39,842 bases of DNA. It comes from a virus. The stretch spans positions 1 through 39,842 of the IMG/VR virus record IMGVR_UViG_3300013126_000083; one strand, written 5' to 3'. Positions 1 to 39,842 of this stretch are shown here, piece after piece. The notes beneath the pieces were generated by a model. That model was not told where the DNA came from. It was given only the letters and a program-made list of their open reading frames with translations, and did no database searches. The position numbers were made by a program, and so were the translations under genes. Each line of letters opens with the position of its first letter. Positions within the stretch are counted from its first letter, which is position 1.

Positions 1-1228
1 TCCAAGGGTGCGGGCCGTTCTGCACCTTCTTGAAGATGACGCGCCCGCTATTCCGGTTGACGGTCAGCGCAGAAGCCCATGTGCTCCCATTGCCACTGAC
101 CTTGACCGAGAAATCGTCGTTCCCCACCAGCCCCATCTCGGCCCGCCCTGACGCGCCCGATTGGAGCAATAAGCTGGCGGTATCGCCAATCGTGGCCTTG
201 TCGATCTTCAACTGATGCCACGTGCCGTCATAGCCCAGAAGCGTGGCGGCGCTGGCGACGCTGGCGGAGAGACTAGCACTGGTTGCTGATTTCGCCGCCC
301 AGTGGAACGCCGAAAACAGTCCAGGCCACACTTCGACATCTTCCGCCTCTGTGGCCCAAAGCTGCGCCAAATTGGCCTTATCAGCGGCGAGATAGGCACT
401 AATCGAGGCAGCGGTGGCTTTATCAGTGGCGGTGGTGGCACTACCAGCAGCGGCGGTAGCACTACCGGAGGCAGCGGTGGCCTTATCAGTGGCGGTGGTG
501 GCACTACCGGCGGCAGCGGTAGCACTACCAGCAGCGGTGGTAGCACTACCGGCGGACTTAGCCGCATGGTGCAGGGCGGAAAACAGTCCAGGCCACACCT
601 CGACATCTTCTGCCTCTGTGGCCCAAAGCTGCGCCAAATTGGCCTTATCAGCGGCGAGATAGGCGCTAACCGCAGAGGCGGTGGCACTACCAGCGGCGGC
701 GGTGGCATAGCTCTGCGCGGAGGTGATGTCGCCGTAGGTCGGGCCGTTGTCAAACCCGGTCCCGCCCGCGTTCCACACCAGCGTCCTGCCTGCCTCCGCC
801 GTCGGCAGGTCGTCGGGGTACGGCTGTCCGGCGGCGACCTTCAGCGCCCGCCTAGAGAGCCCAAGCACTTGCCGGGCGAAAGATGTCGACTTATCGAGGG
901 CGAGTTCTATTTGCGAAAGCGAGATCGAACTCTGCGTCGAGAAGGGCCGTTCCTGCGACGCGGTTATGTTCGGCTCAATCGTCATCGTCGCACCCGCGGG
1001 CAAAGTCGCGCCAGACACTAGCGTAATCGAACCGCCCCCGGCGTTGCCCGCTCCCGATACCGTGTAGTGCGTCGTACGCGCCAGTTCGTCAGTTGTGCCG
1101 TCTGCGTTCTGCCGCAGCACCGTCAGTTCGGCGTCCTCGTAGATTTTGAAGTCGTAATCGAACACGGTAGTGACGCCGTCGCCGACGTACGGCCCGGATA
1201 CAAGCGCCTCGCTGCTGGAAACTGTCAT
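1..1228 (-). CDS. Tail fibre protein, T7-fibre-like N terminus (C-terminal part cut by window edge)
   Basis: The frame is open from an ATG at 1228 to the window edge, giving 409 visible residues with no stop. The first ~75 residues (MTVSSSEALVSGPY, then VFDYDFKIYEDAELTV and an HYTVSG strand) match the N-terminal virion-anchoring domain of T7-type podovirus tail fibres, which attaches the fibre to the tail. Residues ~185-310 are Ala/Ser/Thr/Gly-rich and repetitive: a segment containing AYLAADKANLAQLWATEAED occurs twice (about residues 189-218 and 278-306), separated by GSATAA/GSATTA-type units; this looks like an extended shaft. The host-binding C terminus lies outside the window. The gene starts two bases beyond the stop of the giant protein at 1230 and is the last visible gene of the late operon. 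The role is inferred from the N-terminal domain and position. Confidence 0.85.
   Translation of the reverse strand, partial: MTVSSSEALVSGPYVGDGVTTVFDYDFKIYEDAELTVLRQNADGTTDELARTTHYTVSGAGNAGGGSITLVSGATLPAGATMTIEPNITASQERPFSTQSSISLSQIELALDKSTSFARQVLGLSRRALKVAAGQPYPDDLPTAEAGRTLVWNAGGTGFDNGPTYGDITSAQSYATAAAGSATASAVSAYLAADKANLAQLWATEAEDVEVWPGLFSALHHAAKSAGSATTAAGSATAAAGSATTATDKATAASGSATAAAGSATTATDKATAASISAYLAADKANLAQLWATEAEDVEVWPGLFSAFHWAAKSATSASLSASVASAATLLGYDGTWHQLKIDKATIGDTASLLLQSGASGRAEMGLVGNDDFSVKVSGNGSTWASALTVNRNSGRVIFKKVQNGPHPW
312..664. repeat. Direct repeats inside the tail fibre gene
   Basis: An 86-base segment at 312-397 recurs at 579-664 with only a few differences; the offset is 267 bases, exactly 89 codons. 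Between the copies are shorter repeats: a unit starting at 408 recurs at 471 (offset 63 bases, 21 codons), itself made of 18-base GSATAA-type subunits. All offsets are multiples of three, so the repeats extend the fibre shaft without breaking the frame. This is a coding repeat, not a CRISPR array. Confidence 0.9.
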
Positions 1229-1229
1229 G

Positions 1230-4200
1230 TTATCGCCGCCCCATGATAAACTCGACAGGCGTCACGTTCTCGCCCTTCTCTAGCCTATACCACGCATCGA
1301 CCACCCGGTTCAACTGTCCTGACGGCAAGCCAGTGGCGGTACCGACGGCGCTGCTAAGCGCTTTGAACAGCGGCATGTCCGCCTCGCCCTGCGCCGCTTG
1401 CACGAAAGGCTTCGCCAGCGTCTCGACGACCGAGCCGTAGGCACCCGCCTCGTACCCGGACAAGGCCGAGCCGAAGTCGCGGATCGCGGGCACCGTCGAC
1501 ATCATCGACAACAACGTCTCACGCGCGAGGAACGTCCTCCACTTACGGTCGTCGTCCTCGCCCATGCCCGGCAGAGTTCCCTTGATTAAGTTATAAAGGA
1601 TCGCCTCGACCGTGAAGAGCATGGTCATTTCGACGGCCCCCCTCACCGCAGCTTGCAGGGTCTTCAAGTTCACCCCAGTCATGTCCCTGCGTGTGCGCCC
1701 ATAGACCTCATAGGCGATGTTGCCCTTCGCGAACATGTACGACCCCAGCGCCGTGAAGAGCCGTACGAAGCCGTTCTGCCGCGTATCCCGCGACAGCGTG
1801 CCGCGCTCGAAAGCCGAGCGATCCGAGAACACGCCGGACGCCTGCGCGCGCGCGACCATACGATCCGCGTACGCGCGCGCCTTCGCCTCGTCGCCGAACC
1901 TCCTCATACCTTGGTTGTGCGCAGCATACCATGTCGGCACATCGACCCCGTAGAACTGCACCTTCTGCATCAGCCAGAGACCGACGCGCGCCAGCCCCTG
2001 CTGGAAGCGCTTATAGCGCGACGCTGCGGGGCCGACCACGATGTCGCCTAGAATGTCGTTTATATCCCGGTTGAACGTGCTCTCGCGTTCGCGCATGAAC
2101 GACGAGAACTTGACCACCTCCCGCGGGGCACGGAGCGGGTTGGCGGCGTAGATACCGTACCCGATCGCCATGTCTTTCGCCCCCACCGTGACGATAGACT
2201 GGGAGACGCCCGTTAGCTGGATCGCCACCGTGCCCAAATTGAACGCGAGTTTCGACAGGGTGAAGCCGTTCTTCGCGCGCAGCGCCAGCCGCCCGAACAC
2301 GCCGCCAGCAGCGATCTGCCCGGTGGCGGTGTCCTGAAGCCACATCTCTAGCGCTTGGTGATCCTTCAGCAAGCCCTTGCGCTCGAACGCCCCGCGTACG
2401 CGCGGGTCTTGCAGCACTCGCCAAGAGTTCGCCACAGCCTCGGAGAACGCGAGGTCGTGTATCACCTGCCCGACGTGCTGGTGCAGCACCTCCATGCCGA
2501 GTTGCAGCACGCGACCGCCCGAGCCCCGCGCGCGTTCTTCCAGATGACCGTGACGGGTCTGCGCCTTGCCGAAGCGCCCGGCCATCATCTGCTTCTGCAC
2601 TTCGGCCAGTTCCTCAGCGGCCACCAGTCCCGAGACATCGCCTCGGTACTTGATCGGGTAGTAGCCGCCCGCACGCGGGCCGAACGGCGTCTCGACCTCA
2701 GACGCCAGCACCTTCTTTGGCACGACGCCGGTCAGCCGCCGTTCGCGCGCCTCGATCAGCGGCCAGAAGGTGTTCACGTAGTCCCACACGCTCTGCACGA
2801 AGTCCCAGTCGCGCAGGTCAAGCTGTTGCTTGATAAAGTCCACCTGCGAGGCGTTGAAGCCGCTACCGCTGTCTGTGTCCATCAGGCGCGCGAGGTTGTC
2901 GGCGTTGCCCATATTCAGAGCCGCTGAGATCAAGTCCCATTTCGTAAACGCGCCGCCGAGTTCCTTGTAGTGCTTGCGCGTAGCCATCCGCCGCTGCTCG
3001 GCTTTCGAGTACACGCTATACAGCCCTTCCAGCGCGCGCGCCGCTTTTTCGCGCTCGACCTGCGCCCAGTTCGCGGCTGCGTCGATCGGCGCTTTTATGG
3101 CCTCGTATGCAGCACCGACGTCGAACCCGCCAATCTTGCGCAGCAGGGTATCGGCGTTCAACAGCAGGTTCGCGAACTCGCGCAGACCGCCACGCAATTT
3201 CTCGCCCGGCGTTGCGACGCGGTTAGGCGCATGGTCCTTCAGGTTCGTCTCGATCTCTGCCACAACGCCGTCGACAACCGCGGCCAACTCGCGCTCGCTC
3301 TGCGCATCGCGTAGCTTCTTCTTCATCCGCGCTGTGTGCTCGATGTTGCGCAGACTGTCGAATACGCCTTCCAGTTCCGCCAACAGCAGGGTCTTGTACG
3401 GACGTCGCTTCGCCTCGTCAAGCACGTAGGCAGGGATCGCGAGTTCGTTCTCACGGCCCGCTGCCTTCATCATCTCGACGTACTTCAGCAGACCGGAGCG
3501 CCGTTGCGCCTGCCGCAGCGATACCGCCTTTCGAAAGTCGTACGAGGTGAGAATGTCGTCGATTGCTTCCAGATACTCGCCCGCCAGCGCGCTGCGCGTC
3601 GACTTTGACTTCAGCTTCGCGACGTGACTTTCAACCTTCGCCAGCACCTCGTCCGCCGCCTTACTCTCGACGTAAAGCTGATAGTTCAGCAACTGCTCGC
3701 GCTTAGCCGCGTAAGCCTCGTCCATCTGCCCCCGCGCCACAGCCTGCATCGCGCGCTCGCCCGCCCGCCGTTCCGCTGCGAGATACGCCCCGCTGCGAAC
3801 TGCCTTGTGAACCGGCATCGCGCGGATCGCCGCACGCGCGACCTCGGCGGCTTGGCTTCGCGTCGTCACTTGGCCGATCTTGGCTGCCTTGCCGATCGCA
3901 CGAAGTTCCGCCGCGAGCAACTGCCCGCGCTTCTCACCGTGCAGCGCCGCCACCGCCTTCGCCTCGATAGACCCGTCGACCAGCGGGTCCCCGTGACGCT
4001 TGCGCATTTCAGCGTCTGTACGCGCCTTGATCTCGTCCGCCGCGCGAGGCGACGACACTAGGTCTTGCAGCATCTCGCTGCCTGAGCGGTAGCCGAACCA
4101 CCCCGCCACGTCATCAGCGCTGAGCCCCGTATCTTTCGCCCACAGCGGTCGCGAGCCCCGCGGTAGCGCCGTCAGCATCTCTTCGCCGTACTCGTCGATT

Positions 4201-7200
4201 AGCATCTGCCTGTCGAGCCGTAGATCGCCAGCCAGTTGCTCAGGCGCGTCGCCACCCAGCCATCTGGCGTTGCCCAGCCACTCGCGTACGCGGTTCGCGG
4301 GCTTCGCGTTGACCGACGCCCGGATACCCGCCTCTACCTCGGCTCGCTCCGCCTTGAACTCCGCCGTACGCGCGCGCCGAAGCGGTGCCATGATGGTCCG
4401 CAGCATCTCCTGCCGCGTCTCGTCCTGCGCCTCGACAGACAGTTTCACCAGCTTCTGATAGTCCTCTTCCGCGATCCCGAGTTGCGCTGCGTTCTCGGCG
4501 ACCAGCTTGTCAAAGCCGTTCTCGGTCGATGCTGCGGCGATCTCTTCGTCGGTCGCAAGCATGCGATCGAACACGCCGCGCAGTTCGTCATTGATCGGAA
4601 CACCCAGCCCGCGAGCCCGTCGGTACACGCTCAGCAGCCACGCGCTAAACGCCTCGAAGGCAGCGCGCAACGCGTTCGACGGTGCCTTGCCTTCGAGCAA
4701 GTACGCCTCGTACGCCCGCGCCCACGTCTCCTGCAAGCCGACGTTGACCTTGCGATCCGTTTCCAGATCGCCAGTCGTGCCGTCGCGCAGGTACGAAGCG
4801 ACCAGCGCTTCGGAAACGCCGCCGTCCTTGGCAATCAGGTCGATATTCTGACCCCACCACGCAAGGACCGTCTCCCAGTCCGCCCGCATTCCTTCAGGCG
4901 CGTCGCCCTTGGCGATGATGTCTTGCAGCACGTGCAGATAGTAGTGCCCACTCTCGTGCAGAAACGTCGAGAGATCAGCCTTCTGATACAGCGTCACCAG
5001 CGGAGCCCGCCCCGGTTCGGTCGGCAGCAGGATCGACCCACGCGCGCCATCCGGGCGCTTCTGGAACAACGGCTGCGCCTCGCTCGCGGTGGCGCGCATC
5101 TCGGGCGTGATCTCGACCACCCACACCGGATCACTCTCCGGGCGCAGTTCCGCGGGCATAATCTGGAAGAACTGCTTAGGCGTTATGACCGACCTGACGA
5201 GCAAGCTAGACAGCAGCGTTTCCGCGCTCTTCTCAGGATTATGGAGGTCCGCTTGCGTCGACCGCGCGACAGCGAGGCGACCCTTTGTCAGGCCGCGCAT
5301 GTACTCTAGCCGCTCCACCTCGTTCGGCGGGGCACCGGTCGCGCGCGCGCTGGCGAGGCTCTCTTCGAGACCCGCCAAAGTGGCCTCTAAGTTCTGTATC
5401 GAGTCCTGCACCTGCACGGCGCGGCGCATACGCTCGTCGAACATTTCCTTTTCCAAGCTCTCCCATTGCTCCGCTGTCAGCAGCGGGGCACCGGTCGTTA
5501 GATACGGCGTTTCCTTCAGCAAACGGATCGTGTTCTGGAACCCGTATTGCGACGCCGCCAGCATGGCGGTGTTCAAGTCCGAGAGCGGCCCAACCTCAGG
5601 CAGTGCACGATCGAGCCGCACTTGTGAGCCGAAGCGCCGTGCGAACTTGTCGACGAAACGCTTGATCTGCTGGTCGTAGGCAATCTTGTAGCCATCGCCG
5701 CCGACCACGATGTTCTGCCCTGAGATCAAGCCCTCGGGCTCGGCGAGCACGCGCTGCGCCATCGTCCCGCCGAGCAGTTCCGACAGCGACTTACCGACCA
5801 CTTCACTCTCAGGGATGCGACCACCTTCGCGCGACTTCTCAAGGATCACGTTGCTCTCATCAACGAGGAACCAGTCAGTGCCGTTGATCCCCGTCAGTTT
5901 GATCTCGCGAGCAATGCCCGCACTACCGTCCTCGCGGGTGTACTCGACCCGCCCGAAGGGGTACCACGTGATCTCGTGCAGCACGTTCTGCACCGCGCCG
6001 GACCAGCGCCGCGCCTGCATATACGCGGGCGTCCACGCCAGATAATCTGCGCCCTCTTCCGCGGCGGTCTTCAGCAGCTTCTTCATCATCAGCGCGTAGT
6101 ACGCTTCGCCCTCGAAAGGTGTGATCGGCTGCCTCGGCATCGATACCGTCATCTCGTCGCTGATACTATCCTGTTCTCTCGAAATCTCGTCGCGCCGGTC
6201 TTGGTTGCGCAAAAACTCGGCAATCGGCTCATACCCACTTTCGCCGGGCCGCGGCAACTCGTCCGCCAGCCGCCCCAGTAGCGCGGAATACAGCGAGTCA
6301 GGTCCTATCGTGGCGCGAACGGGAAGACCTTCTCGCTTATCGATCACGTCGCGAAGCACCTCGGGTGCCGAGTGAGACGACAACGCGTTCATCGTGCGGC
6401 CAGACGATGAACGCGGCATTTCCAGATTATGCCCTTCAAGCATCGCAGAGGCGATCACGTTGTAGCGCGCGTGCAGCGCTGCTCTCTTGCGAGACAACTC
6501 CAATCTTCTCGCGCTCAGAACTTGCATCTTCGCCACATCCGCCGCGGTCGGCGCTGGCCCATTATCGCGCCAGTACGACCCAAGATCGGACTGGACTTCT
6601 TCGACGAACAACACGTTCTTCCCGTCGGCACTTTTGCGATAGTCAAACCGCGCGTGCACGACGATATTCTCGACGTCATAGTGCGCACTTTTAACGAACG
6701 GCGACAAATCTAAAGCGGCGTTCGGCCCCGCGCGGTTCAGGTTCGGCACCGTCAGCAGCACCTCGCGGTAGTCGTACCCTCCCTTCTCTGTGTGCTTATC
6801 CCAAACAGTTTTACCGCGTGCTTCGGGGCCGTCGTACGCGCGCGTATAGTGGTCGCGGATCGCTTCTATAACGTCGTTCTGCGAGCGATAGTTATCGCCT
6901 TCCCAGTAGTAACCGTCATTCTCGCGTGTAATGACCGTGCTTTCCTCGGACCCGTCCGGTTGCGTGATCGTAACAGGGTACTCGTAGATAGGGTCTTCAT
7001 AGTACGCCTGCACAGCCATATCGCGCGCGCGGTTGAGTAGCGCCTCTTTCTCGTCATCCGAAACATCGTCCGGCCCGAAATCGCCGCCGGGGTCGCTCTC
7101 GTTCATCTCATTGACGCGCTCGTCGATGAGGTCTGGCAGGTAGTTCTCTCGCGCCGTCTGCTCGATCCAGTCGTCATCGTACGCTCGCTCCTCGCCGGGG

Positions 7201-10200
7201 TCGACCTCGACCGTGAACTCCCCGAACACCGCATCTTCGCCCCCGAGCGTGACCGGCGTGATCGTCACCTCATTGCGCCGCAAGAAGTCCACCACCGTCT
7301 CGCGGGCGACCTGCCCCTCTTGCGTGTCCAGCCAAGCGAGCACACCGGACCAGTCGATCTCCGCCTTCTTGATCCCCGGCAGTCGCTGGATGATCGACTT
7401 CCAGTCCTTCGCGGACGCCTTCGCTTGCTTGGCGTTCGCGACATCGCGGGTCAGCGCGCTGAAAAAGTCCGGCGTTGCCCCCGACTGGAACAACTCCACC
7501 GTACGGTCATCCCGCACCGACACAGGCTCGACCGGCTCGAACAGCGCCGCCGCCGCGCCCTGCGGCGCGTCCATGACTATGTAACCCTTAAACCCGCGCT
7601 CAACGAGCCTCTCTTCGAGCCAGCCTATCCGCTGACGCGCAGGCACGTCGTCCGGTATGGCGTCGACCAGCCCCTCGGGATCGCGCGTCAGGTCATAGAG
7701 CGCCTTCGCGGGCACGCGAACCTCATGCCGGTACGGTCCAAGGCTCTCCTTGCGGTAGCCGCCGGGTTTGCCGACGCTAACGCCGAAGAACGCCTTCTTC
7801 GGCCCCCGCACATTGCGCTCGGCACCCCTAAGGGGCCCCGTCCCCGCAAACGCCGGGTCCACCGTGCCACGCGCTGCGTCGGACCAATGTGTCAGTGTTA
7901 CTGTCCCATCTTCGTTAACCGGCACCTTCGGCTTCGCGCTGTCGTCGCGCGCTTCCCAAACCCGGCGTGGCGTTTTCGACGTCGCATAGTCGCTCTTCAG
8001 GCTCGGCAGCTTTTCCGCAAAGCCGCTCACGGCGGCGTAGCTGTCCGACGCCGCGAAGCCCTTGAAGTTCCCGCTATCCCAAATCTGGAACACGTAGCGG
8101 AAGTTATCGAGTAGCACGCGTTCCATCTCGGCGACCGAGACCTGCAACGCGGTCATGCCCTCGACGGCGTCGCCACCGGTTTGAAGCACCTCACGCGCTT
8201 TAGCCGCGAGGGTCTCCTGATCGTAGTACTGCGCTTTGTACCGATCCTTTTTAGCCTCGTTCGCGTTGTACTCTTCGGCGGGCCCGCCCAGCTTCTCGAA
8301 GGTCAGGAACAGCCCGCCCGGCACCAGCAACTCTTTCGCGCGTCGCACGTGGGCACCGCGGGTGTTCGAGATAAACTGGAACACCATCGCTTCGTGCACG
8401 ATGTCGAACTTCTTGCCCTTCGGGTCAAAGAACGGGATCGCCGTCCCGTCGTCCTCGGTCCACGCCACCGTACCCGCATCCTCGGCAGACCCGTAGGCCG
8501 ACAGGTCAAACACGACCCCCTCCACCTGCGGCTTGCTCTCGAACGTCGTCTGCATCGCTACGTTAGGGTCGAGCGCTACCGCAGTCGCACCGGGGTTACG
8601 CTGCACCACGGCTTTCGCCATCGCCCCCTCGGACGCACCGATGTCAAGTAGCGCGCCGGTCCCGATCGTCTCCGAGATCACGAAACCAACGGCGTCCTGC
8701 ATCTCGCGATAGCCCGGTATCGACGTGCGGATATGGTCTTCAAAATTGCCAGAGAAAGGCTCGCGCTCTTTGGCAAAATCCTTGACCTCTTGCGGCAGGT
8801 CGATCACCGGAACATATGCGTCGAGCCGCTGCGGCTGCTGCCGCGCGCCCGACGTAACGTCCGAGAAGAACTTGGTGAAGTGCCGCCCGTCACCAGCCAT
8901 GTCCCCCGAGAGCACCTCGTCGCGGTTCTGGTACAGGGTCTGCGCGGCAAAGCCTGCCGACCACGTAGTCCCATCGCCCATCGTCGAATAGAAGTCACGC
9001 GCCTTAGCGGCGTCGCCTGTGACGAGATCGTTCAAATCCAGCGGGATCGTCGGCGAACCATCCATGAACACAAGACCCTCGCGGGTCAGCACGCTCTCTT
9101 GCCCGTATTTGCGGCCCAACTCGACCACGGTGTCTCGATCCGCGAAGATCATGTACGACACGCCGTCGCTCTGGCCCTTGTAGACACCTTCCATCTTGTG
9201 GAACGCGATCCCACGCGCCTGCAACTCTGCTTCCAGCGCCGCGTTTTGCGCCGCGTCTGTCTCAGCGCCACGCGTCGCCGTCACCACGCCCCAACCGGGA
9301 CGCCGCAGGAAGTCAGCAGTCACGCCTGCGCCAAGATCACCCGGCTGCGCCGGACGCAGCGTTTCACCGCCCAACTGGTTCAACAGCACCGGCCCCGCCG
9401 CGGGGCCGTACATCTGCTCGACGGCGAGTTCGAGATCAGCAGGCTCTGCAACTTCGAGATCAAGACTAGCCGCTTCCGCCGCCGCGCGTATCGCCTTGAT
9501 GAGTTTGCCCTCGCCTTCGCGCTGCTCGACCGGCGCGCGCACGCGATCCAGAACTTCTGCGGTCACGCGCGGTGTTTCGACCGCGACGGAACTCTCTAGC
9601 GCGCCCTGCACCTGCGCCAACGGGTAGCGCTTCAGGAACTCCTTGAGGTCAATCCCCAAGCGCTGCGCCATTGTACGCGCGAACGCGACCGCTTGCAGCG
9701 CTTCCTTCTCAGCAACGTCACTGGTGCGCCCCGCGCGGCGCAACGCCGAGACGAGTTCGACGCGCGCTTCGTCCGCCACGCGTTCAAGGTCAGTCTGCCC
9801 GCTCGTCGCCTTGTCGGCTGCCTCCTGCGCCTGCGTCGACAATTCCGAGAGCCGGGCTTGGTACGCCTTCAACTCCGTCGCGCTCATCCTATCCGGTGCC
9901 GTACGTATATGCCCGCGCAGCCGCTCGTCGAACCGCGTTCCGACGATGTCGGCTGCGTACGACGCTGTTGGTATCTCGACCGCACCGCCGTTGTCGCGCG
10001 CCCGCCGGTACGCTTCAATGTCCACACCGTCAACCGCCGCCAGAAACTGCTCCGCGGTTACGCCACCGGGGTCGCTCTGGAACAACCTATCAAGCGTCTG
10101 CGCATCAACGTACAGGCTTTCCACGGGGCCATCTTTTGTCAGCGTCGCAACGGCGTCGCGGTAGCGCTCCGGCACCTTCGCGCGTATCGTGCTGTCTTTA

Positions 10201-11687
10201 GCTGACGTAGTCAGCGCGTTAAAGAACGCTCGATCCTGCGCAACCCCGCGCTGCTCGCGCAAGTATCGACCGCTCACCCCCACGACTTCGATCGGAGACG
10301 CGACAAACTCCGCGAACACCTCGGCCATAATCTCGACCATGTTCACGTCTTGGCCCGACGCCAACTCGCCCAACAACTCGCCGCTGCCGCCCATCACGCC
10401 CTGCACGAGCGCCTGAAGGATAAGGTTCCCCGCCGGGTTTTTCGCCAACACCCGCCCTGCCACGCCGACGGACGCGGCGTCCAAGAGGCCAACCGTGGCA
10501 CCGTAGGCGAACGAGCGGTCACGCATGTTCCGCCGCACCGCGGGATCGTTGACAAACGCCGCCCGCTGCCCGGGATCGCGCAGGTCATACCCTGCCTCGC
10601 GCACGAACTGGTCATACGCCGAGCGCTCGCTCACCTCGTACGACGTCGCTCCCAGCACGGCTGCGCCAAGAACCGGGTTGCGCGTCAACCCTGTCACCAG
10701 CGCGCTTGCGATCAAGGCCGGCGCGCTATCGAGCGCGACGCCGACTAGCCACTCTGTCATCGCGACCGGTTCCGCCGCGGCGAGCGCCGCGATAGCAGAC
10801 ATCTGCGGCCCAACCCCTTTAATCTTGCTGACGTCGGCCAACGCTGCGTTCATGCGCGTTACGCGCTCCGACGTTCCGTACGTTCTCTCGATCCGTCGAG
10901 CGTTCGCGTCCCGCGCTGCGATGGCCTGCTCGAACGCGTCGGACAGCAGCGCCTCTGACGCCTTCATCGTGTCTTCGCTGACAAAGGTCATACGAGACGA
11001 GACATACCGCGCGAGCGCTGACCACGGCGCCAGCGTTGCCGCGCCGACCGGCGACCACCGCTTCTGCTCATCGGCCAATACCTCGGTAAACGGACGCGCT
11101 CGATCGGCGCGGCGATCTTGCAACTCCGCCAGAGCGTCTTCTGCATTCTTGGCGATGCGGCTGTACCCCAGCGTGTCGGTCACTAGGCGGTCCGCGCCTC
11201 TCTCGAACTGTGAGAGAAGACCCGACAGTCCAGACAGATTTTGTAGGTCTGATTGCGCCAGCGCCGCGTTGATAGGGTCCCTCGCGATCCATCCCGCCAG
11301 CCGCGACGACGACATCAACTGCGCCCGCCGCGCTTGCGCGTCGACCCGCCGGGTCAGTTCCGAGGTCGCGCTAGTCAGCAGGTCCGGCGGAATCACCAAA
11401 CCCCGCTGCCGCGCTTCCGCCGAACGCGCTACGCCCGCGACGGCGTCGCCTACGGGAAAAGCCTGCTCCATCGCAAGCGCCGCCCGCTCCGCCGCCTGCG
11501 CGGCGCGCTGCTCGAAGTAAGACTGGTACGCGCTCGCGGCGGGACTCGCCTGCGGCTGCGTGGACTGCGCCTGAAGCGCCGCGCTGGGGCTCGCCTGCGA
11601 CTGCGTGGACTGCGCTTGAAGCGCCGCGCTGAGACCAGTCTTCTGCGCCTCGAACCACTGAAGATACGCCGCTCGTTCGTCCGCCAT
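1230..11687 (-). CDS. Giant ejected virion / large polyvalent protein, 3485 residues
   Basis: This single gene takes about a quarter of the window. Visible parts in order: a duplicated 15-residue Ala/Gln/Ser unit (20-34, 35-49); a hydrophobic stretch around 312-350; a methyltransferase-like glycine motif LLDIGASEGAM (about 1013-1023) followed by PGGLFLTFE near 1120; an LTHWSDA motif (H1267) of the ADP-ribosyltransferase-like domains found in polyvalent proteins; FVEEVQSD near 1695-1701 and AAEEGADYLAWT near 1865, a pair typical of phage polyvalent proteins; a zinc-peptidase-like HESGH at 2244-2248; a long charged helical region; and hydrophobic segments near 3135-3180 and 3355 in a C-terminal domain common to such proteins. 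Proteins of this class are packaged and injected with the genome to protect or establish it. Its place between the internal virion proteins and the fibre fits ejection. Its ATG directly follows the TAG of the gene upstream. Enzyme activities are inferred from motifs only. Confidence 0.8.
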   Translation of the reverse strand: MADERAAYLQWFEAQKTGLSAALQAQSTQSQASPSAALQAQSTQPQASPAASAYQSYFEQRAAQAAERAALAMEQAFPVGDAVAGVARSAEARQRGLVIPPDLLTSATSELTRRVDAQARRAQLMSSSRLAGWIARDPINAALAQSDLQNLSGLSGLLSQFERGADRLVTDTLGYSRIAKNAEDALAELQDRRADRARPFTEVLADEQKRWSPVGAATLAPWSALARYVSSRMTFVSEDTMKASEALLSDAFEQAIAARDANARRIERTYGTSERVTRMNAALADVSKIKGVGPQMSAIAALAAAEPVAMTEWLVGVALDSAPALIASALVTGLTRNPVLGAAVLGATSYEVSERSAYDQFVREAGYDLRDPGQRAAFVNDPAVRRNMRDRSFAYGATVGLLDAASVGVAGRVLAKNPAGNLILQALVQGVMGGSGELLGELASGQDVNMVEIMAEVFAEFVASPIEVVGVSGRYLREQRGVAQDRAFFNALTTSAKDSTIRAKVPERYRDAVATLTKDGPVESLYVDAQTLDRLFQSDPGGVTAEQFLAAVDGVDIEAYRRARDNGGAVEIPTASYAADIVGTRFDERLRGHIRTAPDRMSATELKAYQARLSELSTQAQEAADKATSGQTDLERVADEARVELVSALRRAGRTSDVAEKEALQAVAFARTMAQRLGIDLKEFLKRYPLAQVQGALESSVAVETPRVTAEVLDRVRAPVEQREGEGKLIKAIRAAAEAASLDLEVAEPADLELAVEQMYGPAAGPVLLNQLGGETLRPAQPGDLGAGVTADFLRRPGWGVVTATRGAETDAAQNAALEAELQARGIAFHKMEGVYKGQSDGVSYMIFADRDTVVELGRKYGQESVLTREGLVFMDGSPTIPLDLNDLVTGDAAKARDFYSTMGDGTTWSAGFAAQTLYQNRDEVLSGDMAGDGRHFTKFFSDVTSGARQQPQRLDAYVPVIDLPQEVKDFAKEREPFSGNFEDHIRTSIPGYREMQDAVGFVISETIGTGALLDIGASEGAMAKAVVQRNPGATAVALDPNVAMQTTFESKPQVEGVVFDLSAYGSAEDAGTVAWTEDDGTAIPFFDPKGKKFDIVHEAMVFQFISNTRGAHVRRAKELLVPGGLFLTFEKLGGPAEEYNANEAKKDRYKAQYYDQETLAAKAREVLQTGGDAVEGMTALQVSVAEMERVLLDNFRYVFQIWDSGNFKGFAASDSYAAVSGFAEKLPSLKSDYATSKTPRRVWEARDDSAKPKVPVNEDGTVTLTHWSDAARGTVDPAFAGTGPLRGAERNVRGPKKAFFGVSVGKPGGYRKESLGPYRHEVRVPAKALYDLTRDPEGLVDAIPDDVPARQRIGWLEERLVERGFKGYIVMDAPQGAAAALFEPVEPVSVRDDRTVELFQSGATPDFFSALTRDVANAKQAKASAKDWKSIIQRLPGIKKAEIDWSGVLAWLDTQEGQVARETVVDFLRRNEVTITPVTLGGEDAVFGEFTVEVDPGEERAYDDDWIEQTARENYLPDLIDERVNEMNESDPGGDFGPDDVSDDEKEALLNRARDMAVQAYYEDPIYEYPVTITQPDGSEESTVITRENDGYYWEGDNYRSQNDVIEAIRDHYTRAYDGPEARGKTVWDKHTEKGGYDYREVLLTVPNLNRAGPNAALDLSPFVKSAHYDVENIVVHARFDYRKSADGKNVLFVEEVQSDLGSYWRDNGPAPTAADVAKMQVLSARRLELSRKRAALHARYNVIASAMLEGHNLEMPRSSSGRTMNALSSHSAPEVLRDVIDKREGLPVRATIGPDSLYSALLGRLADELPRPGESGYEPIAEFLRNQDRRDEISREQDSISDEMTVSMPRQPITPFEGEAYYALMMKKLLKTAAEEGADYLAWTPAYMQARRWSGAVQNVLHEITWYPFGRVEYTREDGSAGIAREIKLTGINGTDWFLVDESNVILEKSREGGRIPESEVVGKSLSELLGGTMAQRVLAEPEGLISGQNIVVGGDGYKIAYDQQIKRFVDKFARRFGSQVRLDRALPEVGPLSDLNTAMLAASQYGFQNTIRLLKETPYLTTGAPLLTAEQWESLEKEMFDERMRRAVQVQDSIQNLEATLAGLEESLASARATGAPPNEVERLEYMRGLTKGRLAVARSTQADLHNPEKSAETLLSSLLVRSVITPKQFFQIMPAELRPESDPVWVVEITPEMRATASEAQPLFQKRPDGARGSILLPTEPGRAPLVTLYQKADLSTFLHESGHYYLHVLQDIIAKGDAPEGMRADWETVLAWWGQNIDLIAKDGGVSEALVASYLRDGTTGDLETDRKVNVGLQETWARAYEAYLLEGKAPSNALRAAFEAFSAWLLSVYRRARGLGVPINDELRGVFDRMLATDEEIAAASTENGFDKLVAENAAQLGIAEEDYQKLVKLSVEAQDETRQEMLRTIMAPLRRARTAEFKAERAEVEAGIRASVNAKPANRVREWLGNARWLGGDAPEQLAGDLRLDRQMLIDEYGEEMLTALPRGSRPLWAKDTGLSADDVAGWFGYRSGSEMLQDLVSSPRAADEIKARTDAEMRKRHGDPLVDGSIEAKAVAALHGEKRGQLLAAELRAIGKAAKIGQVTTRSQAAEVARAAIRAMPVHKAVRSGAYLAAERRAGERAMQAVARGQMDEAYAAKREQLLNYQLYVESKAADEVLAKVESHVAKLKSKSTRSALAGEYLEAIDDILTSYDFRKAVSLRQAQRRSGLLKYVEMMKAAGRENELAIPAYVLDEAKRRPYKTLLLAELEGVFDSLRNIEHTARMKKKLRDAQSERELAAVVDGVVAEIETNLKDHAPNRVATPGEKLRGGLREFANLLLNADTLLRKIGGFDVGAAYEAIKAPIDAAANWAQVEREKAARALEGLYSVYSKAEQRRMATRKHYKELGGAFTKWDLISAALNMGNADNLARLMDTDSGSGFNASQVDFIKQQLDLRDWDFVQSVWDYVNTFWPLIEARERRLTGVVPKKVLASEVETPFGPRAGGYYPIKYRGDVSGLVAAEELAEVQKQMMAGRFGKAQTRHGHLEERARGSGGRVLQLGMEVLHQHVGQVIHDLAFSEAVANSWRVLQDPRVRGAFERKGLLKDHQALEMWLQDTATGQIAAGGVFGRLALRAKNGFTLSKLAFNLGTVAIQLTGVSQSIVTVGAKDMAIGYGIYAANPLRAPREVVKFSSFMRERESTFNRDINDILGDIVVGPAASRYKRFQQGLARVGLWLMQKVQFYGVDVPTWYAAHNQGMRRFGDEAKARAYADRMVARAQASGVFSDRSAFERGTLSRDTRQNGFVRLFTALGSYMFAKGNIAYEVYGRTRRDMTGVNLKTLQAAVRGAVEMTMLFTVEAILYNLIKGTLPGMGEDDDRKWRTFLARETLLSMMSTVPAIRDFGSALSGYEAGAYGSVVETLAKPFVQAAQGEADMPLFKALSSAVGTATGLPSGQLNRVVDAWYRLEKGENVTPVEFIMGRR
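11542..11631. repeat. 45-base tandem duplication at the start of the giant protein gene
   Basis: Two copies of a 45-base unit lie head to tail, with a few substitutions between them. They encode SAALQAQSTQSQASP and SAALQAQSTQPQASP (residues 20-34 and 35-49). The frame is preserved. The unit is a flexible, low-complexity spacer near the N terminus. Confidence 0.88.
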
Positions 11688-14300
11688 CTAGGGCTCTCCG
11701 GTGTATTGTGACATCAGGAACAACTGGTAGTGCTCCACGATCGCGTCATCCGCTATACCCGGAAATTCCTTGCGCGCAACCTCAACGAAGTCCGGCGGTA
11801 TCTCGCTAAACGCCACGACTGGCGGCAGTCCGACCGCCATCATCCGCTGCTGCTCGTACGCCGTCGTGATCTGATCCTGCGTCGGAAGCTCGCCCGTCGC
11901 CTGCATAAGCTGAGACGCGATCCGCGTGCGATCCGCGATCGGTATGCTGTCGTACGTGACGGCCACGCGAAAGTTCTCAGTACGCTTAGCCGCCTCGAAC
12001 AAAAAGCCGCTCCCCTTTTCGTTTACGCCGTCGAACCCCGCACCGGTAAAGAAACGCCCCGGCGTAGAGAACTCGACAGGCAGCAGCTTCACCGCTGCCA
12101 TCTCGCGCACCTCGCGGGTGTTTGGCTCTCGGTTCTCTCTGTCGTAAAAGTCCTGCACCAGCGCCGTGAGTTCGTGCTGGAAATCCAACCGCAGCCGCCG
12201 CTGCTCGCCAGACATCTTCGCAGGCGACGTAGGATCGGCAAGCGCCAGATAGACCTCATCCGCCGCCTCGTACACCGCGTCGAAGTTGATCGCATTCCGA
12301 CCCTGCTCGACCTTCAGCGCCTGCCCCTTGAGTTCCGCACGTGCGGCTTCCTGCACCGCTATAAAATGCTGTCGATCCGCCCGCGACAAAGATGCGTAGT
12401 GCTGCGTCAAAGAAAGTTCTGCGAAGGCGTTCGGGTTCGACGACGCCAGACGCGTCAGCATCTCCCAAGTATCTGGGTTCGTCACGTCGACGCCCCGCTG
12501 ATCGTTCCGCACCGCCTCTTGGAACGACGTCCAGCCGCTCTGCCCCATCGCCGCGCGCTCATCCATCGAGAAACTGGTGCGCCCCGTGCGTACGTACTCT
12601 TCCCATGCCGCGTCTTGCGCCTGCCCGCGACCTTCAGTGCGCGCCCGGTTCTGCAAGGTTGCCATCGTGTCGATGCTCTTCAGCACCTCATCACGCAGCT
12701 TCTGGTCTTCGATCGCGAGCGCCGCGTCGTACGCGGCGCCCGCGTCGAAGTACGCCGCGCCCATCTGGGTCGACGGGTCATCGCCGGTCGCGGCAGCGAT
12801 CGCGTCGTACATCTCGCCCATCGTCATCCCGGCGAAACTCGGGTTCGCCGCCATGAACTCCGGCGTCATCAGATACTCGGCAGGCACCGTCGGTCGGTTT
12901 TGCGCCGCATCGATGATCGTAAGACCGAGCCCTGCGCCAAGCTGCACAACCAGACCGCGATTGACCGCGCTGTCAGGAAAGGGCGTCCCCTCCAACGCCG
13001 CGCTGGCGGCGCGCTCCATGATCGCGACAAGCGAGGTTCCGATAGCCGCAGCGCCAGACGCCCAATAATGCCATTGCTTGCCGCGTGGCACGACCATGTC
13101 GATGTGAAATTCGGTACCACCCATGTACTCAGCGCCGAAGCCGATACCAAGCGCCCCCTGCGCGGCGGCTGCGCGCGCGAAGTCCGCCGCATCGGGATCG
13201 GTCGCTTTCACGACGGTCCCGTCCGGTCGGTATATCGTGACGTCCGCGGCAGCGCCCGTACGGTGCCGACCGGAAGGATCGTTCTCGCCGTGCCGCACGC
13301 CAGAACTGAGTGCAACGCGAGTCCCCGCGCCAAACGTCGCCTCCGCCGCCGAAGTTATCACATCGACGACCGGCTGTCCCGGAATCTCCGCATCGAAGCT
13401 GATCGTCACATTGTCGTCGGGGCGATCCACCGCGGGCACGCCACGGAACTCCACGCCGCTCCGGGTCGCCCCACCGTAAACCGGCTGCGTGCGGCGAATA
13501 AAACTTTGCGTGAACTGGCTCGCCTGCGCTTCCAGCACCATGGCTTCCAGCCCCGTGTCAAGCGCGTTCTCGTCCTCCGCGGTCAGTACCTCGCGTGCGT
13601 CTTCAAGCAGCTTCGCGGCGGCAATCGGGTCGTCCGCCGCCGCCATCACGATGCGCTGCCGGAACGCCTTCGAGATCAGGGTCTCGGCACTCTGCTTCTG
13701 CGTCGCGGCGTCCCAACCCTGAAGCGCGGCCAACTGCGTCTGTTCTTGCAGCGCCAGCGCCAGATTGCGCTCGAAAACGTCCGTGCTGTCCCAGTTTTTC
13801 GCAGCGTCCTCTACATAGCCTTCGATCGTTGACGTGCGCTGGTTGACAATGTAGTTGCGCGTCTCGTTCGACGCGTGCGTGAGCAGCGAGCCGTGCGCCT
13901 GATCCAGCAGTTCGTTGGTGAGTTCGTCGTACTTGCGCCGCGCGCGGGGCGTCAGCCCTTCGCCGTACCGCTCGCGCAGCGCTGCCAGCCGCGCCTCGCC
14001 GGTCTCAGGAACGCCCGTCGCGTTTCCGCCGGTCTGGTTCAACAGACCGCTCTCGGGCGCCGACAGCGCCTCCCGCTGCGCGTAGCGGTACTTGTTGAAC
14101 GCCTCACGCGCCGACGCGTCGTCCGTCAACTGCGCACGAAAGTCGAGCGCATCCGCCGCCCGGAACAGCCCCGCTCCGACCGTCTCCGCCGCGCGCCCCA
14201 CCTGCGCGCCGAACGTGTCCGGCGACGTCCCGACGCGGACTTCTTGCTGGTTCACAGGGCGAAGCTGTAGCTGCCGCCGGTACTCAGGAACTGCCGCCAT
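11688..14300 (-). CDS. Internal virion protein with M15-type peptidoglycan peptidase domain
   Basis: An 870-residue protein lying where T7-like phages encode core/ejection proteins. Around residues 290-410 it has a D-Ala-D-Ala carboxypeptidase/VanY-like (M15) signature: HRTGAAAD gives the HxxGxAxD pattern (H346, D353) and EFHID supplies the third probable zinc ligand (H399). In this family the residues bind zinc and cleave peptide stems of peptidoglycan, so the likely job is local opening of the cell wall during DNA entry. The rest is mostly Ala-rich helix with no motif I recognise. It starts nine bases after the gp14-like gene, and its TAG stop is followed at once by the ATG of the giant protein. 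The enzyme call is fairly firm; the ejection role is by position. Confidence 0.78.
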   Translation of the reverse strand: MAAVPEYRRQLQLRPVNQQEVRVGTSPDTFGAQVGRAAETVGAGLFRAADALDFRAQLTDDASAREAFNKYRYAQREALSAPESGLLNQTGGNATGVPETGEARLAALRERYGEGLTPRARRKYDELTNELLDQAHGSLLTHASNETRNYIVNQRTSTIEGYVEDAAKNWDSTDVFERNLALALQEQTQLAALQGWDAATQKQSAETLISKAFRQRIVMAAADDPIAAAKLLEDAREVLTAEDENALDTGLEAMVLEAQASQFTQSFIRRTQPVYGGATRSGVEFRGVPAVDRPDDNVTISFDAEIPGQPVVDVITSAAEATFGAGTRVALSSGVRHGENDPSGRHRTGAAADVTIYRPDGTVVKATDPDAADFARAAAAQGALGIGFGAEYMGGTEFHIDMVVPRGKQWHYWASGAAAIGTSLVAIMERAASAALEGTPFPDSAVNRGLVVQLGAGLGLTIIDAAQNRPTVPAEYLMTPEFMAANPSFAGMTMGEMYDAIAAATGDDPSTQMGAAYFDAGAAYDAALAIEDQKLRDEVLKSIDTMATLQNRARTEGRGQAQDAAWEEYVRTGRTSFSMDERAAMGQSGWTSFQEAVRNDQRGVDVTNPDTWEMLTRLASSNPNAFAELSLTQHYASLSRADRQHFIAVQEAARAELKGQALKVEQGRNAINFDAVYEAADEVYLALADPTSPAKMSGEQRRLRLDFQHELTALVQDFYDRENREPNTREVREMAAVKLLPVEFSTPGRFFTGAGFDGVNEKGSGFLFEAAKRTENFRVAVTYDSIPIADRTRIASQLMQATGELPTQDQITTAYEQQRMMAVGLPPVVAFSEIPPDFVEVARKEFPGIADDAIVEHYQLFLMSQYTGEP

Positions 14301-14309
14301 TGCCCCGCC

Positions 14310-14810
14310 TCATTCGATCGACACCTTGTACTTGTAGACTTCGGACGCGCCGCCAAGGGCTGTTCCGACGCCCGCGATAAGCCCTGCCGTTTGCGCGTTT
14401 GAGGCTTCCGCCTGATACGCGCTCGCTTGGTTCAAGTAGTTGTATTTCTTGATCTCAAGATCGCGTACTTCCGCTGCGGTGTTCGCTTTCACGCGGTACG
14501 CGTCGCGTTCAATCTCCATACTGGTCTGCAAAATCGTGTCCAACGGCGAGCCGAAGGTAAGGTCCATGTTGTTTGACGCCAGTGCGCCGCGGGTGTCCGC
14601 GACAACCCGCGCCCCTTCAGCCCGCACCTGCCGCTCTTCGTCTGCGCCGCGCGCGCTTGCGTCGCGCATTTGCTCGCTGGTTCGCGCCGCGTTGTCCAGC
14701 GCGATCTGAGCTTGGAACTTAGCATTCGCCGACTGCGCCGACGCTTGGTACAAACCGCCGAGGACGTTGACCCCGGTGCCGATCGCCATAAGGGTTACAG
14801 GATCACACAT
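14310..14810 (-). CDS. Internal virion protein, T7 gp14-like
   Basis: A 166-residue protein beginning MCDPVTLMAIGTGVNVLGG, the short Cys/Pro start plus small-residue hydrophobic helix characteristic of gp14-like internal core proteins of podoviruses. The middle is Ala/Gln-rich helix (QIALDNAARTSEQMRDASARG), and a second Gly/Ala-rich hydrophobic segment (TAGLIAGVGTALGG) lies near the C terminus. Proteins of this class leave the particle on infection and insert in the outer membrane as part of the DNA conduit. The ATG at 14810 overlaps the end of the gp13-like gene by 16 bases, which suggests translational coupling. Sequence similarity to T7 itself is weak; the call rests on the N-terminal pattern, size and neighbours. 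Confidence 0.72.
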   Translation of the reverse strand: MCDPVTLMAIGTGVNVLGGLYQASAQSANAKFQAQIALDNAARTSEQMRDASARGADEERQVRAEGARVVADTRGALASNNMDLTFGSPLDTILQTSMEIERDAYRVKANTAAEVRDLEIKKYNYLNQASAYQAEASNAQTAGLIAGVGTALGGASEVYKYKVSIE

Positions 14811-15280
14811 TCTGCTTCGCCCCCCATGCTAAACACGACCGCGGTGGCCCCCGACGCCACCGTGAACGGTTCACCTATAACAAACCCCAGCCGCGATAGA
14901 AAGACCAGCGTTTTCCGGTTACTCGCCAACGCCATGTTCTGCAACACGTCGCAACCCCGCCGAAGGTGCGCAATGAACCGGCGGGCGAGCCGGAAATACT
15001 CAGTCGCGCACTCGTCGATCCCGCGCGTACCTAGAAGCCACGGAACGCCGTAACCACCGAGCGCCGGAACATTCGCTCCAAATACCGCGATCGGCGCGTC
15101 CCGGTTGAACGCAACATACGCCTCGGTGGACACCGCGACAGATCGACGCAGCGCCTCGATCGGGCGCACGCGCGATAGCGCCCACAACTCGTCGACGTCT
15201 TCTCGCCGCAGGCTCTGCGCCACCCGTAGAACGTCCGGCGTCATCGTCGCGACTGGTTCGATGTAAACGCGGTTCGTCAT
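14795..15280 (-). CDS. T7 gp13-like (DUF2833-type) virion assembly protein
   Basis: I choose the ATG at 15280 (MTNRVYIEPV, 161 residues): it overlaps the stop of the tubular B gene in an ATGA arrangement with GGAAAG upstream. An in-frame ATG at 15295 would add five residues and lengthen the overlap. The content (RPIEALRRSVAVSTEAYVAF, then PWLLGTRGID and FLSRLGFVIGEPF) resembles the gp13/DUF2833 group of podovirus proteins, which look like small acyltransferase folds and are needed for assembly of the internal core. No acetyl-CoA loop is obvious, so enzymatic activity should not be assumed. It sits between the tail tube and internal protein genes, as gp13 does in T7. Confidence 0.68.
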   Translation of the reverse strand: MTNRVYIEPVATMTPDVLRVAQSLRREDVDELWALSRVRPIEALRRSVAVSTEAYVAFNRDAPIAVFGANVPALGGYGVPWLLGTRGIDECATEYFRLARRFIAHLRRGCDVLQNMALASNRKTLVFLSRLGFVIGEPFTVASGATAVVFSMGGEAECVIL

Positions 15281-17859
15281 TCGCCGACTTTCCACTCCGG
15301 CGACACCGCCAGCAGCGTCATCGGTAGCGGGTTACTCTGACGGATATATGTCGTCGCGTCCTGCTCCCAGTCGCCCGCCACCGTCAGCAACGGCGTGTGC
15401 GTGCGCAGCGGGATCGGACCACCAACCATCGCCGGGGCCCACTCCTTCAGCGCGTTCATGCGCGACAGCGACGTGCCCGCCTCGACCCCCCGAGACCGCC
15501 GCAGCTTGATCGCAATCTCTGCCGTCGACTTCAGGCGTCCCTCGGACGACCCCAGTCGATCGACCTCCATCCGCACGTCGAGGGTCTGCACCAACGCCGT
15601 GTAAGTCAGCCCGATGCTAACATTCGTCGGCGTCAGATCGCCGAAGTCCACGGTCCCGGTCGCATCCACCACAAGATCGTCCACGACGTCGCCGTCGAGC
15701 AGCGCGACCACCGTCTCCCCGCGCAGGTGCAACAGCCCGGACACTTCGGACACCCCAGCGTCGTACGACGCGGCAAAGCCACCGTCCACGAAGTACCCCA
15801 ACTCGACATCGGTGTCGTTCCTGACGGCTAGTCGCTCCGTCATCGTGACCTCGATACCTCCGATCGTGCGGGACACGACGGCGTAGAGCGCGTCTCGCGC
15901 GCCCTCGCGTATCGCACTCACCTGCCGAACCTTCGCGGCGGTGCCGCCTAGCTCGTGCCGGGTCCAACCCCACACATCATGCTCGGGCACGTACGTCATC
16001 GACAACAGCGTGCCATCGTCGAGCGCCACCCACACCAGCTTGTCAGGTGCCGCAGCGTACGTCCACGACACGATCTCCCGATCCTCAAACAGATCGCGCG
16101 CGATAACTGTCAGATCGCCGGGAGGCACGCTTCGGTCATTAGGCCGGTAGTCGCGTACGACGTTGCCGGACGGCTCGATATAGAGCACAACGCTGCCTGT
16201 ATATAGCGGCTCCCGGTCCGCCGAGCCATAAGTTGTCAAGGGTGCCAGCTTACGCTTGTCCGGGCGCAGATACTCGCCATCGCCCTGCGGCGCGATCTCC
16301 CATTCGCCCCCGCTGGTGAACACCGTGAAGCTGTCGCTCGGAACAAACGCGCGAATACGGTTCACGCGCACGTCGCGCATCCTGAAGTGGAAGGCGTCGT
16401 CAGACAACGACGGGTACGAACTGTAAAAGTTCTCGACGCTTCCGACGCGCGACATCTCAACTAGCTGCGGGTCGTTATCGGTCGCGCCAAACGCAAGTCG
16501 CTGCTCGTAGAAGGCAACAACCGACGGATAATCGCCCGCCGCACCGAACGGCGTGCGCGCAACCCGCGGTCCCGTGGCCGTGTCAGCGGTGATATTCTCG
16601 TCGGTGAACACCGTGCTCTCGGTCGTGCCGATATACCCGAGCGCGCCAGCGTACATCTTGTACACCGCGTAGCGCGAAGCGCCCTCAAGCGCACGCCACC
16701 CGATATAGTTCTCGCTGCCCTTGTAGTACAGGTCGTTCTCGACCGTGAGCAGATCAGTCGGCAGACCTTCCTCGTACGTATCCCCGGTAATCGCGGAAAT
16801 CGCATACTTGTACGTCACAAGGTCAAGCGGGTTCACGTCGACGCCATAGCGCACCTGCGTCCCGGGCGAGGTCAGCGTGCCGCCGCTGGCGTACGCGGTA
16901 AAAGCGGTTCCATCCACCGCGTCGCCATCCTTATCGAGCAGCGCAATCGTGTCCGTCGTCACCGCCGAGGCGATGTACAGCTTTCCGTTCAACTGCGTCA
17001 TGCCTGCGACATCGCTAAGCGAAAAGGCGTCGCCGTCCACCAACCCGTGCGCAGCCGCCGTGATGACCACGGGATTTGTTTTCGTCGCCCCCGTGACCGT
17101 CGCCGACGCCGACGCCACCTGCCCGAGTGCGGGCACAAAGGTCACATCTGCGAACGTCCAGTCATCGTGATCCAGTCGCCCGATCTTCTTGGGCGCATAA
17201 CTCGGGTGCGCGAGGTACATGGTGTCGGCGTCCTGCGCAACGCGCACTCGCGGCATATCGCTAAGCGCGAAGGTGTGCGCGTGCTCGTACACCTTCGACA
17301 GCGTAGCACCTGCGCCGATCGCGCCCCACGCGCCGGTACTCGCGTCGAGCGTGCTCCCATCGAAGACCACGAACGCCAGATAATCACCCACCGTCCCGGT
17401 GATCCTCACGATTGCCTCGTGCAGCTTGTGCGTCCCCGCGGGATCGCTGACGTACGCAAGGCACCCCGTCGGGAAGGACGCCATGTCGCCCGGATTGGCG
17501 AGCTTTAGCGTCGCGGGATACGTCGTCGTGACCGCGTCGAGAGCGACGGCTCCGACCGCCGTGTCCAGCACGTACGCACCATCCTTCAACACCCGAAACT
17601 TCCCGTCTGTGAACTCTAACTGATACGTCTGGTCAGTGCTGAACGAGAACGGGAGCAGGTATTGGTACGCCGACGCGCCCGAAGTGTCGAAGCGCGCCAC
17701 GCCTTCAAAACCGGCACGGTTCGACAGACCGCCCTGCGGTCGTACGAACACGTTCATCGCGTCCTTCACACCCTTCTGGAACTTCTCAGTGTCCGACCGG
17801 GCGTACATGCCCTCGGCGATGATCCCGGCGTTGAAGGCTCCCTGCGTTATCCTAGCCAC
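15277..17859 (-). CDS. Tail tubular protein B-like (nozzle) protein
   Basis: An 860-residue structural protein. The N terminus (MARITQGAFNAGIIAEGMYA, then a KFQKGVKDAMNVFVRPQGG-type segment) is the hallmark of podovirus tail nozzle proteins in which the tail tip is built around six copies. Residues ~250-330 (TKTNPVVITAAAHGLVDGD and a following YASGG) resemble the FCCH-like beta domain common in phage tail proteins. The start codon is GTG at 17859, with GGGGTGA just upstream; it begins four bases before the stop of tubular A is passed, so the two are probably co-translated. The stop overlaps the gp13-like ATG. Function is by family and by position next to tubular A. Confidence 0.82.
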   Translation of the reverse strand: MARITQGAFNAGIIAEGMYARSDTEKFQKGVKDAMNVFVRPQGGLSNRAGFEGVARFDTSGASAYQYLLPFSFSTDQTYQLEFTDGKFRVLKDGAYVLDTAVGAVALDAVTTTYPATLKLANPGDMASFPTGCLAYVSDPAGTHKLHEAIVRITGTVGDYLAFVVFDGSTLDASTGAWGAIGAGATLSKVYEHAHTFALSDMPRVRVAQDADTMYLAHPSYAPKKIGRLDHDDWTFADVTFVPALGQVASASATVTGATKTNPVVITAAAHGLVDGDAFSLSDVAGMTQLNGKLYIASAVTTDTIALLDKDGDAVDGTAFTAYASGGTLTSPGTQVRYGVDVNPLDLVTYKYAISAITGDTYEEGLPTDLLTVENDLYYKGSENYIGWRALEGASRYAVYKMYAGALGYIGTTESTVFTDENITADTATGPRVARTPFGAAGDYPSVVAFYEQRLAFGATDNDPQLVEMSRVGSVENFYSSYPSLSDDAFHFRMRDVRVNRIRAFVPSDSFTVFTSGGEWEIAPQGDGEYLRPDKRKLAPLTTYGSADREPLYTGSVVLYIEPSGNVVRDYRPNDRSVPPGDLTVIARDLFEDREIVSWTYAAAPDKLVWVALDDGTLLSMTYVPEHDVWGWTRHELGGTAAKVRQVSAIREGARDALYAVVSRTIGGIEVTMTERLAVRNDTDVELGYFVDGGFAASYDAGVSEVSGLLHLRGETVVALLDGDVVDDLVVDATGTVDFGDLTPTNVSIGLTYTALVQTLDVRMEVDRLGSSEGRLKSTAEIAIKLRRSRGVEAGTSLSRMNALKEWAPAMVGGPIPLRTHTPLLTVAGDWEQDATTYIRQSNPLPMTLLAVSPEWKVGE

Positions 17860-17862
17860 ACA

Positions 17863-18510
17863 TCACCCCCAAATCGTCGAGCCGTCCGCCTGCGCGCGCT
17901 CCGTGGGGCTACCCGCGTCACGCGCGTCGACGTAACCGCCTGCGTGGAACCCGTACACCAGCGGTTCTTGCTGCGCGTCGTTCTCGATCGCCTCGGCGAG
18001 AGCCGCGCGGAACATGCCTTGCAGCGTCTCGACGTCCGTCTTTCGCCGGGTCATGCTCGGTGCCAGCCGCATCGCGAGAAACAACGCCACCGCATCGTCA
18101 AAGAGCGACGACCACGCCGCCGTATCTGTACTGTCGAAGATGTAAAAGCCGAGCGCGCTCGCGAGGTCGGTGTAGACAGTACCTGCTTCCAAGTACATCG
18201 GGATCGGCGCTTCGTTGACCTGCACCATGCGCCCGGCCTCCGCGAGGCGGATCAGCTTCAGCATATCGTTTGGCAGATCATAGTGATACGCCCACGTGTC
18301 GGACAGCGTGTTAGCTTCCAGCAGGGACAAAGCTCGCAGTTTACGCGCAAAGGTCCACGGGCTGCGGCCCAAGCACGCGCGCCGCGCGGCGTCGTACTGG
18401 CGAAGACACGCTTGCGCCTCGGCGCTCCCCTCGCTCAGAGACAGAATCGACGTCTTCCCAAGGTGGTCAAGAGCGAAATTGCATATGTCGACACTGTTCG
18501 CTACGGCCAT
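17863..18510 (-). CDS. Tail tubular protein A-like head-tail adaptor
   Basis: A 215-residue protein with the N-terminal pattern of tubular A/gp11-type adaptors: SVDICNFALDHLGKTSILSL, then ACLRQYDAARRACLGRSPW and FARKLRAL. These proteins form the ring joining the portal to the tail nozzle. The C-terminal tail is Gly-rich (DGSTIWG). A GGGGGGTG tract lies just before the ATG. A strong hairpin lies in the 60-base gap upstream (18534-18557), so this gene may open a separately tuned tail segment of the late operon. Confidence 0.83.
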   Translation of the reverse strand: MAVANSVDICNFALDHLGKTSILSLSEGSAEAQACLRQYDAARRACLGRSPWTFARKLRALSLLEANTLSDTWAYHYDLPNDMLKLIRLAEAGRMVQVNEAPIPMYLEAGTVYTDLASALGFYIFDSTDTAAWSSLFDDAVALFLAMRLAPSMTRRKTDVETLQGMFRAALAEAIENDAQQEPLVYGFHAGGYVDARDAGSPTERAQADGSTIWG

Positions 18511-18533
18511 TTACACCCCCCGTTATCGCCGAT

Positions 18534-18557
18534 CCCGGGGCACCGAAGCGCCCCGGG
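18534..18557 (-). other. Strong UUCG-loop hairpin between capsid and tail genes
   Basis: On the minus-strand transcript CCCGGGGCGC and GTGCCCCGGG pair into a ten-base-pair stem (one G-U pair) closed by a C(UUCG)G tetraloop. It lies 13 bases after the coiled-coil gene and 24 bases before the tubular A start codon. No U-run follows, so it is not a standard intrinsic terminator; an attenuator, RNA-processing or mRNA-stabilising stem is more likely. Confidence 0.75.
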
Positions 18558-18570
18558 AGTTGTCGTCATG

Positions 18571-19005
18571 TCAGGCCACGCGGTGACGCCGTGACATCCG
18601 CTCGGGGGCCACCGTACTGCCCGCCACGGGCTCGGGTTCGGTTGACCCTTGCGCCGCGCTCGCCGCGTCGAAGCCGCCCGCCGACGCCGCAGTCGCGCTC
18701 GCGGCCTTCAAGTGCCCGCGCAGCGCGGCAACCTCAGCTTCCAGTTCGGCGATCCGCGCGTTTTTCGCGGCGAGTTCAGCCCTGTGCGACACCTTACCGG
18801 TTGCGGCTGCTTCTTCAGCGGCCACCTGCTCAGGCGTCAGCGTCTTGTCCGCCGCAGCCAGCGCCGTGACGGTCTTGGCCTCGGCGGTGCCCGCCATAAC
18901 CATCCATCGCGTGCTGAAATGCGCCTCGTCGGTTAGCGAGAACTCATCACCCGGAAGGCGCATTCGGCCACCGTACTTACCCTTGTGCCGGGCCACGACG
19001 TCCAT
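18571..19005 (-). CDS. Unknown virion-module protein with coiled coil
   Basis: A 144-residue protein starting MDVVARHKGKYGGRMRLPGD at an ATG that overlaps the preceding TAA by one base; a longer frame from 19017 would add four residues and overlap the cement gene further. The N-terminal ~35 residues (GGRMRLPGDEFSL) resemble a short motif seen in small phage head-module proteins. A heptad-like helix follows at about residues 80-100 (ELAAKNARIAELEAEVAALR), and then a low-complexity Ala/Ser/Pro tail ending RRHRVA. It sits between the cement protein and the tail adaptor, so a head or head-completion role is possible. No function is assigned. Confidence 0.72.
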   Translation of the reverse strand: MDVVARHKGKYGGRMRLPGDEFSLTDEAHFSTRWMVMAGTAEAKTVTALAAADKTLTPEQVAAEEAAATGKVSHRAELAAKNARIAELEAEVAALRGHLKAASATAASAGGFDAASAAQGSTEPEPVAGSTVAPERMSRRHRVA

Positions 19006-19436
19006 TACGCAGCCCACCCTTCGCTACCGAAGACCAGCCCAGCGGTGATCTTGCCCGCGTTCGGTGCCGTGCCGGTAACAGTGTAGTAGAGACGCATGTA
19101 GCGCTCATCCACACCACGCGGCACGTACTCGGTCGGCAGCGCATAGCCCGCGACAAGCGCGGCAAGCGCGACCGACGAAGTCGCGACGGTTTTCGCTGAA
19201 CTGAAGGACGCGTTGTCGTCCACCTGCACAGCGATCTCAAGCGAAGTCAGGTTCGTGAAGCTTTCCGTAACCTGTACGCGGATCGGCACGTGACGCCCAC
19301 GACCGAAGTCTTGGGTAATCGCCGCCGCGGCATGCTTCGGGGTGCCCGGTGCCCCGAGGTCGAGGATGTTCGTAGACGCGGCGGTCGCGGTGATCGCTTG
19401 CGCGTCGGAGAACAGGGCTTGTTGATCGAAGATCAT
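19005..19436 (-). CDS. Bbp16-family capsid cement (decoration) protein
   Basis: A 143-residue protein opening MIFDQQALFSDAQAITATAA, with STNILDLGAPG next, a pattern I recognise from the Bbp16 capsid cement proteins of BPP-1-like podoviruses. The rest is a beta-rich jelly-roll-like sequence (IRVQVTESFTNLTSLEIAVQ, RYMRLYYTVTG). Cement proteins bind on the capsid lattice and strengthen it after expansion. The gene lies right after the major capsid gene, separated by a perfect hairpin, with AGGAG in front of its ATG. The gene order Bbp19-, 18-, 17-, 16-like matches the BPP-1 order as I know it. Confidence 0.87.
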   Translation of the reverse strand: MIFDQQALFSDAQAITATAASTNILDLGAPGTPKHAAAAITQDFGRGRHVPIRVQVTESFTNLTSLEIAVQVDDNASFSSAKTVATSSVALAALVAGYALPTEYVPRGVDERYMRLYYTVTGTAPNAGKITAGLVFGSEGWAA

Positions 19437-19458
19437 GTTCTGCTCCTTGTCGTACGTT

Positions 19459-19485
19459 AGCGCTGCGGGCTCATCCCGCAGCGCT
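19459..19485 (-). other. Perfect 11-bp hairpin between major capsid and cement genes
   Basis: AGCGCTGCGGG and CCCGCAGCGCT form a perfect eleven-base-pair stem with a five-base loop in the 61-base gap after the major capsid stop codon. No U-tract follows on the minus-strand transcript, so it would at most attenuate or protect the 3' end of the capsid message. The cement gene's ribosome site lies just downstream. Confidence 0.78.
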
Positions 19486-19497
19486 GGCGGTCATCGC

Positions 19498-20493
19498 TTA
19501 GACGACGCGCTCCTCGGTTTCGAGGATGCTGTCCATCCGGCGGATCGGGTGCCCGAGGAACTTCACCACCGGGCGACCGTCAACCTCGGAAAGCGACAGT
19601 TGCACGTTAGCTTTGTTCATCGCCTGCTTGTGCAGGTATTCGGCGATCACACGCGAAGTGTAGATCACCGTGTTGACGCCCGCGCGGTTCGGGTTGTCCA
19701 GCCGGTAGTAGGCCGTGACCATCAGGTTGATCAAGTCAGCACCCGTCGCCGCGTCGTTCGTGAGTTCGCTAACGTCGATGTTGGCGACACGGGCGTTCAC
19801 CCGCCAGTCGCGAACCGACAGACCGATGTCCTGCGAGAACTTCTCGCGGTAGACGTCGTACAGCGAGCCGTCGGATTTCTCCTTGGTCTGTACGCCCTTG
19901 TCCTCGCGCTTCAGACCCGCGGGCGAGCCCTCGGGGTACAGGAAGTGCGTTCCGTTCTCACCCCAGCCGATGAACCAGATCGAAGTGTTGTCCGAGCCGA
20001 TGCCGCCGCCGTCAACAATCTGATTGCCGTTCGCGGCAGTCAGCGAGTTGTACCGGGGCTCGATGCCGAGGAACTTCTCAGGAGCGGTCGCGGTGTCGCC
20101 GTAGATGACAGTTGCGCCGATTTCCTGTGCGATCCCTTGGATATGAGCCTTCGCTTCGTTCATGCGGAACTTCTGCGGATTCTTCGACTTTTCGACCAGC
20201 TTGGCGTCGACCTCGGACCAGTCTTCGAGGTAGCCCGTGCTGTCCTTGACCTGCGTGGTCGTGCCCTTCGTCGGCTGCACACCCTGATAGAGTTTGCGCC
20301 AAGTCGGTGCGGGCAGACCCGCGCGGATCGTGGTCAGGTGTTCATCACCCGAGTTACACTCGACCGCGGGGGCGTCGCCGAGCATGGAAAGCTCTTCCGC
20401 CATAATCTCGATGATGTCCGCGATCGTGTCGTCTTTGTTTTGCTGCCGACGAAGGTCCGCCAGCGTCAAAAACGTGCTCCCAACCGTTGCCAT
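19498..20493 (-). CDS. Major capsid protein, BPP-1 (Bbp17)-like
   Basis: A 331-residue protein of the BPP-1-like major capsid family. Typical stretches are the N-terminal LADLRRQQNKDDTIADIIEI, then GLPAPTWRKLYQGV, DTATAPEKFLGIEPRYNSL and the C-terminal AYYRLDNPN / GHPIRRMDSIL. It builds the HK97-fold shell, with scaffold encoded directly upstream (three-base gap) and cement directly downstream. AAAGG precedes the ATG. Length and order match the family, and I see no sign of a protease-cleaved delta domain. Confidence 0.92.
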   Translation of the reverse strand: MATVGSTFLTLADLRRQQNKDDTIADIIEIMAEELSMLGDAPAVECNSGDEHLTTIRAGLPAPTWRKLYQGVQPTKGTTTQVKDSTGYLEDWSEVDAKLVEKSKNPQKFRMNEAKAHIQGIAQEIGATVIYGDTATAPEKFLGIEPRYNSLTAANGNQIVDGGGIGSDNTSIWFIGWGENGTHFLYPEGSPAGLKREDKGVQTKEKSDGSLYDVYREKFSQDIGLSVRDWRVNARVANIDVSELTNDAATGADLINLMVTAYYRLDNPNRAGVNTVIYTSRVIAEYLHKQAMNKANVQLSLSEVDGRPVVKFLGHPIRRMDSILETEERVV

Positions 20494-20496
20494 GTG

Positions 20497-21285
20497 TTAG
20501 CCTTTCTTGGTGTCAGGTGTCGTTTCCCCGTACCACGCGGTCTCGCGTTTTACGGGCGCTTCTGTAGACGCGCCGGGCACGAACTTGTCGTCCTTGACCA
20601 TCTCCCCGATACGCCGCAACTCGCGGATCATCTCGGGGTTGTTGCCGTTGCCCGAGGTCAGGATCAGGTTCTTGATCGCGCCGCCGCCCAAAGCCTTCAG
20701 ACCGAGGTTCGCCAAGCGCGTGCTTTCCGCCCACTTGTCGCCCCCGATGTCCTTGTCCTTCTTCGCGGCGTCAAGGTGAGTCTTTTGCTGGCTCTCGATG
20801 AAGTCAGAAAACGCTTTCTGCTCCGCCAGAACCTGCTCGGACTGCATCTGGACCAGCTTCTGCGCTTGCGCGCGGGTCAGGCCCGTGTCCTTGAACTGCT
20901 TCGACCAAAGTTCCTGCTTGTCCTCGTCGAACTTGACGCCTTTTGGCAGGTCGAACGTATACTTGCCATCTTCAGGCACCTCGTCGGTGCCGTCGCCCGG
21001 CTTGTCGTCCTTCTTGCCTCCGGCGTCGTCAGGCTTCTTGTCCTTGCCGTCGCCTTTGTCGTCCTTCGTGGCCTCGCCGTCCTGAGCCCCGTCAGCGCCG
21101 GGCTCTCCACCCGCCTGATCGCCGCTCAGCACTGTCTCGGTGGATGGGATCGTCCCAGCATCACCAGACTTTTCGCCGCCCGTCGCTTCTCTCTCGGTCC
21201 CGCCACCGCCGCCTGCACCCTCATCCACGGGTGCCCACGTCGGAGCAGTTGCACCGAGGAGCCACGACACTGTGTCAAACTTCAT
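20497..21285 (-). CDS. Capsid scaffold protein
   Basis: A 262-residue, very acidic and Gly/Asp/Lys-rich protein. Residues ~20-120 are low complexity; then comes a pattern common in podovirus scaffolds (YTFDLPKGVKFDEDKQELW, GLTRAQAQKLVQMQSEQVLA), a helical middle and a short C terminus. Scaffolds guide shell assembly and leave before packaging. The gene stands immediately before the major capsid gene, as expected. Its ATG at 21285 overlaps the end of the preceding gene by 11 bases and has a very good GAGGAGG ribosome site, which would support high expression. Confidence 0.83.
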   Translation of the reverse strand: MKFDTVSWLLGATAPTWAPVDEGAGGGGGTEREATGGEKSGDAGTIPSTETVLSGDQAGGEPGADGAQDGEATKDDKGDGKDKKPDDAGGKKDDKPGDGTDEVPEDGKYTFDLPKGVKFDEDKQELWSKQFKDTGLTRAQAQKLVQMQSEQVLAEQKAFSDFIESQQKTHLDAAKKDKDIGGDKWAESTRLANLGLKALGGGAIKNLILTSGNGNNPEMIRELRRIGEMVKDDKFVPGASTEAPVKRETAWYGETTPDTKKG

Positions 21286-21592
21286 CGTACGCCTCCTCGT
21301 GTCTCGCGCCGTCGGTCGACGTGCGCTGTTTCGCTGCGGTCAGCAGCAGCTTCGTCAACGCGTCGGGGTCCGCACCTTGTAAGGCACGTACGATCTTCCG
21401 CGCTGCTTCCTGCTCGCCGATATTCTTGAACGTCGTGTTGCTGTTCCCGGCGAAAGGGTCTTCGTAGTATCGGCACTCATCCAGAATGCGGCACAGGAAG
21501 CGCATTGACGGCTCGTGCGCGATAACGGCACGTGCATCGTCTTGCAACTGCTGCGCTGCCCGACGCTGTGATCTGGATAGGTCAGCACTCAT
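21275..21592 (-). CDS. Bbp19-like small head-module protein
   Basis: A 105-residue protein. FLCRILDECRYYEDPFAGNS followed by NTTFKNIGEQEAARKIVRAL is the pattern of the Bbp19-like group: a short helical domain with an aromatic R-x-L-L/D-E-C core and a GN(S)xT turn. Proteins of this group occur between portal and scaffold genes in many podoviruses; their role in the head is not known. GAGG lies seven bases before the ATG. Confidence 0.75.
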   Translation of the reverse strand: MSADLSRSQRRAAQQLQDDARAVIAHEPSMRFLCRILDECRYYEDPFAGNSNTTFKNIGEQEAARKIVRALQGADPDALTKLLLTAAKQRTSTDGARHEEAYDEV

Positions 21593-21625
21593 GTCGTACC
21601 TCGTACCACCATTCTACACACGACG

Positions 21626-23326
21626 TCAACGCAGGCCGAGTTCCGACAAGATGTCGCGCGAACCCCGCGGCTGCCCGGCCCCCGCCAGCACGCTCGCGGC
21701 GTCGGCACCGGACTTGGCCGTCTCGGCGATCTGCTGCGCGCGATCGGTCGCTTGCTGCGCCCGCACCTGTTCCGCTCGCTGCTTGCGGATGCCCGCGACG
21801 TCCTCTTTCGAGCGAACGATGTTGCCGGGCACCCCGACCATGTCGGCGTACTCGTTGACAGAAACATCGTGGTTAAGGTTATCGAGCACCGAACCGTCGA
21901 CCGCCGAAAGGTTGCCGACGAACCCGTACAGTCGCTCCATGCCGCCGGTTGCCACCGCCTTCATCGCCTGCCCGAGCGTCGACACATAGTCGATCTGCAC
22001 CCGCAGTCCGTTCATCTCGGGCGGCAACGGCGGCGTCTTGCCCATATCGACCACCTTGCCGTAGGCGCGGCGGATCAGCACGGCCAACTTCTCACGGTGC
22101 TGGCGTTCCAGCACGGGGCCGAGCCCGAGCAACTTCTCTTCGTGACGCTCGTCGATCTCGCGCGCCGTGATCTCGCGGCGATCCAGACGGGCGATCATCA
22201 GGAACAGGTTCGCGTACATCGCCTCGTCGATACGGTTTTCGCTGTCCTCGATGTCTTTGCGCAACTCGCCGAGCGGCGGCGTTACCTGATACGCGGGCAC
22301 AAGACCCCTCGACGGGTCCGACACGTAGTTAACCGCTTCAGGCATTAGCGAGAACGGACTGTTGCGCAACTCGACAGGCGCGTTCATCGGCGGGCGGTTC
22401 ATGCGTCGCACAGCTTCGGCCTTGTCGCGCTCCTTACGCTGCAATTCCTTCGCGTCCGGCAGCGCGTCCATCGCCGGGCTCGACCCGTAGGTCGCGGCCC
22501 CCTCGACGTCCCAGCGCGACGCCAAGATAGGCGAGGTATCGTAACCAAGGTCGCCCAGCAACTTCGAGCCCTCAGCCTCTTCCCAGTAAGTCGACATCAC
22601 CGGCTTGTCCCGCGCCAACGACGTGTTCGTGTCACGCTCGTACCGCGGCATGATGAGGTGGCGCACGGGTACCTTCTCAGCGTACTCGCTGCGGTCCCAC
22701 ATGCCCTTGATTGTGCTGCTCACCACCGACCAATCGGGTTCAGCCTGCGGATCGTTCTTGTACACGAACTTGCCGACGATCTGCTTCACGGTCGTACGGT
22801 ACTCACGGTATAACGTGTCGATCATGCCGCGGGCGTTTGCACCGATCCAGTACTCCCCGGGCACCAACGCCTGCCCGTACAGACCGTGCTGATCGTCGTC
22901 TTCCAGAATCGCGCCGTCGTAGCCGAACAAGCCCAGATCGCCCCACAGCGTGTGCAGAACGGTGTACATGCCAGACGATTGCAGCAACTGCCGCACTTCG
23001 CGCTCGGCAACGTGCAGGTGCTCTCTGACCGACTTGTACTCGCGGTACTTCGGATCGTCAGGAATAAGGCGGAACCACGGCCTCGCCGGGCTGGTGATCC
23101 CGACGTGCATCCCGCTTTGCATCGTACGCAGCGCCAAACGAGGTCTGGCGTTGATGATCCTGCGGTTCACGCTCTCGCCGGATTGACCGCTCCCGCCCGT
23201 CGAAAACCGTGAGCGTCGCGGCATAAAGTAGTCGCCCAATTCGCGAAAGTGCGCTTCGTACGGACGCCGGAGCGCCTTCAGACCCTCGCCGACGCTGTTA
23301 AACTGCTTCAGTTGGCTCTCGCTCAT
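21626..23326 (-). CDS. Portal (head-tail connector) protein
   Basis: I choose the ATG at 23326 (MSESQLKQF, 566 residues); a longer frame from 23371 would run back through the end of the 72-residue gene. GGTGAT lies just upstream. The sequence is a T7 gp8/Bbp-type head-tail connector: ELGDYFMPRRSRFS near the N terminus, then ITSPARPWFRL, a conserved Trp/Tyr-rich core (GEYWIGANARG) and AYQVTPPLGELRKDIEDSEN in the stem/crown region. Twelve copies form the ring through which TerL packages and later ejects DNA. The Ala/Gln-rich C terminus (QRAEQVRAQQATDRAQQIAE) fits a barrel helix. Confidence 0.9.
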   Translation of the reverse strand: MSESQLKQFNSVGEGLKALRRPYEAHFRELGDYFMPRRSRFSTGGSGQSGESVNRRIINARPRLALRTMQSGMHVGITSPARPWFRLIPDDPKYREYKSVREHLHVAEREVRQLLQSSGMYTVLHTLWGDLGLFGYDGAILEDDDQHGLYGQALVPGEYWIGANARGMIDTLYREYRTTVKQIVGKFVYKNDPQAEPDWSVVSSTIKGMWDRSEYAEKVPVRHLIMPRYERDTNTSLARDKPVMSTYWEEAEGSKLLGDLGYDTSPILASRWDVEGAATYGSSPAMDALPDAKELQRKERDKAEAVRRMNRPPMNAPVELRNSPFSLMPEAVNYVSDPSRGLVPAYQVTPPLGELRKDIEDSENRIDEAMYANLFLMIARLDRREITAREIDERHEEKLLGLGPVLERQHREKLAVLIRRAYGKVVDMGKTPPLPPEMNGLRVQIDYVSTLGQAMKAVATGGMERLYGFVGNLSAVDGSVLDNLNHDVSVNEYADMVGVPGNIVRSKEDVAGIRKQRAEQVRAQQATDRAQQIAETAKSGADAASVLAGAGQPRGSRDILSELGLR

Positions 23327-23330
23327 CGTA

Positions 23331-23549
23331 TCACCCAAGCACCGAAGCGGATCGGCGGCTAGTCTGCGCACCCAAAACCGGCGGCGTTATCACCCCACGC
23401 AGTCCGGTCAGGACCGTGCTGCGGGAAACCCCGCCCCCACGCTGCGCAGCGCGCGACATCGCCTCGTTATAGAGTGCCGCGTTGTCTGGTTCGAGCGCCC
23501 GCGCATACTGCGGAGGTGCCGTGTACTTCGGGGTGCTAACCGTGCACAT
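23331..23549 (-). CDS. Short conserved-position protein between terminase and portal
   Basis: A 72-residue protein (MCTVSTPKYTAPPQYARALE, then GGGVSRSTVLTGLRGV). A short Cys- and Pro-containing protein in this slot is common in BPP-1-like phages, and the SRSTVLTGLRG motif resembles the GxxSTxLTGxxG turn of those small proteins. Their function is unknown. It ends five bases before the portal ATG and starts eleven bases after TerL, so it is clearly part of the head operon. Confidence 0.72.
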   Translation of the reverse strand: MCTVSTPKYTAPPQYARALEPDNAALYNEAMSRAAQRGGGVSRSTVLTGLRGVITPPVLGAQTSRRSASVLG

Positions 23550-23560
23550 ATCAACGCTCC

Positions 23561-25060
23561 TCAGCCATATGGGTTGTACTCCCCTTCGCGCGTCGTGTAC
23601 TTCGCTGTGCCGGTTTTTAGCACGCTACGGTACGTCTCGTCGAGGGACCGGCGCTTCGACATCACCGGTCTTGCGAAGCTAAGCGCCAGCGCGTCACCGC
23701 GGTTAGGCGACGGCAGTCCGAGCTTCCTCATATCCTCTTTTGACATCAACTGGATAGCGCCGTTCAAGGTCGGCTTCGTCTCGACGCCGATCAGGTCTTC
23801 GTAAAGCGTCGAATCATTAGGGATCACCCCGCCCTCGTCGAGCCACTGGCGCACGCTATCCCACATGAACGCGCGCATGTTCACGTAGCCCGGCGCGGGT
23901 GCCCTCTCCGAGAAGTTCACCAAGTCCCAGCTTCGGCCCATCGTGTCACCCGCCGACTTGATCCCGGTGCCGTAGCCGAAGTCGATGAACACCGCGTCGG
24001 CACAATGCCGGTCCTCATAGTGCGCAATCTTGCGCGCCACGTGGTAATCGTTGTCGTTCTTCTCCATCACTTCCAGCACCTCGAACATGAGTCCCTGACG
24101 GTGCCCGATAACGAGTTCATCATCGCCCGTCCACGCGGGATCGCAGGTAATGATCGACGGCGCGAAGTCGTACGCGGACTTCGCCAAGTGCCTGCCCAAC
24201 GCCGCATCGACAGCGTTGGTCGGAATAAGCTGACGGCTTGACGCACTCGGAAACATGCCCCGCACACGTACTTTCACGAGGTCGCTATCCTCGCCGTAGG
24301 TATCAACCAGTTCCCGCAAGAACACCTTGTTCGTGCCTTCTACGTCGCGGCTGTCGATCTGCCGGGTCTTCCACAGGTGGCGGTAGCGCCTGAAGCACTC
24401 GCGAAAGCGCCCGACGTTGCGCGTCGGGTTGCCGAACACAAGCCAGATGATGATCGTGTTCTCGTCGGTCATCGCCCCCTCGGCGACTTCCCAAATCTTG
24501 TTTTCGATCGCCGACGCTTCGTCCATCAACAACAGGATCAACCGGCCCTCGGCGTGCAGTCCGGCAAACGCCTCTGTGTTGCTCACCGACCACGGCACAA
24601 AGTCCATCGCCCACGGAAGGTCTGTCTGTTCCTTAGGCTTGATCGACAGCGTGTCGACATTGAACAGCGGCCCCGTGATCGAGCGATTGAACCACGTGCC
24701 AACCTCAGGCGAGGTCTTCGTGCGAAGCTGGTTTTCAGTGTTCGCCGTGATGACCACGCGCGCGCCCTTCCAGCAACTCATCGCCCAGTTGGCCAGCATT
24801 CCCATACCGGCGGACTTGCCGATCCCGTGCCCGGACGCCACCGCGATGCGCAGCGGCGTATAGCGCTTCGTCGGATCGGCGAGGTGCCGGGCGATGTCGT
24901 CGGCCACGTCGGCCTGCCACGCGCGTATGTCGCGATCCTTCAGCGTGCCTTGCCCCCAGTCCCACGCAGTTTCCATCCACAGCAGCGGGTCGTAGCGACA
25001 ACGCGCGGCGATCTCGGCGATACGCGACGTCTCGGCGGCGCTGAGAATCGGCCCGGTCAT
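23561..25060 (-). CDS. terL: Terminase large subunit
   Basis: A 499-residue packaging motor. Residues ~70-85 hold the Walker A loop ASGHGIGKSA (K82); Walker B is LILLLMDEAS (D180, catalytic E181); VFGNPTRN is the coupling motif. The C-terminal RNase H-like nuclease is marked by ITCDPAW (D307), FIDFGYG and NRGDALALSF. The enzyme cuts concatemeric DNA and drives it through the portal using ATP. The ATG overlaps the TerS stop (ATGA at 25057-25060), so the subunits are co-translated. The type of packaging (cos or headful) cannot be judged here. Confidence 0.95.
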   Translation of the reverse strand: MTGPILSAAETSRIAEIAARCRYDPLLWMETAWDWGQGTLKDRDIRAWQADVADDIARHLADPTKRYTPLRIAVASGHGIGKSAGMGMLANWAMSCWKGARVVITANTENQLRTKTSPEVGTWFNRSITGPLFNVDTLSIKPKEQTDLPWAMDFVPWSVSNTEAFAGLHAEGRLILLLMDEASAIENKIWEVAEGAMTDENTIIIWLVFGNPTRNVGRFRECFRRYRHLWKTRQIDSRDVEGTNKVFLRELVDTYGEDSDLVKVRVRGMFPSASSRQLIPTNAVDAALGRHLAKSAYDFAPSIITCDPAWTGDDELVIGHRQGLMFEVLEVMEKNDNDYHVARKIAHYEDRHCADAVFIDFGYGTGIKSAGDTMGRSWDLVNFSERAPAPGYVNMRAFMWDSVRQWLDEGGVIPNDSTLYEDLIGVETKPTLNGAIQLMSKEDMRKLGLPSPNRGDALALSFARPVMSKRRSLDETYRSVLKTGTAKYTTREGEYNPYG

Positions 25061-25680
25061 TCAGTCATGCTCTCGATTTTCTGGATCGCGCGCTCCAACC
25101 GCTCGCCGAACCCGCTCTTGTCTTCCACCACCAACTTGTCTGTGAACAGCGACAGCATGCGGCCTAGGTCTTGCAGCGCCCCTTTCTTGTCGTAGAGCTT
25201 GATCTTCAAACCCCCGGTCACGACGACGCGCCCCTCGTCGTCGCTCTCGACGTGGCGGTTTAGTGTAATCTCAGAGACTGCGGCGGTCAGGTCGGCTGGC
25301 AGGTCTGCGAGCACGGTCAGCGCCGCGTCAGGGTCATCGCCGACCTTCAGCAGATCGGCAAGCTGCCCGATGTCGACGAAGGCCAGTCGGGCGTACTCTT
25401 GCAGCACCCGCTCCAAAGTCACGCCGGACAACGTCGCCGCCTGCGCGACGATCTCGCCGATAGCCTTGCGCACCCCGGCGTCCTCTTCAATGTACCGCTT
25501 GACGGTGGAGACGGCGTATCCGCTAACGCGCGCGGCAGCGGAATAACTGCCTTCTCGCACGTACGCATCCACCATCCGCCGCAGGCGCGGGGTCAGGATT
25601 CGCTTGGTGAAGCGCGCATCGACGTCCGGGTGCACGTCGAACTTCGCGCGGTCTATGGGGTTGTCCCGCTGCTCTGCCAT
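25057..25680 (-). CDS. terS: Terminase small subunit
   Basis: A 207-residue protein upstream of, and overlapping by four bases, TerL. Residues ~25-75 contain a helix-turn-helix region (RLRRMVDAYVREGSYSAAAR, VSGYAVSTVKRYIEED) like terminase small subunits that recognise the packaging site, followed by helices (LERVLQEYARLAFVDIGQLA) and a beta/charged C terminus. Identification rests on both the HTH pattern and the position next to TerL. Confidence 0.88.
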   Translation of the reverse strand: MAEQRDNPIDRAKFDVHPDVDARFTKRILTPRLRRMVDAYVREGSYSAAARVSGYAVSTVKRYIEEDAGVRKAIGEIVAQAATLSGVTLERVLQEYARLAFVDIGQLADLLKVGDDPDAALTVLADLPADLTAAVSEITLNRHVESDDEGRVVVTGGLKIKLYDKKGALQDLGRMLSLFTDKLVVEDKSGFGERLERAIQKIESMTE

Positions 25681-25711
25681 GGGCAGAAGATACGCGATAC
25701 GATCGGCGGGG

Positions 25712-26125
25712 TCAACAGATACGCTCGATGAGCACCCGCGGCGCGCTCGTCTTTCCCCGCCGCACCTTGAACCGCTTCGGTGCCAACTCGCTGCGCAGGC
25801 GCGCGCACGCGGCTATCGGGTCCGCCAGCGGGGCCGGGACCGCGACCGACTTCCCGACGGCGAGCCGGGACAGCACGCGCAACAGCGCTTTCGGGCGGAC
25901 GCCGTCGGGCCACGGCACCTTGTCGCACACGGTACAGCGATACACGTCGTGGTCGGTATGCTGCTGCCGCTCCGCGTACGGGTACGCCACGCGGGTGGTC
26001 AACTTCTCGCGCACGACCCGCCAGCCGTAATAACCTGCGCCACTGGTGAACACGTCACACGCTCGCGGCGACGCCAGATCGACGAAGCTACCGAGATGCA
26101 ACGCGGAGTAGCCATAGGCACTCAT
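25712..26125 (-). CDS. Unknown small protein, first gene of the late operon
   Basis: A 137-residue protein with no recognised family. The N-terminal half has aromatic residues (SAYGYSALHLGSF, GYYGWRVVREKL); RCTVCDK contains a single CxxC. The C-terminal ~50 residues (VGKSVAVPAPLADPIAACAR, then KRFKVRR and RVLIERI) look like a small domain seen at the end of many short phage proteins (V-x-V-P, A-R-x-x, K-F-x-V-R, R-V), whose role is unknown. GGGAG sits upstream of the ATG at 26125. It is the gene nearest the control region and is followed by TerS after 31 bases, so it could be an early or regulatory gene. Confidence 0.68.
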   Translation of the reverse strand: MSAYGYSALHLGSFVDLASPRACDVFTSGAGYYGWRVVREKLTTRVAYPYAERQQHTDHDVYRCTVCDKVPWPDGVRPKALLRVLSRLAVGKSVAVPAPLADPIAACARLRSELAPKRFKVRRGKTSAPRVLIERIC

Positions 26126-26256
26126 TTTTCATCGCTCCCACCGGCGGAACCTGCCGGACCACTGAACGATACGCCTAACTATCTGAACGCGCAAGGTGTT
26201 TCCGCCCTCGGAGCCGGGGGAAGTGGTGTGCGATGCGCGCTTTAACGTGCGCTTTC

Positions 26257-26341
26257 AGCTATGCTCTTGTTTTCATTCGCGTATCTCGCGCGTCGGGCTA
26301 GGGGACATGAGCGCCTCCAAGCTATGTGTAGGTTTTCATTC
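26257..26341. repeat. Pair of direct repeats 63 bases apart
   Basis: AGCTATG at 26257-26263 and GTTTTCATTC at 26269-26278 recur at 26320-26326 and 26332-26341 with identical internal spacing. The blocks between differ. Two copies with fixed spacing suggest two binding sites or a duplicated promoter segment upstream of the late operon. Confidence 0.75.
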
Positions 26342-26364
26342 AGATATATCGCACCCCGAACTAC

Positions 26365-26653
26365 GGGTCGTGTCCCAGCCAAAGGCACGTGTCCCAGACT
26401 TTCGCTTGATTTCATTGGATATTCTGGCGGGTGGGACATCGGGACAGCAGAGTTCCCATATATACTATAAATTAGTATAACAGGTACCCTAAAATTGGTT
26501 AATTTTTCTCACCAAATTTTTATCTTCTTTTCACGAAAGTATAAAGTATAGTATCCCAATGTCCCGATTCGTAGAAAATTCAATTAAATCAAGCGAAAGT
26601 CTGGGACACGCGCTCGAAAAGGCACGCGTCCCGGCCTGTTCGGGACACGACCC
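26365..26653. repeat. Large interrupted inverted repeat around an AT-rich core
   Basis: Bases 26388-26412 are the exact reverse complement of 26586-26610 (25 bases). Towards the centre the match continues imperfectly for about 17 more bases. Further out, GGGTCGTGTCCC (26365-26376) matches GGGACACGACCC (26642-26653), although the right arm carries about 20 extra bases between the blocks. The intervening 173 bases are strongly AT-rich. GGGACA or its complement occurs eight times across the region and just left of it. Confidence 0.85.
26474..26502 (-). promoter_or_regulatory. Leftward sigma-70-like promoter, probable late-operon promoter
   Basis: On the minus strand TTAACC (26502-26497) is followed after 17 bases by TATACT (26479-26474), five of six bases of the -10 consensus. 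The spacer contains GGTACC, the box that also marks the other promoters in this window, so the site could be controlled by the same factor. It points towards the terminase and structural genes, about 350 bases ahead of the first one. Confidence 0.55.
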
Positions 26654-26691
26654 AAAGTAGCTGGTGCGTCAGATAGTGCGTAGAGACGCGC

Positions 26692-26843
26692 CGGAAAGTG
26701 TACGTGCGCCGAAAAGTGGCTCCGAAAAGTGTATCAGCATCTCTGACCTGCATAAAAATGTTCGAAAAGTGCAAAGTCCCAAACCACTAGATGCGCCGAA
26801 AAATGCGTCACGAAAACGACACATCAGCGCGCGAAAACGACAC
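26692..26843. repeat. Iteron-like CGAAAAGTG / CGAAAACGAC repeats
   Basis: CGAAAAGTG occurs at 26710, 26723 and 26763; GGAAAGTG at 26693 and CGAAAAATG at 26797 are near matches; CGAAAACGACA occurs at 26811 and 26832. All have the same orientation. CGAAAG(T) also appears in the inverted repeat arms. The cluster lies between the AT-rich core and the rightward promoter, where initiator-binding iterons or regulator sites would be expected. Confidence 0.7.
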
Positions 26844-26882
26844 GCCGAAACCGCCGAGGGCGCAGGCGGTCAAAATAGGTAC

Positions 26883-26920
26883 TTGACAAGCGCCCCAGCG
26901 CGGTATAGGTACCTAGTACG
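26883..26920 (+). promoter_or_regulatory. Rightward promoter with TAGGTACCTA palindrome (early operon)
   Basis: A perfect -35 TTGACA (26883-26888) is followed at 15 bases by TATAGG (26904-26909). The ten-base palindrome TAGGTACCTA (26906-26915) overlaps the -10 area, and another TAGGTAC (26876-26882) abuts the -35. TACGAC (26917-26922) follows. The arrangement recurs at 27881, with AGGTAC again 18 bases from TTGACA. It drives the SprT-like gene 26 bases downstream; the palindrome looks like an operator. Confidence 0.62.
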
Positions 26921-26945
26921 ACATCATCAACCAATGGAGACGAAC

Positions 26946-27638
26946 ATGGCAAACCGTATTCTCTCGACCACTACTACCGCCCCGGTGAGCATTCCCTACT
27001 CCGCGCGCATCGACAACAGTAACGGTGCCAAGGTGTTGTATGACACGCTGTACGCGGCCTTCGATCACTTCAACGCCGCGCTGTTCGACAGCAGGCTCGA
27101 CGCGGTAATGCTGGTGCTGCACCGCAAGCGTAACGCTCACGGCTACTTCTGGAAAGACGTGTGGAGTAGAGACGGGAGCGCCGTCGTCCTGAGCGAGATC
27201 GCCGTGAACCCGGAAGCGATGGGCCGCGAGCCGAAGGAAGTGCTTTCGACACTGGTGCATGAAATGGTGCACCACGAACAACACATGTTCGGCAAGCCGT
27301 CCAAGTCCGGGCACAACGCCGAGTGGTGCGAGTGGATGGAGCGGATTGGACTAAACCCGATCGGCGTCGGCAACTGCGATGGCAAGCGCTCGGGTCGCCA
27401 CTTCTCGCACACGGTCGTTTCCGGGGGTGCCTTTGACGTCGCGGCGGATGCGTTCCTTGCGGAGCACGACGGCGCGCTTGGGCTGTGCTCGAAGGCGGCG
27501 CAAACGGCGAAGAAGCAAGACCCCTCGAAGGTCAAGTTCACCTGCCCGGAGTGCGGCGCGAACGCGTGGGGAAAGGTCGGCTTGGCCCTCGTATGCGGTT
27601 GCTGCGAGCAGCGCATGCTGTCAAAGTATCTCGCATGA
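26946..27638 (+). CDS. SprT-like zinc metalloprotease
   Basis: A 230-residue protein. I start it at the ATG at 26946, which has GGAG seven bases upstream and follows the promoter; the frame stays open further upstream but that DNA is the repeat region. The SprT/Spartan-type core is clear: FDHFNAALFDSRLDAVML, then the active site HEMVHHEQ (H105, E106, H109) and HNAEW (H123) as third zinc ligand. A C-terminal zinc ribbon follows (CPEC at 200-203, CGCC at 217-220). Members of this family cleave DNA-bound or crosslinked proteins in cells; phage versions are common but their targets are not known. It is the first gene of the rightward early operon. Confidence 0.9.
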   Translation: MANRILSTTTTAPVSIPYSARIDNSNGAKVLYDTLYAAFDHFNAALFDSRLDAVMLVLHRKRNAHGYFWKDVWSRDGSAVVLSEIAVNPEAMGREPKEVLSTLVHEMVHHEQHMFGKPSKSGHNAEWCEWMERIGLNPIGVGNCDGKRSGRHFSHTVVSGGAFDVAADAFLAEHDGALGLCSKAAQTAKKQDPSKVKFTCPECGANAWGKVGLALVCGCCEQRMLSKYLA

Positions 27639-27898
27639 AAAGGCACTGGTCGAACATTGAGCCCGCGCTGCCCGCCGATGTGGTGGCAAGCATCTGGCGC
27701 GAAGTGCTGGCGGCGGGAACTCCAACGGGTATCAACAGCCTGACCCGCGCTTTCGCGGAGATCGCGATCGACTACCCGCACTACGCCACCGCGACCGAGA
27801 TCGCCGTGGCGCTGGGCGAGACCTACAACCGCATCAACCCGATGGTGCACGCGATAAAGGACGCAGCGCGTAGAAAGCGCTTGACAACGGGTACCTAG
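27635..27898 (+). CDS. Unknown 87-residue protein, co-translated with SprT-like gene
   Basis: The ATG at 27635 overlaps the SprT-like stop codon (ATGA). The 87-residue product (MKRHWSNIEPALPADVVASI ... AARRKRLTTGT) is helical, with a segment (ATEIAVALGETYNRINPMVH) that could be a helix-turn-helix or winged-helix recognition part, and a basic C terminus. It could bind DNA, perhaps as a regulator. No family is recognised. Its last codons run into the next promoter. Confidence 0.7.
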   Translation: MKRHWSNIEPALPADVVASIWREVLAAGTPTGINSLTRAFAEIAIDYPHYATATEIAVALGETYNRINPMVHAIKDAARRKRLTTGT

Positions 27899-27920
27899 AG
27901 GACTAGGTACTCAGTACGAC
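27881..27920 (+). promoter_or_regulatory. Second rightward promoter with GGTACC/TAGGTAC boxes
   Basis: TTGACA (27881-27886) is followed by GGTACCTA (27890-27897) and TAGGTAC (27904-27910), then TACGAC (27915-27920). AGGTAC lies 18 bases from TTGACA and TACGAC ten bases on from its start, exactly as at 26883. The -10 is weak. The box pair forms an inverted arrangement around GAGGAC. It overlaps the end of the 87-residue gene and serves the 27947 gene. Confidence 0.6.
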
Positions 27921-27946
27921 CACAACACAGCAATCAGGAGCATTCC

Positions 27947-28351
27947 ATGCCGTACGACCTCACGAAATCCGAGTACCCGCTTTCTGTCATCTTTGAAATC
28001 GACGACAACACCTTTCACGGCCACGCGAAGTTTGCGATCGAACTCGACGTGCGCCGTGCCCTCGGCCAGTTCCGCGACGAAATCGAGCAGGGCTGGGGTT
28101 ACTGGGAAGGCCAGCGCAACCCCTGCTACGTAATGTCGCAACGCGACTTCGACGCCTTCGCGAACATTCTGATGATGCACATCAAGGGGCAGCAGGCGGT
28201 CATGCAGGTGCGCGCGAACGGCACCGCCGTTATCGTCGACGTCAACGGCACGGTGCTGGACAGCGGAGAAATCAAGCGGGTTCCGCTCTCGGAACTCGAC
28301 AACTACAAGGGCTACACGCTGCTTGCGCGTGGTGCCTTTGTCATGGTGTAG
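27947..28351 (+). CDS. Unknown 134-residue early protein
   Basis: The sequence (MPYDLTKSEYPLSVIFEIDD ... GYTLLARGAFVMV) is mixed alpha/beta and slightly acidic, without signal peptide, membrane segment or cysteine cluster (one Cys). AGGAG precedes the ATG. It has its own promoter of the shared type. Being early, small, well expressed and unknown, it belongs to the group in which host-takeover or anti-defence proteins are often found, but no evidence assigns it such a role. Confidence 0.78.
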   Translation: MPYDLTKSEYPLSVIFEIDDNTFHGHAKFAIELDVRRALGQFRDEIEQGWGYWEGQRNPCYVMSQRDFDAFANILMMHIKGQQAVMQVRANGTAVIVDVNGTVLDSGEIKRVPLSELDNYKGYTLLARGAFVMV

Positions 28352-28359
28352 GGAGACTG

Positions 28360-28698
28360 ATGATGGGCTTTATCAACATGCCAACGATCACGAAACGGAC
28401 GCCGGATGACCAGCTTGTACCGACGGCGCGGATCGCGCTGAACGGGCTCGACCAATGGGCGCAGGAAGCGCACGACACCCTCGTCGGGCGGAAGGTGGTG
28501 TACATCGAGCCGCGCGCGCGCCCGTACTCCAAAGGGAGCGCTGGCATTATCACCGACGTTGCCGTCGGAGCGGGGGCCAGCGGCTACCACCTGTTCGTGA
28601 CGCTGCGCCTTATCGACGGCACACGCCGAACCGCGCGGGAACTCGGCGTCGACTGTGAACTGATCGCTGCGGACGATGTCAGGTCCGCAGACATTTGA
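28360..28698 (+). CDS. Unknown 112-residue early protein
   Basis: GGGAG lies before two adjacent ATG codons (28360 and 28363). The product has a beta-rich middle (DTLVGRKVVYIEPRARPYSK, GYHLFVTLRLIDGTRR) that may be a small barrel, and an acidic C terminus (CELIAADDVRSADI). The family is not recognised. It follows the previous gene after eight bases, and so is co-transcribed. Confidence 0.75.
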   Translation: MMGFINMPTITKRTPDDQLVPTARIALNGLDQWAQEAHDTLVGRKVVYIEPRARPYSKGSAGIITDVAVGAGASGYHLFVTLRLIDGTRRTARELGVDCELIAADDVRSADI

Positions 28699-28710
28699 AA
28701 GGAGAATGCT

Positions 28711-29097
28711 ATGACCACGAAGTCTAGTCCCGAGATGGAGAAACTGAAAGACGCGTGGCCCACGCCGATCGAGGTTGCCCACCTCGCCATGCGGGGGCTC
28801 ACCGACAAGACCAACGCCGACGGGCGAGTGCACGTCCCCGCCGCGCGAGTTAACGAAATCGCCGAAGGCGTCTTGCAGGCGGCGATCTACGATGCGCAGC
28901 GCGAGGGGGCGTACGCGCGTCTTCGGCGCGAATACGAGGGACTTCTCGCCGAGTTGCACCGGACGCGCGTCGCGTCGGACACGGCGCACGGCGACCTCGA
29001 CGTGCTGCGTCGTCGCGCTAGGTGGTATCCTTGGCTCGGCGGTATTGCGGGCGCGGTGATCGCGGTGTGGGCTTTCAGCTTGGCGGGGGCGTTCTGA
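28711..29097 (+). CDS. Unknown early protein with C-terminal membrane segment
   Basis: A 128-residue protein with GAAAGGAG before its ATG. The N-terminal ~65 residues are soluble, then a charged helix (YARLRREYEGLLAELHRT) that may be a coiled coil, a basic patch (RRRARW), and a hydrophobic end (YPWLGGIAGAVIAVWAFSLA) long enough to span the membrane, with no soluble tail after it. It is therefore tail-anchored, with the bulk probably in the cytoplasm (positive-inside rule). A holin-like, superinfection-exclusion or host-envelope role is possible; none is shown. It ends in TGATG, overlapping the next gene. Confidence 0.75.
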   Translation: MTTKSSPEMEKLKDAWPTPIEVAHLAMRGLTDKTNADGRVHVPAARVNEIAEGVLQAAIYDAQREGAYARLRREYEGLLAELHRTRVASDTAHGDLDVLRRRARWYPWLGGIAGAVIAVWAFSLAGAF

Positions 29098-29396
29098 TGA
29101 GCGGCATGTTCAAGATCATCGAGGGCGAAACCGCGGTAATCCGCGAGGGCGGTGTCTACAAGGAAGTGCTGCTCGCGACGCGCAACAACGGCGAACTCTA
29201 CGTCAAGGCGAAGGGCGGTTTCGTTCGCCTCTACGCCGACGGCTCCACCTCGGCAGGCTCGCGCTGCGTGCTCGATACGATCGTATTCGACACGCCGCTC
29301 TACAAGGACCGCGTTGGTCGTCTGTGCACGGCCACGGCGAAGGGCCGCGTCGCGCTCGACGCGACACCCGCGTACCTCGCGCGTGAAAAGGGGTGA
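29097..29396 (+). CDS. Unknown 99-residue early protein
   Basis: The start ATG at 29097 overlaps the previous stop (TGATG). MSGMFKIIEGETAVIREGGV is followed by YKEVLLATRNNGELYVKAKG and RLYADGSTSAGSRC: short beta strands, likely a small beta protein. A further ATG at 29106 is possible. No family is recognised and there is no targeting signal. Its start depends on re-initiation after the membrane protein gene. Confidence 0.73.
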   Translation: MSGMFKIIEGETAVIREGGVYKEVLLATRNNGELYVKAKGGFVRLYADGSTSAGSRCVLDTIVFDTPLYKDRVGRLCTATAKGRVALDATPAYLAREKG

Positions 29397-29402
29397 CGTA
29401 CT

Positions 29403-29783
29403 GTGAAGAAGCTCAACAGAAAGAAATCGTACACAGAAATCGGCGAGGTGACTAATGCCCCGGCGTCGACGATGGCCAAGGGTTTCGGGTTCGTGCAACT
29501 GCCAGATGGGCGCGTTGTGTACTGCTCACCCGAAGTCATCAAGAGCGCGGGTCTGGCGTACGAAGACATCGGAAGTAAGGTGCGAGTGCGCTATGTGCAG
29601 TTTCCTGACGGGCGGTTCTCCGCGATACGCGTCAACTTGCTGCGCAGCGATATTGACGACCAAGGGCTCGCCGATCTGGTGTTCGAGATTGACGACCACC
29701 TTGGCAAAATCGACGAGAAGATGATGACGCTGTACGACATGCTCGAAGCGCGGGGTTGCAAAGTCCCTGAGGTTGAGAAATAG
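29403..29783 (+). CDS. Cold-shock-domain-like protein with C-terminal helix
   Basis: A 126-residue protein starting with GTG at 29403, with GGGGTGA upstream. Residues ~24-78 resemble a cold-shock/OB domain: AKGFGFVQLPDGRVVYCSP has the RNP1-like KGFGF, and the following stretch (GSKVRVRYVQFPDGRFSAIR) has the later strands. Such domains bind single-stranded nucleic acid. The C-terminal part (LVFEIDDHLGKIDEKMMTLY) is a helix perhaps used for dimerisation. The N-terminal 20 residues are basic. It is the last gene of the early operon, right before a strong terminator. The RNA-binding call is by pattern only. Confidence 0.72.
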   Translation: MKKLNRKKSYTEIGEVTNAPASTMAKGFGFVQLPDGRVVYCSPEVIKSAGLAYEDIGSKVRVRYVQFPDGRFSAIRVNLLRSDIDDQGLADLVFEIDDHLGKIDEKMMTLYDMLEARGCKVPEVEK

Positions 29784-29814
29784 CCCTCGGACCACCGCTA
29801 GACTGCCTGAACTG

Positions 29815-29839
29815 CCCCCGCGAAAGCGGGGGTTTCTTT
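29815..29839 (+). terminator. Intrinsic terminator of the early operon
   Basis: CCCCCGC GAAA GCGGGGG forms a perfect seven-base-pair stem with a GNRA tetraloop, followed by TTTCTTT. It lies 32 bases after the cold-shock-like gene and ends just before the stop codon of the convergent primase gene. There is no U-tract on the other strand, so it mainly stops rightward transcription. Confidence 0.9.
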
Positions 29840-29842
29840 ATG

Positions 29843-32281
29843 TCAGGCTTCCTTCAGCCCGGCGCGCAAGGCCACCAGTTTCGTCGGGGCGGTGCTGTCC
29901 ATCTGGCGCATGCGATCGTACTGCGTAGCGCGCTCGTCTGCGGTCAGGCCGGTAAACGCGCGGGCGGCGTCTTCGTCGCGAACCAGCACGGTCATCTTGA
30001 CAGTGCGCTTCCGGTCGATGTACAGGCGACCGTGTCGCGGCCAGCGCGTTCTCAGGCGATCGGTCGCCTGCCTGCGCCATTGCGGATAGTCGTCCCGAAG
30101 GTCGCCGCGCACGAGGGCGTTCGACACCCGATCGAGGGCGACGTCGAGGGTAGTCCAGTCATAGGGCATGTTTTCGAGAACGCTGTCGACGATCTCGTCG
30201 ATCTCGGTTATGTTCGCTTCTTGCATCTGCTCTTTTCCACGGAAGTCGGGAGCTACGTGCATGTTGAACCCGGTAACGTCGCGCTCGTCTAGCCACGTCG
30301 CGACGCAACTGGCGAACCGCGGGTTCATCGTCGGATTACGCTCGGCGTTCAGACGACGCATCAGGTCTGGCTTATTCGCCAGCGGGATCGAGTTGTTCGT
30401 GAGAACGGTCAAGCGCCTGTCGCCGCGCGGGATCGGCACCGCGTTGTCGTGGTTCGTGGCGAGCAGGAACGAGGCGTAGACCCAGTCCTGATAGTTCGGT
30501 AGGGTCTTGCGGATGATGTCCATGCGCCGGGGTTTCGGGTCGATCCGCTCCTTCAGCTTCTCGTACGCCTTGCGACGACGCCATGTCATCGCTGTACCCT
30601 CATCTCCGTCAGGCAGCACCTCGTCGGTGGTGACGAACAAGGCACCGGCCATCCAGTCAGTGTACTGTCCCTGCGTGGCGTTATTCATCAGCATGTCCGC
30701 CGACACGCTCTTGACATAGCGGCTGCCGAACACCGAACCGAGGATTTCAAACAGCGAGCCCCGGCCAACTCCGAACGACGAGGCGTACATGATGACACCA
30801 ACGCCGGGCGTGAGCGGGTTTTGCTTCTTGTACGCCAGCCAGTTCTTGAACCATTCGCGCTCTTCCTCGTCTGGCAAAAGGTGGTCCAGAAAGTCTTCCC
30901 AAAGCGCGACGTATCCGGCGCGTTCCGCCGGGTCTTCGACGCGCTCGTGCGCGGGTGCTACGTAGCTGTTGATCGCGCGATCGCCGTCGCGCATGAAGAT
31001 ACCCGGCGGCTTGTCGGGCATGAAGCGATAGCCGTCAACATCCTGCCGCTGCGAGTGCTTCACCCACGCATCGACCGGGTTGATCACGACGGTACCGCCG
31101 CGCGGCCCGTGGCGCTCGTAGGCGTACTGTGTCATCGTCAAGCGCAGGTTCGTGAGGCTCATACCCAACTCTTCGCCACGGTATACCGGCAGGCATTGAC
31201 TGTAGCGGGACCCGCACCACGCCCATTCGTCGAGCAGCTTGAATACCATGTCCTGAAACGACGCGGGGGCGTCGTGATAGGTGTCGTGGTCGAACTCGAA
31301 GCCGTGGTCTTGCAGCTTCGCGCGCAGGTCGCTGATCTTGTCGCTCAAGCTACGCGCGCGGTCGATCAGGTCGGCGGGCAGGTGCCGCGTCCAGTTTGCT
31401 GTTTCGAGCACGTTCACCGCGCCCTCGTGATCCACGCTTATCAGGCAGCGAGTACGGTTTCGGAATTGCGGGTCGCCCATCCAGCTTGCCGAGCAGCGAG
31501 CATCGCGTGAGGTGGACGCGTAGTCGAGCAACTGGTCGAGGGATCGCGTGATCCCGTCGAGGCAGTCGAAGCGTGTGGTCGGCAGCAGATCGTACGCGGT
31601 AGCGGTACCGCTTTCGCCCGCTCGCGACAATTTGACGCGGGGCCAGCCGCCGCTTTCGAGTTCTTCGCTGGCGATCTGCGCGATCGTCAGCACCGCGGCC
31701 TTCGGTAGCACGGGCAGCGCGTTAAGCCGCACGTCGGCGGGACTTTCATCGCCGTCCCAGCGATAAGCGACAGCGAACGAGTTGCCGTCCTTCGCCATCG
31801 TGTGCGCACCGAACGCCCCGATCTGGCGCGGGTGGCCGCCGCCAAAAGCCTCTAGCCTATGTGTGGGTACGTCGTCCGCTTCCGGGTCTTGCCCCGGCTT
31901 CACGTACGATGTCGAAAAGATCACGCTGAAGGGTTCGTCGGTGCGACAAACCCACATTTCCTTGGCCCCCTTGCCGTAGCGTACCAGCGCTTCTCGCAGT
32001 TGTGGGAACTGCCCGGCTGCGCGGTTCCAGATACGCTTGACCATTGTCGCGTCATCGACGTCTATGTCGATCGCGCACAGGCCGTGCTCGACGCGTAGCC
32101 CCGTCGCTTGGTAGACTAGCTTGCGCCCCCAGCGCTCGATCTCTTCGACGGTAGGCTGCACCTTGTTCCAACCCTTCAGGAAGCAGCGTTTGTCGTGGTT
32201 CGGAAGCGGGGTGTATCCGTTGTCGAAGGCCGCTAGTCGGAATGCGGTCTGCGCGGCGGCGTTGTCGTGTCTGAAGCTCAT
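29843..32281 (-). CDS. Primase / SF3-type helicase, replication protein (DUF5906-like)
   Basis: I choose the ATG at 32281 (MSFRHDNAAAQTAF, 812 residues), where the family-like sequence starts and AAGAGA lies upstream; an in-frame ATG at 32347 would add 22 residues with no ribosome site. The N-terminal ~220 residues look like a primase-polymerase-type domain (NGYTPLPNHDKRCFLKGWNK, HGLCAIDIDVDD with the acidic pair). After a linker comes a D5/SF3-like ATPase: the P-loop region is ASSFGVGRGSLFEIL (about 500-514), in which the usual lysine is R507; FVTTDEVLPDGDEG is a Walker B-like motif and FLLATNHDNAVPI a sensor-like segment. It would prime and unwind DNA at the fork. It is the last gene of the leftward replication operon. 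Confidence 0.83.
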   Translation of the reverse strand: MSFRHDNAAAQTAFRLAAFDNGYTPLPNHDKRCFLKGWNKVQPTVEEIERWGRKLVYQATGLRVEHGLCAIDIDVDDATMVKRIWNRAAGQFPQLREALVRYGKGAKEMWVCRTDEPFSVIFSTSYVKPGQDPEADDVPTHRLEAFGGGHPRQIGAFGAHTMAKDGNSFAVAYRWDGDESPADVRLNALPVLPKAAVLTIAQIASEELESGGWPRVKLSRAGESGTATAYDLLPTTRFDCLDGITRSLDQLLDYASTSRDARCSASWMGDPQFRNRTRCLISVDHEGAVNVLETANWTRHLPADLIDRARSLSDKISDLRAKLQDHGFEFDHDTYHDAPASFQDMVFKLLDEWAWCGSRYSQCLPVYRGEELGMSLTNLRLTMTQYAYERHGPRGGTVVINPVDAWVKHSQRQDVDGYRFMPDKPPGIFMRDGDRAINSYVAPAHERVEDPAERAGYVALWEDFLDHLLPDEEEREWFKNWLAYKKQNPLTPGVGVIMYASSFGVGRGSLFEILGSVFGSRYVKSVSADMLMNNATQGQYTDWMAGALFVTTDEVLPDGDEGTAMTWRRRKAYEKLKERIDPKPRRMDIIRKTLPNYQDWVYASFLLATNHDNAVPIPRGDRRLTVLTNNSIPLANKPDLMRRLNAERNPTMNPRFASCVATWLDERDVTGFNMHVAPDFRGKEQMQEANITEIDEIVDSVLENMPYDWTTLDVALDRVSNALVRGDLRDDYPQWRRQATDRLRTRWPRHGRLYIDRKRTVKMTVLVRDEDAARAFTGLTADERATQYDRMRQMDSTAPTKLVALRAGLKEA

Positions 32282-32385
32282 TATATTTCTCTTGTGTTTA
32301 GCTGCGATCTGTGTACTAGATGCAGCGTCTGGAAAGGCATCTCTCATCGGTCGGTCGCTAGGGCCGCGGCGGAAACGTCGCGGCT
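32282..32385. other. 104-base gap before the primase gene
   Basis: The gap holds the possible longer N terminus of the primase. I see no convincing promoter, terminator or GGTACC box, so the primase gene is probably read from the upstream operon promoter. Confidence 0.4.
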
Positions 32386-32688
32386 TTAGTGCGTATAGGC
32401 GCTGTGGCCCTCGGGACGCCAGCCGTCACGGGCCCACAGGGCGACCCAGCGCGTGTCGGCGCGTACTTGTACAAGACAGGCCGCGCCGTCGAGATTTTGC
32501 ACGCCACGCTCTTGTCTTATTCGGGCGAACTCACAACGCGCCAACCGCAGCGCGTCGGCGTGCGCCGCCATTGTCGGCGCGGGTTCGCCGCGACGCCACT
32601 CGACTGCGACATAGTAGGGACCGTCGCTTGCCAGCGCGGCCCAGCAGGTAGACGACGTGGGGGGCACGATGGACTGTGGTTCTCTCAT
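32386..32688 (-). CDS. Unknown 100-residue protein in replication operon
   Basis: Starts MREPQSIVPPTSSTCWAALA at an ATG overlapping the helicase stop by four bases (ATGA), so it is co-translated. Basic and acidic residues alternate; YYVAVEWRRGEPAPT and RADTRWVALWARDGWRPEG form beta-like, Trp-rich stretches. The family is not recognised. Position between helicase and primase suggests a replication accessory role, but this is inference only. Confidence 0.66.
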   Translation of the reverse strand: MREPQSIVPPTSSTCWAALASDGPYYVAVEWRRGEPAPTMAAHADALRLARCEFARIRQERGVQNLDGAACLVQVRADTRWVALWARDGWRPEGHSAYTH

Positions 32689-34097
32689 AGCGTTTTCAGC
32701 ATCTCCTTGAAGGCGTCCTGATCGTTCATCTTGAACTCGACGCGGTTTCGCTTGACAATATCCACGGTACCACGCGCGATTATCTGATGGCTGTAAACCT
32801 GCCGCGTTTGGCCCGGTCGATCAAGTCGCTTGATGGTCTGGTCGTACTGCTCCGCGGACCACGGCGGGCAGTACCAGAGCATGCGCCGCCCGCCGAACTG
32901 CAATTCGACGCCGTGGCTGGCCGACGCCGGGTGCAGGATCAGGTTGTCAAGGCGACCCTCATTCCACTGTTCGACCGAGCGCATCTTCTGCTTCAGCGAT
33001 TGGCCCGCGCCAAGTACGCCGTACGATCGGCCCGCCTTGGCAAGCAGGGTTTCGATGCGCGACAAGTCTTCGAGGAAGCCGTAGCAGATCACCGACGTCT
33101 CCGCCCCGATCGCGTCGAGTTGGTAGCGCAAGATGTCGAGCTTCGCGTCGTGCAGGTAGTGCGCCGTTTTTGCCCCGTCTTCATCGGGTTGGTCGTAGAC
33201 GAACCCCTGTGCGATCTGCGCCAGCTTCGACGACGCCACGGCCTGCGTCAACGCAGCGATGACCGCTGGATCGCTTGGGTCTTGCTCACCGACGATAGAG
33301 ATTAGCAGATCGCGCTCCATCTTGCGGTACTGCCGTGCCACCTCGTCGGGTAGGTCGAACTCGAAGTCCTGCTCGACGCCCGACGTCAACGTGCCGTGGC
33401 GTGCGTCCTCGGGTTCTGCGGCGCGAACCATAAAGGTTTCGACGTCCCTGTCGAGTTGCCGAGCCCGGAAGTCGTGCACCTTCCAAACATAGCCGTGGAA
33501 GTCCATCGGCATGAAGTTGCGGCGACGCCACGCGACGAAGTCGTCGCCCCACAGCCCCGGCTTCAGCAGGCGCGCGGGCATGAACAGATCGGCGTAACCG
33601 TTCGGGCGCGGCGTTCCAGAGAACAGCCAGATCGACTTGGCCTGCGGCGCGATCTTTAACAGGGTCTTGCCGATGACGCCGCGCGGGTCTTTCAGCTTCG
33701 GCTCATCGTACACGAGAATATCGAGCGACGGATGGTCCTTGGGCAGCACCTCGGACAGCCAGCCCAGCACACCCTCGCTAACGGTCAGCACATCGGCGGT
33801 GCTCTCCTTCAGGCGACGCAGGCGTGCGGCGGGCCCGCCGGTCAGGGCTTCGACGGTGAGATGCTGCAAATGGGTCCATTTGGCGGGCTCGTTCGGCCAC
33901 ACCGTCGCGGCTACCAGCGGCGGCGCGATCACCAAGGCACGGCGGCGGTGGCCGTCGGCGAGCAGTTCGGAGATCGCGGTCAGGCAGGTGGCGGTCTTGC
34001 CGCCGCCCATACGCATGACAGCGTACACGCGGTCGTTGGCGTAGAGTTCGTCCACGCAGGATTGCTGGTCGGAACGCAGGTCGGAAAGGTCACGCAT
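32685..34097 (-). CDS. SNF2-type DNA helicase/translocase
   Basis: A 470-residue superfamily 2 ATPase. Walker A is MRMGGGKTA (K34), motif Ia APPLVAATVWPNEPAKW, motif II YDEPKLKD (D131, E132, with P instead of the usual third residue), motif III FSGTPRPNGY, motif V PASASHGVELQFG and motif VI QTIKRLDRPGQ, the arginine-finger motif. Such short SNF2 proteins sit beside VRR-NUC nucleases in many phage replication modules and are thought to remodel forks or DNA-bound proteins; the exact job is unknown. GAGGG lies ten bases before the ATG. The gene follows VRR-NUC and overlaps the next unknown gene. Confidence 0.92.
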   Translation of the reverse strand: MRDLSDLRSDQQSCVDELYANDRVYAVMRMGGGKTATCLTAISELLADGHRRRALVIAPPLVAATVWPNEPAKWTHLQHLTVEALTGGPAARLRRLKESTADVLTVSEGVLGWLSEVLPKDHPSLDILVYDEPKLKDPRGVIGKTLLKIAPQAKSIWLFSGTPRPNGYADLFMPARLLKPGLWGDDFVAWRRRNFMPMDFHGYVWKVHDFRARQLDRDVETFMVRAAEPEDARHGTLTSGVEQDFEFDLPDEVARQYRKMERDLLISIVGEQDPSDPAVIAALTQAVASSKLAQIAQGFVYDQPDEDGAKTAHYLHDAKLDILRYQLDAIGAETSVICYGFLEDLSRIETLLAKAGRSYGVLGAGQSLKQKMRSVEQWNEGRLDNLILHPASASHGVELQFGGRRMLWYCPPWSAEQYDQTIKRLDRPGQTRQVYSHQIIARGTVDIVKRNRVEFKMNDQDAFKEMLKTL

Positions 34098-34127
34098 GGG
34101 GTCTATCCCTCATCTGTAATGCTGGTT

Positions 34128-34421
34128 CTAGCCTTCAGGTACTTCGCCGTCAAGCACTTTCAGCACGCCAGCTTCGGTGTTCACAATATGCGCTTCGTGT
34201 CCGAGCGTCCGAACACGCGCCTGCCACCAGCGTTGCAGTTCCGCGACCACACCTCCGCGGGGTCGCTTCAACTCGACGAATAGTATGCGCCGCGGCAGCA
34301 CGACGAGGCGGTCTTGGATACCCTTGTAGCCGTGCGGGTCCAGCTTTACCGTGAAGCCTCCGCGGCGGCGCACCTCAGCGTCGAGAAACTTTTCTATGGC
34401 GGCTTCTTTAAGTGTTGACAT
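34128..34421 (-). CDS. VRR-NUC domain nuclease
   Basis: The 97-residue product starts at the ATG at 34421 (MSTLKEAAIEKFLDAEVRR), where GAGG gives a ribosome site; the frame stays open upstream across the divergent genes, which is not used. The stand-alone VRR-NUC pattern is clear: GGFTVKLDPHGYKGIQDRLV with the catalytic D, FVELKRPRG as the ExK motif, and AELQRWWQARVRTLGHEAHI. Family members are structure-specific nucleases acting on branched DNA such as Holliday junctions and flaps. It opens the leftward replication operon. The ribosome site overlaps a GGTACC box, so a regulator bound there could also affect transcription start. Confidence 0.9.
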   Translation of the reverse strand: MSTLKEAAIEKFLDAEVRRRGGFTVKLDPHGYKGIQDRLVVLPRRILFVELKRPRGGVVAELQRWWQARVRTLGHEAHIVNTEAGVLKVLDGEVPEG

Positions 34422-34451
34422 TGGTACCTCACATCCTGTAAGTACCTTATC
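34415..34451. promoter_or_regulatory. Divergent promoter/operator region of the replication operons
   Basis: GGTACC (34423-34428) and AAGTACC (34440-34446) lie in the 61-base gap between divergent genes. On the plus strand TTGACA (34415-34420) precedes them, but it overlaps the VRR-NUC start codon. On the minus strand the boxes read AGGTAC...AGGTACC, two copies 18 bases apart. The layout resembles the sites at 26883 and 27881, so co-regulation is plausible. Clear -10 elements are not visible. Confidence 0.5.
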
Positions 34452-34482
34452 ACCGACCCCGAAGCAAGAGGTAAGCAAGACC

Positions 34483-34629
34483 GTGAAACGCGAGCAGCAA
34501 AAGATTTTTCTGACCGCCGAGGCACGAGAGCGCCTGCGCGACGAGGCGCGAGCGCGGGCGATGGAACTGTCCGCGATCGTCGAATACCTGCTCCTGAAGG
34601 GCGAGTATCCACCGATTAACGCAAACTGA
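34483..34629 (+). CDS. Small ribbon-helix-helix-like putative regulator, 48 residues
   Basis: The start is a GTG at 34483 behind AGAGG; there is no closer ATG, and frames further upstream would overlap the divergent gene. The protein (about 48 residues) has the ribbon-helix-helix outline: a short basic N-terminal strand (KREQQKIFLT), helix A (AEARERLRDEARARA), a short turn and helix B (LSAIVEYLLLKGEY). Such proteins are DNA-binding dimers of the Arc/CopG kind and often autoregulate; the GGTACC boxes just upstream would be natural targets. It is the first gene of the rightward replication operon and ends 15 bases before the nuclease gene. The fold is inferred from pattern, not alignment. Confidence 0.65.
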   Translation: MKREQQKIFLTAEARERLRDEARARAMELSAIVEYLLLKGEYPPINAN

Positions 34630-34644
34630 ACCGAGAGATGAGAG

Positions 34645-36024
34645 ATGACCCAGCAACACGCCACGCCTGAAGAACACTCTAGTGTTGTCGGCGGCTCGAT
34701 CGCCGCGCGGCGCATCGGCTGCCCGCGCAGTTACACACTGGAACAGATGGTCCCGCCCAGCCAAGGGAGCGCGTACACCCGAGAGGGCACGGCGCTGCAC
34801 GAGATGATCGCGCAGGTGTTGCGCAACGACATTGAACCCGGTAGCCTGCTGCCGTTCACCTTCAAGCGCGAAGACGACGGGCGTCCCGAGGGCGCGTGGG
34901 AGTTTACCATCACCGAAGACTTGTGGTACGAAGTCGGCCAGCCCGCTCTTGACGCCTTCGACACGTTCATTGATGCGATCGAGATGAACACCGGCGGCGT
35001 GTTCGAGTTCGTCATCGAGACACGCTGCGTGTTACCCGGCATCGCGAACGCTTTCGGCACGGCGGACGTGATCTGGTCCTGCGGCAATCTGTCAGGGGTG
35101 TGGGACTGGAAGTTCGGACGCAACCGCGTAAGCGTCGAGGCCAACGACCAGCTTATGTTCTACGCCCGCGCGGCGGTATCGACGATCCCGGCCATGTTCG
35201 GCGCGAAAGCGTACGGCGAAGTCGATCCCACGCGCGAGGTGCTCCTGTCGATCATGCAACCGCAGGTCTCCGAGGAACCGAGCGAGTACCGCGTGACGGT
35301 CGGCGAACTGGAAGAATGGCGCAATACTCTGCAAGCCGCCGTTAAAAGCGCTACCGAACAGGGCATGAGCGCGCCGATCGGTAAGGGCAAGTGGTGCGAC
35401 TACGCCACCTGCAAAGCGGTCTGCCCGCTATGGGCGGGACAGTCTGCCGCGTTTGGCGAGAAGATGGCGAAGCTCGCCGAGATACAGAAGACCGAAGGCG
35501 TGAAGAACTTGACCGATGTCAAGGTGAACGGTCTTGAGCACCGTGACATCTTCGATCACGACGCGCTGTCGAACGTCGGCGCGGAACTCGGCTTCGCGGA
35601 AATCCTGCCGGAACTGCTGGCGTTGGCCGATACGGTCGAAGGATGGGTCAAGCAGGTGCGCGATGCGGCGTTCGAGATGCTTGAAGGTGGGGCGCAGGTC
35701 GACGGCTGGCGCATCGGGATCAGCACAACGTCGCGCCGTACGTGGGGTGTCGATGAGGCCGCTGTGCGGAAGTTCTTCAAGAACCGTCGCTACAAGATCG
35801 ACGAGTACATGCCGCGGCAACTCATCACCATGCCTGCCGCTGAGAAGTTGCTGAAGCGCGACGATCGCGCCGTGCCCGAAGATATGATCGACAAGAAGGT
35901 GTCGACAAAGAACGCGCTGGTGCGCGCGGATAGCGCGCTGCCAGCTTCGTCCTTGTCGTCCGACAGCGCCAAGGCGCTCGGCGACAAGATCGCCGCCCTT
36001 ACGGGCGGTCTTACCGGGGTGTGA
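34645..36024 (+). CDS. PD-(D/E)XK nuclease, DUF2800-type (RecB-like)
   Basis: A 459-residue protein. The N-terminal region has RIGCPRSYTLEQ and EGTALHEMI, the RecB-like opening motif; the catalytic core is GTADVIW (D141) and VWDWKFGR (D154, K156), then QLMFYA. WCDYATCKAVCPLW supplies three cysteines which, with Cys in RIGCP, could bind an Fe-S cluster or zinc as in AddB/Cas4-like nucleases. The C-terminal ~180 residues are a helical extension with YKIDEYM... LITMPAAEKLLK. Phage DUF2800 proteins sit in replication-recombination modules and probably act as exonucleases on DNA ends. GAGAG precedes the ATG, and the gene is co-transcribed with the small regulator upstream. Confidence 0.88.
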   Translation: MTQQHATPEEHSSVVGGSIAARRIGCPRSYTLEQMVPPSQGSAYTREGTALHEMIAQVLRNDIEPGSLLPFTFKREDDGRPEGAWEFTITEDLWYEVGQPALDAFDTFIDAIEMNTGGVFEFVIETRCVLPGIANAFGTADVIWSCGNLSGVWDWKFGRNRVSVEANDQLMFYARAAVSTIPAMFGAKAYGEVDPTREVLLSIMQPQVSEEPSEYRVTVGELEEWRNTLQAAVKSATEQGMSAPIGKGKWCDYATCKAVCPLWAGQSAAFGEKMAKLAEIQKTEGVKNLTDVKVNGLEHRDIFDHDALSNVGAELGFAEILPELLALADTVEGWVKQVRDAAFEMLEGGAQVDGWRIGISTTSRRTWGVDEAAVRKFFKNRRYKIDEYMPRQLITMPAAEKLLKRDDRAVPEDMIDKKVSTKNALVRADSALPASSLSSDSAKALGDKIAALTGGLTGV

Positions 36025-36055
36025 CCCCATAGGAAGTGGAAGTGGAAGTTAAAAC

Positions 36056-36793
36056 ATGAACGAAGTTGTGGACATGAAGTCGAGCGGCGCGCTCGCAGCG
36101 GTGCGGGCGCTGAAGGGCAACCTGAAGCGCGTGCAGATGCAGTTGCCAGATACGCAGGGGGCGCCGTATCTGCGTTTCCTGCAAGACGGGAACTGGGTGT
36201 TCGGGCAGGACAACGAAGAAGTTCTCACCGAAGACCTCGCGGCGATCAACACGTTGTCAATCAGGACCGGTTGGTCCTGCTGGACCGACCGCCCCGGCAA
36301 AGGTGTGAAGAACGAGAACCTCGGCGAAAGCATGGTGCCTCTCGGTTCCGATCCCTTGACGCGCGAGACGCTACCCGTGCACCGCGACCCCAAGAACAAT
36401 AACGCCGTTTGCGAGTGGCGCGCGCAGATCAGCGCCGACGTGAAGTTCCTTAGCGGCCCGCACAAGGGTACGCAGGTGCACTACAAGACGACGTCAATCG
36501 GCGGCATCAACGCGATGCGCGTACTGGTCGACCAGATCATTCTGCAAGTTGACGAAGACCCCGGCAACATCGTGCCTGTGGTCCACCTCGACGGCGACCA
36601 CTACAACCACAAGGCGTACGGTCGCACCTACACGCCGGTCTTCCGCGTCGTCGACTGGATACCGATGGACGGCCCGGCACCGGTAGCGGTAGCGGGAGTG
36701 ATCGAAGAGAAGCCGCTTGCGACGCCGGTCGCAGACGACGTGATCGACGACGGCGAAGGTGCCGAAGAACCTCGGCGTCGTCGTCGGCGCTAG
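36056..36793 (+). CDS. Replication-module protein of unknown function, possibly ssDNA-binding
   Basis: A 245-residue protein, behind a GGAAGTGGAAGTGGAAG purine tract that serves as ribosome site. The middle (SIRTGWSCWTDRP, then GESMVPLGSDPL, and HYKTTSIGGINAMRVL) is a pattern seen in phage proteins next to DUF2800 nucleases. The C terminus is acidic (DDVIDDGEGAEE) and then ends PRRRRRR. An acidic tail and its place between a nuclease and DNA polymerase suggest a single-stranded DNA-binding role, but the arginine end is unusual for such a protein, and the fold is not recognised. Confidence 0.62.
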   Translation: MNEVVDMKSSGALAAVRALKGNLKRVQMQLPDTQGAPYLRFLQDGNWVFGQDNEEVLTEDLAAINTLSIRTGWSCWTDRPGKGVKNENLGESMVPLGSDPLTRETLPVHRDPKNNNAVCEWRAQISADVKFLSGPHKGTQVHYKTTSIGGINAMRVLVDQIILQVDEDPGNIVPVVHLDGDHYNHKAYGRTYTPVFRVVDWIPMDGPAPVAVAGVIEEKPLATPVADDVIDDGEGAEEPRRRRRR

Positions 36794-36805
36794 GTCGAGC
36801 AGCAG

Positions 36806-36845
36806 GGCACGCCGGGTTCGCTCGGCGTGCCTTTCTCCCCTTTTT
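36806..36845 (+). terminator. Intrinsic terminator between the 36056 gene and DNA polymerase
   Basis: GGCACGCCG (36806-36814) and CGGCGTGCC (36823-36831) form a perfect nine-base-pair stem with an eight-base loop, followed by TTTCTCCCC and TTTTT. It ends only 18 bases before the polymerase start codon. It would reduce or stop rightward transcription, so polymerase expression needs read-through or a promoter within the preceding gene. Confidence 0.82.
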
Positions 36846-36863
36846 ACCGCAGGACGTCGTACG

Positions 36864-38114
36864 ATGAACGATATGTCGGTGCTTTCTCGCGATCCGCAGG
36901 ACTTTCTATTTTTCGACACTGAGACGCGCGCGCTTCCCGATCTGGAAGACCCGCGCTGGGGCGATGTCACACAGGCAGGTGCCGCGCGCTACGGAAAAAG
37001 CTGCAAGGTCGTGGTGTTCCGCTACTGCATCGGCAACGGGCCGATGCGTCGCTGGGACTTGGACGACTTTTCCAAGACCCTGAAATGGCGCGAGGCACCG
37101 CCGGATTTGCTAGAGCATCTGGCGCGCGCGCTGAAGGGCGAGACGTGGTTTGTCGCGTGGAATAGCTTCTTCGACCGGCACGTATGTAACGGCGGTATGG
37201 TGCGCCCGTCGGCTGGTCCTGCCCTTCCCGTGCGTGTGGTGCTGGACGCTATGGCGCAGGCGACGGCGTCTAACCTGCCAGCTAAGCTGGAAGGCGCTTC
37301 TCGCGCTATCGGGCGCAGCGGCAAGGTAGAACTTGGCAAGCACCTGATCGCGCTGTTCGCACCCGCTGACGGCGGCACTCCACAGTCGCACCCGGTCGAA
37401 TGGGAGCAGTACAAGGGGTACGCCGACGTCGACGTCGAAGAACTGCGCGCGGTGTTTCTGGCGACGCGTCCGTTGTGGCGCTGGGAATGGGAGCAGTTCT
37501 GGACTAGCGAGACGATCAACGATCGCGGGTTGCCGATCGACGCACACTTCGTCGCGCGCGCTAAAGTCCTCGCCGACGCGTACATGACACAGGTCGACGA
37601 GCGTGTCGTCGAGTACACGCACGGGGTGTGCTGGTCTGTAAACCAGCACGTCGCGTTGGCGAACTGGGTCGCCGACGGCGTCGCGCACTTGCCCGAGGCC
37701 GCGGACATTCTCGTGAAGAAGTATGAGGAAGACGCCGAGGGCGACGGCCTCGTTGCCGCCGCGCTTTCACTCTCGCGCGACCGCGTCGAGAGACTGATCG
37801 CCTATCTGGAACGGCTCGACGAAAAGCAGGGGCTGACCGACGACGAGTTCGACGTGCTGCAACTATTGGAAACTCGTCTGTACGGTGCCTCGGCGACCCC
37901 AAAGAAGTTCGGTAAGATGCTGCCCATGCTCGACGGCAGATACCGCCTGTGCGGGCAGTACACGTTCAACGGAGCTCAACAGACTGGGCGCTTCTCGTCA
38001 CGCGGTGCGCAGGTTCATAACCTCACCCGCGCCTTTGTGGGCATGGAAGATCAGGCACCCGGGCGCGAGGCCGAGGCGATCGAGTTCATCAGCGAGATGG
38101 AGATCGAAGAATGA
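36864..38114 (+). CDS. DNA polymerase family A, N-terminal half (3'-5' exonuclease + thumb)
   Basis: A 416-residue protein from the ATG at 36864 with AGGA nine bases upstream; the longer frame to 36759 would overlap the terminator and preceding gene. The proofreading exonuclease is marked by Exo I FFDTET (D18, E20), Exo II AWNSFFDRHV (D104) and Exo III YADVDVEEL (Y186, D190). Then come a thumb-like helical region and QYTFNGAQQTGRFSSR, the conserved family A segment that normally precedes motif A of the palm. The protein stops shortly after this (EIEE), and the rest of the polymerase is encoded by the next gene. The two are joined by an ATGA overlap. Confidence 0.9.
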   Translation: MNDMSVLSRDPQDFLFFDTETRALPDLEDPRWGDVTQAGAARYGKSCKVVVFRYCIGNGPMRRWDLDDFSKTLKWREAPPDLLEHLARALKGETWFVAWNSFFDRHVCNGGMVRPSAGPALPVRVVLDAMAQATASNLPAKLEGASRAIGRSGKVELGKHLIALFAPADGGTPQSHPVEWEQYKGYADVDVEELRAVFLATRPLWRWEWEQFWTSETINDRGLPIDAHFVARAKVLADAYMTQVDERVVEYTHGVCWSVNQHVALANWVADGVAHLPEAADILVKKYEEDAEGDGLVAAALSLSRDRVERLIAYLERLDEKQGLTDDEFDVLQLLETRLYGASATPKKFGKMLPMLDGRYRLCGQYTFNGAQQTGRFSSRGAQVHNLTRAFVGMEDQAPGREAEAIEFISEMEIEE

Positions 38115-39166
38115 CCGGCGTGTCGACACTACGTCAATTCGAGGATCGGTTCGGCTCTCCGGGCCGCGCGCTGTCGCGCCTGATCCGCCCATCTATCGCC
38201 GCCAAGAATGGCCGTACGATGGTGTGGGGCGACTGGTCGGCGATCGAAGCGCGCGTGCTGCCGTGGCTCGCGGCGACGCGCGGTGCCGAGGGCGTGCTCG
38301 ACATCTTCCGCGCGTCGGACGCTGACAAAAGCGTGCCGGACATCTACATGCACGAGGCGGCGAACGTACTCGGCATGAACGTCGACGAGATGTGGGCGGA
38401 GTACCGCCAGAAGAACCCCCGCGCGAAGAACTGGCGACAGCAGGGAAAGGTGCCGGTACTGTCACTGGGATTTGGCGGTGGCGTTGGCGCCTTGCAGCAC
38501 ATGGCGGTCAACTACGGCATCTCGATCACTGAAGACGAAGCGCGTGTCGTGGTCGATAAGTGGCGCGAGAACAACCGATGGGCGCGCGCGTTTTGGGACG
38601 CGCTTTGGAAGGCGCTCCTCGTCGCGATGGAACACCCCGACGTTCCGCAGGAAGTCGGACGCGTGGTGTACCTGTTCGATCCCGGCTATATGGGCGGCAC
38701 CGTGTTCTGCTTCCTTCCAGATGGGCGTCCCATCACGTACCCCGGCGTCAAGTGGATGAAGCGCGAGCGCGAAGACCGTGAAGGCAACGTGACCGAGCGC
38801 GTCGAATTAACCTACATGCGCGGCTATGAGCGTGTCTCGCTCTGGTACGGGGTGCTCGCCGAGAACGTAACCCAAGCGACTGCCGCCTCGCTGCTTCGCG
38901 ACTGCCTGTGCCGACTAAGCCCGGCGCAGAGCTTGAAAGGCGCGCGCGAGCAGGTGTTCACATCGCCGTTCGCGCAAGTGCACGCCGAAGTGATCGGACA
39001 CACGCACGACGAAATCATCGTCGAGACTGAAGACAACGACGACGACGTTAATGCGGTCAGGGCTATCTTGCACGCCGAGATGGGGCGCAATCCAGACTGG
39101 GCGACCGGACTGCCGCTCGTCGCTGAAGTTTCGGATAACTGGTACTATACTAAAACGGTAGGTTAA
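38111..39166 (+). CDS. DNA polymerase family A, C-terminal half (palm/fingers)
   Basis: A 351-residue protein with the catalytic polymerase motifs: motif A WGDWSAIEARVL (D41, E46), motif B RQQGKVPVLSLGFGGG (R109, K113, F121) and motif C HTHDEIIVET (D300, E301). F121 stands where many family A enzymes have Tyr; this position is known to affect discrimination against dideoxynucleotides. It lacks an exonuclease and thumb, so it must pair with the upstream product to make a complete enzyme. The ATG overlaps the stop of that gene, allowing coupled translation. I see no intein or homing endonuclease at the junction. It replicates the phage genome. Confidence 0.92.
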   Translation: MTGVSTLRQFEDRFGSPGRALSRLIRPSIAAKNGRTMVWGDWSAIEARVLPWLAATRGAEGVLDIFRASDADKSVPDIYMHEAANVLGMNVDEMWAEYRQKNPRAKNWRQQGKVPVLSLGFGGGVGALQHMAVNYGISITEDEARVVVDKWRENNRWARAFWDALWKALLVAMEHPDVPQEVGRVVYLFDPGYMGGTVFCFLPDGRPITYPGVKWMKREREDREGNVTERVELTYMRGYERVSLWYGVLAENVTQATAASLLRDCLCRLSPAQSLKGAREQVFTSPFAQVHAEVIGHTHDEIIVETEDNDDDVNAVRAILHAEMGRNPDWATGLPLVAEVSDNWYYTKTVG

Positions 39167-39570
39167 TGATGTCTGCTACAGAAGACCACGGCACCCCGCG
39201 CGGGCGCGTGCTCAAGGATGCAAGCGCACTCACTCATGGAGACAGGAACGACGCGTACGGCGATCCCGTCGATAACCACGAGCACATCGCCCGCATCTTC
39301 AACGCGATCACCGGGCGTGATCTAAGCGCGCGCGAGATCGTGCTGGTGCACGAAGCGACGAAGCTGGCGCGTCGCGCGAGGAACCCGAGGCATTACGACA
39401 GCTACGTCGACAACGCGGCGTACGTCGGGATCGAGTTCGAGTGCGCACTAGCGGAGTTTGACGCGCAGACCAAGGCCGAGCCTCAGACGCACGCTCGCGA
39501 GGCCGAAACCGAGGATGACGGGTTCGTTACGATTGACCCGGCATCCACGATCGCCAACGGCATCGACTGA
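39166..39570 (+). CDS. DUF6378-like protein
   Basis: A 134-residue protein whose ATG overlaps the polymerase TAA (TAATG; a second ATG follows at 39169). The core GDRNDAYGDPVDNHEHIARI, then FNAITGRDLSAREIVL and SYVDNAAYVGIEFECAL is a widely found phage domain of the DUF6378 kind, helical and perhaps related to MazG-like all-alpha nucleotide hydrolases. The function is unknown. The C-terminal ~30 residues are acidic and poorly conserved in appearance (AETEDDGFVTIDPAST). Its place after polymerase would fit nucleotide metabolism. Confidence 0.82.
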   Translation: MMSATEDHGTPRGRVLKDASALTHGDRNDAYGDPVDNHEHIARIFNAITGRDLSAREIVLVHEATKLARRARNPRHYDSYVDNAAYVGIEFECALAEFDAQTKAEPQTHAREAETEDDGFVTIDPASTIANGID

Positions 39571-39671
39571 AGCCTGACCTCGCGCTACCCGGCAACGGCG
39601 ATCCATTTTGCCTGAGCGTGACTGATGCGCGGGCGGCACTGTAAAATCTTTGCACATAGTGCGTTTTCCTG

Positions 39672-39700
39672 TTGACTAGGTGCACACTAGGTGCGATGAT
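39672..39700 (+). promoter_or_regulatory. Promoter with tandem TAGGTGC boxes before the last gene
   Basis: TTGACT (39672-39677) is followed after 17 bases by GATGAT (39695-39700). The spacer holds TAGGTGC at 39677-39683 and again at 39688-39694, eleven bases (about one helical turn) apart. The boxes resemble TAGGTAC of the other promoters with G for A. The gene downstream starts at 39726. Confidence 0.55.
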
Positions 39701-39725
39701 GGGCCATCAGCAAGGGAGAACGCAG

Positions 39726-39842
39726 ATGTTTACCGGATTTTCTGAAATCAAAGCGGAAGGCGTAAATATCATCGCTCGGTTTGATGATGCTGAGTTGGTG
39801 GCGGTCCAGCACGCCAACGGCTACGTCGGGATTTATGCTGAA
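39726..39842 (+). CDS. Unknown gene, 3' part beyond the window
   Basis: The ATG at 39726 has GGGAGA upstream and its own promoter. Only 39 residues are visible (MFTGFSEIKAEGVNIIARFD, then a stretch ending GYVGIYAE). They look like the start of a small soluble protein; no family is recognised. The gap from 39571 to 39725 holds only the promoter and no clear terminator. Confidence 0.65.
   Translation, partial: MFTGFSEIKAEGVNIIARFDDAELVAVQHANGYVGIYAE

Follow-up and report, generated by a model that had tools for sequence, protein, structure and literature searches.

The window analyzed here is the whole of a 39,842-base (39.8-kb) virus record, whose PHROG matches identify a podovirus-like tailed phage. 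Matches on its left side are to internal virion proteins, a tail protein, the head-tail connector, and the large and small terminase (TerL and TerS), and those on its right side to PrimPol, helicase, endonuclease, exonuclease, and DNA polymerase. Between the terminase and early genes lies an 820-bp non-coding stretch (26126–26945), flanked on the minus strand by a 137-aa gene plus terS/terL and on the plus strand by an SprT-like gene that begins at 26946. This stretch holds an array of short repeated boxes around an AT-rich core, on the 3' side of the PrimPol gene, the end of which is 3.2 kb away with other genes in between. No close relatives at the DNA level were found among phage records, and the nearest named phages are Nsp-JY18 and Mel-JY33 (TerL 59%, PrimPol 35%, and SprT 49% identical). 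A minus-strand gene at 1230–11687 encodes 3,485 residues; the protein is related to a PHROG without an assigned function, and its Mel-JY33 relative carries the annotation of a lysin with a crystallin motif. The hosts in the names of the Mel-JY33 and Nsp-JY18 records (L026–L030), Microcystis and Nostoc, look doubtful: GC is about 67%, and most of the nearest terminase relatives among bacterial genomes are alphaproteobacterial. The features of the array are as follows.

26350–26668: whole mirrored element, proposed replication origin (self reverse-complement alignment, fold)
26302–26307, plus strand: outlying GGGACA box (exact match)
26371–26376, minus strand: left distal box, TGTCCC (exact match)
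26385–26425: left arm of the main inverted repeat (41 nt, 90% complementary to 26573–26613)
26390–26395, minus strand: left reversed box, 43 bp outside the left doublet (exact match; 43/44-bp spacing conserved)
26433–26446, plus strand: left inner doublet GGGACAtcGGGACA, boxes 8 bp apart (exact matches; 8-bp doublets conserved)
26447–26551: AT-rich core, proposed DNA-unwinding element (AT content)
26552–26565, minus strand: right inner doublet TATCCCaaTGTCCC, first box with one mismatch (box matches)
26573–26613: right arm of the main inverted repeat (pairs with 26385–26425)
26603–26608, plus strand: right reversed box, 43 bp outside the right doublet (exact match; spacing conserved)
26627–26632, minus strand: variant box CGTCCC (sequence)
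26642–26647, plus strand: right distal box (exact match)

An earlier note on this DNA had listed eight GGGACA/TGTCCC boxes, at 26302, 26371, 26390, 26433, 26441, 26560, 26603, and 26642, and a variant, CGTCCC, at 26627; the eight are exact matches and the variant is present, each where the note had placed it. The excess over chance that it had claimed holds as well, with 8 copies against 0.27 expected in the 820-bp intergenic stretch by dinucleotide shuffling and no more than 2 in any shuffle. The word is not equally dense elsewhere: the 39,842 bases contain 20 copies against 16.4 ± 4.0 expected, and the 12 copies outside the cluster are therefore at chance level. Eight of the 20 fall within 346 bp (binomial p 4e-12; a crude correction for the choice of word and window leaves about 9e-7, still significant). 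The eight occurrences are not independent, as most of the boxes sit in the arms of one inverted repeat. When all six-base words are counted in 350-bp stretches across the window, GGGACA ranks joint first with 8 copies; the words that tie with it (CGCCGC, CAGCGG, and AGCGCG) are GC-rich, lie at other places, and are commoner window-wide, at 58 to 180 copies versus 20. In a scan for boxes flanking an AT-rich core, the array likewise ranks best in the window (score 8, next 4). Two near-boxes, at 26552 and 26627, accompany the exact ones, and the first, TATCCCA, is a ninth box with one mismatch that fills the right-hand doublet mirroring the left one.

The imperfect inverted repeat is centered near 26,499–26,509 and extends to an outer arm pair (26350–26376/26642–26668) that is 78% complementary. 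When the 820-bp region is aligned with its own reverse complement, the score is 186, against at most 96 for shuffles, and the single-strand fold over 26340–26680 has a z of –10.6 against shuffles. At 75% AT versus 37% overall, the core includes the 100-bp stretch richest in AT anywhere in the window. A cumulative GC-skew minimum near 27,000 fits an origin here but also tracks gene direction. At the core center lie TTGGTTA (26495–26501) and TTTGGTGA reversed (26509–26516). We take TTTGGTTA to be the recognition site of NrS-1 polymerase.

Relatives were reached through the neighboring SprT, terminase, and PrimPol genes; single-protein scans with SprT or PrimPol returned none, and alignments were required. 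A common layout emerged in which two 8-bp doublets face each other across a core of about 110–130 bp, with a reversed box 43–44 bp outside, and in which the box word differs from phage to phage (TGGGACA, TGTGACA, GTGGACA, TTGTGTC, and CTCAACA). L031, reached by the SprT alignment, has at least seven GGGACA boxes flanking a 72% AT core in the equivalent position, directly adjoining terS. The TerL alignment brought in L073, with GGGACA boxes in the same place (GGGACActGGGACA - core - TGTCCCagTGTCCC), and a second phage, L070. The layout of the window recurs with TGTGACA as the box in L071, GTGGACA in L076/L077, TTGTGTC in L091, and ACCCGGGTCC in Nsp-JY18 and Mel-JY33 (Nsp and Mel below), whose arrays, too, coincide with the highest AT content in the sequence examined. 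The PrimPol gene is followed immediately at its 3' end by the array in Nsp, Mel, L091, L297, L300, L301, and L302. Arrays were seen in L166 and L066 too, both outside the PrimPol association counts below.

The symmetry is clearest in L071, a near-perfect dyad with boxes, relative to the core center, at +(–165) +(–157) +(–136) –(–113) +(–69) +(–61) in its left half and –(57) –(65) +(109) –(132) –(153) –(161) in its right half, where the leading sign gives the strand; the inner part of this geometry is common to L073 and the window. A reversed box lies 43–44 bp outside the doublet in the window (43, 43), L073, L071, L301, and L298, and 44–45 bp outside it in L091. When the same number of boxes was placed at random in 2000 runs, opposite-strand pairs at 43–44 bp (10 observed) averaged 1.95 with a maximum of 8, and same-strand pairs at 8 bp (13 observed) averaged 0.98 with a maximum of 6, a significance that is only indicative because the spacing was first noticed by eye and L071 supplies several of the pairs. 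The 118–122-bp span by itself has no significance (7 versus 3.9, maximum 12). The array is a real, conserved, mirrored iteron array. The earlier note had suggested a cluster of protein-binding sites symmetric around the AT core; the sharing of spacing and orientation by phages with differing box words supports this well and makes the boxes putative binding sites.

Which gene accompanies the array was addressed with two sets of records. Across 25 records, a PrimPol profile matched in the array phages L032/L073, L069/L071, L091, and L085 (helicase part only in the last), in L033, and weakly in L102 (a helicase match); 19 records were without it. In Nsp and Mel, a PrimPol gene is annotated. The terminase relatives of about 40–48 kb without a clear array lack PrimPol, with L102 as the one weak exception. 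When boxes around an AT core were scored genome-wide, the array came first in the window (8), L032 (8), L069 (12), L085 (9), L091 (14), and Nsp (10); that of Mel was missed because it lies at the end of a linear record. PrimPol-negative records scored 4 to 6, except for the fragment L107 (10), and L102 scored 7 at another place, with no array by terS. L033, also a fragment, has PrimPol and no clear array. The PrimPol-negative L107 has dense repeats that recur elsewhere in its contig, and its GCGCAGGA repeats were disregarded as likely interspersed palindromes. Inverted GCGCAGGA/TCCTGCGC units occur there at more than one place, including about 5139–5480 (the contig is also L240), like REP-type palindromes.

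The second set came from a scan with PrimPol only, not selected for arrays, which fetched L297, L298, L300, L301, L302, and L303. Significant word clusters were present in L298, L300, L301, and L302, compared with none of 17 PrimPol-negative terminase-relative controls at p ≤ 0.01 (Fisher's exact p about 0.002, for stretches hand-placed around the PrimPol 3' end in the fetched loci). In L297, CACAAC boxes are seen by eye and the word-count test gives p 0.12; in L303, the array is unclear. By these comparisons of sequence, the arrays track the AEP-PrimPol/SF3-helicase gene rather than the terminase.

The gene in question and its putative DNA-binding part are located as follows.

29843–32347, minus strand: 834-aa AEP PrimPol/SF3 helicase (DUF5906), proposed initiator (Pfam DUF5906; NrS-1 profile match)
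29981–30205, minus strand: predicted C-terminal winged helix, residues about 715–789, proposed box reader (AlphaFold2 model)

A profile of the C-terminal half of the 834-aa protein matches the C-terminal region of NrS-1 polymerase (6k9c/6k9e) at E 7e-18. An AlphaFold2 model of residues 455–834, built from nine sequences (mean pLDDT 87), places after the helicase an H-E-H-H-E-E succession at residues about 715–789, which is the winged-helix order; an earlier model of the full 834 aa from four sequences had a pLDDT of 47 and was not used. In structure comparison, the closest folds were the NrS-1 CTR (Z 23.9) and SaPI5 PriRep1 (Z 17.3; 13.9 for 7pds, its complex with dsDNA), followed by vaccinia D5 (Z 16.8), with papillomavirus E1 (Z 11.8) and SV40 large T antigen (Z 10.4) lower. 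The N-terminal part appears to be an AEP PrimPol: it has a PHROG primase match and D-x-D residues conserved in the alignment, and it aligns with the annotated primase/polymerase of Nsp/Mel. In the C-terminus, the window and L032, which share a box, are 46% identical, and each is 33 or 32% identical to L069, a correlation with the box word that is not specific to this region, because the middle region (200–430) follows the box word too. The PrimPol domain shows no same-box preference (58/60/58). Enc34-like phages have 25–27% PrimPol identity.

The earlier note had put forward 87-residue and 137-residue products as candidate binders. The 137-residue products have no Pfam match, the one adjacent to the array has no PHROG match, and in L031, a relative with the same box, the array abuts terS with no 137-residue gene between them. 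The 834-residue PrimPol-helicase is the better candidate, and we lean, with some reserve, toward its being the direct binder of the boxes.

The boxes, their mirrored geometry, its conservation with other words, the PrimPol association, and the predicted helicase and winged-helix fold together form the basis for reading the mirrored iteron array around the AT-rich core as the replication origin of this phage, which we consider likely. A mechanism can be outlined on this footing. PrimPol-helicase subunits would bind the GGGACA boxes through the C-terminal winged helix, and the mirrored doublets would flank the AT-rich core with a pair of helicase rings that face each other. The two rings would melt the core, the PrimPol part would prime the exposed strands, and two forks would depart in opposite directions.

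The position of the array invites two other explanations. It might be a packaging site (pac or cos), at which the small terminase, encoded beside the array, binds the boxes to begin packaging; the array does lie close upstream of terS in the window, L031, L073, L071, and L091, a common place for such sites. However, arrays are missing from equally similar terminase relatives without PrimPol, L076/L077 keep a related box (GTGGACA) and the core spacing with a small terminase that is not detectably related, L298 has an array yet a very different large terminase, and the array of Nsp-JY18 lies beside PrimPol, about 2.1 kb and five genes away from terS. These observations make packaging an improbable function. 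Alternatively, the boxes could form an operator cluster on which a regulator controls divergent late (left) and early (right) transcription. The array occupies a divergent intergenic region with weak promoter-like sites (3 versus 0.8 expected), of which two lie within the core or on its border, but a dyad with an AT-rich core of about 110–130 bp is unusual for operators, in Nsp, Mel, L091, L301, and L302 the array lies 3' of PrimPol rather than between early and late promoters that diverge, and no regulator gene was found to go with it. An operator cluster is accordingly as unlikely as a packaging site; a double role, in which the origin also serves regulation, is possible.

Two further explanations start from the inverted repeat. 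It could be read as a stem-loop, a hairpin or cruciform origin of the kind suggested for the plasmid pRN1 and the phage BIP-1. The fold of the window element does greatly outscore its shuffles, as given above, and stem-loops have been proposed 3' of AEP-SF3-winged-helix replication genes, phages included (PMC4234260). With the boxes masked, however, the arms are more complementary than in any shuffle for the window, L091, and narrowly L071 and L076, but not for L073, L301, L298, L297, or L300, and the constant feature is boxes and spacing, not a long stem; a hairpin origin is therefore very unlikely. The remnant of a small MITE-like mobile element with inverted ends, suggested by the 41-nt arms and by TCAGATA just beyond both ends, is scarcely credible and largely refuted by the geometry conserved in relatives, where the equivalent position has this layout built from a different sequence, and no copy of the arm turned up in bacterial genomes (an arm 20-mer has zero matches in 84,980 of them) or, beyond a single chance-level match of a 17-mer to unrelated coding sequence, in viral contigs.

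Read as a replication origin, the array most resembles those of PICI/SaPI satellites. In EcCICFT073, SaPIbov1, and SaPI5, an AT-rich melting region is bordered on both sides by a set of short iterons. The replication gene, with the origin on its 3' side, encodes an SF3/D5-type helicase, often with an AEP primase, and the C-terminal domain reads the iterons (PMC6092414, PMC7581432). This layout was found in "no other known bacterial replicon" (PMC6092414). Here, too, the array flanks an AT-rich core and the gene encodes an SF3 helicase with an apparent AEP primase; the modeled protein, the proposed SF3/D5 initiator, has a predicted C-terminal DNA-binding domain and folds that match SaPI5 PriRep1 and vaccinia D5. 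In contrast, the carriers are tailed phages that encode head, tail, and DNA polymerase proteins themselves: a satellite has no virion genes of its own, and the window has head-tail connector, tail, internal virion, and terminase genes. The boxes also differ in their strict mirror geometry, with 8-bp doublets and a reversed box 43–44 bp outside. The element is best read, by analogy, as one that would work like a PICI/SaPI origin in a carrier that is not a PICI.

Other primase-helicase systems share fewer of these properties. The helicase region is a relative of NrS-1 polymerase in sequence and fold (E 7e-18, Z 23.9), both being single-protein PrimPols with an SF3 ring and an SF3 region of the NrS-1 CTR kind. 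NrS-1, however, has an 8-nt recognition sequence in two copies at the genome center, the suggested origin, rather than an iteron array (PMC7102993), and no winged helix is described for it, its Tail domain being called a novel fold. The alpha protein of P4 is a primase-helicase whose C-terminal winged helix binds the origin repeats (ori/crr) (PMC4234260), an arrangement proposed here too, but alpha has a bacterial-type (Toprim, DnaG-like) primase and the 834-aa protein appears to be an AEP PrimPol. In pRN1 and the BPP-1-like BIP-1, AEP primase, SF3 helicase, and winged helix are likewise combined, with a putative origin 3' of the gene; a stem-loop is proposed there and no iterons are reported (PMC4234260), whereas iterons are the constant feature of the arrays described here.

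Because layout and spacing are kept in relatives though the box word changes, origin and initiator are suggested to evolve together. Whether these arrays make up a widespread class of tailed-phage origin, undescribed in the open-access literature, with a strongly selected layout and a box word that changes with the C-terminal domain of the initiator, is close to an even call that we place slightly on the doubtful side. Such a class may share ancestry with PICI origins. If true, it would provide a natural set of mutually exclusive origin–initiator pairs, and changing words on a constant scaffold would be ready pairs for probing DNA recognition by double-hexamer initiators. Among PrimPol-helicase phages, even the origin of NrS-1 is only suggested; the origin proposed here has a precise and simple geometry, recognizable without knowing the box word. 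It would also mean that free-living phages share an origin layout described as unique to PICI satellites, a point relevant to the source of satellite replicons.

Further repeats lie to the right of the array. CGAAAA occurs seven times at 26615–26843 of the window, on a single strand and in CGAAAAGTG and CGAAAACGACAC forms, and could represent further iterons or regulator sites. Upstream of the early genes, AGGTACTTGAC and AGGTACCT occur together in the window (26877–26914), L031 (about 5081–5108), and L070 (about 987–1012, minus strand), separated by 19, 9, and 3 bases, respectively. As a palindrome, AGGTACCT may mark an operator of an early promoter; GGTACC is also found inside the AT core of the window and of L031.

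Follow-up and report, generated by a model that had tools for sequence, protein, structure and literature searches.

A GTAC-containing box at early and replication promoters of a short-tailed phage and its relatives, and a candidate ribbon-helix-helix reader

Gene layout and GTAC boxes of the window

The stretch of DNA analysed here (hereafter the window) is a virus record of 39,842 bp, entered in the database as linear and perhaps incomplete, with the gene content of a short-tailed phage. Structural genes run leftward up to position 26125, and early small genes (SprT-like, ORF 27635, ORF 27947 and others) run rightward from 26946. These are followed by leftward genes for a DUF5906 primase and an SNF2 helicase (34097-29843) and a VRR-NUC protein (34421-34128), and then by a rightward series made up of a 48-aa ORF (34483-34629), a DUF2800 nuclease, an SSB-like protein and a DNA polymerase, the names VRR-NUC, SSB and polymerase being our own reading of the sequence together with annotation in relatives. 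The polymerase is encoded in two ORFs (36759-38114 and 38111-39166) in the window and as a single continuous frame of 750-780 codons in Mel-JY33, G001 and G003 (see below); a real split, a frameshift from sequencing and an intervening element are all conceivable. A single ORF of 3,485 aa (1230-11687), with counterparts of 4,012 aa in Mel-JY33 and Nsp-JY18, is unusually large given the size of the phage.

The closest named phages are Microcystis phage Mel-JY33 and Nostoc phage Nsp-JY18, with 59% identity in TerL and 41-42% in the DUF2800 protein. Relatives in IMG/VR include G001 (3300044452_000142), G002 (3300025652_007223), G005 (3300038701_002266), which is colinear with the window, and others. 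The SprT protein alone as query retrieved no close viral relatives, an SNF2 alignment retrieved none from bacterial genomes, and no publication naming Mel-JY33 was found in the literature searched.

The preliminary description of this DNA had drawn attention to a GGTACC/TAGGTAC box, and sequence searches recovered every copy that it named, some of them displaced by one base. That is, GGTACC lies at 26483, 26908, 27890 and 34423, TAGGTAC at 26876, 26906 and 27904, and TAAGTACC at 34439, while TAGGTGC, a variant that lacks the GTAC core, is found at 39677 and 39688. The longer frame TTGACA-N18-AGGTAC-N4-TACGAC, said to be shared by two sites, was confirmed at 26883 and 27881: these are the only two matches to TTGACAN{16,20}AGGTAC in the record, and both read TTGACA-N17-TAGGTAC-N2-AGTACGAC, again with no other match. 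The boxes do lie near TTGAC elements, as had been noted, but their spacing is not uniform, since GTAC starts at -4, +26 and +33 relative to the -35 element at 26883, at +10, +26 and +33 at 27881, and at +9 and +27 at 34415. The distances between boxes in the window are 7, 16, 18 and 30 bp.

Four putative promoters carry GTAC boxes. The putative promoter of the SprT (early) operon (26876..26919, plus strand) consists of TAGGTAC (26876-26882), directly followed by a -35 element TTGACA (26883-26888), a 17-bp spacer, a combined -10 and box TAGGTACCTA (26906-26915) and a third GTAC (26916-26919). In the putative promoter before ORF 27947 (27881..27917, plus strand), TTGACA (27881-27886) is followed by GGTACC (27890-27895), a combined -10 and box TAGGTAC (27904-27910) and GTAC (27914-27917), and positions 27891-27910 form a perfect 8-bp inverted repeat, GTACCTAG-AGGA-CTAGGTAC. 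The candidate promoter of the rightward operon from the 48-aa ORF to the polymerase (34415..34446, plus strand) has TTGACA at 34415-34420, GGTACC at 34423-34428 and, at the -10, AGTACC (34441-34446). Here TTGACA shares bases with the start codon of the leftward VRR-NUC gene, read in reverse (ATGTCAA), and GGTACC lies just behind the Shine-Dalgarno sequence of that gene (GAGGTACCAATG). A leftward promoter before the SNF2 helicase (34125..34153, minus strand), absent from the preliminary description, reads TTGACG-gcgaAGTACCtgaaggc-TAGAAC, with the -35 at 34153-34148, the -10 at 34130-34125 and AGTACC in the spacer (GTAC 34139-34142). The -35 elements of the boxed promoters are near consensus, and the -10 hexamers TAGGTA, TAGGTA and TAAGTA (26906, 27904 and 34439) match the consensus poorly.

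Two further sites are weaker. The box at 26482 had been placed inside a leftward promoter, and such a promoter can indeed be read (26474..26502, minus strand; TTAACC-17-TATACT with an extended -10 and GGTACC 26483-26488 in the spacer); it lies, though, in the core of an origin-like element, and the box is kept in G005 but not in G001. This element (26350..26668) has an AT-rich core (25-29% G+C) between inverted repeats of 41 nt (90%) and 27 nt (78%) that are composed of GGGACA/TGTCCC units. G005 (25-nt arms) and G001 (125-nt arms with their own units, GTGACA/TGTCAC) have an element of this layout near where the terminase genes start, which suggests a replication origin. The DNA separating the window element from the early promoter holds a 14-nt repeat, TGCGCCGAAAAGTG, in four copies (26687-26805) and, nearby, CGAAAACGACAC in two copies; these are possibly iterons.

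The other weak site is a promoter-like TTGACT-17-GATGAT (39672..39700, plus strand) with two TAGGTGC variants (39677 and 39688) 11 bp apart, for which no comparative support was found in the relatives, so that its membership in the regulon is uncertain and the late-gene coverage claimed earlier is weakly supported. Orthology of this promoter to boxed promoters of G009 and G010 was rejected, as the flanking genes differ. Late control may still occur, given a GTAC pair located between the divergent SprT-operon and terminase promoters of Mel-JY33.

Distribution and conservation of the boxes

Over the whole window, GGTACC is modestly enriched (11 copies against 5.1 expected). TAGGTAC with at most one mismatch is not significantly so (45 against 38.7), and this count was dropped as evidence. 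The distribution is more telling. Non-coding DNA makes up only 1,498 bases, or 3.8%, of the window, and the curated non-coding DNA contains 8 of the 18 copies of AGGTAC (about 0.7, or 0.68, expected; the other 10 are spread over the remaining 38 kb), 4 of the 6 copies of TAGGTAC (0.23 expected) and 3 of the 11 copies of GGTACC (0.41 expected). In 1000 dinucleotide shuffles of promoter and intergenic segments, the 9 observed copies of AGGTAC compared with 0.62 expected and a maximum of 4; the non-coding count is less biased than this figure, because two of the shuffled segments had been picked for holding boxes. Shuffling also gave 1.1 expected instances of TTGAC with GTAC at -4 or +7..+12, against 5 observed, and 0.025 with a further GTAC at +22..+27, against three sites. 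Equal frequency inside genes, the outcome that the preliminary description had named as speaking against its claim, was thus not seen, and the boxes concentrate at promoters.

For a controlled comparison, the genes of 15 genomes were called by a simple method based on codon usage, and candidate promoters were defined as hexamers starting with TTG and matching TTGACA in at least five of six positions, located 10-130 bp upstream of a gene start and with non-coding DNA at the -10; GTAC was scored from -12 to +32. Among 13 non-redundant genomes bearing the replication module, the window included, GTAC was present at 39 of 72 candidate promoters compared with 164 of 1,495 (11%) TTGACA-like sites in coding DNA (binomial P 3e-19), the window contributing five promoters out of five. 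This automatic count includes cases such as the GTAC at -11 of the Mel-JY33 and Nsp-JY18 promoters of the 48-aa ORF, which is located inside the VRR-NUC coding sequence and which we do not argue to be an operator. GTAC ranked first of 136 tetranucleotides for promoter enrichment in the same 13 genomes, and it occurred immediately before TTGACA 8 times against 0.46 expected. Importantly, none of 30 promoters of relatives sharing the terminase only carried GTAC, and distant DUF2800 relatives (11 of 113 promoters) equalled their own coding background. In ten further, shorter module loci the rate was 6 of 19, indicating that the feature is common but not universal. The commonest spacing of GTAC pairs in the pool was 12 bp (27 pairs), although coding DNA also raises multiples of three; non-coding pairs at 11-12 bp were found at promoters of G005, G007, G009, G010, Mel-JY33 and Nsp-JY18. 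The longest tandem array seen consists of four GTACC units 11 bp apart (GGGTACCAGCCGAGTACCAGCCTAGTACCAGCCGAGTACC) in a divergent intergenic region of G005 (L106:15512-15549).

Corresponding promoters can be compared directly. At the boundary between the VRR-NUC gene and the 48-aa ORF, the window reads TTGACATTGGTACCTCACATCCTGTAAGTACC, G002 TTGACATGGGTACCTCCTTCGTCGTAAGTACC, G005 TTGACGACTGGTACCAGATCGAGTACC and G001 TTGACATGACGGGTACTTTATCTTAACAT; that is, the boxes are kept in G002 and G005, and one box is kept in G001. On the 3′ side of ORF 27635 the window has TTGACAACGGGTACC...TAGGTAC and G005 has TTGACAGGAGGTACCAAAGCAGGTACC at the corresponding promoter. Upstream of the SprT operon (window, GGTACTTGACA; Nsp-JY18, GGTACTTGACT; Mel-JY33, AGTACTTGACC; G005, GGTACTTGCCA), GTAC directly precedes the -35 element in the three relatives as well. 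The SNF2 promoter carries GTAC at the corresponding site in G005, G002 and G001, and in G007 boxes flank a -35 on either side (AAGTACTTGACAGGTACC). Mel-JY33 and Nsp-JY18 share with the window the replication module, the gene for the 48-aa protein and GTAC pairs upstream of the SprT operon, but differ in that the spacer of the promoter of the 48-aa ORF lacks GTAC. Proteins around the boxed sites are about 40-65% identical among the relatives, a level at which unselected DNA should not stay recognisably alike. The boxes are therefore a conserved promoter-linked element of this phage group, and the proposal that early and replication promoters have a regulatory box in common is borne out by promoter enrichment, absence from terminase-only relatives and retention in module-bearing ones.

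The 48-aa predicted ribbon-helix-helix protein

The 48-aa ORF (34483-34629, plus strand) is the first gene behind one of the boxed promoters. An AlphaFold2 model of the monomer (pLDDT 87.9) has an extended segment at residues 1-11 and helices at 12-24 and 29-39, i.e. the strand-helix-helix fold of about 45 residues typical of the ribbon-helix-helix (RHH) class. The nearest solved folds are CopG, CdbA, PcfF, a designed beta-alpha-alpha peptide, VapB26, Arc and PutA, with Z scores of 4 to 5.5, which are modest, as expected for 48 residues. Profile comparisons matched PutA (E=0.006), VapB26 and MazE7. No Pfam match was obtained for the window protein; one homologue matches RHH_1 at E=7e-4 and others do so weakly.

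Most relatives encode a homologue at the corresponding gene boundary. Profile comparison identifies the gene clearly in 11 of the 13 module genomes and weakly in 2 (G011 and G015), whose proteins are read as RHH-like from position and pattern; clear profile members are the window, Mel-JY33, Nsp-JY18, G001, G002, G003, G005, G007, G009, G010, G013 and G017. Among the small shared genes, it is the only one found whose product resembles a transcription factor. With a strand register inferred from our own alignment to Arc, the positions predicted to face DNA are Q-K-F/Y/M in most box-bearing relatives, G007 being an exception with Q-S-H and yet with boxes. In the relative L068 the protein has N-N-R, and none of the 6 L068 promoters is boxed. 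This locus (17,925 bp, 67% G+C) has no GTAC anywhere, which suggests avoidance, for example of a restriction site; GTAC as a restriction or methylation target by which promoters are controlled was also considered. An Arc-like autoregulated system would have an operator on the promoter of its own regulator, and GGTACC and AGTACC are located between the -35 and -10 upstream of 34483. The association of the boxes with the RHH protein is good, and this protein is the likeliest candidate reader.

Candidate mechanism, alternatives and known systems

The reading that we hold to be probable, with some reservation, is that the GTAC boxes, whose best form is GGTACC/TAGGTACC and which in relatives frequently come in pairs at 11-12 bp, serve as operators overlapping the -35, the spacer or the -10 of host-sigma70-type promoters of early and replication operons, and that they are read by the phage RHH protein as an autorepressor. 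On entry, host RNA polymerase would fire the early and replication promoters with their near-consensus -35 elements. As the RHH protein accumulates, its dimers would bind GTAC half-sites on one face of the DNA via the N-terminal strand (REQQKIFLT), and would silence the operon that encodes them together with the remaining boxed promoters. The co-occurrence of the boxes with the replication module that carries the RHH protein argues for this reading, as does L068, where a differing strand goes with unboxed promoters. Against it stand the boxes of G007 despite its Q-S-H strand, the spacer without GTAC at the RHH promoter of Mel-JY33 and Nsp-JY18 and the varied box spacing in the window, which is unlike a fixed cooperative operator, as well as the rate of 6 of 19 promoters in the further module loci; moreover, the lack of GTAC in L068 could reflect restriction avoidance. 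The persistence of boxes in G007 next to a different strand would also suit operators read by another protein, be it a regulator of the host or a second factor of the phage. One phage candidate is the product of ORF 27635, which is small and mostly helical in its model and whose gene ends inside the 27881 promoter. We consider a reader other than the RHH protein rather unlikely, as terminase-only relatives lack the boxes, which hence, at least if the hosts are alike, track the replication module and not the structural relatives. ORF 27635 itself was rejected as the box reader owing to the low-confidence model and a distribution too narrow (window and G005 only) for boxes that are widespread.

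The main mechanistic rival is activation, in view of the weak -10 hexamers (26906, 27904 and 34439): an RHH protein that reads the boxes could activate or switch the promoters instead of repressing them, and a box directly before the -35 is a possible activator position. It seems improbable all the same, given that boxes also occur in the spacer and on the -10, where a bound protein normally blocks polymerase, and that near-consensus -35 elements need no helper. In two window promoters the -10, set off by a 17-bp spacer, is TAGGTA, which could also be taken as a promoter part, i.e. a -10 variant TAGGTAC used by host or phage-modified polymerase, without any operator; this is very unlikely, since GTAC is located at several offsets from the -35 (-4, +7 to +12, +22 to +27 and +33) and other relatives have ordinary -10s (TAACAT, TAGAAC and TATCCT) with the box elsewhere. 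Chance occurrence of short words in AT-richer intergenic DNA would fit the unremarkable whole-window count of one-mismatch TAGGTAC, but is hardly credible given that the boxes are enriched specifically at promoters, both in the window and, independently, in its relatives, with negative controls at background.

Autorepression by the RHH protein would have close parallels. Arc of phage P22 is an RHH repressor of about 50 aa that binds short half-sites approximately one helical turn apart on a promoter. The window protein matches it (1b28) at Z 4.1 and 15% identity; the Arc half-site is TAGA and not GTAC, and the boxes of the window phage, which belongs to a different phage group, occur at several replication and early operon promoters. 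CopG is a plasmid copy-number autorepressor whose operator overlaps its own promoter. It is the best fold match (1ea4; Z 5.5 over 40 residues, 22% identity), but it controls copy number through one plasmid operon, and its operator sequence is unlike the window boxes. Dimers of RelB, another RHH protein, occupy adjacent 12-bp half-sites on the same DNA face in autorepression, in a toxin-antitoxin locus with RelE as co-repressor and the hexad [A/T]TGT[A/C]A (PMC2812701). Unlike the RelB locus, no toxin gene was recognised beside the window RHH gene. GTAC pairs about one turn apart (11-12 bp) are found in several relatives, compared with distances of 7 to 30 bp in the window.

The preliminary description had proposed that one factor coordinates the whole phage programme. 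The RHH candidate makes a single factor plausible, but coverage of the entire programme is not established, the sites at 26482 and 39677/39688 being weak. In the literature searched, there was no account of transcription control in phages with the DUF2800/SNF2/VRR-NUC/PolA module, and the literature on phage RHH proteins or GTAC operators held nothing concerning them. The GTAC box and its RHH candidate would be a new example of small RHH operator systems. They provide an operator of defined sequence, a candidate regulator of 48 aa and a set of promoters that are probably under its control, and the natural small series of RHH strand variants with their operators is material for studying how RHH proteins choose DNA. 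A lineage-wide master circuit is a doubtful extension, in which a single RHH protein of some 50 aa would recognise GTAC in the origin-like core around 26482 as well as at the early and replication promoters; if true, it would couple the closing of these promoters to the start of replication in a group of short-tailed phages that has been little studied.

Follow-up and report, generated by a model that had tools for sequence, protein, structure and literature searches.

Two adjacent genes encode the halves of a family A DNA polymerase in an uncultivated podovirus-like phage, and relatives carry the halves unlinked

RESULTS

We analyzed a 39.8-kb record of an uncultivated virus (the window; IMG/VR IMGVR_UViG_3300013126_000083) with podovirus-like genes for a head-tail adaptor, a tail tubular protein, a terminase, and a major head protein. 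Its minus strand also encodes a 3485-aa protein (1230-11687), probably a giant virion protein, residues 971-1163 of which match a PHROG named tRNA methyltransferase (E value, 1e-13). The replication block reads, in order, DUF2800/PD-(D/E)XK nuclease, small protein, EXO, POL, and DUF6378. EXO (36864..38114, plus strand; ATG at 36864, stop codon at 38112-38114) encodes 416 aa comprising a 3'-5' exonuclease, a thumb, and the first palm segment (TGRFSSR). POL (38111..39166, plus strand; ATG at 38111, stop codon at 39164-39166) encodes 351 aa comprising palm and fingers with motifs A, B, and C, and the second helix of a palm insert lies at its N terminus. POL is in the -1 frame relative to EXO, and its start codon overlaps the EXO stop codon in the sequence ATGA (38111..38114, plus strand), as the first-pass annotation of this DNA had reported. 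The EXO reading frame contains a Shine-Dalgarno-like GGAG (38099..38102, plus strand) 8 nt ahead of the POL start codon, and its sequence and spacing are the same in the close relative L003; the ATGA and the GGAG together would fit coupled translation of POL. The POL frame is open from 38021, and no in-frame X XXY YYZ slippery heptamer was found at 38021-38117. The DUF6378 gene (39164-39570, plus strand) begins within the POL stop codon (TAATG), which suggests that coupling goes on downstream.

The match to the phage DNA polymerase profile phrog_17 passes from EXO, which covers 669-987, to POL, which resumes at 988-1235; the pair thus amounts to one complete polymerase. POL matched Pfam DNA_pol_A barely over the cut-off, and no second DNA_pol_A match was present in the window or in six of the split contigs described below. 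EXO carries the exonuclease motifs ExoI (D18/E20), ExoII (N100/D104), and ExoIII (Y186/D190), which are conserved in relatives and are also present in other split contigs, and near its end the TGR of palm motif 1 (T374-G375-R376; 37983..37991, plus strand), likewise conserved in relatives. POL carries motif A (catalytic D41; 38231..38233, plus strand), motif B (R109/K113, in the O helix), and motif C (H299-D300-E301; 39005..39013, plus strand), and all of these POL residues are invariant across 43 sequences. The first-pass annotation was therefore right that the key residues of exonuclease, TGR, and motifs A, B, and C are all there: they are intact and conserved in relatives. Family A polymerases (Klenow, Taq, and T7) are textbook single-chain enzymes. 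The pair has the family's motifs A to C with their catalytic residues, its exonuclease motifs I to III, and a predicted Klenow/T7 palm-fingers fold, but in place of the single chain that is usual for family A, though not strictly defining, there are two open reading frames (ORFs) in the window, in L003, in L006, and in the dispersed relatives. Among PHROG families, POL aligns over almost the entire length of phrog_10285 (321 aa), and phrog_403 carries the name "DNA polymerase exonuclease subunit"; compared by family entry rather than by members, these entries give no account of the split.

A search of relatives recovered the same split, at the same alignment position, in two close relatives (about 70% identical) and in further contigs. 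L003 (72%/68% identical to EXO/POL) shares the ATGA overlap. In L006/L162 (71%/67% identical), the halves are separated by a 78-codon ORF (L162, 6894-7127, plus strand) that meets POL by an ATGA overlap; its product is hydrophobic and membrane-protein-like. The nearest fused relative, L004, has one ORF of 757 aa that is 63%/55% identical to EXO/POL. L004 and the fused polymerases of Nostoc phage Nsp-JY18 and Microcystis phage Mel-JY33 (about 44% identical) are homologous over both halves, but each is a single chain (748-757 aa) where the window has two. In the trio formed by the window, L003, and L006, both halves are under purifying selection (dN, 0.21-0.27, versus dS, 1.1-1.4, with dS near saturation). 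A single scan of prokaryote genomes returned just two weak relatives (28-30%). At the level of sequence comparison, we regard it as confirmed that the split family A polymerase genes of this phage are genuine and conserved.

The cut had been placed between TGRFSSR and motif A, and the ORF ends, the motif positions, and the recurrence in relatives bear this out. The accompanying division into exonuclease/thumb and palm/fingers proteins holds in the main, except that EXO also has the first palm segment with the TGR motif; the cut consequently passes through the palm and not between thumb and palm. In a 68-sequence alignment, the site of the break is a loop between two short helices, after HNLTR and before LSRLIRP, and this loop varies in length among fused relatives. 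In the predicted model of L004 (pLDDT, 94.1), the cut maps to a loop (413-420) flanked by two helices (403-412 and 421-431), and this helix-loop-helix arrangement indicates that a permissive loop is where the palm divides, the TGR strand staying on EXO. Modeled alone with AlphaFold2 (pLDDT, 91.6; pTM, 0.86), POL matches PolI chains with a Z score of about 20 (a PolI/Klenow-like fold) and is predicted to be able to fold by itself. The fused relative's model matches Klenow, Bst, apicoplast, and T7 polymerases. A sequence search of EXO against solved structures gave no match.

In a wider survey we gathered 147 loci, 123 of them fused; these figures are not phage counts, since many loci come from a single contig fetched in overlapping pieces. 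The split contigs are all from uncultivated viruses, and missing halves were located by whole-record searches. The halves lie on one strand at distances of 0.3 kb (L155), 0.8 kb (L152, whose EXO is cut off by the contig end), 2.9 kb (L150), and 6.2 kb (L158); on opposite strands, 3.0 kb (L153) and 8.1 kb (L161) apart; and at opposite ends of one contig, again on opposite strands, in L156/L157. L155, L152, L150, L158, L153, and L161 are all cut in the same loop as the window; L148, L149, and L151 are incomplete, being without EXO. The genes between the halves are ordinary for phages (GapR, calcineurin-like phosphoesterase, and C-5 DNA methylase), and no homing endonuclease was recognized among the intervening genes tested. 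Genes for GapR-like DNA-binding proteins lie between EXO and POL in L155 (7420-7710, minus strand) and L158 (9942-10487, minus strand), and that of L155 has an ATGA overlap with both neighbors. The stand-alone POL genes of L155 (5471-7420, minus strand) and L157 (3389-5221, minus strand) contain a 286-aa Hint-type intein (CLGADTLVATDG...VHN|CENVTQ) that interrupts the conserved LA|EN motif; the +1 position is Cys. L155 has, in addition, a second, partial copy of the POL C-terminal end (4556-5077, minus strand; residues 294-348), located downstream of the POL that carries the intein.

The distant relative L160 (3300027985_000501; 4206-6464, minus strand) is split elsewhere, directly before motif A (LLRTTITAGD* / MSKRLVWCDWS). 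L154 (3300036857_000259; 3985-6259, plus strand) was set aside as a candidate split: its frame is interrupted at a GAC (poly-Asp) run in the thumb, probably through a sequencing or assembly slip. All eight annotated phage polymerases that we checked individually are single genes. A 383-aa "DNA polymerase" of Ralstonia phage Simangalove (BFVD A0A7G5BBT3) matches the fused model (TM score, 0.82 by target length) and may be a half that stands alone in a cultured phage.

In a careful tree, from which L160 was left out for its other split site and long branch, the window groups with L003 and L162 in one clade (98/93), whose sister is the fused L004 (100/99). Grouping all splits as one clade was rejected (p-AU, 6e-5; 5e-4 without L159), so either fission of the gene was repeated or a split was later undone by refusion; at least three split/fused changes are needed. 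Grouping the dispersed splits as one clade was not rejected (p, 0.17), and the deep branches that decide between fission and refusion are weak (80/64 and 83/77). EXO and POL trees, built separately, agree on the supported pairs (the window with L003, L153 with L156, L155 with L158, and L159 with the fused L056/L026). Judged from the gene sequences, this agreement is consistent with an obligate pair that is inherited together.

DISCUSSION

It is very probable, in our judgment, that this phage encodes a family A DNA polymerase as two polypeptides from adjacent genes, with non-covalent, Klenow-like association of the products, coupled translation, and fission in a palm loop. Two genes with a conserved cut, purifying selection on both, intact active sites, and a POL that is predicted to fold are what the locus offers, and from these we infer association into one enzyme, its activity, and the coupling. 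EXO would contribute the proofreading exonuclease, the thumb, and the TGR palm strand, and POL the catalytic palm and fingers; most likely, the two associate non-covalently to form one Klenow-like proofreading replicative polymerase. POL would be made from its own start by termination-reinitiation at the ATGA, aided by the GGAG in the EXO end, and such coupled translation would yield about equal amounts of the two proteins. The break probably arose by gene fission in the loop of the two-helix palm insert, a site presumably tolerant of a chain break. This loop either underwent fission repeatedly or was restored by refusion after a split, and in other lineages the halves have drifted apart. The wider proposition, that a phage lineage has as its replicase an obligate family A heterodimer with a palm shared by two chains, with repeated fission at one loop and with subunit genes sometimes unlinked and even on opposite strands, seems to us reasonably likely.

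The halves might instead act independently, with POL polymerizing without an exonuclease and EXO serving as a free nuclease, and the prediction that POL can fold alone would suit such a division of labor. Klenow-type enzymes need the thumb and the TGR strand for primer-template binding, however, and here both occur only in EXO and are kept there under selection; independent action is, in our view, unlikely. We consider it very doubtful that programmed -1 frameshifting fuses the halves into one chain. With POL in the -1 frame and open well upstream of its start, a shift is formally possible, but the overlap region lacks an in-frame slippery heptamer, POL is equipped with a start codon and a GGAG site of its own, a gene lies between the halves in L006, and the halves are unlinked in distant relatives.

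It is scarcely credible that a frameshift introduced by sequencing or assembly broke an ordinary single gene, even though L004 (55-63% identical) has an intact fused gene and L154 does resemble an error of this sort. The same break occurs in two independent contigs, with a whole gene filling the gap in one of them; the same loop is cut where the halves are unlinked and on opposite strands; and the POL start codon has a well-placed GGAG that is conserved in L003. For L153 and L161, with their opposite-strand halves, and for L006, with its intervening gene, two separate chains are the only plausible product, which rules out sequencing error. An error at 38105-38115, which the first-pass annotation had named, together with fused relatives, as what could overturn the split, does not hold up, and the fused L004 is a different, more distant phage. 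Reconstitution of one chain by split-intein trans-splicing or by intron removal is extremely improbable: inteins do occur in this family, within POL, and introns are known in phage polymerase genes, but the EXO end and the POL beginning lie a few residues from conserved helices and carry no intein motifs, an Rfam search gave no intron for the window or for six split loci, and the intervening genes are ordinary, in keeping with the initial view that the junction has neither element.

A two-chain polymerase of this kind would bear on several fields. A natural, conserved break in the palm shows where a family A enzyme can be divided, and the phages would supply ready-made two-part polymerases for mechanism work and for split-polymerase tools. 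Annotation pipelines may label the halves as fragments or as intron-broken genes, and surveys that use phage PolA as a marker gene may miss split genes or count them twice.

Polymerases divided between two genes have precedents in phages. The T4-like gp43A/43B polymerase is reportedly encoded by two genes; it differs from the present one in belonging to family B. MIJ3 likewise has a PolB split in two genes, with a split intein (PMC6892783) of a kind that is absent here. Within family A, LUZ24-like phages have DNA polymerase parts I and II with small ORFs between them, one for a membrane protein, and the arrangement was interpreted as two exons (PMC3890496). The small membrane protein gene recalls the 78-codon ORF of L162, but the LUZ24-like cut follows the exonuclease (171 aa/546 aa) and keeps palm and thumb together, whereas the cut in the window does not fall between exonuclease and thumb, and thumb and TGR strand stay with EXO. 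Closer still are the Methylophilales (OM43) phages MEP401/402 (PMC10580990). As excerpted, that account describes two genes for a family A polymerase, separated by a small unknown ORF; the cut is between TGRLSS and motif A, with exonuclease and thumb first and palm/fingers second, and the authors considered an intron. MEP401/402 belong to a separate T7-like lineage (Zobellviridae), and, according to the same excerpts, the MEP401 cut lies immediately before motif A, without the two-helix insert, near the cut site of L160; the cut in the window lies in the same interval but farther from motif A. The excerpts mention no unlinked or opposite-strand halves. Given the MEP401 and LUZ24-like precedents, a split phage PolA is already a known kind. 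The literature searched, which included few subscription journals, yielded no example of a cut in the palm insert, of its repeated occurrence, or of unlinked, opposite-strand halves, and the unlinked halves are a notable addition to the split phage PolA enzymes known so far.
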